Of a stretch of 64,000 nt of DNA, positions 1 through 64,000 are shown piece by piece (the stretch's first letter is position 1; each line of letters begins with the position of its first letter). Origin of the DNA: Acidobacteriaceae bacterium KBS 83 (GTDB lineage Bacteria > Acidobacteriota > Terriglobia > Terriglobales > Acidobacteriaceae); contig KB906735.1 of NCBI GenBank assembly GCA_000381585.1, positions 84,242 to 148,241 of the forward strand, read 5' to 3'. The notes under the pieces were generated by a model. It ran no database searches and was not told the DNA's origin. It saw only the letters and a list, made by a program, of their open reading frames with translations. Position numbers and translations under genes: made by a program.

Positions 1-3000
1 CGAAGCCTGACTTCGTCGGCGTCACCGTGTAGCTGCCATTGGCCAATCCAGTGAAGCTGTACACGCCAGAGGCGTCGGCCGTGACGCTCGCGGTGCTCGC
101 GCCCGTCAGATTTACCGTCGCCCCCGAGCCGCCGGCTCCGCTGATCGTCCCACTCACCGTAAATGTGCCCACTGCACCGGTGAACGAGAGACCGAGCGCG
201 TGGCCGTTGTTGATGGTCGCCGGCTGGCTAGCCGGTGAGAAGGTTGCACCACTGGCGGTAGGTGTCACTGTATATGTCCCATTCGCCAGGCCATCGAAGG
301 AGAAGTTGCCCAAGCTGTCCGCGGTGACCGTTGCGCTCCCCGCACCGCTCAGCTTTACCGTCGCCCCCGCTGCCCCCGTTCCCGAGAGAGTGCCGGCGAT
401 GGTGTAAGTAGTCGTCGGCAGGTAGACAGCGTCAATCCAATAGTTCGCTGCGTTGAAGCTGGATGTCGGGAACAGAGTGCTGCTTCCGTAGTCATAGACG
501 CCGTTCTGGCCATCCACGCCATTCGCCAGCGCGTGCAGCGGACCGGCATCCACTCCCGATGACGTGAAGTAGCCTGAGTCGGCTGCATAGTGCCCAGCAG
601 TAGTGAAATAAGACGCCACGTAGGTCGTATTCTTCGTGACGGGTACTGGATGCGCGAAGAGCACCTGTTGCCAGCCATTCGCTGTCTCACCGGCAAAGCT
701 CGCGGTGCCCAGGTTCGTTCCGGTGCTCGACCACAGATCTCCAATATGAGCACCAGTATTCGCCGCCGACTTATAGAAGCGAATTCCTGCGATGTAACCG
801 TCTTGGTCAGCACGGATCTTCACTCCGTACTCGCCGGCATGCGTATCTCCTGCATCCGCCACGGCCGGGGCGACCGACGGTTGCCAGAGCGTATCGCACG
901 GACAGATCGAAGGCACCGCGAAGTTCGCGTTTGTAATGTTCGCTCCCTGCACGGTTGCAGCGATGCTGGCCGGGGTGAAGACCAGACCTGTTTTTGCGGG
1001 AGTGATCGTATACGACCCGTTGGGATATCCGGCAAAGCTGTAGTTCCCGGAACTGTCCGCCGTGGTGGTAGCGCTCGCTCCGCCACTGAGCGTTACGGTT
1101 GCTCCCGCACCGCCACTGATCGTGCCCGAAATGTTGAAGGCTTGCGCTGTTGCCGTAAAGTTCACGCCTGTGACGTTGGCGCCATTCACCGTAACGGGCT
1201 GGCTAGCCGGGCTCACCGTGAAGCCCGCCGCACTCGGCGTGACGGTATAGCTACCGTTCACGACACCAGTGAAGGTGTAGTTCCCGGAAGCATCTGTCAC
1301 CGTGTTGTAGGTATTCGCCCCGGAGAGCACCACTGCATCGTTCGGAGCACCCGCTACCGTTCCTGAGACCGTGTAGGAGACCGTCGAAGCGACGAAGTTT
1401 ATCCCCAGCGCGTGAGCGCCATTGATCGTCACCGTCTGGCTTGCCGGTGTGTAGGTCACACCAGGGCTGCTCGGTGTGATGGTATAAGTGCCGTTGGCCA
1501 AATTGTTGAACGAATAGTTCCCCGACGCATCGACTCCGCTCGTGCCGCCCTTCGCACCGCTGAGCGTCAGCGTGGTCCCCGCAAAATTCCCGGTAACCCG
1601 CCCGCCGGCGGCATAGCTGCTTGCCTGGGCGTAGAGCACGTCAACCCAGTAGTTGGCCGCGTTGAAGGTGCTCGTGGGGTATGTTGAACTCGTCCCATAG
1701 CTGTAGACACCGTTGTGAATGGCGCTTGTATCCTGCGGCGCATGAAGGGGCGCGTTGTCTACTCCTCCGTTGCTGAAGTACGTCACGTCATCGGAATAAT
1801 GCCCTGCCGGAGCGAAGTACGACGCCAGATACGTGGTGTGGGCGCTGATTGGAACAGGGGTCGCAAACGTAATCTGCTGCCAGCCCGACGGGCTCTCCGC
1901 AGTCGCATTCGCAGTCGCCAGGTTGACTCCGTTGCCGGTCCCGGACCACAGATTCGCCACATGTTGGCCCGTGTTCGCAGCGGACTTGTAGAAGCGGATG
2001 CCGAGGATATACCCGTCAAAGTCAGCAGAGAACTGCGTGCCAAGCTCGACCGAGGCGGCTTCCTTTGAATCGGCCGTAGCAGGGGTCGCAGACGGAGCCC
2101 AGATGGAATTGCAGGGACAGAGCGGGGACATGCTGAAGTTCACGCCCGTAATGTTCGCCTGCGATACCGTGACTGTTTGAGTGCCGGGGACAAATCCAAC
2201 GGCGCTGGTTGGCGTTACCGAATAGGTGCCTGCGGGAACATTCGGGAAGCTGTAGTGTCCGGACCCATCCGCTGTCGTTGTGACCGAGACCGAGCCGCCC
2301 AGTTGCACAGTCGCGCCAGGTCCGCTGGTTCCCGAGACAGTCCCGCTGATGCTGTACGTCGTGCCGGGTGCAAACACCACATCCACCCAGTAGTTGGCTG
2401 AATTAAATGTGTTGCTGGGGAAAGCACCGGGGGCAGCCGTGTACAGGTACACACCATCCGGTTCAGCCGCAGTGTTGATAAGCGCATGGAGCGGAGCGTT
2501 GTCGACCCCGGTCGATGCAAAGTAACCCGAGTCGGCCGAATAGTGCCCGACCGGTGCATAGTACGAGATCACATACGTGGTTCCCGAGGTGATGGCAACC
2601 GGCGAAGAGAAGGACGCCTGTTGCCAGCCGGAAGCCGTCTCGTTGCTGAAGGTCACTTCCGCCAGCTTCGTCCCGGTGCTACTCCAAAGATGACCAACGT
2701 GTGTTCCCGTATTGGTGGTTGCCTTGTAGAAGCGGACACCCACTACTTGTCCCACCACATCGGACCGGAACTTCATGCCCACTTCTACGGGCGTGCCGTC
2801 GTTCGCATCCACCAGAGCTGGAGTGGTTGACGATGGCCAGACCGAGATGCAGGCGCAGGTCTGCCCGGTGAAGTTGATGCCGGTCGCATTGGAACTGGTC
2901 AACGTGACCGACTGCGATCCGGGCGTAAAGATTTCGCCCGAGGCCTGCGGCGTAACTGTATAGTTGCCGCCGAGCAGGCCGCCGAAGCTGTACTTGCCGG

Positions 3001-5785
3001 TCGAGTCCGCTGTCGCGGTCGCGGTCGCGGCCCCGCCCAGGTTCACTGTGGCGCCGGCGCCATTGGTGATTGTGCCGGAGATGCTCAGCGGATTGCTGAC
3101 GGTCGCGGTGAAATTAACACCGCTGACTGAGCCGGTTCCGATACTTACGTTTCGGCTCACCGGAGAGAACGTCACACCACCGCGAGACGGCGTCACCGTA
3201 TAGTTGCCGCTGACCACGCCATCGAAGGCATAGTTGCCGGACGAATCCGCAGTCATGGAGAGAGTCTCAGCTCCACTGAGAGACACTGTCGCGCCAGCTC
3301 CACCCGGCCCGCTCAGCGTGCCGCTCAATGCATAGGTATTCGAGGACGTGAACACCACATCGACCCAATAGTTCGTCGCGTGGAAGCTGGAGCTCGGGAA
3401 GGTTCCCTGAGCGGAACTCGTGTAGTCAAAGACGCCGTTCGCGCCATCGACACCATTGGCAAGCGCATGCAGCGGAGGATCGTCCACACCCGCGTTTGCG
3501 AAGGCGTTTGCGTCTGCGGCGTAGTGACCCTGCGGTGCATAGTAGGACACCACGTAGGTCGTGTTTGCCGTGATCGCTACCGGCTGCGCGAAATTGACTT
3601 GCTGCCAGCCCGAGGCGCTCTCGCTGGTAAAGGTCGCCGTGGCCAGCTGTGTGCCGGAGCTGGTCCAGAGATGGCCCACATGCGTGCCCTTGTTCGCGGC
3701 CGACTTATAGAAACGGACACCGAGTACGGTTCCATCAGCGTCGGCCCGGAACTTCAAGCCAACCTCGACCGCATTGCCGTCCCCGCTGTCCTGGGTCACG
3801 GGCACGTTCGAAGTGTTCCATACTCCGCACGGACAGACCTGCGGAGCCACCGATACGGTCACGCCACTCTTCGGCGTCTCCACATTGCCGCTGTCATCCG
3901 CGGCGCGGCTCTTGATCGTGATCTGTCCCGTCACCGTGGGGGTGAAGCTGTAGCTCCAGCTGCCACGTCCATTTGCCGGATGCCACGTAGCGCCTCCGTC
4001 GCCGGAGACCTCCACCGCGCCCACAACTCCTCCACCGGAGTCTGTCGCCGTGCCCGTCACCGTCACCGCGGTGCCTGCGTTCAGATTTGCTCCGGAGGCC
4101 GGTGAACTGATTGTCGACACCGGCGGCGTCGTGTCGCTCGAGGCGCTCGCCACCTGCAGGTTGGTCTGGATGCTGGCCGGTTGCACACCCATATCCGCAA
4201 GCAGGTTTACCGTCGCCTGCTGCATATTCGCATCGGGATCCGGAGTGTCGAAGCCGAATGGATTGTCGTGATCGCTGCTCAGTCCCCAGGCCCAGCTGAC
4301 CGTACCGCTACCAAAAACCAGCGCCCCGCTCGGCGCGCGGTAGAGCGTCATATGATGGACCGCGTTTCCGGCTCCATAGGTCGCTCCCTCATCGAGCAGC
4401 AGGTCCGAAGTCATGCTGTGCGATGAGGTCGAGAGATGAATCAGTCCCGCCGGACGCGATCCGTTGTCGATATCCTCGTCCCATTCGTAACCCAGCGTGC
4501 CCTGAGGCATTGTGTAGGTCGAGCCGGTGGCAAGCCTCGCCACAGCTGTATTGCGCCAGAAGCGCATCTTGCCGTCATCGGATGGAACCTGCAGTTGCAG
4601 GCTGCCATCATTGTCCGGACCCGGCCCGTTCACCATGAATAAGGTGCCGGTCAGCGCATTTTCTGGTTTTCCGCCATCAGCAGGCGGGCTGAAGCTCGTG
4701 TCACGCCAGGTGCCCGTCCAGGTCGGCGGGTCGCTCGGATCGATCTTGTCAAAGGCCAGCGTCTCCTTGTAGCAGACCAACGTACGGTACGGCGTGTTCG
4801 TGCCATCACTGCTGTTCTCCCAGCGGGTCTTCCAGAACACCTCATTGCCGCTGAAAAATGCTAGGTTGACGCCCGCGTTCCGGGCAGCTTCGACGTTTGT
4901 CCGGCGTGGCCCCGACCAGTACTCGTCATGGCCCGAGTCCATAAATATCTTGTGGTTCTTGATCAGCGTTCCATTTCGCGCCGCATCTACCGCTGTGAAG
5001 TAGCTGACGTCGTAGCCGTTTCGTTCCAGCCACTCGATCATCGGGAACTCTGCGCCGAAGAGCCACGTTGCGGATTCGTCGTTATAGTCGCGAGTCAGGA
5101 AGGGTCGGTTGTAGCTGACCTTATAGGAACGGCTGTTCAATCCAAATATTCCGGAATTGTCGCCGTAAAGGCTGCCTTCGCCGTAGTAGTTATAGGCCTG
5201 CCAGGTCTCATCCGAAGTCTGATAGAGAATGGCCGAATGGCTGGCATCATTGCGGACAATAAAGACGATGTGGCTTTCGCCGCCGGTATCGGTACGAACC
5301 AGATGCGCAATATAAACGCCGGAGACCGCGGTTGTCGGCACGGCCCAGGTTGCGGAAACCCCCCAGTTGCCGCAGTCCGCCAGCCCTAAAGAAGTGTCGG
5401 TGATGCAGGCGGGCTGCGTTTGCGGTAGCGGTGCGGACGGCGTGACCGTTGCTATTTTGCGCGCGCCCATCCCGCCGTAGTAGCCAAGGCGATAAATGGT
5501 GATCGTATAGGCCCTGGCAGGCGTTTTGATCTTGAAGGCAACCGTGCCGCCTACGTTTACGCTGATATCGGTTGCGAATCCCTGGATCGTCTGATCACCG
5601 GCCGTATTCGCGCCTATATCCCATTCAGACGAGGGACTCCCCGGCAAGCAGTTTTCCGCCACAATGGCATTGGCGGGGCTGCCGCACTGCGCCAACGCAG
5701 ATTGAGACCATCCCAGACCAAGCAGAACTCCCAGAAAAAGCCCGAACCATTGCGCACGGGTCAAAAATCGAAGAATGCTCGCCAC
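1..5785 (-). CDS. Large secreted protein: N,N-dimethylformamidase beta-like domain plus four DUF4082 modules (3' end outside window)
   Basis: The open frame runs off the left edge, so about 1928 codons are visible and the C-terminus is missing. The GTG at 5785 is preferred because AAGAAGG lies 7 bases upstream and a signal peptide follows directly, ending ALA-QC. An in-frame ATG at 5815 has no ribosome binding site. Residues 30-470 resemble the N,N-dimethylformamidase beta-subunit-like domain, including a DSGHDEYWSG motif, followed by an Ig-like stretch. Four DUF4082 modules lie near residues 649-811, 972-1133, 1222-1383 and 1626-1787; each opens with a CxC or CxCxS motif and closes with NYW(V/I)D. 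Between them are prealbumin-like repeats ending in YTVTP. DUF4082 is usually found in secreted, probably sugar-binding proteins. Enzymatic activity is not established; a surface or secreted hydrolase or adhesin is the inference. Confidence 0.85.
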   Translation of the reverse strand, partial: MASILRFLTRAQWFGLFLGVLLGLGWSQSALAQCGSPANAIVAENCLPGSPSSEWDIGANTAGDQTIQGFATDISVNVGGTVAFKIKTPARAYTITIYRLGYYGGMGARKIATVTPSAPLPQTQPACITDTSLGLADCGNWGVSATWAVPTTAVSGVYIAHLVRTDTGGESHIVFIVRNDASHSAILYQTSDETWQAYNYYGEGSLYGDNSGIFGLNSRSYKVSYNRPFLTRDYNDESATWLFGAEFPMIEWLERNGYDVSYFTAVDAARNGTLIKNHKIFMDSGHDEYWSGPRRTNVEAARNAGVNLAFFSGNEVFWKTRWENSSDGTNTPYRTLVCYKETLAFDKIDPSDPPTWTGTWRDTSFSPPADGGKPENALTGTLFMVNGPGPDNDGSLQLQVPSDDGKMRFWRNTAVARLATGSTYTMPQGTLGYEWDEDIDNGSRPAGLIHLSTSSHSMTSDLLLDEGATYGAGNAVHHMTLYRAPSGALVFGSGTVSWAWGLSSDHDNPFGFDTPDPDANMQQATVNLLADMGVQPASIQTNLQVASASSDTTPPVSTISSPASGANLNAGTAVTVTGTATDSGGGVVGAVEVSGDGGATWHPANGRGSWSYSFTPTVTGQITIKSRAADDSGNVETPKSGVTVSVAPQVCPCGVWNTSNVPVTQDSGDGNAVEVGLKFRADADGTVLGVRFYKSAANKGTHVGHLWTSSGTQLATATFTSESASGWQQVNFAQPVAITANTTYVVSYYAPQGHYAADANAFANAGVDDPPLHALANGVDGANGVFDYTSSAQGTFPSSSFHATNYWVDVVFTSSNTYALSGTLSGPGGAGATVSLSGAETLSMTADSSGNYAFDGVVSGNYTVTPSRGGVTFSPVSRNVSIGTGSVSGVNFTATVSNPLSISGTITNGAGATVNLGGAATATATADSTGKYSFGGLLGGNYTVTPQASGEIFTPGSQSVTLTSSNATGINFTGQTCACISVWPSSTTPALVDANDGTPVEVGMKFRSDVVGQVVGVRFYKATTNTGTHVGHLWSSTGTKLAEVTFSNETASGWQQASFSSPVAITSGTTYVISYYAPVGHYSADSGYFASTGVDNAPLHALINTAAEPDGVYLYTAAPGAFPSNTFNSANYWVDVVFAPGTTYSISGTVSGTSGPGATVQLGGSVSVTTTADGSGHYSFPNVPAGTYSVTPTSAVGFVPGTQTVTVSQANITGVNFSMSPLCPCNSIWAPSATPATADSKEAASVELGTQFSADFDGYILGIRFYKSAANTGQHVANLWSGTGNGVNLATANATAESPSGWQQITFATPVPISAHTTYLASYFAPAGHYSDDVTYFSNGGVDNAPLHAPQDTSAIHNGVYSYGTSSTYPTSTFNAANYWVDVLYAQASSYAAGGRVTGNFAGTTLTLSGAKGGTSGVDASGNYSFNNLANGTYTITPSSPGVTYTPASQTVTINGAHALGINFVASTVSYTVSGTVAGAPNDAVVLSGANTYNTVTDASGNYTFTGVVNGSYTVTPSAAGFTVSPASQPVTVNGANVTGVNFTATAQAFNISGTISGGAGATVTLSGGASATTTADSSGNYSFAGYPNGSYTITPAKTGLVFTPASIAATVQGANITNANFAVPSICPCDTLWQPSVAPAVADAGDTHAGEYGVKIRADQDGYIAGIRFYKSAANTGAHIGDLWSSTGTNLGTASFAGETANGWQQVLFAHPVPVTKNTTYVASYFTTAGHYAADSGYFTSSGVDAGPLHALANGVDGQNGVYDYGSSTLFPTSSFNAANYWIDAVYLPTTTYTIAGTLSGTGAAGATVKLSGAGSATVTADSLGNFSFDGLANGTYTVTPTASGATFSPASQPATINNGHALGLSFTGAVGTFTVSGTISGAGGSGATVNLTGASTASVTADASGVYSFTGLANGSYTVTPTKSGF

Positions 5786-5978
5786 GTAGTTGCCTTCTTT
5801 CACGGCCGAACTCATCGAGAGCGAAGACGCGATACGACAGGGAGCCCGACCCCGAGCAGCGGCACAGCCTGCCTGGACGCATCCGTTCGATGGCTCGACA
5901 CGTTGGGGTAGTGGCATGTACTGTGCCAAAGCGGGGATGGCTAACTCCCCGAAAGTGGGAGAGAACGGAAGAAAGCGT

Positions 5979-6025
5979 GTGCAGAGACTTGCACAAAAAC
6001 GTGCAGTCGGCTGTTGCCTTGCACG
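5979..6025. promoter_or_regulatory. Cluster of GTGCA/TGCAC inverted repeats in the 5786-6159 gap
   Basis: The 374-base gap between the lhgO stop and the large secreted-protein start holds no convincing gene. It contains two inverted repeats built from the same half-site: GTGCA/TGCAC at 5979-5994 and CGTGCA/TGCACG at 6000-6025. They lie about 200 bases upstream of the GTG start at 5785. An operator for that gene is possible, but no regulator is assigned. Confidence 0.25.
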
Positions 6026-6159
6026 CGCGATTCTATGCCTCCAGCGTTTCCCGAATTGGAACTCGTGAGCCCCATTCGTAAAGCTCGCCGCCGACGTCTA
6101 GAGGCCGCCGAAGATGCCGACGCTGCGATCAGGAACGCGGCGCTCTGATAAAGGAGGTT

Positions 6160-7407
6160 TCAGTCAAGCGCGGGAGCCGCGAACGAGGCCGTTCGATGCG
6201 GATCACCCACATGGCGGACGATGGTGTCCGTCACATATTTCGCGATGGCCAGCGAGGCCGTAGCTGCAGGTGAAGGAACATTGCAGACATGGAGTACCCC
6301 ATCTGCATAGGCAAAGCTGAAGTCGTCGATCAGTTTGCCTCTACGGCTGAGCGCCTGTGCACGCACGCCGCTTCCCCCGGGCACTAGGTCAGCTTCCGTA
6401 ATCTCCGGAACCAGCTTCTGTAAGGAGCGCACAAACGCCCGCTTGCTCCACGACCGGTAGTACTCCTCGACACCAACCTTGCCGTACTTGGCCGCCATGA
6501 TCCAGAAGCCGGGAAAGGTCGCATACCCAAGAACATCCTTCGCCTTGAAGGATTGTTTGTTATAACCCTCGCGTGCCAACGCGAGCACCGCATTCGGACC
6601 GGCTTCCACTCCACCGCCAATGCGGCGTGTGAAATGAACTCCCAAAAAGGGAAAGCGCGGATCCGGCACCGGATAGATTAGGCCGCGCACCAGCAATTCC
6701 TTGTCTTTCGCAAGATCGTAGTATTCGCCCCGGAACGGCACAATCGTCAGGTCGAGCTTCGCGCCCGCCATGCGGCTTAGGCGATCGCTGTGCAATCCCC
6801 CGCAATTCACCAGGAAGGCCGTCTCTATCTCGCCGGTATTTGTTTCCACAACGGTTTCATTTCCCGATCGGCTGATCGCTCGCGCTTCCGATGAACAATA
6901 AATCTCGCCGCCGCGCTCCAGAATGACAGCCGCATAGGCCTTCGCGACACGAGCGTAATCAATGATTCCGGTTACCGGCACATGGATGCCACGCACGCCT
7001 GCAGCATGCGGCTCGTACTCTCGGATCTCTTCGCGCCCCAACATCCGTAAGCCCTGAAGACCGTTGCCAACACCGCGGCGAAAGAGCTCCTCGAGTCGCG
7101 GGAGTTCTTCGTTTGAGGTCGCCACGATCAGCTTGCCGCAGCTCTCGAAGGGAACTCCGTGCTCTTCACAGAAGCGCTCGAGCAGTGCAACCCCTGCCAC
7201 ACACATTTGCGCCTTTAAGCTCCCGGATTTGTAATAGATGCCGGAATGTATGACACCGCTGTTGTGGCCTGTCTGGTGAGATGCGATTTCCCTTTCCTTC
7301 TCCAGGACGACGACCGGAAGGTCGGGATATCGAGCGCTCCATTCCATCGCAGTGGCCAATCCAACAATGCCGCCGCCAACCACTACCAGGCTCGCCTTTT
7401 TGCGCAT
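6160..7407 (-). CDS. lhgO: L-2-hydroxyglutarate oxidase
   Basis: This 415-aa FAD-dependent oxidoreductase oxidises L-2-hydroxyglutarate to 2-oxoglutarate, usually at the cytoplasmic membrane and passing electrons to quinone. The N-terminus has the dinucleotide-binding GGGIVGLA motif at residues 11-18. It is followed by the family's QTGHNSGVIHSGIYY segment and, near the C-terminus, by the RAQALSRRGKLIDDF segment. Length matches the family. There is no operon partner: the gene downstream on the same strand starts 375 bases away and a divergent regulator lies upstream. Confidence 0.93.
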   Translation of the reverse strand: MRKKASLVVVGGGIVGLATAMEWSARYPDLPVVVLEKEREIASHQTGHNSGVIHSGIYYKSGSLKAQMCVAGVALLERFCEEHGVPFESCGKLIVATSNEELPRLEELFRRGVGNGLQGLRMLGREEIREYEPHAAGVRGIHVPVTGIIDYARVAKAYAAVILERGGEIYCSSEARAISRSGNETVVETNTGEIETAFLVNCGGLHSDRLSRMAGAKLDLTIVPFRGEYYDLAKDKELLVRGLIYPVPDPRFPFLGVHFTRRIGGGVEAGPNAVLALAREGYNKQSFKAKDVLGYATFPGFWIMAAKYGKVGVEEYYRSWSKRAFVRSLQKLVPEITEADLVPGGSGVRAQALSRRGKLIDDFSFAYADGVLHVCNVPSPAATASLAIAKYVTDTIVRHVGDPHRTASFAAPALD

Positions 7408-7953
7408 AAGAAGTTACCCAAAAGAAATTGCCTTACCGCTAAACCAAGAAATTGCCGCTGAAAGCAACACAATCAAGCCTTGAAATGACGTGCTGCTTTT
7501 ATCTCACCTCAACACTCTCCTGTGATACTTCGCCGCGATGTGCAGAAATCTTCTCACTTTCCCGAAAAAAGAAGCACGGATGTAACAACTATTCTGCACC
7601 GCTGTGCAATTGACCCGCCATCTTCACGATGCTAGTCTCGGCTCGAAATCACAAACAATGTCGATATACAAAGTACCAATCAGATATGCAGCATTCCGCT
7701 CCGAGTAGGTACCGAAGACCCCTCTAATTCGTGGGGCTTAGCTTCTGGATTTTTGAAACTCCCAGTTTTGCGGAAAGCGTGAAGCGTTTCTGCGCCTTTT
7801 ACACACTATCTGGGGGGTTCTTGTTTCACTTCGTCTTGGGTCCACGTTGGGCCGGGCAAACTAGTACGTCGGGGAAGTTGGGGACCGAAGCCACGGCGCC
7901 TCGGGAGCCATGCCCGGGCAAAATGCCGAATCGCCGGCAAAAGGGTGAGAAGA
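7408..7953. other. Intergenic region between divergent lhgO and sigma-54 regulator
   Basis: About 545 bases separate the divergent starts of lhgO and the regulator. Short reading frames exist here but lack a ribosome binding site and any recognisable protein. The segment presumably carries both promoters. I could not identify a clean -24/-12 or -35/-10 element. Confidence 0.4.
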
Positions 7954-9387
7954 ATGATGCGCGCAGTCACTGCAGTATTAGTCAGCGAAGATGAAAACCT
8001 TCGGTTGTTAATCCAGAGATCCCTGGAGTCTGAGGGACACACAGTCGTATGCGCCACGACGGCCGCAGAAGCGGCCTCCAATATATTTCCCGAATTGAAA
8101 CCAGATCTTCTGTTGCTCGATACAACACGCGGCCGGAGTGCCGCAAGCGTTTTTCCGGCAGAGTGGAAGGAGACGCTCAGCGGCTGCCACGTCACGGTTC
8201 TTTCCGAGATGGGAGATGACTCCTGGCAGCGTCAGGCGCAGCGCTGGGGAGTTCATTCGGTCCTCAACAAACCTTTCCTGCGTCAGGATCTGGAGAAATT
8301 GATTGCGGGCATAGAAACAGTAGAGCCTGCGCCGGCGGAAACTCCGGCTCCGGCTGCAGCCTCCGGACATCACGTGGAAGAGCTGGACAATGGCCGGTTC
8401 TTTTTTGCTGCGTCACCGGCAATGCTGAACATCTACAAAAATGTTCGCGTCCTTGCACCCGTCGATATTCCCGTTTTGATACTCGGAGAGAGCGGCGTCG
8501 GCAAAGAAATTGTCGCCATGCTCTTGCACAAGTACCATGGCCGCCCAGGCAAGAACTTTGTCAATGTGAACTGCGCTGCGCTGCCCACGGAGCTCCTCGA
8601 GAGTGAGCTCTTTGGATACGAAGTAGGCGCATTTACCGGTGCCGTGCGCGCCAAGCCTGGCAAATTCGAGCTGGCCGACAAGGGCACCCTTCTGCTGGAT
8701 GAGATCGGCGAAATGAGCCCGCAGATGCAGGCCAAGCTGCTGCACGTTCTGCAGGACGGCACATTCTCAAGGCTCGGCGCCCGCAACTCCAGCCAGGTCG
8801 ATGTCCGGGTCGTGGCTGCAACCAACATTGACATGGAAGCAGCCATGGCGGAGAAGCGCTTCCGTGAAGACCTGTATTACCGTCTCAGCACCTTCGCAAT
8901 CACCATCCCACCGCTGCGTGAGCGTCGCGAGGAGATTCCGTTCCTGATGCAACACCTCGTCGCGCGCGCGGCAACTGAGCTCGATCAGCAGCCGATTGCG
9001 CTGACGGAGCGTGTGCTCGCTGCAGCGCAGGAGTACAGTTGGCCGGGCAATCTGCGCGAACTACGCAACTTCGTCATCCGCACCCTGGTGCTGCAGGACC
9101 AGGAGGCGGCATGCAATGAGCTTCGCGTGAAGGCCCGTGCAACGACCACCTCGGTGACGGTGTACCCCGCCCCCCATGCTGCCCCTTCACCCTCCGCGCT
9201 TCCGGAGCCTCCAGCGCCCCGGGGGATGCGCTCGATAGTAAACGACGTCAAAAACCAGACAGAGAGCCGGATGATCCAGAAGGCCCTCGCCGCTACCGGC
9301 TGGAATCGCCGCCGAGCGGCAACCGACCTGAACATCAGCTACCGTGCCCTGCTCTATAAAATCCAGCAGCACGGCCTGTCCGCCTGA
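7954..9387 (+). CDS. Sigma-54-dependent response regulator (NtrC family)
   Basis: This 477-aa protein has the full NtrC layout. The receiver spans residues 5-118, with acidic E12/D13, phospho-acceptor D56 and K106. The AAA+ ATPase has Walker A GESGVGKE at 178-185, the sigma-54-contacting GAFTGA loop at 225-230 and a DE Walker B pair at 249-250. A Fis-type helix-turn-helix lies near the C-terminus. It should activate sigma-54 promoters after phosphorylation by a histidine kinase, but no kinase gene is adjacent, so it is an orphan here. The start may be ATG 7954, ATG 7957 or an upstream GTG at 7945; the purine-rich AAAAGGGTGAGAAG sits just before. Confidence 0.92.
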   Translation: MMRAVTAVLVSEDENLRLLIQRSLESEGHTVVCATTAAEAASNIFPELKPDLLLLDTTRGRSAASVFPAEWKETLSGCHVTVLSEMGDDSWQRQAQRWGVHSVLNKPFLRQDLEKLIAGIETVEPAPAETPAPAAASGHHVEELDNGRFFFAASPAMLNIYKNVRVLAPVDIPVLILGESGVGKEIVAMLLHKYHGRPGKNFVNVNCAALPTELLESELFGYEVGAFTGAVRAKPGKFELADKGTLLLDEIGEMSPQMQAKLLHVLQDGTFSRLGARNSSQVDVRVVAATNIDMEAAMAEKRFREDLYYRLSTFAITIPPLRERREEIPFLMQHLVARAATELDQQPIALTERVLAAAQEYSWPGNLRELRNFVIRTLVLQDQEAACNELRVKARATTTSVTVYPAPHAAPSPSALPEPPAPRGMRSIVNDVKNQTESRMIQKALAATGWNRRRAATDLNISYRALLYKIQQHGLSA

Positions 9388-9395
9388 TAGAACGA

Positions 9396-9426
9396 GGGCG
9401 CGCCACGAAACAGCGCGCCCTTGCTT
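9396..9426. terminator. Probable bidirectional terminator between convergent genes
   Basis: A perfect 7-bp GC stem, GGGCGCG at 9396-9402 and CGCGCCC at 9414-9420, has an 11-base loop and is followed by a short T-rich tract. It lies between the stop of the sigma-54 regulator (9387) and the stop of the convergent lipoprotein gene (9448). The T tract is weak, so efficiency is uncertain. Confidence 0.6.
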
Positions 9427-9447
9427 CCCTCTGATTTCCCGGACCGC

Positions 9448-12400
9448 TCACGGCACCGTCAGCGTGATCTGGTTCGACGCACCGCTCTCCACCCCGCTCG
9501 CATCCACGCTCTTCACCTCGTAAACATACGTCGAGCCACTTTGCACCGCGCTGTCGATATACGTCTCCTGGCTGTCCGGCGACGCATTCAGCTTCGTGAA
9601 CGCCCCCCCGCCGTTTGTCGACCGATAGACGTTATAACCGGCCACCGGATCGTCTGAGCTGGCCGGTGCATCCCAGTTCAGATCGATCTCGTGTGCCACC
9701 GCGGTGCCCGTGCCGCTCAGCGACACCTGCGTTGTGCTTCCCGTAGTCGAGTTGCTGGTGATCGTCAGCTTTCCACTCACTGCACCCGCGGCCGTCGGAT
9801 CGAACTGCACCTTCAGCGTCACTGACTGATTCGGATTCAAGGTCATCGGGAATATCGCTCCCGAATCGCTGAAGCCCGTGCCCTGCAGCGCCACGGAGCT
9901 GACCGTTACCGGCGCCGTCCCGGATGAGGTCAGAGTCACGGACTGCGTTGCAGTCGAACCCACAGGCACGTTCCCAAAGGGCAGCGAAGTCGCACTCACC
10001 AGCAATTGTGGAGTTGTTGCCACCGTGCCCGTTCCGCTTAGTTGGACGATGGTAGTCGCACCACTCGAGGAGTTGCTCGTGATCTCCAATTGTCCTGTCG
10101 CTGCTCCGGCTGCCGTCGGATCGAACTCCACCTGCAGCGTCACCGCCTGGTTCGGATTCAGCGTCACCGGGAAGGTCGCGCCCGAATCTGCGAAACCGGC
10201 ACCGCTTAGCGTCGCTGCATTGATCGTCACTGGCGCTGTACCGGAGGAGGTCAGCGTCAGTGGCAGCGTTGCCGTGGAGTTTACTGCGACGTTCCCGAAG
10301 GACAGCGAACCCGCGCTCACTGTCAACTGTGCCGTGGTCGCCACTGTGCCGTTGCCGCTGAGCGCGACCTTCGCAGTGCCGCCAGTCGTCGAATCGCTGT
10401 TAATAGTCAGCTGACCTGATGCTGCGCCGGCTGAAGTCGGATTGAACTGCACTTGCAGCGTCACTGACTGGTTCGGATTCAAGGTCACCGGGAACGTCGT
10501 GCCCGACACGCTGAAGCCTGCCCCACTCACCGTGGCCGCGCTGATGGTCACCGCCGCCGTGCCGGTAGAGGTCAGCGTGACCGGTTGTGTCACCGGGACG
10601 TTCACCTGTGTATTGCCGAAGTTCACGGCCGTCGGATTCACCGTCAACTGCGGACTCGTGGTCACCGTACCGTTGCCGCTGAGCGCAACCTTCGCGGTGC
10701 CGCCTTTCGTCGAATTGCTGTTGATAGTTAGCTGCCCCGATGCTGCACCGGCCGTTGTCGGATCGAACTGCACTTGCAGCGTCACTGACTGGTTCGGATT
10801 CAACGTCACCGGGAAAGTCGTGCCCGACATGCTGAAGCCTGCCCCGCTCACCGTCGCCGCGCTGATGGTCACCGCCGCCGTCCCGGTGGACGTCAGCGTC
10901 ACCGGTTGCGTCACCGGCACATTCACCGGCGTGTTGCCGAAGTTCACCGACGCCGGACTCACCGTCAACTGGGGCGTCGTGGTCACCGTACCGCTGCCGG
11001 TGAGGGTGACGTTCGCCGTGCCGCCGGTCGTCGAATCGCTGGTGATAGTCAGCTGCCCCGTCGCCGCCCCGGCCGTCGTCGGATCGAACTGGACCTGCAG
11101 TGTCAGTGTCTGGTTCGGATTCAACGTCACCGGGAAAGTCGCGCCCGACACGCTGAAGCCTGCCCCGCTCACCGTCGCCGCGCTGATGGTCACCACTGCT
11201 GTGCCGGTGGACGTCAGCGTCACCGGTTTCGTCACCGGCGCATTCACCGGCGTATTGCCGAAGTTCAACGCCGTCGGATTCGCCGTCAGCTGCGGGGTCG
11301 GAACCGCCGTTCCATTTCCGCCAAGCGAAACCGTCGCCGGCCCGGAAGGATCATTACTCGCTACCGTGAGCGTTCCTGCATCAGCCTCTGCGGTCGTCGG
11401 CTCATAGGTGACATTCACCGTCAACTGCTGTCCCGGTTGCAAAGTCGTTGGCAGCGACAGCGTGCCAATGCTGAATGGCGTGCCGGCAATCGTGATCGTG
11501 TTGATGTCCAGCGGCGCGTTGCCGCTCGAGGTCAACGTCACGGACCGAGTTACCTTGGTCCCGATCTGTGCCTGCCCGAAGTTGATCGATGTAGTCGAAA
11601 GCGTCAGATTTGGCGCCGGTACTGCCACTCCGTTCCCGCTCAGCGGAACGTTCGCCGTCGCGCCGCTGGCGTCGCTGGTCAATGCCAGGCCGCCAGTGAA
11701 TGAATCCACCGCGTCCGGAGCGAATGTGATGGACAGGACCACCTGCTCGCCCGGATTCAGCGTTGCCGGCCACCCACTCACGCCGGCCGGATACGCCACC
11801 GACGTCACCTTAAATTGCTGCCCGGCAATCGTCGCTGACGAAATCGTCACAGGCGCTGTGCCAGACGAGGTCAGCGTCAGTTGCAGCACTGACTTCGCGC
11901 CCACCTGCACGTCACCGAAACTCAGGCTCGGATCGCTGAGGGTCAGCGCTGGCGCGGCTCCCTGCTTTCCCCGACCGGTCAGTGCCACATTGACGGGCGC
12001 ACCTGTATCCGTCGCGAGGCTCAATTGTCCAGTCGCTGTACCCGTCGTGGCCGGATCGAACGTGACACTGAACGTCACCTGCTGGCCCGGCTGCAGCGTG
12101 ATCGGCGCGGAGAGACTTCCAACTGGAACACCGGCGTAGGTCGCTGTGTAGCTTGCGCCGGTTACGGTTCCCGCGGTGATCGTAGCCGGCGTCGTTCCCG
12201 TCGAGGTCACCGTTATCGTCTTCGTCGCCTCCGAGCCGACAAGCACCTGCCCGAAGCTCAGCGTGCTCGCGCTCGCGGAGAGAGACGGCGTGGTTGCGAC
12301 CACTCCCTTGCCATGTACCTTCACCGCCAGCGTCGGGCTGCTCGCAGAGTCGCTGGACACCGTCATAGTCCCGCTGGCATCGCCGTCCTTATTGGGGTTG

Positions 12401-13794
12401 AACTTCAGCTTCACCGACATCTGCTGATTCGGCTGCAATACCTGGGGCAACACAACCGGAGAGCCGGCGAACTCCGCACCCGCCACCGTGATCGACTTCA
12501 CCGTCACGGGCGCGGTGCCATTGGACACCAGCGTGATCGTCTTCGAGCCCAGCGAACCCACCGTCACGTCGCCAAACTCCACACTGCCGGGCGCAGAAAG
12601 AGACGCCACCGTGGGCGGCGCCACTCCGGCCCCAGTTAGGCTGATGGTGTTGGAACTCCCGGTCGCATTGTCGGCAAACGTGACCTGGCCTTGCTGACTT
12701 CCGGTGGCCGTCGGAACAAACGTGAGTGGAAGCGTCACCTGCTGGCCTGGCGCAAGGGTAAGCGGCAGATGCAGCTGCCCCGCCGAAAACGCATCGCCGG
12801 TCACCGTCATCGACTGCAGCACCACCGTCGCCGTGCCGCTCGAAGTCAGTGTCACGGACGTGGTCCCTTGCGAGCCCAGAGTCACCGATCCGAAGTCGAC
12901 CGCCGTATTGCTGATTGTGAGAGCCGGTGTCGACGCAGTCGGCGGAGGAGTCTGCGCCGCACCGCTGCCCGTCAGGTTAACGGCCATTGACGGCGTCGCC
13001 GCCGCATCGCTGGCGATCATCAGTTTCCCGGTCTTCACACCGGCGTTTCGAGGACCAAACTTCACCGGCAGGCTCAGCGTCTGGCCTGGCTGCAGGGTGA
13101 GCGGCAGCGAGGGCGCCTGCGCGGAGAAGTTCGCGTCTGTCGCATTCAGGGCGCTGATCTGGAGCGGGGCTGTTCCACTCGAGGTCAGTGTCACGCTCTG
13201 TTGCGCTTCTCCACCGATTGGCACACTGCCAAACTGCAGGGCGGTCGCGCTCAGTTGCAACGCGGGGGTGCCCGAAGGCGGCGGTTGCTGGGCTTTGTGT
13301 TGCCCCGTGCCAGATACGCCTACCTTGGCATCGCCGACCCCGCTCTGAATCACGATCTGCGAGTTGTAATCCTTCGCCGCGGTGGGTGCGAAGGTGACCG
13401 TCATGCTCGCCGTCCCGCCGGCGGGAATCGTTGTCGGCATCGCGGCCGGCACCAGCGTGAACGCGGGATCGGCAACCTGCATCCCGTTGAGCGTCACCGC
13501 CGAAAGGCCGTGGTTCTGGACTGTCACCGTGGCGGCCTGCGTCTGGCCCACCGGGACCGAGCCGAAGGAGAGCGAGCCGGGACTCACCGTAAGTGGAAGC
13601 GTGTTGTAGGTAACTCCGCAGCCTGCCAGATGCGCGATGGCAATCAGCGAGCAGATGATCCACGCCGCAGAAAGAGGAACCTTCGCAAAGAAGCGGAGCG
13701 CCGCAGAAAGGCCAGGCGATAACCGTCGCGAGAGGCCCGAGCGGCGATGGAAAAATTGAATTGGGCTCGTAGCCTTCGACGAAACAAGTTGCAC
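9448..13794 (-). CDS. Choice-of-anchor D repeat lipoprotein with C-terminal fibronectin type III domain
   Basis: This 1448-aa surface-type protein starts with a basic, hydrophobic leader ending in the lipobox LAGC, which predicts a lipoprotein. Twelve tandem Ig-like repeats of about 106 residues follow. Each opens with a pattern like L-S-FG-V-VG and has the motif (V/L)TLTSSGTAPV. These are choice-of-anchor D / ASPM-SPD-2-Hydin-like modules. The last 90 residues form a fibronectin type III domain with a GYNVYRS motif. I chose GTG 13794 because AAGGAG lies 8 bases upstream; an in-frame GTG at 13842 would add 16 residues without a good site. The role is likely structural or adhesive at the cell surface. 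Repeats 8-10 are almost identical in DNA, a sign of recent duplication. Confidence 0.85.
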   Translation of the reverse strand: MQLVSSKATSPIQFFHRRSGLSRRLSPGLSAALRFFAKVPLSAAWIICSLIAIAHLAGCGVTYNTLPLTVSPGSLSFGSVPVGQTQAATVTVQNHGLSAVTLNGMQVADPAFTLVPAAMPTTIPAGGTASMTVTFAPTAAKDYNSQIVIQSGVGDAKVGVSGTGQHKAQQPPPSGTPALQLSATALQFGSVPIGGEAQQSVTLTSSGTAPLQISALNATDANFSAQAPSLPLTLQPGQTLSLPVKFGPRNAGVKTGKLMIASDAAATPSMAVNLTGSGAAQTPPPTASTPALTISNTAVDFGSVTLGSQGTTSVTLTSSGTATVVLQSMTVTGDAFSAGQLHLPLTLAPGQQVTLPLTFVPTATGSQQGQVTFADNATGSSNTISLTGAGVAPPTVASLSAPGSVEFGDVTVGSLGSKTITLVSNGTAPVTVKSITVAGAEFAGSPVVLPQVLQPNQQMSVKLKFNPNKDGDASGTMTVSSDSASSPTLAVKVHGKGVVATTPSLSASASTLSFGQVLVGSEATKTITVTSTGTTPATITAGTVTGASYTATYAGVPVGSLSAPITLQPGQQVTFSVTFDPATTGTATGQLSLATDTGAPVNVALTGRGKQGAAPALTLSDPSLSFGDVQVGAKSVLQLTLTSSGTAPVTISSATIAGQQFKVTSVAYPAGVSGWPATLNPGEQVVLSITFAPDAVDSFTGGLALTSDASGATANVPLSGNGVAVPAPNLTLSTTSINFGQAQIGTKVTRSVTLTSSGNAPLDINTITIAGTPFSIGTLSLPTTLQPGQQLTVNVTYEPTTAEADAGTLTVASNDPSGPATVSLGGNGTAVPTPQLTANPTALNFGNTPVNAPVTKPVTLTSTGTAVVTISAATVSGAGFSVSGATFPVTLNPNQTLTLQVQFDPTTAGAATGQLTITSDSTTGGTANVTLTGSGTVTTTPQLTVSPASVNFGNTPVNVPVTQPVTLTSTGTAAVTISAATVSGAGFSMSGTTFPVTLNPNQSVTLQVQFDPTTAGAASGQLTINSNSTKGGTAKVALSGNGTVTTSPQLTVNPTAVNFGNTQVNVPVTQPVTLTSTGTAAVTISAATVSGAGFSVSGTTFPVTLNPNQSVTLQVQFNPTSAGAASGQLTINSDSTTGGTAKVALSGNGTVATTAQLTVSAGSLSFGNVAVNSTATLPLTLTSSGTAPVTINAATLSGAGFADSGATFPVTLNPNQAVTLQVEFDPTAAGAATGQLEITSNSSSGATTIVQLSGTGTVATTPQLLVSATSLPFGNVPVGSTATQSVTLTSSGTAPVTVSSVALQGTGFSDSGAIFPMTLNPNQSVTLKVQFDPTAAGAVSGKLTITSNSTTGSTTQVSLSGTGTAVAHEIDLNWDAPASSDDPVAGYNVYRSTNGGGAFTKLNASPDSQETYIDSAVQSGSTYVYEVKSVDASGVESGASNQITLTVP
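10459..11415 (-). repeat. Near-identical ~318-bp coding direct repeats
   Basis: Three successive units with a period of about 318 bases (106 codons) are nearly identical, for example the stretches beginning near 10459, 10780 and 11100. They encode repeats 8-10 of the choice-of-anchor D lipoprotein. Flanking repeats of the same gene are much more diverged, so this block looks recently amplified or homogenised. It is prone to recombination and to assembly collapse. Confidence 0.8.
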
Positions 13795-13998
13795 TGGCGC
13801 ATCTCCTTCACTCGGCACACAACGCGAGGTAGAGAGAGCCACGGCAGGAAGACAGTCCCCTGCAGACGAAATGTCCGATGAGCGGGGGAGGAGGTGGAGG
13901 CCCGGAAACAGCGCTGACCGGCGAACTATGCCGTCATGAATTTCTGACCAGTCGCAGGGCCGATTCTTCTTATGTATATCTGCGATAAATGGTCACGC

Positions 13999-14020
13999 CA
14001 CTTATCTGTGGAAATAAGTG
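13999..14020. promoter_or_regulatory. Inverted repeat in the long 13795-14639 intergenic region
   Basis: CACTTAT and ATAAGTG form a perfect 7-bp inverted repeat with an 8-base spacer, in an AT-rich patch about 205 bases upstream of the lipoprotein start. The surrounding 840 bases contain only weak reading frames with no recognisable product. Apart from this repeat and the PadR-type direct repeat further right, I see nothing in this gap. Confidence 0.3.
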
Positions 14021-14574
14021 TGATTGAGATATAGGCGGAACTATATCACCCAAAAGATGCAGACGGCCCCCGTCGCGCATCTCGATGTGGATACTACGCT
14101 CGCACCCGCATTCACGGCTCTTTCCACGCATGTACGCCAGGCTGTGGGAAACACGCGGCAAAATCACCGCGGAATGTAGATTGTTCTTACTGGCGCATAT
14201 AACAATGCAACACTGATATAAAACTTGCCTAAGATATCCCGAGTTATGCGCGTTCACCACTTAGGAAGGAAATTGCGCAAACAGCAGGATTTTCTTCGAT
14301 CAGATCGGCCAACACCATTCCCGTTTTGGGAAACATACCAACTTTTCTCCGAGACCGGCTCTCCTCGTGATCGGTACCACTGAGAAGTGACAGGACGCGA
14401 ATCGCTAGGATCCGCGAGTCCGCAGCAAAACCGAGCCGTGCCACCAAACTGAATGCGGCCAATGGTGCCCGGTCCCGACCGAAGACACTATCGATCACCG
14501 AACCCGGCCTGTCCGACAGCAGTAGCAGGGCGCTTCACCTTCCCTTTTGCTGATCCCTCATCCCTGATTCCTTT

Positions 14575-14622
14575 CCCATAGAACTTCGAGTGGTATACAC
14601 TTTTCTCCCATAGAACTCCGAG
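14575..14622 (+). promoter_or_regulatory. Direct-repeat operator candidate upstream of padR
   Basis: The 16-mer CCCATAGAACTTCGAG (14575-14590) recurs with one change as CCCATAGAACTCCGAG (14607-14622). The offset is 32 bases, about three helical turns. Between the copies is AGTG-GTATA-CACT, a short dyad. The second copy runs into the ribosome binding site AGGGGAG. PadR proteins typically repress their own operon, so this is a natural autoregulatory site, though that is inference. Confidence 0.5.
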
Positions 14623-14639
14623 GGGAGAACGACACCGAC

Positions 14640-15002
14640 ATGGGCCGAAATGAACCGCTCTCGAGCGACATGCTCAAAGGCACGCTCGACATGATGATCC
14701 TTCGCACCCTCTCCACCGGCGATGCCCACGGCCACACCATCGCCAAGGTGATCGAGCGCACCTCGGAAGACGTTCTCGAGGTCGAGCAAGGCTCACTCTA
14801 CCCCGCGCTTCATCGCCTCGAAGACCGCGGCTGGCTCTCCTCCTTCTGGGGCGCGAGCGAAAACAATCGCAAGGCCAAGTACTACCGCCTCACCGCTGCC
14901 GGCCGCCGCCGTCTCACGCTCGAAGCCGGCCGCTGGCGTCAGATGGCCCGTGCCATCCATCTGGTCATGGGTGAACACGTAACCGAAGAAGGTGCCGAAT
15001 GA
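14640..15002 (+). CDS. PadR family transcriptional regulator
   Basis: This 120-aa winged-helix repressor has the PadR signature: [14 protein letters not shown] at the start, a YP-LHRLE helix (residues 54-61) and a YRLTAAGRR wing. PadR proteins bind a dyad or direct repeat near their own promoter and are released by small hydrophobic ligands. The gene has AGGGGAG 12 bases before the ATG. It overlaps the next gene by 4 bases (ATGA), the standard acidobacterial arrangement in which a PadR regulator controls a large ABC-type permease. Confidence 0.92.
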
Positions 15003-17635
15003 TCTTTGCGCGTATCGTCCGTCGCAGCCGCCGTGACCACGATCTCGCCCGCGAGATCGCCGCTCATTTCGATGCCGAGCGCGCCGAAAACATCGCTCGC
15101 GGCCTCACCCCTGAAGAAGCCGAGCGCCGCGCCCACATCAAGTTCGGCTCTGCTCGCCGCGTGCATGAAGATCTCTGGCAGCAAAACAGCATCGCTCCCT
15201 TCGAAAACCTCGCGCATGACCTCCGCTACACCCTCCGCACTCTCGTCCGCACACCCGGCTTCACTCTCACCGCCATTCTGGTGATGGCGCTTGGCATCGG
15301 TGCTACCACCGCGCTCTTCACCGTCGTTCGCTCCGTGTTGCTCAACCCGCTGCCGTACCCGCAATCCTCTCGTCTCGTGTCCCTCTATGAAAGCGAATCC
15401 GTCAGCCACAGCCCCTCGCCGTGGATGCCCGTCGCCGCAGGTGTCTTCAAGGAGTGGCAGCGCGCCACACAGAACACCGCCCAGATGGCCCTCGTCTCTC
15501 CCTGGCAGGGCTACAACGTCTCCGCCAGCGGCGGTCAGTTGCCGGAATCTATTACCGCCGCCTGGGTCTCCTGGAATCTTTTTCGCGTCCTCGGCGTCGC
15601 GCCCGCACTTGGCCGCGACTTCCTCGCCTCCGACGATCAGCCCTCCGCGCAGGCCACCGCCATCCTGTCGAACAGCTTCTGGAAGCGTCGCTTCGCGGCC
15701 GACCCTGCCATCGTCGGCAAAATCATCTATCTCGACGCCAAGCCGCACACCATCATCGGTGTCATGCCGCCGTCATTTGACTACCCCTGGCCCAAAGACC
15801 AGCTCTGGACGCCCGCCAGTCATGACGCGCCGTCGGATCTCATGAGTGCTTATGGCGATCACAACTTCTACGTCACCGCCCGCCTCGCACCCGGTGTGAC
15901 GCTTGCGGGTCTAGTCAATCAAATCGATACCGTCCAACGTCGGGTCAAGCTTGCGCATCCCGAACCCCCCGTGCACAACCACGCCGTCGGACGCTCGCTG
16001 CTCGACTCTACCGTCGAGGACTTCAAAACACCGCTGTACACTCTGTTCGCGGCAACGTTCTGTGTGCTCCTCATCGCCTGTCTCAATGTCGCGAATCTAC
16101 TCGTCGCCCGCTCCGCCGCGCGGCAACGCGATCTTGCCATCCGCGCTGCCTTGGGTGGCAGCCGCTGGCGTCTCATCCGTGAGCACCTCACCGAATCGTT
16201 AGTCCTCTCCGTCGCCGGAGGTGCGCTTGGCCTGCTGCTCGCCTGGGCTGCGCTTGCCTGGCTCCAGCACTCGAAGATCGACATTGCCCGCGCGCAGGAG
16301 ATTCACCTCGACTGGTGGGCACTGGCCGTCGTCATCGCCATTTCTGTCACCGCCGGTCTCGCTGCCGGATTCAGTCCGTCATTCAGCCTGCACGCCGGGC
16401 AGCTTCTCGAAACTCTGCAAAGCTCCTCGCGTTCGCACTCCGGCGGCCGCAGCCGCGCCCGTCTGCGCAAAGCTCTTCTCACTGCGGAAGTCTCGCTTAC
16501 CGTCGTCCTCCTCCTAGGCGCCGGCCTCCTGCTCAAGAGCTATCAGCAGCTCCGCACGCGCGATCTCGGGAGCACCGTCGACAACGTCCTCACCATGCAA
16601 TTCAGCCTTCCCGACGCACACTACAGCGCGCCCACGCAGAAGGTCGCCTTCTTCGAACAGCTTCTCGCTCGCGTTCGCGCGCTTCCTGGCGTCGCCGCGG
16701 CCGGCATCTCCAGCGCTCTGCCCGGGGAAGGATGGGGCGGCGACGTTCTTATCGACATTCCCGAACACCCGCCGCTGCCCAAAGGACAAGGGATCGACCT
16801 TATGCATCGCGGTGCCGACCCGGACTACTTTGCCGCGCTTCAGATCCCGCTCATCCGCGGCCGCTACTTCCGTAACGACGAGCGCCTCGACCACGCCAAG
16901 GTCGCCATCATCAGCGAATCCACTGCGAAGCAATACTTCCCCGGCGAAGACCCCATTGGCCGCCATCTCGGTGGAAGCGATGTCGGCCCAAAATACTACG
17001 AAATCGTCGGCGTCGTCGGCGACACCCGCTGGAAGATCACGCAACCCATGCGGCCCACCGTCTACTTGCCATTATTTGAGGGTCACTACGGCGGTGTCGG
17101 AATCGGCGTTCGCGGCAATCCCGGTGTTGATATTGAAGCACTCGCTCTCCCCATCCAGAAAATCTTCGGCCAGCTCGACCCCGACCTTTCCGTCGCCAAT
17201 GTCCTCACCATGCGGCAGAACATTGGCGTCGACACCTTGCAGGACCAGTTCAATTCCATCCTCGTCCTCGCCTTTGCCATCATCGCGCTTGTGCTCGCCG
17301 CCGTCGGTCTCTACGGCGTCCTCTCCTATCTCGTCACCCAGCGCACCGGTGAGCTCGGCATTCGCATAGCGCTCGGCGCGCAACGTGTGGAAGTCATGCG
17401 CCTCACTCTTGTAGACGGCCTCGCGCCCGTTTTGATCGGTCTCCTCCTCGGACTCGCCGGGGGCGCTGCCACCGTGCAGCTGCTCCGCGAGATGCTCTAC
17501 GGCATGAGCCCCTTCGACTGGAGCGTCTTCTCCACCGTCGTCCTCGTTCTCGCCACCGCTGCCGCGTGCGCCTGTATCTTCCCCGCCTGGCGCGCCAGCC
17601 GCCTCGATCCAGCACAGGCCCTACGCACCGAATAG
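14999..17635 (+). CDS. ABC transporter permease, acidobacterial duplicated orphan permease (ADOP) type
   Basis: This 878-aa membrane protein has the ADOP layout. A cytosolic prefix (about residues 1-60) is followed by a first transmembrane segment near 80-100, a MacB-type periplasmic domain, and an FtsX core of three helices around 345-470. A second MacB/FtsX unit then ends in the [18 protein letters not shown]-type tail. The family resembles MacB permeases fused head to tail without an ATPase domain, and its partner ATPase is usually unknown. Translation is coupled to padR by an ATGA overlap, so both are probably repressed together. Its substrate cannot be read from the sequence. Confidence 0.92.
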
Positions 17636-17738
17636 GGCGAGCTATATCTCGCGCCGAAGACGTGCTGTGCGATGATCTCGAAACTCACCTGCTCATCCTG
17701 GGCGGAGCGAAAAGCGGGATATAACAAGGACCGTCCCA

Positions 17739-19880
17739 TCAGCCTTTCAGCAGCACCCGCACACCATAAGGCTCCAGCCGAACCGGCCCGCTCACCGCCG
17801 ACCGGTCCAGCGCATCCACATAGGTGTCTGTAAGAGTGACAGATTGCGCTTTCGCAGTGTGGTTCAAAAGATAAGTCCATGCCCGCCGATCCGTGCGCCG
17901 GACCGTCATCTCAACACCCGGTGGCATCTCCGTCGGCCGAGGCACTCCAGCCGATGCGATCAAGGTAAGCAACACACGGCCCAGATCCGCAGGCTCCAAG
18001 TGCGCTCCGAGGTAGATAGCCTTCCCCTTTCCGAAGTTGTTCGAGGTGATCGCCGCCCTGCCCGCGTACGCTCCGCCCGTATAAGTAGCCAGCACCTCTG
18101 CCTTCTTCGCATCGAGAATATCCGCCCAGATGTGGCACTCCCCGTTCGCGCCCGCGAGCGCCCCGCTGAATTGCACCGATTGCATCTCCGAGTAGATCGG
18201 TTGATAGTCGACAAGCTCCACGCCCATCACCTCGCGCAGCAGTCCGGGCAGTGGCGTGGCGACTATCTGGCTATGCTCATCCTTCACGCCAAGTCGAAAG
18301 CCGGCAATGAATGTGCCGCCTGTGTCCACAAAATCGCGAATGCGCGCAGCCTGCTCTTTGCTGACGATGTACATCGCTGGCGCGCAGACCACTTTGTACC
18401 GCGAGAGATCCTGCGTGGCGTTCACGATGTCGACGCCCGCATGCGACGCGGCGATCGTGCCATACCAGGACATCGCCTCGCTCATATACTTAAGCTTCGG
18501 CTGGCCCGGTTGAATCGTGAGCGCCCAGTCCGAAGCGGGGTCGAAGCAGAGCGCCAACGTGGCAGCATATGGCGCCATTAGCGCGTCGGGCCCCAGCGAT
18601 TTCATCTCCCGCATCGTCTGCTCGATCTCTGCAAATCCCGGACTGTGGGAACGATCATGCCGCAGCAGGCCATGCCAGTACTCCTCTGCGCCAAAGTTCG
18701 CCGTGTCCCAGCGGAAATAGTTGATGCCCATTGCGCCATGCGCCACCGCCTGGTACGACCACAGACGCAACTGCCCCGGCTCGGGCTGCGGCGAGAAGGT
18801 GGGCTGACCGGCTTTCCCCGATTGCTCCTCCATGATCAGGAAAGGCTTGCCATCCTTCACACTTCGCGAAACATCGTGGCTGAAGGACACCATCGGCGCG
18901 ATCATCTCCGGCCCCAGGCCGGAATTACCTTGATGCACCGCGAAAAATCCCGGGTAGTTATCCGAAGCAACGAAATCCAGATCCCGATACAGATCGCGCA
19001 TATCGATCGTATCGACCAGGCCCACATTGTTCGTCGTGATGAAGTGGCTCGGACACTGGGTGCGCAGCATCGTCAGTTGCTCGCCCTGGAAGGATACATT
19101 CGCGTAGCTCTGATACCGATCGTAATCGAGCGCGAGTCCGGGATTCGGCGGCGCGCCGGACGGAAGCGGCGTCGGAATTTGTGCGAAATCGGTGTACGTA
19201 TTGCTCCAGAAAACCGTGCCCCACGCCTGGTTGAGCGCGTCGAGCGAGCCATACTTGTTGCGCAGCCACTCTTCAAAACCCTTCCGGCAGTAGCGGCAGT
19301 AACAGCGGCTGGACTCGCCCAGCGTGAGTTCGTTGTCGATCTGCCAGCCAATCACACCCGGAGTCTTGGCGAACCTGTCGGCCATCTCTCTCGCGACGGC
19401 AAGCGAAAGCCGGCGGTATGTGCTGTTCGTCGGACAGGTGAAGCGTCGCGCGCCCGGGCTCAACTCGACGCCATGTTCGTCCACCATCAGCACCTCGGGA
19501 TATTTCAGCGTGAGCCACGGCGGTGGTGCAGCAGAAGGAGTGCCCAAAATCACAACGATCCCGTGAGCATGAAGAACGCCAATCGCCCGGTCCAGCCACG
19601 CAAAGCTGAAGTTGCCCTCCTGCGGCTCCATTAAGGCCCAGGCGAATTCCGCGATGCGGACATTCGTAATGCCCATGGCCGACATGGCTGCCGCATCTTC
19701 TTCCCAAAGATTCTCTGGCGTCTGGTCCGGGTAGTAGTCCGTGCCGAATAGCAGAGGTGATGTGCCAGCGTCGCGAGAAACGTTTTCTCCCCAGCCCCCT
19801 GAAAAAGCGAAAACTCTCCTGGTCACGAATGGCATCGCAGCCGCCGCACTCCCCGCCGTGATGAATTGCCGTCGATTCAT
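17739..19880 (-). CDS. Beta-galactosidase, glycoside hydrolase family 42, Tat-exported
   Basis: This 713-aa enzyme should hydrolyse terminal beta-galactosides outside the cytoplasm. The start at ATG 19880 gives a twin-arginine-type leader, MNRRQFITAG, with GGAGG 7 bases upstream; the longer open frame to 20042 lacks support. The catalytic acid/base is E184 in the WQIDNE motif and the nucleophile is probably E351 in the MEEQSG motif. Zinc-site cysteines of GH42 are present as C149 and the CYCRYC cluster (193, 195, 198). A glutamine-amidotransferase-like trimerisation domain and a small beta domain follow. It is convergent with the ADOP gene, whose stop is 103 bases away, and has no sugar-transport neighbours. 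Confidence 0.92.
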   Translation of the reverse strand: MNRRQFITAGSAAAAMPFVTRRVFAFSGGWGENVSRDAGTSPLLFGTDYYPDQTPENLWEEDAAAMSAMGITNVRIAEFAWALMEPQEGNFSFAWLDRAIGVLHAHGIVVILGTPSAAPPPWLTLKYPEVLMVDEHGVELSPGARRFTCPTNSTYRRLSLAVAREMADRFAKTPGVIGWQIDNELTLGESSRCYCRYCRKGFEEWLRNKYGSLDALNQAWGTVFWSNTYTDFAQIPTPLPSGAPPNPGLALDYDRYQSYANVSFQGEQLTMLRTQCPSHFITTNNVGLVDTIDMRDLYRDLDFVASDNYPGFFAVHQGNSGLGPEMIAPMVSFSHDVSRSVKDGKPFLIMEEQSGKAGQPTFSPQPEPGQLRLWSYQAVAHGAMGINYFRWDTANFGAEEYWHGLLRHDRSHSPGFAEIEQTMREMKSLGPDALMAPYAATLALCFDPASDWALTIQPGQPKLKYMSEAMSWYGTIAASHAGVDIVNATQDLSRYKVVCAPAMYIVSKEQAARIRDFVDTGGTFIAGFRLGVKDEHSQIVATPLPGLLREVMGVELVDYQPIYSEMQSVQFSGALAGANGECHIWADILDAKKAEVLATYTGGAYAGRAAITSNNFGKGKAIYLGAHLEPADLGRVLLTLIASAGVPRPTEMPPGVEMTVRRTDRRAWTYLLNHTAKAQSVTLTDTYVDALDRSAVSGPVRLEPYGVRVLLKG

Positions 19881-19941
19881 CTGCCTTCCTCCGGCCATCA
19901 CTATACAGCGGCTATGCCGCTGGCCCCCGCGGCATGAATGG

Positions 19942-20010
19942 ACCGCAAGCGCCATCTTGGCACAACGTGCCGCCCGCCTCGACCCCGCAAAAGCATTACG
20001 CGTGGAATAG
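19942..20010 (+). pseudogene. Orphan C-terminal tail of an ADOP/FtsX-type permease
   Basis: On the + strand the frame ends in RAARLDPAKALRVE followed by TAG (20008-20010). This is the hallmark extreme C-terminus of MacB/ADOP permeases; compare [14 protein letters not shown] at 17590-17632. No transmembrane coding sequence precedes it: the frame upstream is the antisense of the GH42 start. The fragment suggests that a second ADOP gene once lay here and was deleted. Confidence 0.55.
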
Positions 20011-20038
20011 GGAAAGGCAATAATATACGTAACTGGCC

Positions 20039-20812
20039 TCACGACTGATTTGCTGCGAGGTTTGCTGCACGCTCAAGCATGGAGAATCTGTTCTCGTCAA
20101 AAAGCCAGAAGTCTTCTTTAGACTTCATCCGTTTCATGGCACGCTGATACACATCTCTCATTGAGTAGTTCCGATCCGCTTCGCCTTTTTTGGCCCATCG
20201 GTGGGCTTCATAGGCAAGCAAATCTGCGGCCTGAAGGGGAGTGGCAATTCTGCTTTCTGCGGTCGAGAACTCGCCTATGTGATCGAGTAGAAGTTCGCCG
20301 GTTTCCCTGAATCCTTGCTTTAGCTCATGAAAACATTCGAGCATCACGCTGCTGTGAGGAGACTCGTCGAAGACAAAGTGCATGACCCTGCCGTTGTGAC
20401 AGAACTCTGCGGAACTCACAACTACTCTTTGCAGAGCGAGAAATTGTGGCTTATGAAGACGGCTGGTACCCGAGTAAAGCGCCATTTTGTCCGCAGATAG
20501 CTTGTCCCATTCCCCTCTCAATACACCACATGCGATAGGGAAAATCTTGGATGACTCGATCACCTTTAACAGTTGATCTATAAAGTCGCGGTGCTTTTCA
20601 TCGCTCCAGTCTCGATATATTCCGATCCGTTTTCCTTGAGGTCTGGGCCAAAACTCTTTTGCGTGAAATTCTTCGACGTCGAAGGCTTTGAGAATCGGTT
20701 TCCAGGCGCGGTCAAACCGTTTCCACTCGTTAACGCTTCCTCTGTATCCGCCAATGATGCAGTTCTTCGACTCATCATGCGTTCCGCTGTCATCGAAGTA
20801 CGCGACCAACAT
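20039..20812 (-). CDS. DUF3800 domain protein
   Basis: This 257-aa protein matches DUF3800. It has YFDDSGTHD at the N-terminus, a central VFDES motif, and LQAADLLAYE near the C-terminus, an RNase H-like arrangement of acidic residues. The start is ATG 20812, just before the first conserved strand; the frame is open to 20914 without a better site. DUF3800 proteins are of unknown biochemical role and are common in accessory DNA, often near defence or mobile genes. It stands alone here. Confidence 0.85.
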   Translation of the reverse strand: MLVAYFDDSGTHDESKNCIIGGYRGSVNEWKRFDRAWKPILKAFDVEEFHAKEFWPRPQGKRIGIYRDWSDEKHRDFIDQLLKVIESSKIFPIACGVLRGEWDKLSADKMALYSGTSRLHKPQFLALQRVVVSSAEFCHNGRVMHFVFDESPHSSVMLECFHELKQGFRETGELLLDHIGEFSTAESRIATPLQAADLLAYEAHRWAKKGEADRNYSMRDVYQRAMKRMKSKEDFWLFDENRFSMLERAANLAANQS

Positions 20813-20942
20813 TGCGAAGACCTTAGCTCCCGGCAGGCGCACAGAGCGGATTTGTCCGTTGTGCCTGCCTCTGATCGATGCCGATTGTCTCTGAGATTGA
20901 CTTTGACGCAGCACGATTGTAGCCGCATTTCTGGGGCTTACT

Positions 20943-21088
20943 GTGCCGAATCAACCCCACACTTCCGTCAAGGACCTGACGGGCGACTTCGAGCAGTTCA
21001 CCGGATTTATGCGACGGCTGGCTACCGTACGCATTCTGGGATCAAAGCCAAGCTAGACGCTGATCACTTTGATATTGGCCCCTACTGA
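20943..21088 (+). pseudogene. Decayed remnant of a small acidobacterial protein
   Basis: One + frame reads FEQFTGFMRRLATV and then loses sense. The neighbouring frame continues HSGIKAKLDADHF up to a stop at 21088. Joined, they resemble the ending of a small family I recall from Acidobacteria with the pattern FMRRL-V-HSEIKAKLDAEK. The recollection is not checked, and the frame shift implies a pseudogene. Confidence 0.35.
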
Positions 21089-21708
21089 ACTGAATACGCA
21101 CGCGCATCCATGCAGGCCGAGAACGCTCGCTTGAAGCTGTCCAGCGCGGCTTGATGCTGGGCTGTGGCTTCAGCCTGAGCCTGCTGCTGAGCTTGAGCTG
21201 TTTGCTGAGCTGCCTGCTGCTCTGAGGCCTTCTTGGCTTTCTTTTTTTGCCGCCGCCCAGCCACTGCACCGACAGTCGCACCAATACCAGCACCAGTCCC
21301 GGCATCTCCGGCGATGGCACCTACTACCGCGCCTCCGGCTGCACCCTTTGCGGCACCCTTCACCGCACCACCTTTCGGTGCGTCTTTTCCTGCCTGTTGT
21401 GCAGCCTGCTGCTGCGCAGCCTGTTGCTGTTCTGCAGTTGGAGCTGCTGGGGCTGCCGCTTGTGGATCTACGCCAGAATTCTGCTTCGCGGAAGCATAGC
21501 AATCGTTTTCATCTCTGAGCTGCTGGTCTGAGCTCTGATTGTTCTTGGGATAGGCATACATGCCGAGGCTCTTCGCAGGAGATACATCAGTTGCTGATGA
21601 TGTCGGTGGTGAGACGGATGTGGGTGGTGAGGTGGATGGAGGATTCTGCTGTGCTCCCGCGATCAGGGACAACATGACTGCAATCGAAAGTGTCAGGTAA
21701 CGTTTCAT
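21082..21708 (-). CDS. Exported glycine-zipper protein
   Basis: The 208-aa product starts at ATG 21708, with AAGGAGG 8 bases upstream. It has a signal peptide (about residues 1-19), a proline/serine/threonine-rich linker, then a glutamine/alanine-rich coiled stretch. A glycine zipper follows (GAAGGAVVGAIAGDAGTGAG, about residues 124-143), then a lysine cluster, and a second Q/A coiled stretch. Glycine-zipper segments insert into or line membranes; related acidobacterial proteins are annotated only as glycine-zipper or YMGG-like. Function unknown. Confidence 0.8.
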   Translation of the reverse strand: MKRYLTLSIAVMLSLIAGAQQNPPSTSPPTSVSPPTSSATDVSPAKSLGMYAYPKNNQSSDQQLRDENDCYASAKQNSGVDPQAAAPAAPTAEQQQAAQQQAAQQAGKDAPKGGAVKGAAKGAAGGAVVGAIAGDAGTGAGIGATVGAVAGRRQKKKAKKASEQQAAQQTAQAQQQAQAEATAQHQAALDSFKRAFSACMDARAYSVQ

Positions 21709-22117
21709 AGCGGCAACCTCCTTTCGCTTGGACACCTCATTGTTCGCCGCGCTGAAGAAAAGAGGCCACTGGCAAATATGCCAGTTGTGCGGAACTGGTT
21801 CTCTCTCCAAGGGCATTCAAATCCACCTCGCCGTTCGGCGAGGGACTCGTTGACTCCTCCGGTCAAGATGTCGTGATCGCACCAGAAGTCCGGCAGCAAA
21901 CGAGAAATTGCCGTTACCATCGCGTCTGTTTCGCTCGCAGACCTGCCAATTTATTCAATGCCACTCGCTACACTGAAAATAGGAGCAGTAAAAGCAGGAG
22001 ACCATTCCAGGGCCTGGAAACAACACGCGCGCTTACCGAACAGATGCAGACGGAGAAATCGTCGCGTAAGTCATTGCGCTGGACGACTTTACCGCTAAGT
22101 CCAATGGCAAGACGACT

Positions 22118-22139
22118 TAGGCCTCGGGAGGACGCCTAA
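22118..22139 (-). terminator. Weak hairpin downstream of proC
   Basis: TTAGGC and GCCTAA pair around an 11-base spacer about 70 bases past the proC stop. It lacks a T tract on the minus strand, so termination is uncertain. The rest of the 21709-22209 gap shows no credible gene. Confidence 0.3.
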
Positions 22140-22209
22140 ATAGCAGATTCTGCGGCGATTACAACCTGCTCTCCCGTACCGGAGGGGGAGGGGGCGGGAG
22201 TACCGTTAC

Positions 22210-23070
22210 CTACCCGCCGGCAAGCACCCGCGCCCGCTCCGTCGCGCGCATCACTGCTTTGATCAGGGTCACGCGGAGGCCCCCCTCTTCGATTTCGAGC
22301 AACCCATCCGCTGTGCAGCCCGCGGGCGTGGTCACTGCGTCCTTCAACAAAGCCGGATGCTCTCCCGTCTCCAGCACCATGCGTGCCGCACCGTATGTCG
22401 TCTGGGCCGCCAGCAGGGTCGCCGCATCGCGCGGCAAACCGACCTTGACGCCGGCCTCGGCCAGAGCCTCGAGGATGATGTAGATGTACGCCGGCCCCGA
22501 GCCGGAGAGCCCGGTCACCGCGTCCAGGTGCTTCTCGTCCACCTGTACCGTACGCCCGACGCTCTCAAAAAGTGACGCCGCCAGTTGCAGATGCTGTACC
22601 GTCGCGTAACGTCCGCCGGAGAGGGCCGTCATCCCTGCGCCCAGCATCGCTGGCGTATTTGGCATTGCCCGCACCACAGGCATGCCCAGCAGTTCGGTTG
22701 CGTCCTCGATCGCCCTCGTCTTTACTGACGCTGCAAACGAGATGATCAGCTTCTCCGGTGTCAGCACCGGTTTGATCTGCCGGACGACATCAATGACTGT
22801 GAAGGGCTTCACCCCGATGAAGATCAGGTCCGCGTCCCGAGCCGCCGCTGCGTTGTCGGTCGTCACCGGCACCTGTAGCCGCTCCGCCAGCTTGGCCGCG
22901 CGGTTCTCGTGCTGCACCGTCGCTGCGATCTGGTCCCGCGTAAAACGCCCGCTGCGGATCAATCCCTCGATCAGGATCGACCCCATCTTGCCCGCGCCGA
23001 GCATAGCGACGCGCTTGTTCACTCTGTCAGTGCCAGTTGGCTGTGGAGAGGACTGCGTTTGGTCCGTCAT
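22210..23070 (-). CDS. proC: Pyrroline-5-carboxylate reductase
   Basis: This 286-aa cytosolic enzyme reduces 1-pyrroline-5-carboxylate to L-proline with NAD(P)H. The N-terminal Rossmann motif AMLGAGKMGS sits after a 20-residue leader. VVRAMPNTPA and the LSGSGPAYIY signature are intact, as is the C-terminal TTPAGCTADGL segment. Its start lies 4 bases after the stop of the upstream DUF885 gene, so the two are almost certainly cotranscribed. The partners do not suggest a dedicated proline locus. Confidence 0.95.
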   Translation of the reverse strand: MTDQTQSSPQPTGTDRVNKRVAMLGAGKMGSILIEGLIRSGRFTRDQIAATVQHENRAAKLAERLQVPVTTDNAAAARDADLIFIGVKPFTVIDVVRQIKPVLTPEKLIISFAASVKTRAIEDATELLGMPVVRAMPNTPAMLGAGMTALSGGRYATVQHLQLAASLFESVGRTVQVDEKHLDAVTGLSGSGPAYIYIILEALAEAGVKVGLPRDAATLLAAQTTYGAARMVLETGEHPALLKDAVTTPAGCTADGLLEIEEGGLRVTLIKAVMRATERARVLAGG

Positions 23071-23074
23071 CTAT

Positions 23075-24868
23075 CTACTGTGCCTTGCTGCCCTGCTGCG
23101 ACGCAATCCACGCGTTCACCCGCTGCTCTACGACGTCCAGCGGCAGAGCGCCTGAGTCGAGCACCAGGTCATGGAATGTACGGATGTCGAACTTCGCCCC
23201 AAGCGCCTGCTGCGCCTTCGCGCGCAGCTCTAGGAACTTGAGCTGGCCCACCTTGTAGCCCAGCGCCTGCGACGGCCAAGCGATATAGCGGTCCACTTCC
23301 GACTGGATCGACGCCTCGTCGATCGCCGAGTGCGCGTGGAAGTAGTCCACCATCTGCTGCCTGCTCCAGTGCTCGGAGTGCACACCCGTGTCCACCACCA
23401 GCCGGATCGCCCGCCAGATGTCGCCCTCCAGACGCCCGTAATCGCTGTAGGGATCGGTATAGAACCCCACGTCCTTACCCAACCGCTCCGCGTACAACCC
23501 CCATCCCTCGGTATATGCGGTGTAGTAGTTGTACTTCCGGAACTGCGGAATGCCGGTCAGCTCCTGTGCGATAGCAATCTGGAGATGGTGCCCCGGCAGC
23601 CCCTCGTGGTAAGCAATGTCCTCCGCCGACGCCAATGACCGCTGCTGGTACTCGTAGGTGTTCACGAAGAAGATGCCCGGCCGCTTCCCGTCCGGCGTCC
23701 CCGGCTGGTAGTACGCCGGCGCCTGGTTCTTCGCCATGTAATCCGGTACCCTCTGCACCTCGAGCGGCGCCTTAGGCAGCCGGCCAAAGAGTTGCGGCAG
23801 CTTCGGCCGCATACCGTCCAGGTAGCCGCGGTACACCGCGATCAGCGCCTCGGGCGAGGTCGGATGCAGCTTTGGATTGTTCGGGATCGAATCACGGAGC
23901 GCCTTCAGATCCGCGAAGCCCAGCTTCTTCGCGATCGCCGTCATCTGCGCCTCGTCCTCGGCCACCTGCTGCTCGCCGATCGTGTGGATCTGCTGCGGCG
24001 TCATGTCCGTAGTAGTGCTCTGCCGCACCAGAAACTTGTAGTACGCATCCCCCTCCGGTGTGGACCAGATTCCCGGCTCCGTACGTCCATGCGGGATGTA
24101 CTGGGCTGACAGAAAGCGTCCAAAACGCGCATACGCGGGAAGCACCTGCGTGGCAATGACCTTCAGCACCTGCTGACGGATCTCCGCCTGCTGCGCTGCC
24201 GAGATCGAGCCAGGAAACTTCTGCAGTGGCAGCGCGAAGGGTGAGTCCTCCGGCTTCTGCTCGGCAAGTGTCTTCACCTGGACCAGCGCCTTCTCCAGCA
24301 GGTACTTCGGGGGAACGCGGTTATCATCCATGCCCGTCATCATGTCATCGGTGATCTGGGCGAATGGCGTTGGAACTTTGCCCAGCCGCGTCACATAGTG
24401 GTCGTAGTCTTCCGCCGTATCGAAACTCAATTGAGGCACCAGCTGCGGCAGCTCCAGGTATATCCCTCCAACCTGGCTGATAGGCATCTCCCACGGCTTG
24501 AAACGCGCCTCCTCTTGTTCGTCCACCAGCTTGCGCACCAGCAGATCCTTGCTCAGCTGCGCCTGCTGCGGAAGCCCTGCGGTGTCGATCGAACCCAGCC
24601 GGTCCAACAACGCGCGACCGCGTTCGAGATGCGCGTTGTATGCCGCAACCGAGTAGTCGCTCAGCTCCTCGTCATACCGCTTGTCGCCTAATGTGGACGC
24701 GAACTCTGGCGACTCCTTGAGCCGCTGCTCCCAATAGTCGGAGAACGCCGCGTTCAGCGCCTTCTCACGCTGTTCGCCAGTAGGAGTTGCGGCTGGCGTG
24801 GTCGCCTGCTGCGCCTGCATCTGCGGCGGTACAAAAGTTGCCGCGAGCAGGCAGAAGATCAGAATCAT
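23075..24868 (-). CDS. DUF885 family exported metallopeptidase-like protein
   Basis: This 597-aa protein has a signal peptide (residues 1-19, ending MQAQ). Its DUF885 fold carries the zinc-site motif HEGLPGHHLQ near residue 422 and a downstream EGWGLYAE segment. This resembles gluzincin peptidases with an interrupted HExxH. It is probably periplasmic. GAGGAC 8 bases upstream supports ATG 24868. It lies 91 bases after the ABC ATPase stop and 4 bases before proC. Substrate unknown. Confidence 0.85.
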   Translation of the reverse strand: MILIFCLLAATFVPPQMQAQQATTPAATPTGEQREKALNAAFSDYWEQRLKESPEFASTLGDKRYDEELSDYSVAAYNAHLERGRALLDRLGSIDTAGLPQQAQLSKDLLVRKLVDEQEEARFKPWEMPISQVGGIYLELPQLVPQLSFDTAEDYDHYVTRLGKVPTPFAQITDDMMTGMDDNRVPPKYLLEKALVQVKTLAEQKPEDSPFALPLQKFPGSISAAQQAEIRQQVLKVIATQVLPAYARFGRFLSAQYIPHGRTEPGIWSTPEGDAYYKFLVRQSTTTDMTPQQIHTIGEQQVAEDEAQMTAIAKKLGFADLKALRDSIPNNPKLHPTSPEALIAVYRGYLDGMRPKLPQLFGRLPKAPLEVQRVPDYMAKNQAPAYYQPGTPDGKRPGIFFVNTYEYQQRSLASAEDIAYHEGLPGHHLQIAIAQELTGIPQFRKYNYYTAYTEGWGLYAERLGKDVGFYTDPYSDYGRLEGDIWRAIRLVVDTGVHSEHWSRQQMVDYFHAHSAIDEASIQSEVDRYIAWPSQALGYKVGQLKFLELRAKAQQALGAKFDIRTFHDLVLDSGALPLDVVEQRVNAWIASQQGSKAQ

Positions 24869-24959
24869 GGGCAGGTGTCCTCAGATGAATGTGCATCCAC
24901 GATACCCCGCCAGGTCCGACCGATGCGCGGAGATCCCGCCGGATGTGACGGTGAAATAT

Positions 24960-25736
24960 TTAAGAATGCGATTTGCTATGCGGGTTGCGCGCGCGCGTGG
25001 ATTGCACGTCTGAGTCGATCACCCCGTCACGGATGTGCACGATTCGATGCGCGAACTCGGCGATGTCCGGTTCGTGTGTCACCAGCACGATCGTATTGCC
25101 CTGCGAGTGCAGATCATCGAAGAGCGCCATGATCTCATCGCCCGTCTTCGAGTCCAGATTTCCTGTCGGCTCGTCGGCCAAGATGATCGATGGACGATTG
25201 ATGAGCGCGCGCGCAATTGCAACACGCTGGCGCTGACCGCCGGAAAGCTCGTTTGGCTTGTGTTGCATGCGTTCTTCCAAGTTCACCGCGCGCAGCGCTG
25301 CCTTGGCCCGCTCGATCCGTTCTGCTGATGGTGTGCCGTTGTAAATCAACGGTAGTTCCACATTGTGTAGAGCGGTGGCGCGCGCCAGCAAATTGAAGGT
25401 CTGGAAAACGAAGCCGATCTCGCGATTACGGATGCGCGCCAGCTCGTCATCGTTCAGGTCGCTGACACGATGTCCGTTCAGCGTGTAGGTGCCCTGGCTC
25501 GGTGAATCCAGACAGCCGATCAGGTTCATCAGCGTCGACTTGCCGGAACCCGAAGGACCCATGATGGCGACGTACTCGTTATGCTGGATGTGCAGACTCA
25601 CGCCGCGCAGCGCATGCACCTGCTGCTCGGAGCCCATGTCATACGTCTTCCACAGGTCCTCGACGACGATGACATCGCCCCGGGGCGGTAACGTCGTGGT
25701 CGTAGTCTCCGTAGCTATCACCGTTTCAGCCGCCAT
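24960..25736 (-). CDS. ABC transporter ATPase, MacB/LolD-like
   Basis: This 258-aa cytosolic ATPase has Walker [10 protein letters not shown] near residue 60, signature [12 protein letters not shown] near 165, Walker [14 protein letters not shown] and the H-loop [13 protein letters not shown]. This is the LolD/MacB/FtsE class, which powers mechanotransmission permeases. It follows the adaptor gene by 44 bases in the same direction. No FtsX-type permease follows, so the complex is incomplete locally; a permease encoded elsewhere is likely. Confidence 0.92.
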
Positions 25737-25780
25737 CCGGGGCTCCTTCTTGGTTCGGGTTCCATTCTTAGCGATCCGTG

Positions 25781-27160
25781 CTATGTAGTGGACGTGGCGG
25801 CTGCCGCCGCGTTGGCATCCATCGGTTTTACCAGTGCGCCGCTCTTCAATTCGCGCAGCGTCTTGTACGAGCCAGTCACGATCTCATCGCCAGCCTTTAG
25901 GCCGCCGGTCACCTCGATATCTGTCGTACCCGTAATACCCGTATTCACCGGAACGAAGTGGGCTTTCAGTTTTCTGCCTTCATGCTGCAACACGAAGACA
26001 CCCTGCACCTGCGGCTCCTTGCTTACGACTGCGGCCTCGACCTTCTTGCCCTTGGCGGTCTCCACGGTTTCGCTCGGACGCCTCATGGTAAGCGCCTGGA
26101 TCGGAATCGAGAGGACGTCCTTCTTTTCCGCGGTCAGGATCTTTGCTGTAGAAGAAAGACCCGGCCGCAGATCGTTCGTCGGATTGTCAAGCGTTACGAC
26201 GACCTTGAAGTCCTTCGCCTCCTCGGTACCGGTCGTGCTCTGGCTAGTCGCGATGCCGGTCGAACGCAGAATCGCCTGGTCGCCTACCGTCGTCACATGC
26301 CCCTTGAACACTTTCCCGGGCAGAGCATCGATGGTGACGTCCGCCATCTGACCATTCTTCACGTTGACGATGTCGGTCTCGTCCACCTTGACCTCGGCGG
26401 TCACGACCGACATATCAGCAATGGTCATCAGGGTGCTGCCTTCTGCATTCTGGATGCCGATCACAACAGTCTCGCCCTCGCGTACAGGCAGGTTCGTCAC
26501 GATGCCATCGAATGGCGCTACCGCCACGGTGCGATTCAGCACATCCTTGAAGCGACGAAGCGCCGCCGTAGCCTGGTCGATGCGTCCCGCCGCGGACTGC
26601 GTCTGGGCCCTCGACTGCACAATGACGGCCTGGTTCTGAGCAACTGCTGCCGCTGCTACGTCATAAGCAGCCTTCCGCGTGTCGTAGTCCGACTTCGGGA
26701 TCAGATTCTCCGCGTAAAGCGACTGCCCGCGCTTCCAGTCCAGCTCTTTCTGCTCCAGGGTCGCCTTCGCGCTAACCAGGTTGGCCGCTGCGGTTTTCTC
26801 AGCGGCGATGTAGGAGTTCATGTCCGTCTTCGAGGATTGAATAGTCGCCTGCTGCGTCGCCACATCCGCCGCCGGCTGGACATTCTCCATCGTCGCGAGC
26901 ACCTGACCCCGCTTCACATGATCCCCCTCTTTTACATAGAGGTGCGTGATGCGCCCGATTGTTTCCGCGCCCACGTTGGCATAGACCTTGGGCTTGATTT
27001 GACCGGTGCCGCTTACCTGCGACAGGATGTCTTCCCGGACCGCTTTGCCGGTCACAACCTTCGTGTAGCCCGATTGCGCACGCGCAATGACGATTCCCAC
27101 CACCACCAGCAGTGCAACTACAGCAGCGAATCCGAACCACAAGAGGCGTTTGCGTTTCAT
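25781..27160 (-). CDS. Periplasmic adaptor subunit, MacA/RND membrane-fusion family
   Basis: The 459-aa protein has an N-terminal membrane anchor (residues 7-27), a split biotinyl-lipoyl domain ([18 protein letters not shown]), and a long alpha-hairpin (about residues 85-195) in which alanine-rich helices form a coiled coil. Beta-barrel and membrane-proximal domains follow. ATG 27160 is chosen because the anchor begins there; the frame stays open to 27250. Such adaptors bridge a MacB-type permease and a TolC channel for export of peptides, siderophores or macrolides. It leads a probable operon with the ABC ATPase, DUF885 and proC. Confidence 0.9.
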
Positions 27161-27390
27161 CTGTCGCGACCCATTCCTCGTCCTCTCGGACAAAGTCTTC
27201 TCGGTAAAGCAGGTAAAGTTACGGTTCCGGCTGGCTAATAGTTCCATCAAGGCGGGATGCGCTGGCGTACAAGCGCACTACCACCGGCGCACCGGTTCTA
27301 GCCGGACGAGCGCGCTCCAATGATACCAAGCCCAAGTTTTTTGGTAATTCCCAGTCGAATTGGCAACGGCGACTTTTTCTGAACGTCTTG

Positions 27391-27420
27391 TTGTCCTTGC
27401 ACCTAATAGACCAATAGAAT
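27391..27420 (+). promoter_or_regulatory. Candidate sigma-70-type promoter for the GWxTD gene
   Basis: TTGTCC (27391-27396) and TAGAAT (27415-27420) are separated by 18 bases, in the divergent gap between the adaptor gene and the GWxTD gene. Transcription would start near 27427, giving a short leader before ATG 27453. The match to consensus is moderate and the call is by eye. Confidence 0.35.
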
Positions 27421-27452
27421 AACGGCACTGATTAGGAGTCCACTGGAACCAT

Positions 27453-29171
27453 ATGTATTCGGTTCATCATCGCGTTATCTGCACTCTTGCCTTGGCCGCT
27501 TCCACAATCTTTCTCCCCTCGCTGCATGGTCAGCAGTCCGCGCCCGCGGATGGAGACACTACCGTCGGACAACCGGCCCAGGATCCCCTTGATCGCCCGC
27601 TCAATGATAAGGAACGCTTCAAACAGCAAAAGGACCTGAGACAGGAGTTGAAGGGGCCTTACAAGAAGTGGCTGGATGAGGATGTCCGCTGGATCATCAC
27701 GGACCAGGAGATGAAAGCGTTCAAGAGCCTCTCCAACGATGAGGAGCGGGAGTCGTTCATCGAGAACTTCTGGCTCCGCCGCAATCCTAATCCGGAATCC
27801 CCCGAGAACGAATTCCGCGAAGAGCACTACCGCCGGATCGCTTACGCCAACGAGCACTTCGCCGCAGGCAAGCCTGGCTGGAAGACCGATCGCGGCCACA
27901 TATACATCGCCTACGGCAAGCCGGACAGTACCGACTCCCATCCTGCCGGGGGCACCTACGAGCGCCCCATGGATGAAGGCGGGGGCGAGACCACGACATT
28001 CCCCTTTGAGACTTGGCATTACCGGTATATCGAGGGCATCGGCGACAACATCGACATCGAGTTCGTCGACACCTGCCAGTGCGGCGACTATCACATGACT
28101 CTTGATCGCTCTGAAAAGGACGCGCTCCTGCACGTTCCCGGTGCGGGACTCACCATGTTCGAACAGATGGGACAGGCGAAAAAGTCTGAGCGCTTCAATG
28201 GAGGTCTCGAGAGCCTGGGCACCGGCCCGCTTACCGGCTCCAACGCCACCAAGCAGTTTGACCGCCTAGAGACCTTCGCCAAGCTGCAGGGTGCACCCAA
28301 GATCAAGTTCAAGGATCTCGAGTCATTTATGACGGAACACAAGGTTCTCAACGGCCCTGTCTTCCCCTTTGATGTGCGCACTGATTACGTGAAGGTGACC
28401 GAAGATACCGTTCTGGTGCCCATCACCCTGCAGATCAAGAACAAAGACATCACCTTCAGCACCAAAGACGGTGTCTCCAAGGGGGTCGTCAATATCTTGG
28501 GCCGGGTGACTACCATTACAGGTCGCGTTGCCCAAACGTTCGAGGATACCGTTCTGGTTGAGCAGCCAAGCGAACTCATGCCCAAAACGCTGGAAACCTC
28601 CCAGGTCTACTGGAAGGCCCTCCCGCTTCGCCCCGGTCATTACCGGGTCGATATCGCGATCAAGGACGTGAACAATCCGGACCATCTGGGAATCTGGGCC
28701 CAAGGCATCGTTGTGCCAAAATTCGACGACGAAAACCTAGCCACTTCCTCGCTCATTCTCGCCGACAAAATGGAGCGGGTGCCGTCAAAGCAAATAGGGA
28801 CGGGCAGCTTCATCCTGGGCAATACATTTGTGCGGCCCCGGGTAATGGACAGTGCAGCGACCCCGGCCAGTTTTCATCGCAACCAACAGTTGAACTTCTG
28901 GATGCAGGTCTATAACCTCGGCATCGACGACAAGAGCAAGCAGAACGACGCGACTCTGCAGTATCAAATCATCGATATGGACAGCAACAAGACGGTCCTG
29001 GATTCATCGGAGGCAAGCAAGTCCATATCGCCCAATGCAGACCAGGTAACCGTCGAGCACTCTGTACCGCTTGCAGGTCTGGTGCCCGGCAAGTATCGGG
29101 TAACCATTAAAGTGAATGACAGCGTTAAGAAGCAGCAAATAGCCGAATCGGCACCCTTCACGGTAGACTAA
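27453..29171 (+). CDS. GWxTD domain exported protein
   Basis: This 572-aa protein has a signal peptide (about residues 1-26) and, around residues 95-165, the GWxTD domain with its diagnostic GWKTDRGHIYIAYGKPD motif. Several beta-rich regions follow. GWxTD proteins are restricted mainly to Acidobacteria, Bacteroidetes and relatives, and have no assigned activity; they are exported and often sit beside outer-membrane proteins. The next gene starts 75 bases downstream in the same direction and looks like its envelope partner. Confidence 0.85.
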   Translation: MYSVHHRVICTLALAASTIFLPSLHGQQSAPADGDTTVGQPAQDPLDRPLNDKERFKQQKDLRQELKGPYKKWLDEDVRWIITDQEMKAFKSLSNDEERESFIENFWLRRNPNPESPENEFREEHYRRIAYANEHFAAGKPGWKTDRGHIYIAYGKPDSTDSHPAGGTYERPMDEGGGETTTFPFETWHYRYIEGIGDNIDIEFVDTCQCGDYHMTLDRSEKDALLHVPGAGLTMFEQMGQAKKSERFNGGLESLGTGPLTGSNATKQFDRLETFAKLQGAPKIKFKDLESFMTEHKVLNGPVFPFDVRTDYVKVTEDTVLVPITLQIKNKDITFSTKDGVSKGVVNILGRVTTITGRVAQTFEDTVLVEQPSELMPKTLETSQVYWKALPLRPGHYRVDIAIKDVNNPDHLGIWAQGIVVPKFDDENLATSSLILADKMERVPSKQIGTGSFILGNTFVRPRVMDSAATPASFHRNQQLNFWMQVYNLGIDDKSKQNDATLQYQIIDMDSNKTVLDSSEASKSISPNADQVTVEHSVPLAGLVPGKYRVTIKVNDSVKKQQIAESAPFTVD

Positions 29172-29246
29172 GCACAGCTTCTACCGGGGTTCCTTGCGGC
29201 TACGGTCCCGGCCCCGAATTGCGGATGAGGTGGCAGCGGCTCAGCG

Positions 29247-30962
29247 GTGAGACAGCAGTTCATCCAAATCGCCTGTTCGATTCTGGCCTCCGCCGCCTTG
29301 GCCACCCCTGCATTGGCGCAGAGTGAGACGGCCTCCGTCTCCGGAGTCGTCCGCGATCGACGCGGCGCTCCGCAGATTGACGCGCTCATTCAGCTCATGC
29401 GTCCGGATTCCTCTGTCGTCGCCATTGCCCACACCGACGCGCGCGGGGTCTATCTGCTAGAAGATCTTCTTCCCGGCGTCTATCAGCTCAAAGCTTCAGA
29501 CGAGTCGTTCCTACCATCCCTACGACAGAACCTTCGCATCATCGCGCACCACAACACAGTCGCCAACGTCACTCTCAGCACGCTGCTCGATGCAGTGCAG
29601 TGGTTGCCTGCAGAGCGCCGCTCCGCTACTGAACCCTCCGACGACTGGAAATGGACGCTTCGTTCTGAAACCAACCGGCCAGTGCTTCGCTTCTCTGACG
29701 AAGGCCCGATGATGGTTTCCGAAGGCAGCGGTCCTGCGCAGAGCCGCGCGCGCGTCACCACCAGCGGTGGACTGCGCGACTTCGGAGATGGTGGCCTGCG
29801 TCACGGCCTGGAATACGAGGGCACCGGCACTCGCGGCGAGCACACCTTGCTGCGCACCTCGCTGAACGTCACCGATGGTCTGCAGTCCAGTTACATGGCT
29901 GGATATGAAAATGAGATTGCGCCGGGACGGGTCGTGCGCACTGTGGCCGCCTATACGGACATGCCCGATCTCACTGGCGGTCCCTACGGTTCAGGTCGCT
30001 ACCAGGCCGCAACGTTGCGCACAGCCGAGACGACAGATCTCACTCCGATGCTGCGCGCCGAAATCGGAAACGAACTGCTCGCCATGCGGCTGGTCGGCGC
30101 GCAGGGCGGAACTGAAGTGGACGCCCGGCCCTTCGGCTCCCTCATCATTCATGCGGGAGACACTACACTCGAATATCGCGTCGCTACCTCACGCTCTGCG
30201 CAGGAGGCATCGGCGCTTGCCGATGACGATACGTTACTGGCGCCCGTCGCACAACGGGCTGGGAGTGCGACGCTCGAACATGGTCTCCACCAGGAAATTC
30301 GCTTCCACCACAGTTCCGAACATGGCGCTACCGTTCAGGTCTCTGCCTTCCACGACCGCATGGTGAACCCGCTGGTGCAGGGAAGCGGATCGATCAGCGA
30401 CGCTGACGAGGTTACCGGTGATCTGCTTATCGATCCGGTCTCCGGCGTCTTCCGCACCGCTGCGAATTCCTACGCAGGCTACGGTTTTTCCGCCGCCGCA
30501 ACTGTCCCCCTCGCCCCTGCGATTGCAATCTCAGCCGCATTGGAGGCCGGATCGGCGCTCGAAGATCCTTATTTCCATTCAGACAACGCATCAGAGGAGA
30601 GGAGCATTGAGCAATCGCTCGCCGCTCTTCGCCCCCGTCTTACCCCAGCTGTGACCGTAGCCGCGCAAGGCAGCTTGCAGAAAACCAGCACCTACTGGCG
30701 GACTTCCTATCGCTGGCAGGCTCCAAACACCGTCACCACCGTCAATCCTTACGCTTCGGCAGCGAGCGACGCTTACCTGAGCATTTTGTTGCGCCAGCCG
30801 ATCCGCGTCGGTCGCATCTTTCCCGGTGGCACGCAGGCAGTTGTGGACATGCGCAATCTGCTCGCGCAGGGCTATTGCCCCTTCGTGACACCCGATGGCA
30901 GTACACTCTTTTTCGCCCAGGCTGATCGCTCCATCGCCGGCGGCATCGCCTTCACCTTCTGA
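29247..30962 (+). CDS. Outer-membrane-type protein with carboxypeptidase-regulatory-like domain
   Basis: This 571-aa protein starts at GTG 29247. It has a signal peptide ending ALAQ (about residue 25), then a prealbumin-like carboxypeptidase regulatory domain (residues 27-115; VSGVVRDRRGAP and GVYLLEDLLPGVYQL). The rest is beta-strand-rich with alternating residues and ends in GGIAFTF, a terminal phenylalanine typical of outer-membrane barrels. It resembles the acidobacterial TonB-receptor-like proteins that lack a clear plug. It probably forms a unit with the GWxTD gene. Confidence 0.75.
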   Translation: MRQQFIQIACSILASAALATPALAQSETASVSGVVRDRRGAPQIDALIQLMRPDSSVVAIAHTDARGVYLLEDLLPGVYQLKASDESFLPSLRQNLRIIAHHNTVANVTLSTLLDAVQWLPAERRSATEPSDDWKWTLRSETNRPVLRFSDEGPMMVSEGSGPAQSRARVTTSGGLRDFGDGGLRHGLEYEGTGTRGEHTLLRTSLNVTDGLQSSYMAGYENEIAPGRVVRTVAAYTDMPDLTGGPYGSGRYQAATLRTAETTDLTPMLRAEIGNELLAMRLVGAQGGTEVDARPFGSLIIHAGDTTLEYRVATSRSAQEASALADDDTLLAPVAQRAGSATLEHGLHQEIRFHHSSEHGATVQVSAFHDRMVNPLVQGSGSISDADEVTGDLLIDPVSGVFRTAANSYAGYGFSAAATVPLAPAIAISAALEAGSALEDPYFHSDNASEERSIEQSLAALRPRLTPAVTVAAQGSLQKTSTYWRTSYRWQAPNTVTTVNPYASAASDAYLSILLRQPIRVGRIFPGGTQAVVDMRNLLAQGYCPFVTPDGSTLFFAQADRSIAGGIAFTF

Positions 30963-31036
30963 ACTCAGCGTGATATAAAAAAGAGTAGGCGGCAAATCCC
31001 TTGCCGCTCCCGCAACACCCCTCAGCACACTCTCTG

Positions 31037-31112
31037 GGACGCGTAGCTCAACTGGCAGAGCATTCGACTCTTAATCGACAGGTTGTAGGTTCGATTCCTA
31101 CCGCGTCCACCA
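31037..31112 (+). tRNA. tRNA-Lys(CUU)
   Basis: The acceptor stem GGACGCG pairs perfectly with CGCGTCC. The D-loop begins TAGCTCAACTGGCAGA. The anticodon loop CTCTTAA carries CTT at 31070-31072, and the T-arm GGTTCGATTCC is standard. The CCA end is encoded at 31110-31112. An integrative element with a tyrosine integrase follows, so the 3' part of this gene is a natural attachment site. Confidence 0.95.
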
Positions 31113-31446
31113 TTTACAATCTAAAGCGGTTACGGTTGTACTCTCCGTTTAACCTCTAGCGCTATGTATTTGGCTGTTGTGGGGGATTTTGTGGGGGCGA
31201 CTCCCCTTGCGCGGCAAAATAGGCCGCGTGCGGGAAGGGCTCGAACAACGCGGTTTCTTCTGGCTTCAGGGACCCACCGGGTACGCCTACGTTAGAATCC
31301 CCGACTCGGCGAAGTCGGGCCGTCTGACTATCGCTCAGTCTCACTGATTTGAGAGTTGGTTCTAGCCGTCGTTGCCGCTGCCCGAACCAATTGAGTAATC
31401 GCTCGTCCCGAAGAGGGAAGGCGTGGCGGAGCGCAGGTAGCTGACT
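31113..31446. other. Non-coding segment between tRNA-Lys and the DUF1345 gene
   Basis: No convincing gene is present in these 334 bases. They hold the TTGTGGGGG direct repeat (31177-31197) and a perfect 7-bp hairpin, CCCGACT/AGTCGGG, with a 6-base loop at 31300-31319. The position just after the tRNA suits the left attachment region of the neighbouring integrative element. Confidence 0.45.
31177..31197 (+). repeat. Two TTGTGGGGG direct repeats, possible integrase arm sites
   Basis: TTGTGGGGG occurs at 31177-31185 and again at 31189-31197, a 12-base period. Short direct repeats close to a tRNA attachment site are typical of integrase arm-binding sites. A matching pair near the integrase end was not found by eye. 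Confidence 0.35.
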
Positions 31447-32094
31447 TCAGCTGCTGCCCAGGATGTTGATTGAGAATGCAATTACCCCGAGATTGAATAC
31501 AAAGGCACCCAATGTGTGAAATATGGCCGTGCGCCGGATACGCCGTGACGTAATGTCCACGTCGGAGGTCTGGAATGTCATTCCCAAGCAGGATGAGAAG
31601 TAGGCGAAGTCCCAGTAATTCGGCTCTCTAGTTTCGGGAAATCTGAGACCCCCACTGTCCTGGCCACGTAGATCATGGGTATAGAAGAGATGTGCGTAAT
31701 GCAGCGCATAGACGAGATTGCTGAAGATCCAGCACAGACAGAGCGTCACGATTACCAGTGCGACGTCGATGGTATGCGGTTTTCCTTTATGTGAAAGCTC
31801 ACTCGCCACTGCAGTCAGAATGGCGATCGTGACCGCGGCTGAGATCAGCAGGAGGCTTCCACGATTAGCATCATTTTGCAATGCTGCCTGGCGCATCTGG
31901 GCGGCTTCATAGCGAAATAGAGGGATTACGCAACAAACGAAGCTTACGCTGGCAAAGTCGAACGCGGCCATGCCTCCACGTATCGGCCCGAGCAGCGGGC
32001 ACGCAATTGCCGCTCCAGCAAGTGCACCCGCGCCAAAGACAAGAAATGGCCAAGGTGCGACGACATTTCCGACACCACGTTTGCTGCTTGCCAT
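31447..32094 (-). CDS. DUF1345 family membrane protein
   Basis: The product is about 215 aa with five or more transmembrane segments. The diagnostic DUF1345 C-terminal region is present: LVYALHYAHLFY, then YWDFAYFSSCLGMTFQTSD, then RRIRRTAIFHT. ATG 32094 is preferred because AGGAGG lies about 10 bases upstream; ATG 32124 in the same frame lacks a site. DUF1345 proteins are inner-membrane proteins of unknown role, often in accessory regions. It lies between the tRNA and the replication cluster, so it may be cargo of the element. Confidence 0.85.
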   Translation of the reverse strand: MASSKRGVGNVVAPWPFLVFGAGALAGAAIACPLLGPIRGGMAAFDFASVSFVCCVIPLFRYEAAQMRQAALQNDANRGSLLLISAAVTIAILTAVASELSHKGKPHTIDVALVIVTLCLCWIFSNLVYALHYAHLFYTHDLRGQDSGGLRFPETREPNYWDFAYFSSCLGMTFQTSDVDITSRRIRRTAIFHTLGAFVFNLGVIAFSINILGSS

Positions 32095-32272
32095 GTGGCG
32101 CGCTCCTCCTAGCCGAATGGCCATGTTTCTTTCGTAAAACCGATGTTAGTGGAATCTCCATTAATGCCCAGAAGGCCGCCTTGGCACCGTTCCTCTGCTG
32201 AATCCTTTCCAAATCGCGGTGTTGAACACTTCCGGCTTGTATTGGAGACTGCGCTGAGAGCATTCTTATCTC

Positions 32273-32638
32273 TTAGTGCACTAGGCTCCAGATCTCCGCG
32301 CAGTGGGAGACTTCCTGCAATCTCGGATCTGCCAATTCTTCCTCCGTGAAGCCGCCAACGGCTCGTAGGCCATCCGCGAGGGTCATCCCGTAAGGAATAC
32401 CGACCAAACGTCCGACCTCGCCCGACCCGCGCTCATCTTCCCCATATTCGCCGGCGTTCGGCTTTCTGTCGGCGTCGATGCCAATGATCAGTTCCCGCCG
32501 TCTAAGGCCCTTCATTCTCTCTTGTAGGATTCGTCTGGCTGCCGCGCGTGACTGTGGCGAGCCCAGCGTATGGTCGCCAGGCCGCGTTCCGCTGACTGTG
32601 GCGAGTAAACCAAGCTTTCGATCAGTGATCATCGTCAT
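32273..32638 (-). CDS. Hypothetical protein, last gene of the element's replication cluster
   Basis: This 121-aa ORF starts at ATG 32638 (or ATG 32632) and overlaps the end of the upstream ORF by 17 bases, so translation is probably coupled. It is rich in charged residues, with a basic N-terminal half and an acidic C-terminal half, and shows no recognisable domain. Existence is supported by the overlapping arrangement; function is unknown. Confidence 0.55.
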   Translation of the reverse strand: MTMITDRKLGLLATVSGTRPGDHTLGSPQSRAAARRILQERMKGLRRRELIIGIDADRKPNAGEYGEDERGSGEVGRLVGIPYGMTLADGLRAVGGFTEEELADPRLQEVSHCAEIWSLVH

Positions 32639-33101
32639 TTTCGACCTCGCGACTGTGACTCGATGTGGCGGGTAGTATGGCGTTGAACCAAGCCGGCAGC
32701 GCACCTGTGGAAGCATAGGCTTCGAGCTCCTCTGCAGACATGCGAGCAAACAGATCGTTCATCGAGACCATCTCTGTCCGGTCGATCCAGGCGCCATTCG
32801 CGTTGATCTTGGCGTAAGCCTGGACGGCGGCTACAACTGCCGACGCTGACACCTCTACTTCGCCTGCCTTCTCGATGATCGACTCTAGCGCGGCACGAAT
32901 CTTTCGACCGCGTTTCGGAAAGAGATCCAGGGCATGAGCGTGCCGGTAAACTGTCTTGCGGTCCGACAGCCCATATTCTTCCGCGATCAAAGCCGGACTA
33001 CGCCAAGCGATGAAAGCCGTCTCGATCTCCTCGCGATCCGCATGCTGACAGATGGTGCAGCAGCGTTGATGCCGGCCAAGGCTAATTCCAGGCTTGGACA
33101 T
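32622..33101 (-). CDS. Hypothetical protein with N-terminal cysteine motif and helix-turn-helix-like segment
   Basis: The 159-aa product begins with a CCTICQHAD cysteine/histidine cluster (residues 14-22). A stretch resembling a helix-turn-helix follows (ALIAEEYGLSDRKTVYRH, about residues 37-54), then a basic KRGRK patch. Its ATG directly follows the stop codon of the upstream ORF, and its end overlaps the next gene. A small DNA-binding protein, perhaps a regulator or terminase-small-subunit-like protein, is possible. No family is assigned. Confidence 0.6.
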   Translation of the reverse strand: MSKPGISLGRHQRCCTICQHADREEIETAFIAWRSPALIAEEYGLSDRKTVYRHAHALDLFPKRGRKIRAALESIIEKAGEVEVSASAVVAAVQAYAKINANGAWIDRTEMVSMNDLFARMSAEELEAYASTGALPAWFNAILPATSSHSREVENDDDH

Positions 33102-33467
33102 CTATTGAATTCTCCCGGTCACTTTGGCGAGGCAGCGCTTGATAAGCCCATCGCTCGGTTCAGAACGAACAAGTGTGAGCATGTTTTCCGGGACGATTCG
33201 TTGATTCGCCAGTTCGTTGTCGGACATATTCGGGGTTGCGCAATCGATGAGCTCAATCAGAGCGATCCTCAAGCTGCTGTACTCTTCTTTCCCGTGCGGG
33301 TTACGGTCCAGCCAGCTGAGAACCTCACCCAATGACCCATCCGGCATACGCACCAGCGCACCTTTCCCCCGAAGGTCATTCGGCACAGGCGAGAGCACAG
33401 ATCTGCCCTCGAGATCGGCCCGTATCATGGCCAATTGTCGTTGTTCTTGCAGTGTCAGGATGCTCAT
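33102..33467 (-). CDS. Hypothetical protein in replication cluster
   Basis: This 121-aa ORF starts at ATG 33467, with GGAG 6 bases upstream. The longer open frame to 33674 overlaps another candidate and lacks support. The protein is soluble and mixed alpha/beta, without recognised motifs. It sits between the DnaB-like helicase and the cysteine-motif protein, and its stop abuts the next ATG without a gap. Confidence 0.6.
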   Translation of the reverse strand: MSILTLQEQRQLAMIRADLEGRSVLSPVPNDLRGKGALVRMPDGSLGEVLSWLDRNPHGKEEYSSLRIALIELIDCATPNMSDNELANQRIVPENMLTLVRSEPSDGLIKRCLAKVTGRIQ

Positions 33468-33504
33468 CTTGCTCCAGTGATTTGGTTGTTCTGTTTTGGA
33501 CGAA

Positions 33505-33693
33505 CTAATGGGTAACCCAAGCAAAAGCTCCGCCCGCTTGCTGCTGGCAGACCTGGTACACGTCGCCAGTTGTTGCGTTCCGGACGATACATTGCAGCCC
33601 CTGACACTCTGCGGAGCATGTAGGCTGTGTTCCGGAAGTAGAAAGAAGTATGCCATTCGCCCCCCAGAACTCACCGGTGTTGTTATCGATGCT
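33505..33693 (-). CDS. Possible small cysteine-rich protein in frame after the dnaB stop codon
   Basis: Directly after the TGA of the helicase gene, 62 sense codons continue in the same frame to TAG at 33505-33507. The sequence looks protein-like, with four cysteines and a GDVYQVCQQ...FAWVTH ending. That ending resembles small phage-type proteins I recall that close with a VQVC...YAW motif. There is no ATG, GTG or TTG near its beginning. It is a readthrough extension, a gene with an unusual start, or a decayed gene. Confidence 0.35.
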   Translation of the reverse strand, partial: SIDNNTGEFWGANGILLSTSGTQPTCSAECQGLQCIVRNATTGDVYQVCQQQAGGAFAWVTH

Positions 33694-35025
33694 TCACGAG
33701 GCCCTCGCCATTCCTTCCTGTCGTGGAGAGCAGCTCTCGAATGTCAGAGAGCGCCGATTAAAAATGATTGGTAACGCGCCAGTTTCACCGGAGCGCTGCT
33801 TTGCAATGATGAGTTCGCCGGCGGACGATAGCCGGCCTTCCTCTTCGTCCCACTCGCGATGCAAAAGCGCGATTACATGCGCATCGTTCTCTAGCTGGCT
33901 TGATTCGCGAAGATCGCTCATCATCGGCCGTCGGTTTGGGCTGGAGCGATCCGCCCTTGCCAGCTGCGACAGGGCAAGCACGGGCACGTCTTCATCCTTG
34001 GCCAATCTGGTGAGTCCCCGAGACACGGCAGCGACCCGCAAGCGCTCGTCCCTACCCTGCGCACTCACGATCTGGCAATAATCCACCGCCACGAGCTTTA
34101 CTCCATCGCGCCGGACAGCCAGACGCGCCACCGCAGTGAGTTTTTCAACGGACAGAGTCGAATCGTCCACGATATGCAGAGGCCATTTCGCAATTCGAGC
34201 TGCTGCCTCATCGATCGCTCGCATGTCCGACTCGCTTGCCCAGCGTGGATCCGCGATGCGAGGAAAAGGAACTGCAGACTCTTCCGCGAGCAGGCGCCGC
34301 AACAGTTGTTGACGGCTCATCTCCAGCGAAAACAGCAGCACCGGAGTTTCCCGGCGGCAGTTCGCCGCGGCCGCCTGGCACATCAGACAGCTCTTTCCAA
34401 CTCCGGAACGCGCGCCGGCTACGGTTATCTCCCCGGGCTGGAAGCCGCGCGTGAGCGTATCCATCGATTCCAATCCAGTTGGAAGGCCAAGGAGATCGCT
34501 GGTACGAGTCCGCTCTCGCTCCATACGCCCCAGGAGTTCGGGCAACGCTGATGCGAGGCCACCACCGTTGTCGCTCTGCTCTGAGGCCCGGATTTCTAGC
34601 AGCGCTTCTTCGGTGCCCGACAGCAGTTCCTCCAGATTCGCGCTAGCACTCTCGCCCTCTTCGCTGGCGCGATGTATTACCTGAAGAAAACGGCGAAGCC
34701 TCGCCTTTTCCGCAATAGCTTTTGCGTAACTTCGGACTGCAATCCGCGAACGACTAATCCCTTCGGTCAACGAGGCAATGTAGGCTGCCCCGCCGATTCC
34801 GTCGAGTTCGCCGCGCTGGTGAAGATACTGGACGAGCGTGGCCAACGTCGCTGGCCTTCCCCACTCCAGTAGCGCTCCGATCGCCAGGAAGATCACGCGA
34901 TGGGAACTGAGTCCAAAATCCTCGGACGCGAGCACTTGCTGAGCCTCGAGAAAGGCGGTGTTCTCGGTGAGGCAATGTCCAAGCAAATCGCGTTCGAACT
35001 GAGGCACCATTGGCACTGAGTTCAT
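33694..35025 (-). CDS. DnaB-like replicative DNA helicase of the integrative element
   Basis: This 443-aa protein has the DnaB N-terminal domain (about residues 8-110; ERDLLGHCL, ASLTEGI) and a RecA-type helicase core with Walker A GARSGVGKS at 204-212. Walker B is VAVDYCQIV, and a late DLRESSQLENDA segment carries the sensor/arginine-finger region. It should unwind DNA at the element's replication fork. Its ATG overlaps the stop of the upstream replication gene (ATGA), as in phage O/P-type modules. It is probably a second, mobile-element copy, with the housekeeping dnaB elsewhere. Confidence 0.9.
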   Translation of the reverse strand: MNSVPMVPQFERDLLGHCLTENTAFLEAQQVLASEDFGLSSHRVIFLAIGALLEWGRPATLATLVQYLHQRGELDGIGGAAYIASLTEGISRSRIAVRSYAKAIAEKARLRRFLQVIHRASEEGESASANLEELLSGTEEALLEIRASEQSDNGGGLASALPELLGRMERERTRTSDLLGLPTGLESMDTLTRGFQPGEITVAGARSGVGKSCLMCQAAAANCRRETPVLLFSLEMSRQQLLRRLLAEESAVPFPRIADPRWASESDMRAIDEAAARIAKWPLHIVDDSTLSVEKLTAVARLAVRRDGVKLVAVDYCQIVSAQGRDERLRVAAVSRGLTRLAKDEDVPVLALSQLARADRSSPNRRPMMSDLRESSQLENDAHVIALLHREWDEEEGRLSSAGELIIAKQRSGETGALPIIFNRRSLTFESCSPRQEGMARAS

Positions 35026-35810
35026 GCGCCCACCGCCCGTCGCTGGTATTCCGGGCCGCTGTAAAGCGTTGCGGGATCTACGTACCGCATCTTCGGCTCG
35101 GGGCGAAACTCAGGCTTCCATGGCCAGCTTTGCTCCTCTCGCCAGTGACCCCCGGCGAAGAAGTTAGCTGCCCCCCATCCACGAATCTCGAACTTTCCCA
35201 GATCACGAGCCGCGGAGAATTTCTGCCAGCGAGCTGGCAAAAGCCGGATCACATCTTCGGGGGATGAACCGTTCACGAGTTCAAATCTGACGGCTATTGC
35301 CAGTGCCTGCAGGACCGGCTCAGCTCGCAGCGAAGGTTCGGCCTGAGCGATTCTGCGAACGACTTCATCGATCAATTCCTCGCCGGGTTCATGTGTAGGT
35401 TCTTGGTGGTTCTTCCTATAAGGGGATGCAGGGGGTTTTGACACCATGTCAGCTCGAACTGTCCCGTTTGTCACCTGGCGAAGTGACAGCGTGTCACCTG
35501 CGTGTGCGGACTTGAGTGACATCTTGCCACCTGACACACCCAGCTTCTCCAGGCAAATTCTGTAGCAGTTGTTTCTAGTACCGTCCTCGTTTTTGTGTCT
35601 AGGGAGAACCTGCAGATACCCACTTTCCTCAAGCGCCTCGATAGCACGGAGGACCGTGCGCTGAGAAAGCGATGTGGCCTTTGAAAGGTTCGCAATAGAC
35701 GGCCAGGCTAGACCATCGGTCCTTGCCTGATCCGCCAGCCGTACCAGCACCAGCCGGTGAGATGGCCGTTCAATGGGTGCCTCCCAAGCGGCGTTGAGAA
35801 TGAAGTTCAA
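35022..35810 (-). CDS. Winged-helix replication initiator-like protein (phage O / helix-turn-helix type)
   Basis: The product is 262 aa if it starts at TTG 35810, which has AGGAGG 4 bases upstream. ATGs at 35840 and 35846 have no site. The TTG overlaps the stop of the preceding small ORF (TTGA), and the protein would begin MNFILNAAWEA. Residues 20-75 form a winged helix (WPSIANLSKATSLSQRTVLRAIEALEESGYL split by a turn), as in phage and plasmid replication proteins. The C-terminal half is helical and tryptophan-rich. It is followed at once by the dnaB-like helicase, so it likely marks the origin and loads the helicase. Confidence 0.75.
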   Translation of the reverse strand: MNFILNAAWEAPIERPSHRLVLVRLADQARTDGLAWPSIANLSKATSLSQRTVLRAIEALEESGYLQVLPRHKNEDGTRNNCYRICLEKLGVSGGKMSLKSAHAGDTLSLRQVTNGTVRADMVSKPPASPYRKNHQEPTHEPGEELIDEVVRRIAQAEPSLRAEPVLQALAIAVRFELVNGSSPEDVIRLLPARWQKFSAARDLGKFEIRGWGAANFFAGGHWREEQSWPWKPEFRPEPKMRYVDPATLYSGPEYQRRAVGA

Positions 35811-36001
35811 GCAGCCTCCTGTTGGAGGCAGCGAGAACATTGGCATTCATGGGCAAGGCGAGTCTTCTGCAGTTCTATCGAAACCGCAAACTGTACGACT
35901 TGGGTCGGCATATCGTGCGCTGCTTTGGCTTTGCGGCGCGCCGCGGCTTCCAGATCACTTAGAGCTTTACCTACTGAACAGCTTCGCGTATGTTTAGTCA
36001 C
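35807..36001 (-). CDS. Small hypothetical protein translationally coupled to the replication gene
   Basis: This 64-aa ORF starts at GTG 36001 and ends in TGA that overlaps the TTG of the next gene. It is basic at the N-terminus (AARRKAKAA) and has four cysteines, three of them near the end (HECQCSRC). The TTGA overlap, with AGGAGG inside its last codons, is the main reason to accept it. Its role is unknown; a small DNA-binding or regulatory protein is plausible. Confidence 0.5.
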   Translation of the reverse strand: MTKHTRSCSVGKALSDLEAAARRKAKAAHDMPTQVVQFAVSIELQKTRLAHECQCSRCLQQEAA

Positions 36002-36122
36002 AGTTATTTTCCTAAGCGCCCGATTCCCTAGCCAGGTTGGGCGCTTTGTTATTGGTGAGTTGCGCCGGGTTCGGCGCAGGTACAAGGCGGGGGATTCGGG
36101 CTCCGCCCCAGGAGTGAGCTAC

Positions 36123-36305
36123 TCAGGCGACACGAGCCGGGGTCATTCCTTCTTCAATGAGCCGCTCGATTGCACTCGTGGGAATCCGAACCGATCGCCC
36201 TATCCGGACCGTGTCGATCTTCCTCGCGGCTACATAAGCCCACATCGTCTTCGGGCTGATGCTGAGCAGCTCCGCTGCTTCAGGTACTCGTACAAGCTTC
36301 GGCAT
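36123..36305 (-). CDS. Excisionase/AlpA-like helix-turn-helix protein
   Basis: This 60-aa protein is a single MerR-like excisionase fold: RVPEAAELLSISPKTMWAYV, then RKIDTVRIGRSVRIPTSAIE and a short helix. Such proteins direct integrase toward excision, or activate integrase transcription as AlpA does. It sits between the replication cluster and the divergent zinc-finger/integrase pair, the expected place for a lysogeny or directionality switch. Confidence 0.8.
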   Translation of the reverse strand: MPKLVRVPEAAELLSISPKTMWAYVAARKIDTVRIGRSVRIPTSAIERLIEEGMTPARVA

Positions 36306-36458
36306 TCCTCTCTTCTCCTCGCATCCGCTGTTTTCGCTTGCGTACTTGGGGCTACTGGTGGCACCTTAACTTGAGGGCCGGGGATACATCAATAAGAATC
36401 ACGTATCCCACGCGACTTCGACGTATACCCTCACATATTCCTTTTCGGAGGAAACTGA

Positions 36459-37124
36459 GTGCCATTAAAGCTCGATATAGTGTCGGTCAAAGTTCTTCTT
36501 TGGGTTGCAAAAGCGAGCACTGTGCGACTCGAGACAAATGCCGAAGGCAAGACCACATTTCACTTCGGAATGGATCCCGAAGTTCCTGACATGGAATTCC
36601 GTCAGGTCAAGGCCGATGAAGCGGTAGCGAGATTCCTTGAGGCCGGGACCGCACACGATTTCTATCGAGTCTTTAGAACATACGGCCCGCTGCGACGGTG
36701 GTCGCAAGAAACAGTGACTCTCGATGAAGTCCGCGCAATTCAAACCACGTCACGACTTATGAGAGAGCGCGGGACCTATAAGCGGATCTGTGATTTAAAT
36801 GCGCTTGTGGAGGCGAACTTCCCCGCGGAGGTCCTGGAAAAGGGCGATGCTTCGGCGGTGCGTAACATTCCATCATTCCGAGCGTCATGGCAGTCGCCGC
36901 TTAAGCTGGAAGCTGAGTGCGATGGTTTGCTAGAAGCGTTGAGTTGCACATTGTTTCTCGACAAGGCCAATGATCGCGATCGGATATTTTGTGCTCGGAA
37001 GGAGTGCGGGAGAACCTTTCTGAAGAAGAAGGGTGATAAACGCATCTACTGCGATCGCATGTGCGGAGTGAAAGTAGCTAAGGCGAGGCTGAGCGCCAAG
37101 AAGAAGAAACGAGCTGCGAAATGA
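36459..37124 (+). CDS. CGNR-like zinc-finger protein coupled to integrase
   Basis: This 221-aa protein starts at GTG 36459, with GGAGGAAA upstream. About 170 residues of mixed helix precede a C-terminal zinc finger: FCARKECGRTF, then YCDRMCGVKVAKAR, which follows the CGNR pattern C-x4-C...C-x3-C. CGNR proteins (ABATE domain) are putative regulators. Its stop overlaps the integrase ATG by 4 bases (ATGA), so the two are cotranslated. It may regulate integration or act as the element's repressor; that is inference. Confidence 0.7.
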   Translation: MPLKLDIVSVKVLLWVAKASTVRLETNAEGKTTFHFGMDPEVPDMEFRQVKADEAVARFLEAGTAHDFYRVFRTYGPLRRWSQETVTLDEVRAIQTTSRLMRERGTYKRICDLNALVEANFPAEVLEKGDASAVRNIPSFRASWQSPLKLEAECDGLLEALSCTLFLDKANDRDRIFCARKECGRTFLKKKGDKRIYCDRMCGVKVAKARLSAKKKKRAAK

Positions 37125-38212
37125 CCCTTTATCAGCGGGGCAAAGTCTGGTGGTACGAGTTTGAGTTCCGCGGCCAGCGGATCCGCGAGTCTGCTCATTC
37201 GCGCACGAAGAGCATCGCCGAACGAATAGAGCGTGAGCGCCGGCGTCACCTGGAGCTGGGCTCCGTCGGTCTCAAAGAGCATCGCGCGCCTCAGATGTTC
37301 AGCGTAGCTTCAAAGAAATGGCTGGAGGCTAGCAAGACGCACTGGAGCGCCAGCAACTACCGCATCGAATCCATCAACCTCGGGCACTTGGCGCCGCATT
37401 TCGGCCGCAAGCTGTTGGTGGACATTTCGGGAGATGACATCAGCCGCTACCAGGCAGTGCGGAAAGAAGAGGGAGCCAGCCCACGCACCGTCAACATGGA
37501 GGTGGGGACTCTCCGCGCCATCCTTCGCAAGCACCGCCTCTGGGCGAACATCCAGCCGGACGTGCGCATGCTGAAGACGCGTGGCGAGATCGGCAGAGCG
37601 TTATCGGCGGATGAACAGCATCGATTGCTGACAGCCTGTAAGAAGGTTCGATCGCGATCGCTCTACCCGGCCGTACTGCTCTCGCTGCACACAGGACTGC
37701 GCAACGCAGAGCTGCGATTGCTGCGCTGGCGTCAGATTGACTTCCTGGAGAAGCAGCTAATCGTGGGCAAGAGCAAGACGGCGGGTGGCGAGGGCCGCGT
37801 GATTCCGCTAAGCGAGACGGCCTTCAAAGCCCTACAGGAATGGCGCCGCGAGTTCCCGGATGCATCACCAGCTCATTATGTTTTCCCAACCGAGCGCTAT
37901 GGGCTTGCTGGCGAGGAAGGCTACTTGGAAGGCAAGGTCGTGCCATATGCGATCGACCCGACGAAGCCGATCGGCTCGTGGAAGGTGGCGTGGACTGCTG
38001 CACGCACTGCGGCAAAAGTCGATTGCCGCTGGCACGACATGCGTCATACGTTTGTGAGCCGGCTGGCCGAATCGCAGGCATCTGACGCCACGATCATGTC
38101 TTTGGCCGGACACCTGAGTCGCAAAATGATGGAACGATATTCACACACACGGGCTGAAGCGAAGCGCGCCGCTGTGGCCGTGCTCGATCACAGTCGCCCG
38201 GTGGCCGAGTAG
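37121..38212 (+). CDS. int: Tyrosine-type site-specific integrase
   Basis: This 363-aa recombinase has an N-terminal arm-binding region (residues 1-55), a SAM-like core-binding domain (about 60-145) and a catalytic domain. The active site is complete: R194 (HTGLRNAEL), K219, H305/R308 (HDMRHTF), H331 (AGHLS) and nucleophile Y340 (MERYSH). It should integrate and excise the element, with tRNA-Lys at 31037 the obvious attachment candidate. It is coupled to the CGNR gene. The next ORF is convergent, 7 bases away. Confidence 0.93.
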   Translation: MTLYQRGKVWWYEFEFRGQRIRESAHSRTKSIAERIERERRRHLELGSVGLKEHRAPQMFSVASKKWLEASKTHWSASNYRIESINLGHLAPHFGRKLLVDISGDDISRYQAVRKEEGASPRTVNMEVGTLRAILRKHRLWANIQPDVRMLKTRGEIGRALSADEQHRLLTACKKVRSRSLYPAVLLSLHTGLRNAELRLLRWRQIDFLEKQLIVGKSKTAGGEGRVIPLSETAFKALQEWRREFPDASPAHYVFPTERYGLAGEEGYLEGKVVPYAIDPTKPIGSWKVAWTAARTAAKVDCRWHDMRHTFVSRLAESQASDATIMSLAGHLSRKMMERYSHTRAEAKRAAVAVLDHSRPVAE

Positions 38213-38219
38213 AAGCTTG

Positions 38220-38822
38220 TCAGCATGCGCCTTCTTCCAAGCCAACATTCCGAAGCATCCGCAGTAGTCTAATTTTCGCGTGAGGAGTTTCTGTAACGGC
38301 CTTCTGAATGAGCTCTTGGCTAACGCCAGATCCTCTCAGCACAATGACACCGAACAGAAGTTGTGCGGCTTCGGTCACAGCATTTAGTTTTTCGTAGTAG
38401 CCTTCTGCGGGCGGGTGATTTCTCGGTCCACCAAAATGCGACAGTTCGTTTCTATAGTTAGCGCACCGCCTCGCGAATCCGCGTATGGCTTCACGTGTGG
38501 TGGGAATCGGCAAATCTTCCAATAGTCCCCATATTCGCTGCTCAAGCGAAATCTCTTCGAGCCGCAAAAGCTTCTGTCGTACCCACCTCCGTTTCCGGCT
38601 GTCTAGCTTGTCTTGGAGCGCCACCATCACACCAGGATCTCCGAGGACTCGGGTCACTTCCTGGATGGACATCTTCCGGAGATTGCCCAGGGGATTCTTA
38701 ATTCCGCACAGGCTGCACACGGCACCATCCTTGAGCGCGAAGTGATTCGGACCCATGCGGCCGTGGCAGGTCCAGCAAACCAGACAGGCGACGACCCGGT
38801 TGGCTCGTTTCGGCTTCAGCAT
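38220..38822 (-). CDS. Chimeric zinc-ribbon / HEPN-like protein next to the integrase
   Basis: The 200-aa product has two unrelated parts. Residues 1-57 form a zinc ribbon (CLVCWTCHGR and CSLCGIKN) nearly identical to the start of the 44025-44462 gene. After SIQEVT the two proteins diverge completely. Residues 80-180 are helical with the motif YRNELSHFGG. An R-x4-H motif in that setting is the HEPN signature and recalls the C-terminal HEPN domain of ApeA-type anti-phage proteins. The family match is from memory. It may be a truncated defence gene fused to an unrelated 5' end, or an active small HEPN ribonuclease. It is convergent with int. Confidence 0.55.
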   Translation of the reverse strand: MLKPKRANRVVACLVCWTCHGRMGPNHFALKDGAVCSLCGIKNPLGNLRKMSIQEVTRVLGDPGVMVALQDKLDSRKRRWVRQKLLRLEEISLEQRIWGLLEDLPIPTTREAIRGFARRCANYRNELSHFGGPRNHPPAEGYYEKLNAVTEAAQLLFGVIVLRGSGVSQELIQKAVTETPHAKIRLLRMLRNVGLEEGAC

Positions 38823-38909
38823 GCCAGGAGGGTAAACAAGCAGGGCTTGCGGATGGCGAAGAAAATGCGAAATGATAGGCCGTCGTTAAACACGTGTGGT
38901 CGCTACGTT
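38651..38909. repeat. Duplicated segment, copy 1 (zinc-ribbon 5' end plus divergent promoter plus SRAP start)
   Basis: This segment matches 44289-44549. Between 38741 and 38884 only about four differences are seen in 144 bases. It contains the start of the zinc-ribbon gene on the minus strand, the shared upstream region and the first codons of an SRAP gene on the plus strand. Similarity stops after CGCTACGTT. Confidence 0.85.
38892..38909 (+). pseudogene. SRAP gene stub (first six codons only)
   Basis: The codons ACG TGT GGT CGC TAC GTT correspond to the MCGRYV start of the intact SRAP gene at 44532, with ATG changed to ACG. Unrelated sequence follows. The stub marks where a second SRAP copy was lost. 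Confidence 0.7.
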
Positions 38910-38983
38910 ACTTCTCCGCCCAACGGAAATCTGAAGCAATCTGTTCCGAATCTAGACGTTCAGGACTTGATCGTGTCCCTGGT

Positions 38984-39184
38984 TCAACAGGGACTGAATC
39001 CGCCCCTGTTGTGGTTCAGATATCCCAAGCTACGCCATTGTGTGTGCAGCGCCGTGTGGTCGGAGACCGGCATTATTGTTGCCCACTCGCCCTCAATGAT
39101 TTCGGTGGAGAGCGTCACCAGATATTTCGCTCGGCCCTCGCGTGGAGGCAAGATGCTAGTGATCGCAATTCGGAAAGTGGTCAT
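38984..39184 (-). CDS. Uncertain small hypothetical protein
   Basis: A 66-aa frame from ATG 39184 gives a plausible soluble alpha/beta peptide (EIIEGEWATIMPVSDH in the middle), but there is no ribosome binding site and no recognised family. It begins in the region to the right of the SRAP stub. Confidence 0.3.
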   Translation of the reverse strand: MTTFRIAITSILPPREGRAKYLVTLSTEIIEGEWATIMPVSDHTALHTQWRSLGYLNHNRGGFSPC

Positions 39185-39816
39185 GAGATGTGTTCTCGTC
39201 ACACTTGCCGCGAAGCGGCTCTTTCGGCCATCCAAAAGACCCGACCGTGGGGCACATTAAAACTCCACACCACTAGCCATCGTTCGCTAACTTAATACCA
39301 ACCGAGAGCCGGTCGGAAACTAGTAGAAGTGCCAGCAAGAATGTGACGGAGGGCCGGACGATTCATCTCGACAGTCAATAGCGATTGGCGTTTCCGGCCC
39401 GCAAGGCTAAGACGTTCGGCCACACCACGAGCCGGCTTCAACCACGCCCGAATCGTTGGAGGAGCGCTCCCCAGAGACTCCAGGATTGCTCTCCGGCGCG
39501 TAGCTCTTCTTGCGGTAAGCCTCTTGGAAGTTTCGCGCATAGGCTTGCAAGCAGAAGCGATTTCGCTCGGACAAGCAAAACTTGAAAACCCAAAATCAAA
39601 TCCAAGTGCAGCTTAAGCGTTCGAATTTCTCATCAAGCGGTACGAGAGCAATTTTTGAAAACGATTGATTTATCGCAGCTTCTGGCCACGAGCACATGAC
39701 CACTGCCCGCTATCGACGGATAGTGTGAGTGGGACTAGCAGGGGGACGCGTCCATGGAGCAAAAAGAGAGCTGATCGGCTCACGGCCGATCAACCCTCAT
39801 GTAGCCGAATCGCGGC
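39185..39816. other. Gap without a recognisable gene
   Basis: These 632 bases contain only short frames without ribosome binding sites or recognisable motifs. I see no repeats or RNA genes here. It may be decayed accessory DNA. Confidence 0.4.
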
Positions 39817-40290
39817 TTACTTTCTGCTATCGCGCGCTGCCTTCACGTAGTCGTGCGATTTTTGAACGTGTGCATATTGTGTGGTCAAGAGCTCTTTAAC
39901 AGGCGCCGGCAAGTACTTTTGGAGTGCGTCCTTGTAGGCGTTCTTAGCGGCATCCTCTCCCTGCTCCGCTGTCTCCAGCAGAGTGTGATCGCCGCCGCCG
40001 AGATGTGCCTTGATGTCACCCCAGGTGCGATGGAGAGCGCCGCTCACGCTCCCGCTCTCCTTAGGATCGTGCTCTCCAGTGGAGTGGAGCAATGTCTCGA
40101 GTTCACCGCGGAATTGTGAACGCTTGAGAGATTCGGCGAAGAAGTACTTTTTCAGAGTTTCGTCCTTCAAATGTTCGCCGATCTTCTGAAATCCTTCATG
40201 GCCGTCGATCAAACTCTCGATCACATCGTGTAGAGTTTCGCGCACTTCCTTGTTGCTGATCTTCTGCTCTTCGCGTGTTGTTGTAGTCAT
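39817..40290 (-). CDS. PA2169 family four-helix-bundle protein (DUF2383)
   Basis: The 157-aa product starts at ATG 40290, with GGAAGG 5 bases upstream. It fits the DUF2383/PA2169 family: LHDVIESLIDGHEGFQKIGEHL, then FAESLKRSQFRGELETLL, GALHRTWGDIK and a final amphipathic helix, giving a ferritin-like four-helix bundle. Members are induced by general stress in other bacteria; no enzymatic role is assigned. It belongs to the stress-gene group scattered through this region. Confidence 0.85.
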   Translation of the reverse strand: MTTTTREEQKISNKEVRETLHDVIESLIDGHEGFQKIGEHLKDETLKKYFFAESLKRSQFRGELETLLHSTGEHDPKESGSVSGALHRTWGDIKAHLGGGDHTLLETAEQGEDAAKNAYKDALQKYLPAPVKELLTTQYAHVQKSHDYVKAARDSRK

Positions 40291-40536
40291 CGATTCCTTC
40301 CGAATGGTGCGGTTATCACAGTTTTTGAACATGAGGGTGGCCCGCCCTCATAATTTCGCTACGGGTAGGTCGGTACTGCTTTCAGGGATGCCTCCAACGA
40401 GGCGATGGCGTCTCTCAGCTTGGTCGCGACCCCGATTCCGCCACCTGGCGGATTACGCCCCTCGCCGTCGCACTAGATGATCGCGTGTGAGGCACGGGGT
40501 CGGCTAGGTAAGACTTGACTCCCCGAAGCTAATCGA

Positions 40537-40668
40537 CTACTCAGGGTCAACGGGCTTTTCTTTCGACTCCTCTTCCTGCCTCCTCTTTTCATCTCTGTCT
40601 GTCAAGACCGGTCGTCCCTCTGTATCGCGCTTTCCTTGCGCTTCATCGGCCTTCGGATCATTTGCCAT
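40537..40668 (-). CDS. Small highly charged hydrophilic protein (43 aa)
   Basis: ATG 40668 is preceded by GAGG with 6 bases spacing and opens a 43-codon frame to TAG. About half of the residues are charged (a DRDEKRRQEEESKEKP stretch), with no hydrophobic core, so the protein is intrinsically disordered and hydrophilin-like. Small disordered proteins like this are often stress-induced. The neighbouring PA2169 gene fits that setting. Confidence 0.55.
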   Translation of the reverse strand: MANDPKADEAQGKRDTEGRPVLTDRDEKRRQEEESKEKPVDPE

Positions 40669-40895
40669 GAATCACCTCTGTTTCTTGGATGCCAGGCGAG
40701 CAGCGAAGAGTCCACTCCGGCGCTTAGACAGATGAAATCCTGATGTACTGAACTACATCCGGTCCGATTGCGTATGTAAGCCGACCCCTATCCCTGTCAA
40801 GGGCAGTCGCAGGAGACCGTTCCCAGGTCGAAATCTCGGGCGTCTGGACCGCGCCCCATTGGGATGGGGTTCGCCACGGTCAGGCCAGTCAAAAC

Positions 40896-41276
40896 TTACC
40901 CAAGCAAACGACCCGCTGTTTCGAGCAGAACTGTCGGATGAACCGGCTTTGCCAAAATTTGAAATTCTCCAACCTTGTTGTTCTTCGATATCAGAAGTTC
41001 AGATGACGCCATATCGCCGGTGAAGAGCAGAATCCGACAACGGGGATATTTAGCAGTCAGGGTCATGGCGAGGGTGATTCCGTTCATTCCGGGCAGCATG
41101 ACATCGATGAGCGTAAACTCCGGCACCCATTCCGCGAGCATATGTGTCGCTTCTTCGGCTGACAGTGCATACTTCGCTTCATAGCCATTTCGGGAAAATA
41201 TGAAGGCTAACGTTTCGCTCGTTACTCGCTCGTCATCGACGATCAGAATCCTGCGCCTTATATCCGCATCAGCCAA
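40896..41276 (-). CDS. Single-domain response regulator (receiver only)
   Basis: This 126-aa protein starts at TTG 41276, with AAAGGGG upstream. The frame stays open to 41450, but that part runs into ligase debris. The receiver is complete: D14/D15, phospho-acceptor D58, T86 and K110. With no output domain it probably works as a phospho-relay or by protein contact. The histidine kinase at 42683-43777 is the nearest possible partner. Confidence 0.8.
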   Translation of the reverse strand: MADADIRRRILIVDDERVTSETLAFIFSRNGYEAKYALSAEEATHMLAEWVPEFTLIDVMLPGMNGITLAMTLTAKYPRCRILLFTGDMASSELLISKNNKVGEFQILAKPVHPTVLLETAGRLLG

Positions 41277-41358
41277 GGTTGGCCCCTTTCGCGCCGTCAG
41301 GACACCGGGGGAACTGCGCCTTGACCGAAATCTGGTCGTTTTCCTAGTACTGTCAGGA

Positions 41359-41424
41359 TTATGAGATGCGCAAAAATGACTGGTGGACCTTGACACCGCG
41401 CACTTCGTATCGCTCCATCGCCAT
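41359..41424 (-). pseudogene. Stub of the ORF that follows ligase fragments (MAMERYEV)
   Basis: Directly after the ligase stop codon (41426) a 21-aa frame begins MAMERYEV and soon stops. The same start, MVMERYEV, opens the 90-aa ORF at 42558, which also follows a ligase 3' fragment. The shared start shows that both loci came from one ancestral ligase-plus-downstream-gene arrangement. Confidence 0.5.
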
Positions 41425-41425
41425 G

Positions 41426-41640
41426 TCATGCATCCCTCACGATCGAGCACGGATCCTTCTCATCTCGTAGACCCACGAACTTCGAGTGTCGGAGGGGTTG
41501 GCCCCGGTCCACTCCAGAAACTCGATCTCAGCCATGAGGCGCGGCTTCACCCAGACGGGATTTCGCGCCGCTTCGAGAGGGTCTGTTTCGTGAGATCCTC
41601 GCCGCGTCTCACCAGCACGTCGAAGGCATAGAACATGAGG
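41426..41640 (-). pseudogene. DNA ligase fragment 1: C-terminus fused to an internal segment
   Basis: Positions 41426-41560 match the last 43 or so codons of the intact ligase at 52493, ending DEKDPCSIVRDA and stop. At about 41560 the match jumps to ligase residues 106-131 (FYAFDVLVRRG region), so about 440 bases are deleted. The fragment ends near 41640 inside the helix-turn-helix gene. It differs enough from the intact gene to be a separate paralogue. Confidence 0.8.
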
Positions 41641-42049
41641 TCACGCCCCAACTATTGCTCCCTTTTACTAACAATGCCTCCACTTTCCCTCTAGAGAACC
41701 GAAGTGCCTTGGCGAACTTCAGTCCCGGCAAGACCCCTGATTTGAAATACCTGGCCACGGTCATCCGGCTGACACGGAGATAGTCTGCAACTTCATCGGT
41801 GGTAAGAACATGGCTATCCGGCGGAATCTGTCTCGATCCGGCAAAGGGTTGTTCCTGATGTCGTGAGGAAGTTGTCGCGCCGGCCATCTTCTCGATTTCA
41901 GGACGCTGAAAGACCCAGCGCATCCCTCTACGCTTTCCAGGCAGTGAGCCTTCTCCGAGTCGCCTCATCACGGTGGGCGGACTGATGCCCAGCATCTCTG
42001 CTACCTCCGCCAGGCACATCCACTCGGGATTATCAAATTTTCGGTACAT
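41609..42049 (-). CDS. Tandem helix-turn-helix (excisionase-type) protein with altered C-terminus
   Basis: This 146-aa protein has two MerR/excisionase-type domains: residues 10-55 (CLAEVAEMLGISPPTVMRR) and 80-128 (LTTDEVADYLRVSRMTVARYF). Two-domain proteins of this kind are DNA-binding regulators or recombination directionality factors. The last ten or so codons (TSCSMPSTCW) are read from ligase debris in the wrong frame, so the natural C-terminus has been lost. The domains themselves look intact. Confidence 0.75.
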   Translation of the reverse strand: MYRKFDNPEWMCLAEVAEMLGISPPTVMRRLGEGSLPGKRRGMRWVFQRPEIEKMAGATTSSRHQEQPFAGSRQIPPDSHVLTTDEVADYLRVSRMTVARYFKSGVLPGLKFAKALRFSRGKVEALLVKGSNSWGVTSCSMPSTCW

Positions 42050-42285
42050 CAGACCTCTCTTGACCGCTGCATCAGCTCAAGCACCGCAGTTTTAGGATTC
42101 GATGCGCGTCCCGACGATGCGATTCCATCGATGGCTGGCTACATTCAAGCGGAGATGAGCCTCTCGTTGATTTTTTTCCAATCAAATAATGTTTGGATCT
42201 ACTTCATGTTCTTCCCTTGTCCAAGGCTGCGCGCGCTGCCGCTCCCAGCTTCTAATGCAACGTTCGGGCCAAGTCTAGAGTCGAG

Positions 42286-42558
42286 TCAGCGAGGGATCCT
42301 GCTATGCCGCGGTGCTGCTTCGTAAGTGGCTGTATGAATGCTTTGGTCGGAGGTTTCGAAGAGCATATTTCTGTTATTGACCGAAACAACCCATATCACA
42401 CCCGTCCGGGCAGAACGATCGGATGGTGCAACCGGCACAAGCTTCAAGGACGGCTCAGCGTCTGCGGAAGCTTCGGCCGATTTCTCACTCTGAGAGAACT
42501 GGCTGAATATTGATAGCGCGCCGCGATTGAGGAATACTTCGTATCGCTCCATCACCAT
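42286..42558 (-). CDS. Hypothetical protein downstream of a ligase fragment
   Basis: This 90-aa ORF starts at ATG 42558 with GGGAG, inside the final ligase codons, 7 bases upstream. It begins MVMERYEVFLNRGALSIF and has no recognised domain; the C-terminal third is basic. Its start is shared with the stub at 41424, which argues for a real ancestral gene translated after the ligase. Confidence 0.4.
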   Translation of the reverse strand: MVMERYEVFLNRGALSIFSQFSQSEKSAEASADAEPSLKLVPVAPSDRSARTGVIWVVSVNNRNMLFETSDQSIHTATYEAAPRHSRIPR

Positions 42559-42559
42559 G

Positions 42560-42601
42560 TCACGACTCCCTCACTACGGCACCCGGGTCCTTGTCGTCTG
42601 A
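42560..42601 (-). pseudogene. DNA ligase fragment 2: last 13 codons
   Basis: The codons read DDKDPGAVVRES and stop, matching DDKDPRSVVRET at the end of the intact ligase at 52493. Nothing upstream on the same strand continues the match. This is a third version of the ligase 3' end in the window. Confidence 0.65.
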
Positions 42602-42682
42602 CGGCAAAAACTAACAGTGGGGTGCCAAAATGGGGATCGATAACGGCTAGCTAGCCGGAGGAGTGTCGCGCTAGAGAAGCGC

Positions 42683-43777
42683 TCAAATGTCGGCGATGGC
42701 CCTCTGGAGCGGAACAGTTACAACTATCATCGTACCTTTCACGGACAGTCCTGATTGAATGTGGAATATCCCGCCCACCATCCTGGCTCGTTCTCTCATG
42801 CTCTGAATGCCGATTCCGTTGGAGGCCGGATTCTCGGCTGGATGGAATCCCACACCGTCATCAAATACGGTTAAGTGGATGGAATCGGAATCCGCCGTCA
42901 ATTGAACTTCGACCTTCGAAGCGCGGCTGTGCTTGCGCACGTTGTGCAGTCCTTCCTGCACGATCCGAAAAATATTCAGAGCCGCTTCATGGGGCACTGT
43001 TCGAGGAATATTTCTGTGACTAAACTCCACCTGGATTCCATCTTGGCGTCCGACTTCCGCACAAATCGAATGGATACTGGGAACAAGCCCAACGTTGACC
43101 AACAGGGACGAATGCAGGCGATGAGAAAGAGAACTCAGGTCGTCAGCAATCTCCTGAAGCACGGTCGTAAGGTCCGAGTCCCTAATCACCTGTGGGTCGC
43201 ACAGCACCAGAGCAAGCCGCTGGCCTATATCGTCGTGCAGCTCCTGAGCAATGCGGCTTCGCTCTTGTTCTTGGGCGTTAATCAAACGTCCGCCAAGCGC
43301 TTCGCGTTCCAGTTGAGCCTGTTTACGCTCAGTGACGTCGAAAGCCACTCCGATCACGTATAGTGGCTTGCTGGACTTTCTGTAATAGCCTCTCCCACGG
43401 GCATTGATCCAGCGGATGCTTCCGTCGGGTCGCAGACAACGGTACTCGATATCGTAGGGGAGTCCATTCTCCAGCTGATATCGCCAGGTGTTCTGAACGT
43501 TTGTGAGGTCGTCCGGGTGCAAAGCTTTGTAGAACGTGTCCACCGTAACTTTGCCCTTCAGTTTTACGCCAAACATCTCGCGCATCTTCCGGTCACAGAA
43601 TAGAACTTGCGTCTGCTCATTCCAATGCCAGAGTCCCAACTCTGAGCCTTCAGCAGCCAGCCGCAGCCATTCCTGAAACGTCCGGGGTGCATTTTTCAAA
43701 CTCCGTTTAGCGCGGTGCGCAGTCTTAGCAGCGCCGTTGCGGAGACCGATCAGTTCGCCAGCAGTTCTTTGTGGCAT
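42683..43777 (-). CDS. PAS-domain sensor histidine kinase (HisKA_3/NarX-type)
   Basis: The 364-aa soluble kinase has a PAS fold (about residues 38-152; LHPDDL, RPDGSIRWI, DVTERKQ), then a HisKA_3 dimerisation helix with phospho-acceptor H181 in ELHDDIGQRL. A HATPase domain follows with N-box EGLHNVRKHS and G-boxes DDGVGF and GIGIQSMRERA. HisKA_3 kinases usually pair with NarL-type regulators; none is adjacent, and the receiver-only protein at 40896-41276 is the closest candidate. No transmembrane segment is seen, so it senses a cytosolic signal. Confidence 0.9.
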   Translation of the reverse strand: MPQRTAGELIGLRNGAAKTAHRAKRSLKNAPRTFQEWLRLAAEGSELGLWHWNEQTQVLFCDRKMREMFGVKLKGKVTVDTFYKALHPDDLTNVQNTWRYQLENGLPYDIEYRCLRPDGSIRWINARGRGYYRKSSKPLYVIGVAFDVTERKQAQLEREALGGRLINAQEQERSRIAQELHDDIGQRLALVLCDPQVIRDSDLTTVLQEIADDLSSLSHRLHSSLLVNVGLVPSIHSICAEVGRQDGIQVEFSHRNIPRTVPHEAALNIFRIVQEGLHNVRKHSRASKVEVQLTADSDSIHLTVFDDGVGFHPAENPASNGIGIQSMRERARMVGGIFHIQSGLSVKGTMIVVTVPLQRAIADI

Positions 43778-44024
43778 CTTAAGAGCAACTCGGCGTTAGA
43801 GTTGGCTGATTTTACGCCAATAGCTCTAGTCCTGAGCCAGAGAACTTGACTTAGGGGAGTTCACTTTGGAACTTCGCAACATTCGTAGTAGACGTACGAT
43901 GCGACTCGCCTCGTCCGCTGATTCTATTGAAGCATTTATGAGATGGGTTCTAGCCATCAATTATCAGAATGGAATTGTGATCATGCAGACGATCATCGCC
44001 ACTCCGACAAGTGCCGCGTGCGGA

Positions 44025-44462
44025 TCAGAGCTTGTTCCAGTCGATTCTGAGTAGGTTCTTGCGCAGGGGCAGCAGCCGGACCTGACTGGTGCCCTGCCCG
44101 CACCGCCTCATCTGGTTCTGATGGTCGGCAAGCTGGGCATCAGTGGCTCCCAGGTAGCGCAGCGCCTTCTCTAGCGTTTCCGCTGAAGCGAAGTTAATCC
44201 ACGGGCCGAGCACCGTTTTGCACTCGATATGTAGCGCATGCGCCGCCGTCCCGCCCTGAGTGAAACACACCAGGATCTCCGACGGTTCGGTCACTTCCTG
44301 GATTGACCTCTTCCGGAGATTGCCGAGCGGGTTTTTGGTCTGGCATAGGCCGCATACGGCGCCGCCATCTTTAAGCGTGAAGTGATTCGGGCCCATGCGG
44401 CTATGGCAGGTCCAGCAAACCAGACAGGCGACGACCCGGTTGGCTCGTTTCGGCTTCAGCAT
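44025..44462 (-). CDS. Zinc-ribbon protein divergent from the SRAP gene
   Basis: This 145-aa protein begins with a zinc ribbon (CLVCWTCHSR, then CGLCQTKN) identical in plan to residues 1-57 of the 38220-38822 chimera. After SIQEVT it has its own C-terminal half (ALHIECKTVLGPWINF, then ATDAQLADHQNQM), which is probably the native one. It is divergent from the SRAP gene, with 69 bases between the starts. A role with SRAP in DNA repair is only suggested by position. Confidence 0.6.
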   Translation of the reverse strand: MLKPKRANRVVACLVCWTCHSRMGPNHFTLKDGGAVCGLCQTKNPLGNLRKRSIQEVTEPSEILVCFTQGGTAAHALHIECKTVLGPWINFASAETLEKALRYLGATDAQLADHQNQMRRCGQGTSQVRLLPLRKNLLRIDWNKL

Positions 44463-44549
44463 GCCAGGAGGGTAAACAAGCAGGGCTTGTGGATGGCGAA
44501 GAAAATGCGAAATGATAGGCCGTCAACAGACATGTGCGGTCGCTACGTT
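44289..44549. repeat. Duplicated segment, copy 2 (intact zinc-ribbon / SRAP divergent promoter)
   Basis: This is the counterpart of 38651-38909. Here both flanking genes are intact, so it is probably the source copy. The nearly unchanged 144 bases around the two start codons include the bidirectional promoter region. Confidence 0.85.
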
Positions 44550-45191
44550 CGACGTTCAGACAAGCAACGCATCGCCGAACACTTCGCTGTTCATGGCCCG
44601 TCTCTGCCTGACTTTGGGCCGAGCTGGAACGTCGCGCCCCAGACCTTCCAACCCATCGTCCGGTTGAATCGCGACACCGGAGAGCGCGAGCTGGTGCTCA
44701 TGCGGTGGGGTCTTATCCCCTTCTGGGCAAAGGACCCGAGCATAGGGCTCCGCACGATCAACGCGAAAGCCGAAACGATTACAACCGCACCCGCGTTCAG
44801 GGAGGCGATCACATTCCGACGCTGTCTCGTTCCTGCGGATGCGTTCTACGAATGGCAGAAGCTGGATGCAAAGACCAAGCAGCCCTTCGCCATTGCAATG
44901 AAAGACGGCCAACCTTACGCGCTGGCTGGACTATGGGAGAAGTGGAAGGATCGCAAGGCTGGTGCAGAGCTGCTGACATTCACGGTAATCACTACTGACC
45001 CGAATGAGGTTGTGCAGCCCCTCCACGACCGAATGCCTGTCATCATTCCAGAACGCGATTATCAACGCTGGTTGAAAGCTGATCCAGAGCGTCCCCCGAT
45101 TGACCTGCTTCGTCCTTTCGAGGCAGACAAGATGACAGCGTGGAAGGTGGACAACGCAGTTGGCAATGTGAAGAACGATCACCGGCGTTGA
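44532..45191 (+). CDS. SRAP family abasic-site protein (YedK/HMCES-like)
   Basis: This 219-aa protein starts at ATG 44532 because SRAP proteins need Met1 removed to expose catalytic Cys2 (MCGRYV). Upstream in-frame ATGs would destroy that. Other active-site residues are in place: N77 in TINAKAET, E107 in AFYEW and H165 in PLHDRMPV. SRAP proteins form a thiazolidine cross-link with abasic sites in single-stranded DNA and shield them. It is divergent from the zinc-ribbon gene and is the intact parent of the SRAP debris at 38892 and 51275. Confidence 0.93.
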   Translation: MCGRYVRRSDKQRIAEHFAVHGPSLPDFGPSWNVAPQTFQPIVRLNRDTGERELVLMRWGLIPFWAKDPSIGLRTINAKAETITTAPAFREAITFRRCLVPADAFYEWQKLDAKTKQPFAIAMKDGQPYALAGLWEKWKDRKAGAELLTFTVITTDPNEVVQPLHDRMPVIIPERDYQRWLKADPERPPIDLLRPFEADKMTAWKVDNAVGNVKNDHRR

Positions 45192-45255
45192 TCGCGCCAG
45201 CCTCATGCGACGCCGGAGGGCCACTTCCCATCTGTTGCAGAATGCCGCGATGCGT

Positions 45256-45453
45256 CTAGACGGCCTCTTTCTCCGCGTTGTACATCAAGTGGGCCGCCGC
45301 CAGTCCTTGTCTCGCTAATTTTCGTTCGGATAGGCACCAGCGCTTTCTGAAACGCCATCCCGATCCGTGCAGAAGGTCCAGGAGCCATTCGTCGTCTGAA
45401 ATGGCGGACTTGGTGGTTTTGTTTGTTTGCTCATGTAGCGATGATACCGTCAC
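45256..45453 (-). CDS. Small hypothetical protein with a strong ribosome binding site
   Basis: GTG 45453 has AGGAGG 9 bases upstream and opens a 65-aa frame rich in tryptophan, arginine and leucine (SGWRFRKRWCLSERK in the middle). No family is recognised. It converges with the SRAP gene, and acceptance rests on the strong site. Confidence 0.45.
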   Translation of the reverse strand: MTVSSLHEQTNKTTKSAISDDEWLLDLLHGSGWRFRKRWCLSERKLARQGLAAAHLMYNAEKEAV

Positions 45454-45609
45454 CTAAACAATCCTCCTACATTACGTCTGGTTACCCTTCAAGGCGGGTC
45501 TGCCCGAGTAGGAAGGCGCTGCGGGGCAGAATATGCTTGATTTGAGCGCCCCGGCCCCATGCGTCATCAGGTGACTCGCAAAACTTCCCTAGATTGCCCT
45601 CAATCTGCT

Positions 45610-46821
45610 CTACGTTGCCGCCTTCAGTGTTCCGTTGGCATATTGGCGGCAATGATTGAGATAGGCTGCTTCGTGACTGGCAACGAGATCGACGACGCTC
45701 GTCCAAAGCCAGGATGGGGCATCAAGGGTCTTGGTGCGGTTTCGCAATAAATCGTCAGCCCATTCCTTGCGAGTCTTTCTATCCATCTGGCGAGCGTGCG
45801 CTTTGCCAACGACGCCCGCAAACAAGTTCGCTGCAGAGATCGCATCCGTGCGACTGAGACCTTCCATCTCAAATTTGAGATCCTGGGGCATAAGTTCCCG
45901 CAAGACTACTGGACGATTGTCAAACTGGGTCGCCAGCATCCGCTCGCCAAGGAAAGGTGAAAGTGCTCGGGCACCGTTGACAACGCGTTGGGCGTTATCG
46001 CGCGGCATCGATGCACTCTCCCTGCGTGGCGCAGCCGCCTTCGCTGCTTCCTTTACATCGACCAGAGAGAATCCATCTCGGTTGTTCTTGCCGACTCCAA
46101 CAAGGATCGCGTAACGCAATCGACCGAGCGAACTGCACCCTTTCATCCAGTACGCCGCATCGAGAACTGAGATGCTGGCCTTGTCCCCTCTGCCCTTGAG
46201 GCCGGTGACAAGGATGCGCACATCCTCCCGTGCAAAGATCCGGTCAATCTCTCGACGCTCCTGCAACGAAAGCCTCCAAAACCTTTTCCCCAAGGGGATT
46301 TCGGGCTTTACGTCCTCAATCCGCTCCTCAGCAAGGTGCCGCCACCTCCGGTCTTTGGCCTGTCTCATCACCAGGCGCACTGGTCCGATATCCGCCTGCT
46401 TTACGCCCATTGACCGCCCCAACAGGGCCTGTCGATAACCCCGAATGACCTGTTCCACCATCAAGGCTGTCGTGACGCCGGGCAGATCAGAGCTTCTGGC
46501 TGCCATGGCGAGAGACAAGCTCAGGCGAATCATGTCGTGCGCAGGATTTCCAATGACCGTCTGGTCGAGGTCCCGAATCTGGATCTCTATCTTGCCGTCC
46601 GCGCTGGCAACTGGGCCTAGATTGCCGATATGGCAGTCTCCACAGATCCAAACCGGAGGGCCTTCGGGAATCAAATGAGTCGCTTCGACCGAGGTCAGCC
46701 ACTCGTAAAACTTGATGGTATTGCCTCTGACATAGGCATGGGCTGACTCGGCCATCTTGAGGCGACGGCGTGCGTTCAGGGCCGAGTCGCGGTGACGGGG
46801 CTCAATAGTCTTGACCTTCAT
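45610..46821 (-). CDS. DUF2252 family protein
   Basis: This 403-aa protein matches DUF2252. It has FYRG-like AHAYVRGNTIKFYEW at the N-terminus, then ICGDCHIGNLG and IRDLDQTVIGNPAHDMIRL, a kinase-like fold related to aminoglycoside phosphotransferases. AHARQMD near residue 340 also fits. Members occur in actinobacteria, acidobacteria and proteobacteria without proven activity. The gene is divergent from the DUF892 gene. Confidence 0.88.
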   Translation of the reverse strand: MKVKTIEPRHRDSALNARRRLKMAESAHAYVRGNTIKFYEWLTSVEATHLIPEGPPVWICGDCHIGNLGPVASADGKIEIQIRDLDQTVIGNPAHDMIRLSLSLAMAARSSDLPGVTTALMVEQVIRGYRQALLGRSMGVKQADIGPVRLVMRQAKDRRWRHLAEERIEDVKPEIPLGKRFWRLSLQERREIDRIFAREDVRILVTGLKGRGDKASISVLDAAYWMKGCSSLGRLRYAILVGVGKNNRDGFSLVDVKEAAKAAAPRRESASMPRDNAQRVVNGARALSPFLGERMLATQFDNRPVVLRELMPQDLKFEMEGLSRTDAISAANLFAGVVGKAHARQMDRKTRKEWADDLLRNRTKTLDAPSWLWTSVVDLVASHEAAYLNHCRQYANGTLKAAT

Positions 46822-46952
46822 TTCATCTGAATCTAAGCCTTTTCTCGACCTGGACTTCTTTCTTTTTTCAAATGATGATGGCGCTTAACTATTTCCAGCA
46901 TCCAACCCAGCACTACCAACAGGCTGAGATTTCCGAGGAAAAGTCAAACGCT

Positions 46953-47540
46953 ATGGCATTAAGCGCCGTTTTACTGGACGAACTCCGCGATATGTACAGT
47001 GCGGAAAATCAATTAGTGAAAGCATTGCCAAAGCTTGCAAAGGGAGCCAGGAGCCCGAAGCTGAAACAGCTCTTCAAGGCTCACCTGGCCGAAACGAAGG
47101 GCCAGGTCAAGCGGCTGAAGCAGGTGTTCGCCGAGTTGGGAGAGAAGCCAACGGGCCAACACTGCAACGGCATGGAAGGCGTCATAGAGGAAGGGAAAGA
47201 CGCACTGGAGAAGGACGAAGAGGGCGCATCTTTTGACTCAGGGATCATCGGAGCGGCCTTGCGAACGGAACACTACGAAATCGCAGGCTACGAAGCGTGT
47301 ATTGCGATGGCAAATACTTTGAAGCTGTCAAAGGTCGTTAGACTCCTCAGCGCAAATCTGAGGGAAGAGCTAGCGGCAGCCAAAAAGGTCACCGCAGCGG
47401 CGGGGCCAATCATGAAACAAAGTGCCAAGGAACCTGAGGCTCCCAAGAAGCCAAGGACCGGCAAAGAAGAATATTCCGCCAAGAAGAGCAAGGAAGACGA
47501 GGCCAAAGCATCTCCTGACCTGGAAACTTCGAGCGGCTAG
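46953..47540 (+). CDS. Ferritin-like DUF892 (YciF-type) protein
   Basis: The 195-aa product starts at ATG 46953 (GAGGAAAAG 9 bases upstream; the frame opens earlier at 46872). It has the DUF892 pattern DELRDMYSAENQLVKALPKLAKGA, then HLAETKGQVKRLKQVF and EHYEIAGYEACIAMA, a four-helix ferritin-like bundle with metal-binding E/H residues. A lysine-rich disordered tail of about 40 residues follows. YciF-like proteins are general-stress proteins. It lies with DUF3185 and YihY genes. Confidence 0.9.
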   Translation: MALSAVLLDELRDMYSAENQLVKALPKLAKGARSPKLKQLFKAHLAETKGQVKRLKQVFAELGEKPTGQHCNGMEGVIEEGKDALEKDEEGASFDSGIIGAALRTEHYEIAGYEACIAMANTLKLSKVVRLLSANLREELAAAKKVTAAAGPIMKQSAKEPEAPKKPRTGKEEYSAKKSKEDEAKASPDLETSSG

Positions 47541-47629
47541 CCGCGCCAACGCGCAAGATCTCGTCTGAATCCTCCGACAATCCAGTGTCTCGACTCAACC
47601 TGAAATCGAAAATGAAAGGTTCAACGGCC

Positions 47630-47851
47630 ATGAAACCTGCAACCATCATAGGAGCCATCCTCATTATCCTGGGTATCGTCGGCTTTGCGGCAGGTGGCTT
47701 TTCCTTCACGCATCAGAAAAAGGACGTTGATGCAGGTCCAATCCAGATCAGCCATCAGCAGACTAAAACCGTACCGATTTCGCCGATCCTGAGTGTAGTG
47801 GCTTTGGTAGGCGGAATTGGGCTTGTCGCAGTCGGACTGCGCAGTAAATAG
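47630..47851 (+). CDS. DUF3185 family small membrane protein
   Basis: This 73-aa protein has two transmembrane helices (residues 4-22 and 50-68) joined by a polar loop (FTHQKKDVDAGPIQI). The end, VGGIGLVAVGLRSK, fits DUF3185. ATG 47630 is chosen with GAAAGG upstream; ATG 47612 lacks a site. It follows the DUF892 gene by 89 bases in the same direction. Confidence 0.8.
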   Translation: MKPATIIGAILIILGIVGFAAGGFSFTHQKKDVDAGPIQISHQQTKTVPISPILSVVALVGGIGLVAVGLRSK

Positions 47852-47926
47852 TTACCCCGGGCCGGAGGGGCGCAACGACAGGTCGTCATTTGTCAGGTCT
47901 CACCACGAAGCCAGAAATAACTTGTG

Positions 47927-48844
47927 TTAGGTTTCACCATGCGCATGGACTGCCGCCACTTCGATGACCATGTTGACCTCGGCTCCGAGCAATAACATGG
48001 TGCCCGTGACGTAGAGCCAAGTCATCAGTACCATCACCGCACCCAGCGAGCCATACGTCTTTGCGTAGCTCGTAAAGAAATGAAAATATAGACGAAGCAA
48101 TCCTGAGGCGGCGATCCAACCGAGCGTGGCGAACAGCGCCCCCGGGCTCAGCCATTGCCAGCAACGCTGTTTCAAGTTCGGCGCTGCGTAGTAGACCATT
48201 GAAGCGACCAGCGATACAAAGAAGAGCGCAATCGGCCACTGCGCGATTTTCCACGTCCAGTAGAAAACTGGCGTCAAGCCGACGCTATTGGAGACTACCT
48301 GGACGAGTGCACCGCCATAAAGGAATACGGTCAGTGCGGCGATGATCAGCAGTGACGCGGCGACGGTCAAGCTGAGCGCGATGCCGTATGTCTTCCAAAG
48401 CGGACGCGATTCCTTCACTTTGTAGACGGCATTGAGTGCATCTTCAAGCGCGTTCATACCCGAGTTGGCTGTCCACAGGGCGGCAAGAATGCCAAAGGTG
48501 AGCTTCCCGCTGCCGGAGGATCGAGTGACTTCCGTGATGACCGTACGGATAAGCTCAAAGGCGGTGCCAGGCAGCGTCGTACTGAGGTATTGAAGTAGCA
48601 ATACGGTGAGTTGCGTGTTGGATTTGAAGACAAAGCCGAGCAGAGTGGTAATAAAGATGACACCGGGAAACAGTGACAGGAAGAAGAAATAAGCCAGCTC
48701 CGCCGCACGGTTATACACACCGTCTTCATAAGACGATGTCCAAACCCGCTTCAGCAGTGTCGTCACTGAGGAGACGTGTAAGCGCCAAGGAGACTTCCGG
48801 GGCAGCGCATTCGCAGGGACAGAAAACTGCATGGCCACACTCAC
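47927..48844 (-). CDS. YihY/virulence factor BrkB family membrane protein
   Basis: The 305-aa inner-membrane protein has six predicted helices and the YihY signatures RAAELAYFFFLSLFPGVIF, LWTANSGMNALEDALNAVY and YGSLGAVMVLMTWLY. The family may export lipids or other substrates, but function is unsettled. It is convergent with the DUF3185 gene. The start could also be ATG 48832. Confidence 0.9.
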   Translation of the reverse strand: MSVAMQFSVPANALPRKSPWRLHVSSVTTLLKRVWTSSYEDGVYNRAAELAYFFFLSLFPGVIFITTLLGFVFKSNTQLTVLLLQYLSTTLPGTAFELIRTVITEVTRSSGSGKLTFGILAALWTANSGMNALEDALNAVYKVKESRPLWKTYGIALSLTVAASLLIIAALTVFLYGGALVQVVSNSVGLTPVFYWTWKIAQWPIALFFVSLVASMVYYAAPNLKQRCWQWLSPGALFATLGWIAASGLLRLYFHFFTSYAKTYGSLGAVMVLMTWLYVTGTMLLLGAEVNMVIEVAAVHAHGET

Positions 48845-48959
48845 AAGCGCAGCAGACCATGCTAACGAGCGGTGGACTGCACGTTCTTCATCTTAAGAAC
48901 CGCGCAGGCTCGGCGAGGTTGCCCCTGATTTGGAACTGTGGCGGCGCTTTTTCCACGGC

Positions 48960-49367
48960 CTAGGACTGCCCGTCGCCCTTCGCCTGCTCTGCGATATTGA
49001 GATTCTCGTGCTTGATCTCGAGCCGCAGGCGATTAAACACACCCATGTAAATATTGGCAATCCACACCAGCGCAAACTCGGAAATAACATAACCGCGCCA
49101 TCCGACGCAAAGCATCTTAAATTCCGTTAGCACCAAGAAGAGCGCCGCCACATAGTGGCTGAAGCAGTACTCGCAAGTGAATAGATAGTAGAACTTACGG
49201 AGGTAGAGTGGCGTACAGTTTTCGCTTTTGTCCTTGCAGAAGTCTCTGGGTTCTCGCAATATCTCCTCATTAGTGACGGTCCAGGATACGCACGCAACGG
49301 CAAGGCCCAGAAGTAGTAGGAATCCGAACTGCTGATGCAAGGGAACAGACAAAAGATTGGACGACAT
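48960..49367 (-). CDS. Hypothetical membrane protein
   Basis: This 135-aa protein has about three transmembrane segments (residues 13-32, 68-84, 92-110) and a cysteine-containing FTCEYCFSHYV motif in the second. AAAGGTGA a few bases before ATG supports the start. It resembles small unannotated membrane proteins that accompany stress genes, from memory only. Confidence 0.65.
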   Translation of the reverse strand: MSSNLLSVPLHQQFGFLLLLGLAVACVSWTVTNEEILREPRDFCKDKSENCTPLYLRKFYYLFTCEYCFSHYVAALFLVLTEFKMLCVGWRGYVISEFALVWIANIYMGVFNRLRLEIKHENLNIAEQAKGDGQS

Positions 49368-49863
49368 AGTTCACCTTTCACATTGGTTGCTTTTGGCTAA
49401 GCAGTTCATCGGGAGCTTAGCGAACGTCGTACCCTGTCACTGAAGAACCCTCCTTCACCAAGGGAACATCGCCAGACCGTCAACGCACCTTCAAGATTCA
49501 ATGGTGTCAAAGAGGAACAGATAACGAGACTCCGCACGTCTTGTGATGTAAGTTGGCTCTACTACTTTACCCGTGCGGGGTGGAGATCCAATCGATGTCT
49601 TGCTTCTGATGGGGCCGAAACAAGTTCGCATTCGACCCATGTCCCAGACGGTTTGATCTCCAGAGAAGTCGGATCCTTTCTTACGAGGGCCGATTTCTTC
49701 ATAGTTCGCGGTGAACGTCGCAAGCACATCGGACAGTCAGCCGCCAGTGAGGTTTGGCGACGATTTCCCGGGCGGGTGAACGCGGTCCGCTCCTTGGATG
49801 CCAATTTCTCCTGTGGAGTGCCCGCTGGCATCTGAATCTGTGTGAATGTCTAGGGAGCGTGTG
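49368..49863. other. Gap without a recognised gene
   Basis: Two overlapping minus-strand frames of 78 and 89 codons cover 49491-49831, but neither has a ribosome binding site or a known motif. I see no repeat or RNA gene in these 496 bases. Confidence 0.35.
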
Positions 49864-50530
49864 ATGAGAAGGGTGCTGCTAAGCGATATCGATGGGACCT
49901 TGGTGGATAGCAACAGCTTGCACGCCGATTCGTGGCGTAGAGCCTTCGAGCATTTTGGAATTGAGGTGGGTTTAGACGAGGCGTGGAGTCAGATCGGCAA
50001 AGGGGGCGACCAATTGATACCAGTGTTCGTCAAGCCAGATCTTCGAAAGCGACTGGAAGATAGCATCAAGGAATACCGCGACGATCTACTGAAGCGTGAG
50101 TATATGGCCCGAATGGTTCCGTTCGCTGGGGCACGCGAGCTGTTGATGAGGGTAAAGAAGGAGGGCCTCAAGGTCGTGCTCGCGACGTCAGCCAAAAAGG
50201 ACGATCTTGCATTCTACAAACGATTGGTGGGGATGGACGATTTGGTGGACGAAGAGGCGACGAGCTCGGACGCCCCAGAGTCTAGGCCCGAGCCGGGCAT
50301 ATTCGCGGCAGCACTCAAAAAAGACAGGAAGCACAGCGGAAGACGCAATAGCTCTGGGCGACACGCCATATGACGCAGAAGCCGCAGGCAAGCTCGGCAT
50401 TCTGACAATCGGATTTACGTGCGGAGGCTGGAAGGCGAGCGATCTCATGCGCGCCGGCTGCGCTGAGGTCGTTCGAGACCCTCAGCATCTCCTGACGGAG
50501 TTTGGCCGATCGGCTTTGGCAAAGGATTGA
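49864..50530 (+). pseudogene. HAD-superfamily phosphatase with a frameshift in an A6 run
   Basis: ATG 49864 (AGGGAG 6 bases upstream) begins a HAD hydrolase with the nucleophile motif SDIDGTLVDS (D8, D10) and motif II ATSA. The frame breaks after EPGIFAAAL at the A6 run 50317-50322. The +1 frame then continues to 50530 with motif IV GDTPYDAEAAGKLG. Removing one A restores a full-length phosphoglycolate-phosphatase-like enzyme of about 220 aa. A real mutation, slippage or a sequencing error are all possible. Its substrate is unknown. Confidence 0.75.
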
Positions 50531-50648
50531 CCAAGCCCGTGATCCCAGATAACTAGGAATGGATCGCTGGTGAAACGCAGATCGCGCGAGATAGTAAGCG
50601 GGGGCTGAGAGGCGTTAGCGACGCTTTGGATTCAACTGCTGGAGCACA

Positions 50649-50948
50649 TCACGAGGTAAAAGTCTTCATCGAAACGGCCGAGTCTCTTTTCGCCGAATTG
50701 ACTGAAGTCTCATCTCTAATACCCAATTCTGCTGGAGGGACGGGTCTTGTCAGGCAGTAAAGGCCATAAGAAACACGTTCGAACAGCTCCGGATTGTGTC
50801 CATTGCCTACTGCATGATCGGCGAGACACAAGTGATAATCCCTGTCATCCCAACCGGGACACGCTTCTTTCATCATGACAGCGTTGAAAGGTTCGGATAA
50901 AACTTGGTTCTCGACAGCAGCGCAGATTTCCTCTTCGAGCCTGCTCAC
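50649..50948 (-). CDS. Hypothetical protein with strong ribosome binding site
   Basis: GTG 50948 is preceded by GGAGGGGAG about 6 bases away and opens a 99-aa frame. The first 65 residues are helical with three cysteines (MKEACPGWDDRDYHLCLADH). No family is recognised. The strong initiation site is the main support. Confidence 0.6.
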   Translation of the reverse strand: MSRLEEEICAAVENQVLSEPFNAVMMKEACPGWDDRDYHLCLADHAVGNGHNPELFERVSYGLYCLTRPVPPAELGIRDETSVNSAKRDSAVSMKTFTS

Positions 50949-51203
50949 GGTATCTCCCCTCCCCTAAAGGAGATTCGATGCGGGCTCGGACTCTGTCGAA
51001 CACTAGATTTTTGTGCCAGAAACCGCTGCAATCTCATCGCGAGAAAGTGAGAAAAGCTATTGCAGCAGCACTCATGACGAATTTTGAGCAAACTCGTCCG
51101 CGACTTCGACTTGTACAGCTTGGAAGGTCTTTACACGTGGCTAGGAGATGACGACGACTTTCGGGAAGGAATGGCAGTGCAGTGGCTCCATTCTGGCCAT
51201 CAG

Positions 51204-51275
51204 CGATCCTGTCCCTCCTAAAGTGGCAAACCTGAGCAAACTCGAAAACTCCGAAATCAAGTACACGTCACGCTC
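51204..51275. repeat. Ligase leader repeat, copy C (partial)
   Basis: About 70 bases match the middle of the ligase leader copies at 53456-53690 and 60032-60270, including CTCGAAAACTCCGAAATCAA. The match stops abruptly at CGTCACGCTC, where an SRAP gene fragment begins. Confidence 0.75.
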
Positions 51276-51318
51276 CGAACACTTCGCTGTTCATGGCCCG
51301 TCTCTGCCTGACTTCGGG
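51275..51318 (+). pseudogene. Internal SRAP gene fragment
   Basis: Forty-four bases encode EHFAVHGPSLPDFG, matching residues 16-29 of the intact SRAP protein at 44532. One side joins the ligase leader copy C, the other the 3' end of the TPR gene. This is debris from recombination. Confidence 0.8.
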
Positions 51319-52265
51319 GGGATAGCCGCGGCAGGGGAAACTTTAAGCTTTGCCAGTTCGCTGGCAAAAAGCGGGTTTTCGGGGAATTCCGCGACGAGTT
51401 CGTTAAGTTGAGCGCGGGCTACCTCTGGCTTCTTCTCGCGCAGAGCTACCATCGCCAGCAAAATCTTCGCAAACGGCCGTAGGTAGTGGCCATGATCGGC
51501 GGCGATCGCGATCTGCTGGAGCCCTAGCTTCTTGTCGCCGTGGATTCCAGCGAGGCCGAGGATGAGCCTCGTGAATCCCGACAGACTTCCGATGACGTAA
51601 TTCGCCGTACCCAGGCCAAGATAGGCATCCGCGGCGTCTGGGGCGACCACCAACAGTTTCCTGGAGTACAGATCAGCTTCGCCGATCTTTTTCAGGCTGT
51701 CGAGCTGACGCTTGTCGATGAGGCTGGCATAGTCAGACTCCATACCCAGGGCCAGAGACATGGCGAACAGGGCGTTTGCATCGTCCGGGTTGGTCTTCAA
51801 TCGCCGCTGCGCCAAGTCCTGCGCCCGTTTGTCCGCCGCGAAGAATGCCGCGCGCCGTACGGGGTCTGGCTTGAGAGGGATGTTGCCCAGAAAGCGCTTG
51901 TCGTCCAGGAAAAACTCGGAGGTCAGGATGCCCTGTCGATAACACTCCTCGTAGAGGTAGGCCGCCGCTTCCGAGGCGCTCCCGAGAGCGTCTTCTGGAT
52001 GAGACTTCTCCCAGGCCTCAAATTGGATGCGAGCTTCCTCAAACTTCACTTCGTAGAGAAAGTGAAAGCCGGCCTCAAGTTCAGGCACGTGTAAGGCCTC
52101 AATCGGAGTTTGCCGGGAGGATGGCGGGGCCGCTCGAACATCGAGGACCCCTGCCATCAGCGCACTCCATAGAAGGAAACAAATTGTTGATAAGAATGCG
52201 CGACGACCGTCATGGTTCGAATCGAGCAAGCTCAGGTTGCCTTCTTCATTGTTTGGCCGCCTCAT
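51291..52265 (-). CDS. Exported tetratricopeptide-like protein with altered C-terminus
   Basis: The 324-aa product starts at ATG 52265, with GGAAGGAG about 5 bases upstream, and has a signal peptide (about residues 19-44). Helical hairpin repeats run from residue 55 to 300 (FEEARIQFEAWEKSHPEDA, ADAYLGLGTANYVIG, ARAQLNELVAEFPENP), a TPR-like solenoid. The last codons, KSGRDGP and stop, are read from SRAP debris, so the original C-terminus is lost or extended. TPR proteins mediate protein contacts; partner unknown. Confidence 0.75.
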   Translation of the reverse strand: MRRPNNEEGNLSLLDSNHDGRRAFLSTICFLLWSALMAGVLDVRAAPPSSRQTPIEALHVPELEAGFHFLYEVKFEEARIQFEAWEKSHPEDALGSASEAAAYLYEECYRQGILTSEFFLDDKRFLGNIPLKPDPVRRAAFFAADKRAQDLAQRRLKTNPDDANALFAMSLALGMESDYASLIDKRQLDSLKKIGEADLYSRKLLVVAPDAADAYLGLGTANYVIGSLSGFTRLILGLAGIHGDKKLGLQQIAIAADHGHYLRPFAKILLAMVALREKKPEVARAQLNELVAEFPENPLFASELAKLKVSPAAAIPPKSGRDGP

Positions 52266-52492
52266 GATGTCTCCTTCCGAATTTAGAAATGTGTGAGTCG
52301 GCGGCCCGCGTTCAACAATCGCCTCCGCCAGCATATCTCTGCTTAACTGAGCCACCCGATTGGCCACCACCTTTCAAGCCTGCGGAACTCTTGCGGCTGT
52401 TGGGAGGCACCTCCAGATTCAAGCGCGACCCATGGAAGGCACTAGAATTGACGCCTGGCTGCCGTTCACCATCGAAACGGATTGAACAGGAA

Positions 52493-53455
52493 TCAGGTCT
52501 CCCTCACCACTGAGCGCGGGTCTTTGTCATCACGAAGGCCCACGAACTTCGTGTGTCGCAGATGATCGGCACCCGTCCACTCTAGGAACTCGACTTCCGC
52601 CAGTATCTGCGGCTTTACCCAGATGCACTCTTTCATCTTCTCGCCAGTGAGGCCCTGTCCCCATCGTCCCGCATCCTTCTCGGGTAGATTGACGAACGGA
52701 CATTTTGCCGTCACGAGAGGCTTGATCGTCTCGAACACCTGCCGCCGGGTAAGGGGCACAAGACCGGCGCGAACTCTCGCCGCATAGTGCAGCTCTTTTC
52801 CCCGATATACACCAATCACGATCGAGTCAACACCGAGATGGCTTGGCACATATCCGCCGATCACGAACTCCTGGCTGAGGTTGACGCGATGCTTGACCCA
52901 GAGCCCACTTCTACGGCCGGGCTCATACACGCTGTCCAGTCTCTTGCCGATGATTCCTTCGAGGCCGTGAGTCTTCACGAAGGCAAGCATCTCGTTGGCG
53001 GTCTGGTGGGACACCTGAGAAATGCCAACGTGATCGCGGGGCTTGACCGTCGATTTCAGGATTTCGCGCCGCTTCGAGAGGGTCTGTTTCGTGAAATCCT
53101 CGCCACGTCTCACCAGCACGTCGAAGGCATAGAACATGAGGTGCGATTCGGCGGAACGGAAATTTTGGAGCAGATTGAAGTCGGGTCTGCCCTGGTCGTC
53201 GAGCGCGACCAGTTCACCATCGATTACCGTGTCATCGGGCAAGCTCGCCAGAGCAGCGTTGACATCTTTGAAGCGCTGGGTGAGGTCAGTTCCGCGCCGG
53301 GAGTAGAGGCTCACCTTGCCCCCGGTCTTCACCGTGACAAGGCGATAACCGTCCAGTTTCAGTTCGTACGTCCAAAGATCGCCCTCCGGAATCTGCTCCG
53401 CCGGGAGGCATTCCATCGGTTCGATGAAACGTGCGGTTCGTTGGATACTGGCCAA
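52493..53455 (-). CDS. ATP-dependent DNA ligase, stand-alone LigD-type
   Basis: This 320-aa ligase starts at TTG 53455, with GAGGGGG 6 bases upstream. The adenylation lysine is K33 in ELKLDGYR. Other nucleotidyltransferase motifs are SRRGTDLTQRF (52-62), DGELVALD (79-86), LMFYAFDVL (106-114), EGIIGKRLDS and LWVKHR. An OB-fold follows and ends in VVRET. It matches the ligase domain of LigD without polymerase or nuclease domains, so it may act in end joining or base-excision repair. No Ku gene is seen. Remnants of close relatives lie at 41426, 42560, 55706 and 59885. Confidence 0.92.
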   Translation of the reverse strand: MASIQRTARFIEPMECLPAEQIPEGDLWTYELKLDGYRLVTVKTGGKVSLYSRRGTDLTQRFKDVNAALASLPDDTVIDGELVALDDQGRPDFNLLQNFRSAESHLMFYAFDVLVRRGEDFTKQTLSKRREILKSTVKPRDHVGISQVSHQTANEMLAFVKTHGLEGIIGKRLDSVYEPGRRSGLWVKHRVNLSQEFVIGGYVPSHLGVDSIVIGVYRGKELHYAARVRAGLVPLTRRQVFETIKPLVTAKCPFVNLPEKDAGRWGQGLTGEKMKECIWVKPQILAEVEFLEWTGADHLRHTKFVGLRDDKDPRSVVRET

Positions 53456-53690
53456 GCCCGTCCCCCTCAGAAGAAATGAAGTTCAAATATTCGGGGGATT
53501 TCTCGCGAAACGGCTTCTTGAAAACTCTTGATTTTAGCAACGCTCCATTGCGATCCCGTCCCCTCCCCTCAAAGTGGCGAACCTGGTGTGAAACTTGAAA
53601 ACTCCGAAATCAAATACACGTCACGCTCAGCACGTGTAAGCCGCACTGAAGCAAAACAAAGCATTCATTTGAAAAGCGTTTGATTTCGAC
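53456..53690 (-). promoter_or_regulatory. Conserved ligase leader, copy A
   Basis: The 235 bases just upstream of the intact ligase are about 90% identical to 60032-60270, which precedes a broken ligase copy. Part also recurs at 51204-51275. The leader contains a short frame ending SPEYLNFISSEG that is conserved between A and B, and the ribosome binding site. Conservation as a unit with the ligase start suggests a promoter or leader element; it could simply be recent duplication. Confidence 0.55.
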
Positions 53691-53840
53691 CACTGAGTGG
53701 AGTTCCAACTGACCGTGCCGCAAGAACCTGCTCAAGATCGACTACTCACTGCTGTGACATGGCTTAAGCGATGTGCCAGCGGGCGCATCTGCGATTCGTG
53801 CGCTTTCCTCAAATCCCATCGATGCTCTCCGGTCGTACAC

Positions 53841-53877
53841 AGCGCAACGTAGCGCAACGTGGCGCGACGTGGCGCGG
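53841..53877 (+). repeat. 10-bp tandem repeat (about 3.7 units)
   Basis: The unit AGCGCAACGT occurs twice in a row (53841-53860), followed by GGCGCGACGT and GGCGCGG. The exact 10-base period, one helical turn, would place all units on one DNA face. It lies about 95 bases upstream of the ORF at 53970. Regulator binding is possible. Confidence 0.6.
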
Positions 53878-53969
53878 GTCTACGCTGGGGACTCGCTGCG
53901 GTACTTGTCGCGTCTTAACGCAAAAAAAAGGCACAGTATGTACACTGTCGCTGTATATGGAGGGCCCCC

Positions 53970-54257
53970 ATGGGCCAGATTACTCAAGACGGATACACCT
54001 TCAATTCGGATTGGATCGACCACCGGATTGCAATGCTCACGGATGGAAATATCCCGCGGGACGTGCGTCGGTACAAACTTCTTCGCGAATTGGAAGCACA
54101 CAAGGCAGCAATGAAGCGTATGCCCGAGATGATGCCTAACGATCGCGCGGCAATCGCACATGCCAAGGCTTATCTCGCCGCTCTCGAAGATGCTTTTGAC
54201 CGGCGCGTTTATGAGATGCCGCACCCGCGGCCGCTAAGGCGACCAATCGTAAGGTGA
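53970..54257 (+). CDS. Hypothetical helical protein
   Basis: This 95-aa ORF has GGAGG 6 bases before its ATG. The product is helical and charged (ELEAHKAAMKRMPEMM, ALEDAFDRRVYEM), with a basic proline-rich C-terminus (PRPLRRP). No family is recognised. The Crp/Fnr gene downstream is in the same direction. Confidence 0.6.
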   Translation: MGQITQDGYTFNSDWIDHRIAMLTDGNIPRDVRRYKLLRELEAHKAAMKRMPEMMPNDRAAIAHAKAYLAALEDAFDRRVYEMPHPRPLRRPIVR

Positions 54258-54521
54258 GATGGCGGTAAGGGGAAGGGCGCAGGCGGGCAGAACTTCGCTC
54301 GGGTGGGGGAGCGGTGCGCCGCAGGGGGAGCAGTGGATGTTCATGGCGCCTAATATTGGGGGAGGCCGAATTACGAGTTATGTATACCACCGCGGTGAGA
54401 GAAGGACTGGAGATGGGAGACCAGCGAGAACGACCCGCAGTAATATCAACGAACCCAGTAGATTCGATCTTCGGGACGCGTCCATCGCGGCTGCGGCCCT
54501 TCTTTTGGGAGCTGGGCCAAG

Positions 54522-55214
54522 ATGCTGCCAACTGTGACGCTCGTAAAACAACTCAGGCCGCGCTTCTTTGAAGGACTTACTCCTACAGAGATTGCATCAA
54601 TCATCGCGCCAGCAGCCCGACGTTCCTTCCCAGCACAGTCGGTAATGTCACGCGAAGGGTATGCCGCCAACAGTTTCTTTATGGTGCTCCGTGGGCGCGC
54701 GCGCGGCTTCTGCATGACCCCGCAAGGTGACAAGGTGCCTGTGCGCTGGTTTCCACCGGGAGAGATTTTTGGTGGTGCGGCGATGCTGCCGGAGTCTGTC
54801 GATTACCTGATAAGCACAGAGGCTGTTACGAACACCACAGTCCTCGCATGGGATCGCACCACGATCCGCTCGCTTCGTGCCAGATACGAGCGGCTGGCCG
54901 ACAACCCTGCGATGATCGCCTATGACTATCTGGTGATGTATCGGTCTCTTCACCTTGCCGCGCGGTGCGATACTGCACCCCAGCGCTTCGCGTTGGTGCT
55001 GGCCAACCTCGCGACAGGCATCGGCCGGCAGGTGGATGGAGGATTCGAGTTGGATGTCCGCAACGAGGAACTGGCCAACGAAGCTGGCGTTACCATCTTC
55101 ACGGCAAGCCGCCTTATGAGCAGGTGGGCCTTGGAAGGCATTATCGCTAAAGCCCGCGGCAAGGTTGTTGTTCTGTCGCTCTCCGCGCTTTATTCCTTGG
55201 CGGGCACCCTATAG
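54522..55214 (+). CDS. Crp/Fnr family transcriptional regulator
   Basis: The 230-aa protein has a cyclic-nucleotide-binding-type beta barrel (residues 12-120; FFMVLRGRARGF, FPPGEIFGGAAML), a dimerisation helix and a C-terminal winged helix (NEELANEAGVTIFTASRLMSRW, residues 180-201). It lacks the cysteines of an Fnr iron-sulfur cluster. No neighbouring target operon is evident. The 10-bp tandem repeat 650 bases upstream could be a binding site. Confidence 0.88.
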   Translation: MLPTVTLVKQLRPRFFEGLTPTEIASIIAPAARRSFPAQSVMSREGYAANSFFMVLRGRARGFCMTPQGDKVPVRWFPPGEIFGGAAMLPESVDYLISTEAVTNTTVLAWDRTTIRSLRARYERLADNPAMIAYDYLVMYRSLHLAARCDTAPQRFALVLANLATGIGRQVDGGFELDVRNEELANEAGVTIFTASRLMSRWALEGIIAKARGKVVVLSLSALYSLAGTL

Positions 55215-55705
55215 GCGTAGTTCGAGTTGCCGACATTCAGGTGGTTCACGGGGTGCCACCATGCTGCCGCCTAGTTCGCCCCCGTCCGCCCGCCATCCGG
55301 CCGCACACAGGGCAACGTGTGGCGCGTGTCTCCGCACGTCGAGGCATCATGCCCACTCATAGACACTTTCGCCTCTGTCAAGCCCCACGAGTTGCGGTGG
55401 CTTTTCCACCTTCGGCTGCGGCCTATCTTCGGTGGCATGGGATCGTATCCGAGACGCGAGAAGGCCGAGCAGAAGGCGCGTGAGCGTGCCGACACGGTGC
55501 CCGCGCTCGACTGCCAGTCCTGTGGCGCGCTCACACCTAGCGAGCGATTCCGCTACTACCCGATCAGATCGTCTGCGACGCCTGCGACGAGCGGAATCCG
55601 CAGAGCCGTCGTCGATTGGTGCCGCGAGCGCTTCTCCAGCCCCGCAGCATATGCGTGAACTTCGTGGACTGCGTGGTCTCGCGGCACAAGCCATGGCCCT
55701 CGACC
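55215..55705. other. GC-rich stretch with no reliable gene
   Basis: Overlapping frames on both strands lack ribosome binding sites. One + frame (55317-55658) carries a CQSCGALTPSERFRYYP motif and might be a decayed zinc-binding gene. I do not accept it as intact. Confidence 0.3.
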
Positions 55706-55786
55706 CACTGTCTCATCAGGCAGGCTCACGAGGGCATCCGCTACATATCTGAATCGCTGCGTAAGGTCGGTACCGCGGCGTGAGTA
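55706..55786 (-). pseudogene. DNA ligase fragment 3: residues ~51-78
   Basis: The codons YSRRGTDLTQRF, then ALVSLPDETV, align with residues 51-77 of the intact ligase at 52493. No other ligase sequence flanks them. Between here and 56181 no gene is recognised. Confidence 0.75.
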
Positions 55787-56181
55787 GGGAGGCGCGGAAG
55801 CCTGTGCGGTCATGAGAGCGCGGGGATTCGCGGTTCTTACGTCGATGGACGTCTCCCACCGCCGCCCACAACTGCTCCAATGAATGCATGAGCATATCGT
55901 GAAATACGAAAAGGCTGAATGAGCATCATGAGACCAATAGTGTTGAGCCGAGAGATGAAAGCTGTGCAGTTTTGCTCAGGAAATGCGGGAAGGCTTGCTC
56001 ATCTCGAGGGGTGTTGCAAGGGCCTGTACTCGCCTGCTCAAAATGGACAAGCGTACGGCATTCAGGTAGGGTTGGAAGTGAGGCCGTTACTACACCTCCT
56101 CCTCTTTCAGGTTTCCTGAACTAAGTCAGCCCATCTGAAGTTCTCTCTTCTTAGCTAACAATGGCCTCTTAAGGAGGACCT

Positions 56182-56502
56182 ATGTTTGCACGAAACGTCT
56201 CCGTTCATCTGAAATACAACATGCTTTCTGAGTACGGCCACGTATTTGAAAGCAAAATTCTCCCTTTACTTCGCAAACAGAAGGGCTTTAGGGATGAGAT
56301 CACGTTTGCCAGGCCCGGCGGCGTGGATGTGATGGCAATTAGTTTGTGGGACAACAAAGCGGATGCAGAAGCCTACAACACTAATACTTATCCAGAAGTG
56401 TTGAAAGCCTTCGAAAAAGTCGTCGATGGAAGTCCTAAGGTTGAGACGTGTGAGGTTATCAGCTCAACCTCCCATAAGCTCACTTATCCCGTACACGCAT
56501 AA
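56182..56502 (+). CDS. Antibiotic-biosynthesis-monooxygenase-like (dimeric alpha-beta barrel) protein
   Basis: This 106-aa protein has AAGGAGG just upstream of ATG. The pattern of strand, helix (YGHVFESKILPLLRKQKGF), strand (DVMAISLWDNKADAEAYN) and helix (YPEVLKAFEKVV) fits the ABM / dimeric alpha-beta barrel fold. Members are small oxygenases or ligand-binding proteins. No partner genes are near. Confidence 0.75.
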   Translation: MFARNVSVHLKYNMLSEYGHVFESKILPLLRKQKGFRDEITFARPGGVDVMAISLWDNKADAEAYNTNTYPEVLKAFEKVVDGSPKVETCEVISSTSHKLTYPVHA

Positions 56503-57180
56503 GAGCCGTCGTCAGGTTCTAAGGGGAGGCAGTCGAGTCAGCCATCCTCGTACCATTCCACCACATTGCTACGTAATCAGGAGCCAGTGGCAGAAACAGG
56601 AGGCGGCTTACACCGCCTCCAGTTTCACCTCTCATTCGCCGCATATCGGACAAACGTGTTCTCCGTTTGTCTGCTTGACGTTCTTCCGGCAATGGAAATG
56701 CGAGTAGTTAGCTCGACTACGTCATACTCGCGCTTTGCTGCTTGGACGTTTGGCTGTTCTTAACGAGCCGAGTGATCCGTTGTCATGTTCCGCCGCGCCG
56801 CAGAGCCAGTAAGAGCCTTTCTCTCCGACGCGTACGATGAGACAGCGGAAGCCCGTGCGCTTAAGAAGGCTTCTACAATCTGGACTCGAAGAACACTCCC
56901 CTCCTATATATCCGTCCGCGCAAATTGTTTTGGCATTACGAGCGTGGATCAAGAGCGCGGCTAAATTCACTTCCCGACCAGGGGCGGTCAGCGCGTGCAT
57001 TAGTTGCAACGCGTGTGGTCGAACCAGGGATTGGTTCCTTGCCGCGTCGCGCTACGTTGCCTCTGTGCGACCGCAGGGCATCGGACGGGTTGGGGGCCGC
57101 ACAAACGCACCACTCGCAGCTTCGCTCGCTGGTATCGCCGCCGGTTCATGTCAGCTAATCTGCGCTGCTGAGAGGTGTCG
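56503..57180. other. Gap without an accepted gene
   Basis: Several frames of 60-115 codons occur on both strands, none with a good ribosome binding site. A minus-strand frame at 56722-57009 ends in a tryptophan/cysteine-containing segment (GEKGSYWLCGAAEHD) that may be a decayed small protein. Nothing else is seen. Confidence 0.3.
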
Positions 57181-57603
57181 CTAGTGCGTTATCGTCTTCG
57201 TTTTTGGATGACAGTGGCAGATGCATGCGACCGGGCCGAGCAGGAGATCGCCGGCATGGAGAATCGAATATCCGGGGCAGCGCAGGTGATCATCGATCGC
57301 GTCGCAGATGTCTAGCTCAAAGAGGATGGTGGGACGCGGAATGAGAGGGCGGGTCATGCCCTTAGACTTCTCCCGACCCCATGGCCACCGCCAAGCCTGT
57401 GAATACCGTAGCAGACGGAATCCCTTTGGCGACGCTGCAAAGGCCATGGGCCTGTAGTCGTCCCCGGCGTAGACGTATTGTTGACCGCAGTCATCGCACA
57501 GAAAGTCTAAAGCTGCGTCAGGTGGGCTTATTGCTTCCGCTATGAGGTGCTGAGTGCCGCAGGTCGGTGTCTTGCAGGTGATGGACCAGCAGAGGATCAT
57601 CAT
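57181..57603 (-). CDS. Hypothetical cysteine-rich, possibly zinc-binding protein
   Basis: From ATG 57603 the frame gives 140 aa with a zinc-ribbon-like pair: CKTPTCGTQHL (residues 9-19) and LCDDCGQQYVYAGDD. A basic tryptophan-rich middle and a CICHCHPK ending follow. The frame is open to 57849. No ribosome binding site is obvious and no family is recognised. Confidence 0.45.
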   Translation of the reverse strand: MMILCWSITCKTPTCGTQHLIAEAISPPDAALDFLCDDCGQQYVYAGDDYRPMAFAASPKGFRLLRYSQAWRWPWGREKSKGMTRPLIPRPTILFELDICDAIDDHLRCPGYSILHAGDLLLGPVACICHCHPKTKTITH

Positions 57604-57992
57604 CGATTCTGCTTTTTCGAGTTCATTTCGACGACTTGTCTCTTCTGCCCCGCGCGCAGGGCACTTAAATTTGTCCAGAACGATTGATTGGTTTGGGCCC
57701 AGGCACCGCAGGGTATTCCTAGAGTGCAAATCACGAAGAAGACTTTTCGCATGGGCGCACCTAATCTCCCTACCTTTATTAGTCATGGGCCGCAATTCTC
57801 TAATGCCGTGAGGAAAAGAAACCGTACCAGACATCGGGGGCCGAGTCATTGCGCAAGCGCAATCTCAGCGGCAGAGGCTTGCAGCGGACTGGTCAAAGTT
57901 AACTATTACAATAACGAGACTGTCACTAGTGTCCGGGGCTGCTATTCTTAAATGAGCGTTGTGGACGCTCTGACGCTACAAAGAGGCCATCC
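57604..57992. other. Region upstream of the cysteine-rich gene, no independent gene seen
   Basis: The minus-strand frame continues open to 57849 but adds no recognisable domain. The remainder probably holds the divergent promoters of the genes at 57603 and 57993. Confidence 0.3.
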
Positions 57993-58316
57993 TTGGCCGC
58001 TCCGCATTCCCGTAAATTCCTCCGCAAACAGAATGACAGTGGGACATACGAGTCCACATGCTCCGTCTGCAATAGGACGCTCGAGCTTACCCTCGACGAA
58101 CTGGAAGGCTCACATCTATGTCTACAAGCCGATCTTGTCCGGCGGAGATCTGAGCCCGCTCCTTTTCGAGCAAAGTGGGACGGACTTCCGGGCGCCAGCA
58201 TCCGAAGCGTTGGCCGGAGCACCTGTGCTTTGGACGAGACACCGGCAGAATCCCTCGACGTGAAGACGACTCCTGACGTTGAAATCGGCTCGGTTCGAGC
58301 TTCTAAACGAAGTTAG
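57993..58316 (+). CDS. Small cysteine-motif hypothetical protein
   Basis: TTG 57993 has AGAGG 7 bases upstream and opens a 107-aa frame. The motif STCSVCNRTLELTLDELEGSHLC resembles a single-zinc motif (CxxC...H-x-C) of small acidobacterial proteins I recall. The C-terminal half is low-complexity and may be eroded. Confidence 0.5.
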   Translation: MAAPHSRKFLRKQNDSGTYESTCSVCNRTLELTLDELEGSHLCLQADLVRRRSEPAPFRAKWDGLPGASIRSVGRSTCALDETPAESLDVKTTPDVEIGSVRASKRS

Positions 58317-58431
58317 GGATCAAGGTGTGCTGCGACAAGCAGCGGTTGTGCCGTCTTTCTCGCCTCTAGCCGTACCGTTTGCTGCGGACGAGCCCCTTCC
58401 AAGTTGTCTCAGGTAACACCAGGAGCGCTCC

Positions 58432-58617
58432 ATGATGAGGAGTCTTAGTCCACCCGTTCTTAACACGGATCAGTTTTCGCCAAATGCAAATACCATAACT
58501 TTCCTGGCTTATAGGTTGTGGGAAGAGCGAGGAAGACCGATTGGCTCCCCTGAAGAAGACTGGTTCGAAGCTATATGTCAAATCAAACATGATAGGACAC
58601 CTGGTTCCGTTCTTTAG
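58432..58617 (+). CDS. DUF2934 family small protein
   Basis: This 61-aa protein has AGGAG 6 bases before ATG 58432. The DUF2934 core is clear: ITFLAYRLWEERGRPIGSPE, then EDWFEAICQIK. DUF2934 proteins are widespread in soil bacteria with no assigned function. It precedes the response regulator by 27 bases, so they are probably cotranscribed. Confidence 0.85.
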   Translation: MMRSLSPPVLNTDQFSPNANTITFLAYRLWEERGRPIGSPEEDWFEAICQIKHDRTPGSVL

Positions 58618-58644
58618 TCTCGAAGTACGCCTAAGGAGGGCTCT

Positions 58645-59475
58645 ATGGCGAGTGCAACAATTTTGCTGGTGGATGATGACGAAGTTCTGCGTCATACGTT
58701 GGCTGCCGTCCTGCAAGAACACGGCTTCGGCGTAACAACCGCAGCCAGCGTGCCCGAGGCGCTGAAACTTATCAGTGCGGGAAGCTACGACGTACTACTC
58801 AGTGATCTCCATATGCCCGGAAAGGGAGATGGCCTCACGGTCGTAAGCGCGATGCGTCACGCAAATCCCCGAGCTGTCACCATGTTATTCAGTGCCTTCC
58901 CGGAGATGGACGCTGCCGCTCAGGCCATCCTCCTTCAGGCCGATCAGATCCTGGTAAAGCCGATGAACTTTCCTTCGCTGATCGAAGCGATCGAGCAGCG
59001 GCTTGCAGTTGGAGCTCCTCCGTCGCGCGTGATCGAGAGTGTGGCTACGATTCTCGAACACTCCATTCAGACCACCGCAGACGCTTGGTTTGAGCGCGTC
59101 GAGAAGGACAAGAAGTTCACCACCATTTCAATGAGTCACGAACAGCGTGTTGGTCATCTTCCTAAAGTTCTGATTGACCTGGTCAATCGTCTGCGCTCGT
59201 TCAATTCTTTGGGCAGCAGAGAATTGGTATCAGTCGCGGCACAGCGGCACGGTCGCCTTCGGTGTCAGCAGGGGTATTCGGCTGCAATGTTGGTCGCAGA
59301 GTCGCGAATGTTACAGGTCAGTATCTTTGAAACCTTGCAAAAAAATCTAGCAAGCATCGATTTCAGCATTCTTTTGAATGGAGTGATGACAATCGCAGAT
59401 GAGGTGGATTCACAACTCAGTCAGGCGATGGACAGTTATATAGAGGAGTCTCTTCTCAAAGCCACGTCTGTTTAG
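58645..59475 (+). CDS. Response regulator with RsbRD-like C-terminal domain
   Basis: The 276-aa protein has AAGGAGGG just upstream. Residues 1-120 form a receiver (D10-D12, phospho-acceptor D54, K105). Residues 130-270 form a helical domain with WFERVEKD and SHEQRVGHLPKVLIDLV, resembling the RsbRD N-terminal sensor domain of stressosome-type regulators. It has no DNA-binding domain, so it probably acts by protein contact in a stress or partner-switching pathway. It is coupled with the DUF2934 gene. Confidence 0.85.
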   Translation: MASATILLVDDDEVLRHTLAAVLQEHGFGVTTAASVPEALKLISAGSYDVLLSDLHMPGKGDGLTVVSAMRHANPRAVTMLFSAFPEMDAAAQAILLQADQILVKPMNFPSLIEAIEQRLAVGAPPSRVIESVATILEHSIQTTADAWFERVEKDKKFTTISMSHEQRVGHLPKVLIDLVNRLRSFNSLGSRELVSVAAQRHGRLRCQQGYSAAMLVAESRMLQVSIFETLQKNLASIDFSILLNGVMTIADEVDSQLSQAMDSYIEESLLKATSV

Positions 59476-59884
59476 CGGGAAAGTCATGGGCCAATCGTCG
59501 CATGAATGGTGCTAGTTACCCAGTCTGCCGTTCGGTCTCCTTTGCAGTTATGGAAGACATGCGCACATTCTCAGCGAGGAAGCCCATGTTCCGGCGTGCG
59601 GCCTCGACCGCCTCGCCGTCCCCGTTCTATCTCAAGTCGAAAAACTGATTAAGCAGAAGATGCGCGGCCCGATGCCGACGGCAACCGACGTAGGCCGCGA
59701 CATGATGGGCTGGAGCCCGGAGTGCGCGAAAGCGTTGCTTGATAACTTCCTCGATGCGTACCACGAGATAGCGCGGGAGTCGCTCAAACAGGCGCTGACC
59801 GAGATTCCGACTGGGATTCACACCCTATGGCCGAGCGCATAATAAAGGGCCGGAGGGACGCGCATGAAAATTCCTCCGAGCGGT
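59476..59884. other. Gap with a possible remnant ORF at 59660-59842
   Basis: A + frame ending at 59842 reads protein-like sequence (GWSPECAKALLDNFLDAYHE) and is open further upstream without a start codon or ribosome binding site. It may be the 3' end of a lost gene. Nothing else is recognised. Confidence 0.3.
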
Positions 59885-60031
59885 AATTCTGAAGCAGGTT
59901 GAAATTTGGTTCTCCCTGCTCGTCAAGAGCGACGACTTCGCCATCGATCACTGTCTCCGTCAGGCAGGACCCTCAGGGAATCCGCTACATATGGGTTCGA
60001 TGAAGCGTGCGGTTCGTTGGATAGTGGCCAA
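59885..60031 (-). pseudogene. DNA ligase fragment 4: start codons fused to residues ~70-99
   Basis: TTG 60031 opens TIQRTARFIEP, matching the ligase N-terminus. At about 59994 the sequence jumps to the LPD-TVIDGE region, with an extra base that shifts the frame, and continues to FNLLQNY before ending near 59885. The adenylation lysine segment is deleted. The upstream leader is retained. Confidence 0.8.
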
Positions 60032-60270
60032 ACCCGTCACCCGTCGGAAGAAATGAAGGTCAAATATTCGGGGGAACCCTCGCGAAACGCCTTCTTGAAA
60101 ACTCTTGATTCTAGCAACGCTCCAATGCGATCCCGTCCCCCTCCCTCTAAAGGGTCGAATCTGGTGGGGAAACTTGAAAACTCCGAAATCAAATACACGT
60201 CGCGCTCAGCAGATGCACGCCGCACTCAGGCAAAACAAAGCATTCATTTGAAAAGCAATTGATTTCGAGC
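60032..60270 (-). promoter_or_regulatory. Conserved ligase leader, copy B
   Basis: This is the counterpart of 53456-53690, with small insertions and substitutions. It includes the same CTTGAAAACTCCGAAATCAA stretch and the SRVFKKAFREGSPEYL frame, which here ends SSDG and stop. It lies upstream of broken ligase fragment 4. Confidence 0.55.
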
Positions 60271-60478
60271 CCTCACAACTGGCCGTCGCTTCGAGTCCAG
60301 TCTTTGAATCGCACCGTGGAGAGTGCAATGTCGGCGAGTCGCGAGAGTCAGGGGTAGGCAGCCTCTGACGACAGCTTCCCCCTACACGTGCCGAAGGGTC
60401 TTGATCTTCCTTGCCGAGCGGAGGCAACATGGCTGCTCATCCTGATTCGCTCGTTGAATCGATCTCTAGGAGAGACAG

Positions 60479-62380
60479 ATGTTCTGGCGGCCTACCAGCA
60501 TGTTGGCGCTCTTGTTGGCAATGACCCTGCATGCGCAAAGCAAGGGCACAGTCACGCCGCGGGAATTTCACGGCACGTATGAGGAGCTGAGTCCCGCGCA
60601 GAAGAAATTGATCGACGACTGGTATGCAGAATACAACGACATGACTCATGACAAGTCGGAGCCCAGCGAGTACAACCAATTTTCCCAGTCAACGCGCACT
60701 ACATTCGAGGCGGTCACCCATGCGCTGATGACGACGCCGCTGACCGACAAGTCGGGAAAGTCCATGGGAAACGCGTTGGATCTGGTGCAGTCGATTGAAG
60801 TCATCAACGGGAAGGTGCCGCGTGCGCGTGGGGACCTGCAATTCCGGATTTATGTTGTGCTCAAACCTGACGCTTTCGAGAAGCTGAAAGCTTCGAATGA
60901 GTTCTTCCGTGATCGCGATAATACGATCTTCCACCATGGTTATCCTCTGAACTACCGGCAGGATGGTGGCGCGCCCTCGATTCAGGTCTCGGTCGCAAAA
61001 GATGTGCGCCATGCCGACATCGATGTAGATTACCGATCGGCAAAGTTTCCGCAGGGACTGGTGAACGGACACCTGACAGCGGCCAATTCTGACGTTCGCG
61101 CCCGGGGGAACACGCAGAAGCATCTGCAGCGATGGCAGGGTCTGACCGATTGGTGGCAGAACCTGTTTGGCTTTCCCGAGAAAGTAGAATCGTCGGAGGA
61201 GAAACTTCCGGAAGGTGAAATACCCGCGATACCGCGAAGGGGCGACGATGAAGTTGAAGCCGCGGTCAGCGACTATCTGACAGCGTGGCTGGTGGAACAG
61301 AAACCGAACATATCGGCCGCGTACCTGTCCAACCTGTCGTATTCCTGCCTCGAGGAGTACGGCCCGGAATCGGGAAAAGTCGTGAGCGCAGGAGTAGCTC
61401 CTTACGTCGCGGCCAACAACATGGCAGATGTGAACCGCGCCATCGGAAAGGCTTCGACATTGCAGGCCGCGGTTGAGCCCTTGAGCCTGCACGATCAGAA
61501 TCTAATGGCGGTGAAACACCGCTATGAGACGGCATTCGCGCTCTACCGGGTGTCGAATGGGCTGGCGTCGGAGTTCATCTGTGATCCCGATCGCGCTTTT
61601 GATGACTTTAATAGCGTGAGGGCGGAAGGCACTACGAGCAAATACACCGGATACTTTGCGGCGGCTTTCCGTCTGAGAGGCCCGAAAGCGAAGAGCGATG
61701 CAGTCACGCTGCTCTGGAGGAAGGAAGGCAAGTACTGGAAGGTGATTGCATGGGACGTGGAGCCCGAAGAAGCTACGCCTGGCAAGACGCCCGATACGTC
61801 CCGGCGGCGCAAGGCTGCGGCGCCTGTATCCGGGGAACGGCAAATGAGCGCTGACCCGGAATTCGTGCGCGCCTCGCAGGACTTCCTGCATTCCTGGCTG
61901 GTGTCGGATAACTTTGATTCCGCCGGAACATACTTTTCTCAGCGATCGTACGCCTGCGTCGCAGATTACCTTTCGCCGGATCAGCCGGCCCCATCGACTT
62001 CCGCCGACTATGCCAATTATGTTCGCAGCGCAATGACGAGCGTCGGGAAGGATGTTGGTCCAGTCGAGCATCTCCGGGATGCCATGGAGCCGGTGCAGCC
62101 CGAACATGACGACCTCAAAATATTGCGCCACGAGGGAGAGGGCGCATACACCGTGGTGGCCGTACCGGATTACCTTGAGGAACTGTTCTTGTGCGACAAG
62201 GAGTCATCGAAGCATCCTTATGATGTGTCACCGGATCCGAAGGGTACGGTCTATGGCAACTACTACGCCACACTGTTCGCCTTGCGGACACCTGGCGAGC
62301 ATCCGGCGGCGCTCACGCTGCTGTGGGCCAAGGAGGGCCAGAAGTGGCAGATCGTCGCGTATGAGGTCCTGGCGCCGTGA
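60479..62380 (+). CDS. Exported hypothetical protein with a duplicated C-terminal domain
   Basis: This 633-aa protein has GGAGAG upstream of its ATG and a signal peptide (about residues 1-19, ending LHAQ). Residues 25-230 form a unique domain. Two homologous units follow, near 260-430 and 455-633. They share the patterns SYSCLEEY/SYACVADY, then YFAAAFRLR/YYATLFALR and a TLLW-KEG-W-I ending typical of NTF2/SnoaL-like folds. The linker is basic (SRRRKAAAP). Function unknown; periplasmic or surface location is likely. Confidence 0.8.
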   Translation: MFWRPTSMLALLLAMTLHAQSKGTVTPREFHGTYEELSPAQKKLIDDWYAEYNDMTHDKSEPSEYNQFSQSTRTTFEAVTHALMTTPLTDKSGKSMGNALDLVQSIEVINGKVPRARGDLQFRIYVVLKPDAFEKLKASNEFFRDRDNTIFHHGYPLNYRQDGGAPSIQVSVAKDVRHADIDVDYRSAKFPQGLVNGHLTAANSDVRARGNTQKHLQRWQGLTDWWQNLFGFPEKVESSEEKLPEGEIPAIPRRGDDEVEAAVSDYLTAWLVEQKPNISAAYLSNLSYSCLEEYGPESGKVVSAGVAPYVAANNMADVNRAIGKASTLQAAVEPLSLHDQNLMAVKHRYETAFALYRVSNGLASEFICDPDRAFDDFNSVRAEGTTSKYTGYFAAAFRLRGPKAKSDAVTLLWRKEGKYWKVIAWDVEPEEATPGKTPDTSRRRKAAAPVSGERQMSADPEFVRASQDFLHSWLVSDNFDSAGTYFSQRSYACVADYLSPDQPAPSTSADYANYVRSAMTSVGKDVGPVEHLRDAMEPVQPEHDDLKILRHEGEGAYTVVAVPDYLEELFLCDKESSKHPYDVSPDPKGTVYGNYYATLFALRTPGEHPAALTLLWAKEGQKWQIVAYEVLAP

Positions 62381-62452
62381 GAAGGTAATTCGCGAGCGCG
62401 TAATGATCTCAAAACTCCGGCGTCCCAAAACGATGCCACCGAGAGATAATCA

Positions 62453-63175
62453 TCACTGCTTCTGATAATTCGAATTTTGCTCGTTTATCGTCAACTCCTT
62501 GCTGACACCGTCAATGGTTGTTGTGGCTACGTGGTTGGTCCCATCCGCGAGCTGCGCGAACTGCGCCGAGATGGTGACGGCGTCCTTGGGATCACTCAGG
62601 TACGAGTTCACCTGCACGCTCGCCGGTGAATGGGTCTGCTCGTTAATCGTCATGGTCATCGAGTCACCCGGCTTCACGTAATTCTTGATCACCAAGCTCA
62701 CAGTGCCCGCGCCGGGTTGCAACGAGATATTGCCAGCCTGCTTGGCCTGCGTCAGGGCGTCGGGATTAGGCGTGGTGTACTGCTTGGCCAGCGCGCCGAT
62801 GGACTGGCCGTACTCTTTGTACTCCTCGGTCTTCTTCTCGATGACGTGTTCTTTGAGGCGGCCTTCGCGTCCGCCGCCGGAACTCGCCTTCTGGTCGTTG
62901 GCGAGGGTCTTCTGCTGCTTGCCATTGACCATCTGGACCTGGTAGGTCTTCGTGTCTTTCACGTCGCCCTTGATGGCAATGGTTTCCGTTTCCGTCCAGG
63001 TATACTGGGCGAGCTTCTGCTTGTTAGCTGCCTGCGCCTCCTTGATGGCCATTACCTTCTGCTCCATCTGTTGGCTCTGTGCCGCCACAGGCGCGGTTGC
63101 GAATAGCCCTGCCGGGATGGCCACTGCCAAAGCAAGCGACGTACGTCTCAATCCAAAATTTAATCGTTGAATCAT
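62453..63175 (-). CDS. Exported hypothetical protein
   Basis: The 240-aa product starts at ATG 63175, with GAGAGG 6 bases upstream. It has a signal peptide (residues 1-33, ending PVAAQ), a glutamine/lysine-rich helix (about 35-60) containing YTWTETE, and a glycine/lysine-rich centre. A beta-rich C-terminal half follows (YVKPGDSMTMTIN, AVTISAQFAQLADGTNHV). It resembles acidobacterial secreted proteins without assigned role. It is convergent with the 60479 gene. Confidence 0.75.
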   Translation of the reverse strand: MIQRLNFGLRRTSLALAVAIPAGLFATAPVAAQSQQMEQKVMAIKEAQAANKQKLAQYTWTETETIAIKGDVKDTKTYQVQMVNGKQQKTLANDQKASSGGGREGRLKEHVIEKKTEEYKEYGQSIGALAKQYTTPNPDALTQAKQAGNISLQPGAGTVSLVIKNYVKPGDSMTMTINEQTHSPASVQVNSYLSDPKDAVTISAQFAQLADGTNHVATTTIDGVSKELTINEQNSNYQKQ

Positions 63176-63190
63176 ATTGTCCTCTCGCAA

Positions 63191-63419
63191 ATCGATTTGT
63201 CACGCCGACATATTCTGAGTGATCGGTCATACCCATGAAGTCCATAGGCGTGTCAATGTTGATGTCGTAGCCAAGCGGATGCTTGATGGTTTGTCCCTGA
63301 GCATACTTGAGGGTATCGTCTGGTCCCGTGATGCATTTGCGACTAGCATTGGCACTATCGTGTTCGACTAGATATTCAATGTGTACGACAAGACTGGACT
63401 CGCCTTTTCCAGCTACAAA
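63191..63419 (-). pseudogene. N-terminal remnant of a DUF3604 protein
   Basis: One minus frame reads VVHIEYLVEHD, then GPDDTLKYAQGQTIKHPLGY and DTPMDFMGMTDHSEYVGV. This is the start of the DUF3604 (PHP-like) fold, with its H-x-H-like and TDH metal motifs. After about 75 codons the frame enters the leader of the next gene and meaning is lost. The protein is normally several hundred residues, so this is a truncated remnant. Confidence 0.7.
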
Positions 63420-63445
63420 CCTTGAGACAAATGAGAGCTAGTGGA

Positions 63446-64000
63446 TCAATCCTTGTGCCTGCTGAGCTTTTTCTTTATGTCAGGCGCAAATTCACCAATA
63501 CTGTTGATAACAACTCCGACCCAGGCTTGCGTGATTACGCTCTGATATCCCTTAACCGTGATTGTTGGATTATTTGGATTCCAAGTTGCACCGATTGCTC
63601 CCGCTCCGAAAGCTGCCGCAAAGGGCATGATATTTGGTCTGATTGATTGTTCACTGTGGTCATAGGTTATGAAGTTTCTGACAAACGCGTGCCGAAAGCG
63701 TGGCCACGCTCCTTCGCACCGGCAACGGTCGTAGCGCGGTTCCCATCCAACGATCCCTAGACCCAGCGAAGTGAATGAGTTTTGAATGACATTCGTCGCC
63801 TGATTGGAACCGACGCGTTTTGCGAAACCAGGGAATCCATCCCCCCACTCCGACGGTGTATTTTTCGCTTGATCATGTATCGCAAAAAATCCGGTCTTGA
63901 TATAAATGCCAGGTGTCGTATATGTCTGGCGAATATACAGCTTGAAACGTTGCTGACCATTCAGCGCAACCAGAGGGGCGTTCTTCGGAATGTATGCCCC
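63446..64000 (-). CDS. Hypothetical acidobacterial protein (5' end outside window)
   Basis: The frame is open from the right edge to TGA at 63446, about 184 codons. It has family-like landmarks I recall from Acidobacteria: RFKLYIRQTY, GFPGFAKRVGSNQATNVI, EPRYDRCRCEGAWPRFRHAFVR and EFAPDIKKKL at the end. Members are often exported and unannotated. The N-terminus and any signal peptide lie outside the window. Confidence 0.7.
   Translation of the reverse strand, partial: GAYIPKNAPLVALNGQQRFKLYIRQTYTTPGIYIKTGFFAIHDQAKNTPSEWGDGFPGFAKRVGSNQATNVIQNSFTSLGLGIVGWEPRYDRCRCEGAWPRFRHAFVRNFITYDHSEQSIRPNIMPFAAAFGAGAIGATWNPNNPTITVKGYQSVITQAWVGVVINSIGEFAPDIKKKLSRHKD

Follow-up and report, generated by a model that had tools for sequence, protein, structure and literature searches.

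A probable tRNA-Lys genomic island with a terminal mobility and replication core in an Acidobacteriaceae bacterium

Tycheposons and satellites of the P4 and PICI types target tRNA genes and carry an integrase and a replication helicase module without virion genes. In the replication region of lambdoid and P22-type phages, an O-like Rep gene is followed by a gene for a DnaB-type helicase within one operon. Many satellites carry defence genes, according to a paper that names tycheposons and P4/PICI-type satellites (PMC11389934). For the Acidobacteriota, PMC3174227 gives 16 candidate islands in Solibacter usitatus that contain integrases and are associated with tRNA genes. Here, we analysed a window of 64,000 nucleotides from Acidobacteriaceae bacterium KBS 83, in which a compact, self-contained and satellite-like integrative element had been predicted at 31037-38217. 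We put the probability at roughly 75% that this segment forms one end of a ~39.8-kb genomic island in tRNA-Lys(CTT) and represents its core for mobility and replication, which is most likely inverted.

Boundaries and gene content of the island

Sixty base pairs of the tRNA-Lys 3′ half, at 31061..31120 (+), form the attL core. A copy with 57/60 identities (E 2.4e-20) is located at C3:155087-155146 (window-equivalent 70846-70905), which places the right attachment copy 6.8 kb past the window end. No second tRNA-end copy was present within the window at three or fewer mismatches, and near 38.2 kb neither a tRNA-end copy nor an arm pair was found. Just inside both tRNA-end copies sit paired arm-like repeats (TGTGGGGG..TGTGGGG): the left pair, TGTGGGGGATTTTGTGGGGGC, is at 31178..31198 (+), 65 bp from the tRNA, and its partner is at window-equivalent 70713-70731, 114 bp ahead of the right core. 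As a pair, the repeats occur only at these two ends within the ~43 kb examined. The tRNA-end copy at 155087 and the arm pairs at both ends therefore delimit the element as a ~39.8-kb GC-poor island. Its GC content is 0.557, compared with 0.601 upstream and 0.612 downstream, a contrast to be read against the 11 of 64 outside 5-kb pieces that are poorer in GC than the island mean; the dinucleotide signature is unremarkable (44 versus 52, sd 40). With a duplicated tRNA 3′ end on its flanks and a tyrosine integrase inside, the element is a tRNA-targeting integrative genomic island.

The 57/60 copy of the tRNA 3′ half bears out the predicted integration at tRNA-Lys. The right attachment site, reported as not seen by eye, is indeed missing from the window and was located beyond its end. 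Reading 31037-38217 as a self-contained unit did not hold, given that the right attachment copy lies outside the window and none exists near 38.2 kb; nor is the element compact, since the repeat-bounded unit spans about 39.8 kb, not 7.2 kb. The element size is thus revised from 7 to about 40 kb, with ends defined for excision assays.

The integration target on the attL side is tRNA-Lys(CTT) at 31037..31112 (+), matching the tRNA-Lys(CUU) named in the original prediction. It is followed by genes for a DUF1345 membrane protein (31447..32124, -; 4e-49), an unnamed ORF, orf32273 (32273..32749, -), pieces of which match adjoining orf32622 in several relatives, and the orphan orf32622 itself (32622..33101, -), judged by eye to be putatively DNA-binding. 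Matches to orf32622 occur in 34 of 399 class genomes, its own included, and the identity to its counterpart in the element of relative G122 is 71% over 137 aa. A role for orf32622 as a small terminase was considered and rejected: it has no Pfam or PHROG match, and the scanned neighbours in five relative loci were ordinary bacterial genes in four, a primase-like gene in one (L159) and a terminase in none. The replication operon comprises an orphan ORF with no family match (33102..33674, -), a DnaB-type replicative helicase (33694..35025, -; Pfam DnaB_C 1.4e-65) with one other own-genome match at 1e-5 (37% identity), and Rep, a phage replication-initiation/O-like winged-helix protein (35022..35846, -; HTH_36 2.2e-9; PHROG replication initiation 3.6e-20). 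The Rep and dnaB frames are intact and overlap by 4 bases. Further along are an excisionase-like HTH_17 protein (36123..36305, -; 2.6e-12; PHROG excisionase/regulator 1e-7), a zinc-finger partner (36459..37124, +) that overlaps int by 4 bases, and the tyrosine integrase (37121..38212, +; 2.4e-23; PHROG 1.7e-54), which points away from the tRNA and the arm pair and is 6-7 kb distant from the latter. The predicted winged-helix replication protein, DnaB-like helicase, excisionase-like HTH protein and tyrosine integrase were all recovered, and Rep and DnaB supply the replication module that had been proposed. The predicted CGNR zinc-finger gene is present, although its CGNR assignment is weak (E 8e-4, under the Pfam cut-off).

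Cargo starts with a HEPN_Apea protein (38220..38822, -; 2.3e-6) and fills the rest of the window (38823..64000) with DUF2383, response regulators, a histidine kinase, SRAP, DUF2252, DUF892, BrkB/YihY, HAD, an ATP-dependent DNA ligase and a Crp-like regulator. The island extends 6.9 kb past the window, and its cargo, with genes for stress, repair and signalling, amounts to ~32 kb. Among 35 in-island proteins, a set that took in part of the small ORFs, Pfam (E 0.001) returned no capsid, portal, tail or terminase family and no family for relaxase, type IV secretion or conjugation. This agrees with the predicted lack of capsid, tail, large-terminase and conjugation genes, and the check for capsid genes as part of the element, which would have spoken against the prediction, found none.

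Orientation of the core and a model for mobility

In the model that we favour, the tRNA 3′ half serves as attL and its copy as attR; the integrase would recombine the two, and the CCCCACA-type arm repeats inside both ends would be the sites that it uses. The HTH_17 protein may act as the excision factor, and Rep would load DnaB, by which the excised circle could be copied. Transfer would need a helper, either a phage or a conjugative element, because particle or mating genes were not recognised. The ~7-kb core (about 31.2-38.2 kb) appears to be inverted relative to relatives, which would have moved the integrase away from its arm pair. Inversion is the most likely explanation for this displacement. 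Against it, the integrase has a plausible natural stop (that of relative L077 likewise stops before its arms), so an inversion breakpoint is not marked by any broken gene. A second integrase in the same genome, in a ~39-kb tRNA-Asn island (C5) with a different repeat adjoining its ends (by eye), likewise lies at a distance from the intact tRNA, so displacement need not mean inversion.

Phage-type Rep and DnaB, an integrase, an excisionase-like protein and no recognised virion genes would also be expected of a strict phage satellite packaged by a helper phage. Helicase/primase-type genes in some bounded relatives (G395, G041 and G412) and defence-type genes in some bounded relatives point the same way, as does the frequency of defence genes in satellites stated in the relevant section of PMC11389934. 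We nevertheless regard such a satellite as quite improbable. Small terminase, capsid-resizing and packaging genes were not recognised, orf32622 is unsupported as a terminase, and neither Rep nor orf32622 has relatives in viral contigs (single-protein scan, close relatives only). A stress cargo of 32 kb is also unlike familiar satellites. No packaging or capsid-redirecting gene was recognised in the core by Pfam or PHROGs, several proteins there being orphans, and the label "satellite" is unproven for this element.

Rep weakly matched proteins in 274 phage records and had 31 weak matches in plasmid records, with identities below 60% throughout; the CGNR-like protein had no match in plasmid records. 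Two distant matches to the integrase (29% and 31%) were found in viral contigs in a scan for close relatives only. The weak resemblance of Rep to phage replication proteins would suit a decayed prophage that retained early and integration genes and took up cargo from the chromosome, and 6 of 35 published acidobacterial prophages lack virion genes (PMC5900883). We consider decay very unlikely, as the Rep and DnaB frames are intact and the compact elements that house the integrase relatives are likewise free of virion families (none among 70 proteins), so the absence looks original.

Relatives of the integrase and of the locus

Loci were recovered for 29 integrase relatives; in 26 of them a tRNA faces the integrase 3′ end, at 74-155 bp from the match end in 23. 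The window integrase departs from this layout: its 3′ end does not face a tRNA within about 150 bp. Longer stretches were taken for 14 of the 29, chosen by rank and contig size, and far-end cores of 48-64 bp were found in nine. These nine relatives, bounded at both ends, measure 5.9-17.1 kb, and in all nine a repeat pair precedes the far-end core (by eye); the window island matches the group in this respect, with an arm pair of its clade's type. An HTH_17 homologue is near the integrase in 12/14 longer-stretch relatives and 19/29 short loci. The compact relatives share the integrase family and the site layout at tRNA genes, and the idea of a compact element therefore suits them better than it suits the window locus. 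An integrase facing a tRNA, an arm pair and a far-end core together give a recipe for bounded mobile elements in Acidobacteriota.

At 39.8 kb, the island is more than twice the size of the largest bounded relative (17.1 kb), which raises the possibility of two adjacent elements: a compact ~7-kb one (31.1-38.2 kb) missing its right end, at the edge of an older island of ~32 kb to which the 155087 copy belongs. The window core alone has the size of a bounded relative, and the orf32622/orf32273 matches sit inside the compact element of G122. Stacking of elements does happen, as G395 and G412 have additional, weaker tRNA-end copies past the first one. We hold this arrangement to be unlikely, given that near 38.2 kb there is neither a tRNA-end copy nor an arm pair and that the arm pair beside the tRNA and its counterpart at the far copy share the type of this integrase's clade. 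A single island with a turned core is the reading that we retain; the island is a member of a group of elements in the class Terriglobia that target tRNA genes, and is probably a rearranged, large relative of the smaller ones.

The full predicted rep-dnaB-xis-CGNR-int order was recovered nowhere else. Rep has matches in four of 399 class genomes, its own included, and in one of the others (G288) a DnaB-like gene adjoins it; the CGNR-like protein matches only its own genome (1/399). Among 80 loci around the upstream neighbour gene, tRNA-Lys is within 700 bp of this gene in 33, and 20 of the 33 show more than 5 kb beyond it. Neither the core nor the window's integrase or right flank had a match in any of the 80, and no exact empty site sharing that right flank was found in relatives via the upstream gene. 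Right neighbours of tRNA-Lys vary, each right-hand gene family being common to at most 4 of 30 loci with tRNA-Lys. The core is thus absent from the same locus in relatives, as befits a genomic island, and the original prediction's concern that the same genes might be fixed in all relatives was not borne out.

In a 31-row integrase tree, the window integrase falls within a 6-row clade (96/91) that contains all three CCCCACA-scored rows. Five arm labels jointly required 10 changes on the tree, compared with a shuffled mean of 16.5, and 0/200 shuffles were as low. The CCCCACA label alone is unclustered (3 changes, as low in 500/500 shuffles), since three "none" rows, the window's own included, belong to that clade as well. 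The labels come from a simple pattern match that gave "none" for 12 of the 31 rows; in some of these, other repeats are visible by eye. The 31 rows give a hint that the arm sequence goes with the clade of the integrase.

Comparison with described elements

The part of the open-licence PMC literature covered, including sections of PMC11389934, PMC3174227, PMC11924767 and PMC5900883, contains no description of the Terriglobia integrase/arm-site group. The original prediction suggested that such a unit in Acidobacteriota may be undescribed; as an island the window element is ordinary, and the wider group may deserve a description. We tentatively propose a widespread, undescribed, helper-dependent and tRNA-integrated family in the Terriglobia that would share an excisionase, a zinc-finger partner, an integrase and often a helicase/primase, and whose arm sites would change with integrase clade. 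Small members would carry defence genes and a few would grow to 40-kb stress-gene islands; if so, the window island would be one of the few members grown to 40 kb of stress genes.

Like the acidobacterial tRNA islands in the section of PMC3174227 concerned and like integrative mobilizable elements, the window island combines a tyrosine integrase, a tRNA neighbourhood, low GC and variable cargo with no recognised transfer genes of its own. Unlike them, it has defined attachment repeats and arm pairs, has no recognised relaxase, and its integrase is displaced and turned from the site. The order of Rep and a DnaB-type helicase in one operon resembles the lambdoid/P22 region, whereas the island is without a phage structural module and its Rep is about 24-33% identical to 20 listed phage records. 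An integrase and an own replication module, a combination expected of P4/PICI-type satellites, are both present. The island shares with tycheposons and P4/PICI-type satellites a tRNA target, an integrase, a replication helicase module and the lack of recognised virion genes, as well as defence-type cargo in some of its relatives; it differs from them in its large size, its stress cargo, its host among the Acidobacteriota and its lack of a recognised packaging or capsid-hijacking gene.

Ends, genes and cargo of the island

In the 6.25-Mb, 21-contig genome that holds the window (C3:84242–148241), a tRNA-Lys(CTT) gene was found at 31037–31112 by both ARAGORN and Rfam (positions refer to the window unless a contig or locus is named). 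A whole-genome search with the tRNA region located a duplicate of its 3' half at C3:155087–155146 on the same contig (57/60 identities, E 2.4e-20), 6.8 kb past the window end. The core-to-core distance is about 39.8 kb, which is at odds with the compact, satellite-like unit of 31037–38217 in the original prediction. With three mismatches between the right core and the tRNA, the island may be old. Its GC content is 0.557 compared with 0.601 and 0.612 in the flanks, a value undercut by 11 of the 64 5-kb pieces compared elsewhere in the contig stretch, and its dinucleotide signature is unremarkable. A paired arm-like repeat lies just inside each end: TGTGGGGGATTTTGTGGGGG 65 bp after tRNA-Lys and its partner TGTGGGGGATTGTGTGGGG 114 bp ahead of the right core. 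Over ~43 kb, starting at 30.9 kb and ending about 9.8 kb beyond the window end, the pair was seen at the island ends only, and single copies of the half-motif also occur elsewhere.

The predicted gene set was retained for DnaB (33694–35025, minus strand), a phage-type Rep (35022–35846, minus) whose gene shares four bases with dnaB, an HTH_17 excisionase-like protein (36123–36305, minus) and a tyrosine integrase (37121–38212, plus). The CGNR zinc-finger assignment at 36459–37124 (plus) is weak, with an E value of 8e-4 that falls under Pfam's cut-off. The original observation is partly confirmed and its interpretation partly supported.

Past the integrase, the cargo encodes HEPN_Apea, DUF2383, SRAP, DUF2252, DUF892, BrkB/YihY, an ATP-dependent DNA ligase, a Crp-like regulator, a histidine kinase and response regulators, followed by a sulfatase, a bestrophin-like protein and an OmpA protein. 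Scans of 35 in-island proteins, which cover only part of the small ORFs, detected no family of virion, terminase, relaxase or secretion proteins. Partial copies of the ligase gene region (41426–41641, 42536–42599, 52493–52561, 53059–53694 and 59960–60273; 78–98% identical over short stretches) suggest repeated duplication and decay within the island. The HEPN/SRAP region is also partially duplicated (38628–38909 and 44266–44549; 44575–44618 and 51275–51318), and a further, frame-shifted SRAP gene sits directly beyond the right core (L006:7662–8313).

Eighty named loci of the gene upstream of the tRNA were compared; tRNA-Lys was present in 42, on the same strand in 37 and less than 700 bp from the gene in 33 of these, 20 of which have more than 5 kb visible beyond. 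None of the 80 matched the island core or the window's right flank. Named relatives of this upstream gene, Silvibacterium and Acidipila among them, indicate that the genome is probably one of the Acidobacteriaceae. What follows tRNA-Lys on its right varies between relatives, as at a hot spot, so no clean empty site was readable.

Integrase relatives and compact elements

Across 399 sampled genomes of the class Terriglobia, own genome counted, integrase matches at E 1e-40 or better occurred in 90, Rep matches at 1e-8 in four and the CGNR-like protein at 1e-8 in its own genome only. In one Rep-bearing genome (G288), Rep is overlapped by a DnaB-like gene, the arrangement also seen in the window. 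An orphan ORF at 32622–33101 (minus) had matches at 1e-5 in 34 genomes, mainly from one family of the class and with up to six copies per genome (G087); a relative of the window integrase was nearby in only two of 13 fetched loci.

Among 29 relatives with returned integrase loci, 26 have a tRNA on the opposite strand past the integrase 3' end, 74–155 bp from the match end in 23 and 248, 680 and 1230 bp away in three. The remaining three run off the contig end (L082), carry a tRNA-Lys 3' half without a complete tRNA (L095) or give a 264-residue match with no tRNA (L101). An excisionase-like homologue lies close to the integrase in 12/14 longer stretches and 19/29 short ones. By eye, seven of 10 inspected proteins from ORFs at or near the integrase start, the window's included, have two Cys pairs at their ends, which suggests that the group shares a zinc-finger partner.

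A far-end tRNA copy falls inside the fetched DNA in nine of the 14 longer relatives (none in five), delimiting elements of 5.9, 7.2, 7.5, 7.6, 7.8, 9.4, 10.1, 12.8 and 17.1 kb. All nine have, by eye, a repeat pair ahead of the far core, like the window. Together they have 78 ORFs of at least 100 residues, of which 70 were scanned; those omitted were four integrases and four ORFs crossing the edge of a stretch, the latter including three more integrases. The complete Pfam list for these 70 (23 families at 1e-5) comprises helicase, integrase, Druantia, MmeI-type and other domains, with no virion or conjugation family. Nothing structural appeared among the 25 PHROGs families listed (of 53), and the PADLOC matches (25 of 39 listed) include Druantia DruA and type IIG restriction enzymes. 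Five of 10 large proteins from the bounded and two unbounded relatives are helicase/primase-like by Pfam or PHROGs (DUF3631, DUF3987 and AAA_25 types); therefore, a replication module is common, though not demonstrated in each relative. The other five are mostly defence-like or unknown.

Arm type and the displaced integrase

When 31 integrases were placed in a tree, that of the window fell in a clade of six (support 96/91), which contains all three rows scored as CCCCACA-type, the window's arm type; a fourth member, from G399, has this type at its far end by eye. Both island ends carry the arm type of the window integrase's clade, which ties the integrase to these ends. The five arm labels are jointly clustered on the tree (10 changes compared with a shuffled mean of 16.5; 0/200 shuffles as low). 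The CCCCACA label by itself shows no clustering (three changes, 500/500 shuffles as low) because the clade includes three "none" rows, among them the window's displaced integrase.

Relatives usually have the integrase facing the tRNA with the arm pair between. In the window, the pair is at the expected spot by the tRNA, but the integrase is 6–7 kb away on the opposite strand, its tail running into the HEPN gene. Inversion of about 31.2–38.2 kb is the simplest account. A short frame crossing the arms by the tRNA ends ...SPPQNPPQQPNT, resembling relatives' integrase tails (...VSPQIPP, ...DSPQNSPQ); as a sign of inversion this is suggestive only, since the integrase of clade member L077 stops ahead of its arms. 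Displacement may also have other causes, because the integrase is likewise away from the intact tRNA in a second ~39-kb island of this genome, at tRNA-Asn (C5:550801–590006). There, a related integrase (41%) adjoins the far-end tRNA fragment, a broken integrase lies just outside, and a repeat near both ends resembles TGTAGCG by eye.

Proposed working and relation to known elements

From known family roles, the integrase and HTH_17 factor would recombine the tRNA halves to excise the island, Rep would load DnaB onto the circle and a helper would move it. No account of the compact relatives was found in the open-licence PMC papers searched, and that group may be undescribed, although a survey of acidobacterial genomes counted six of 35 prophages lacking virion genes and remarked that these might be satellites (PMC5900883). 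The window's island belongs to an already known kind, the tRNA-associated island: such islands with integrases have been described in an acidobacterium (PMC3174227).
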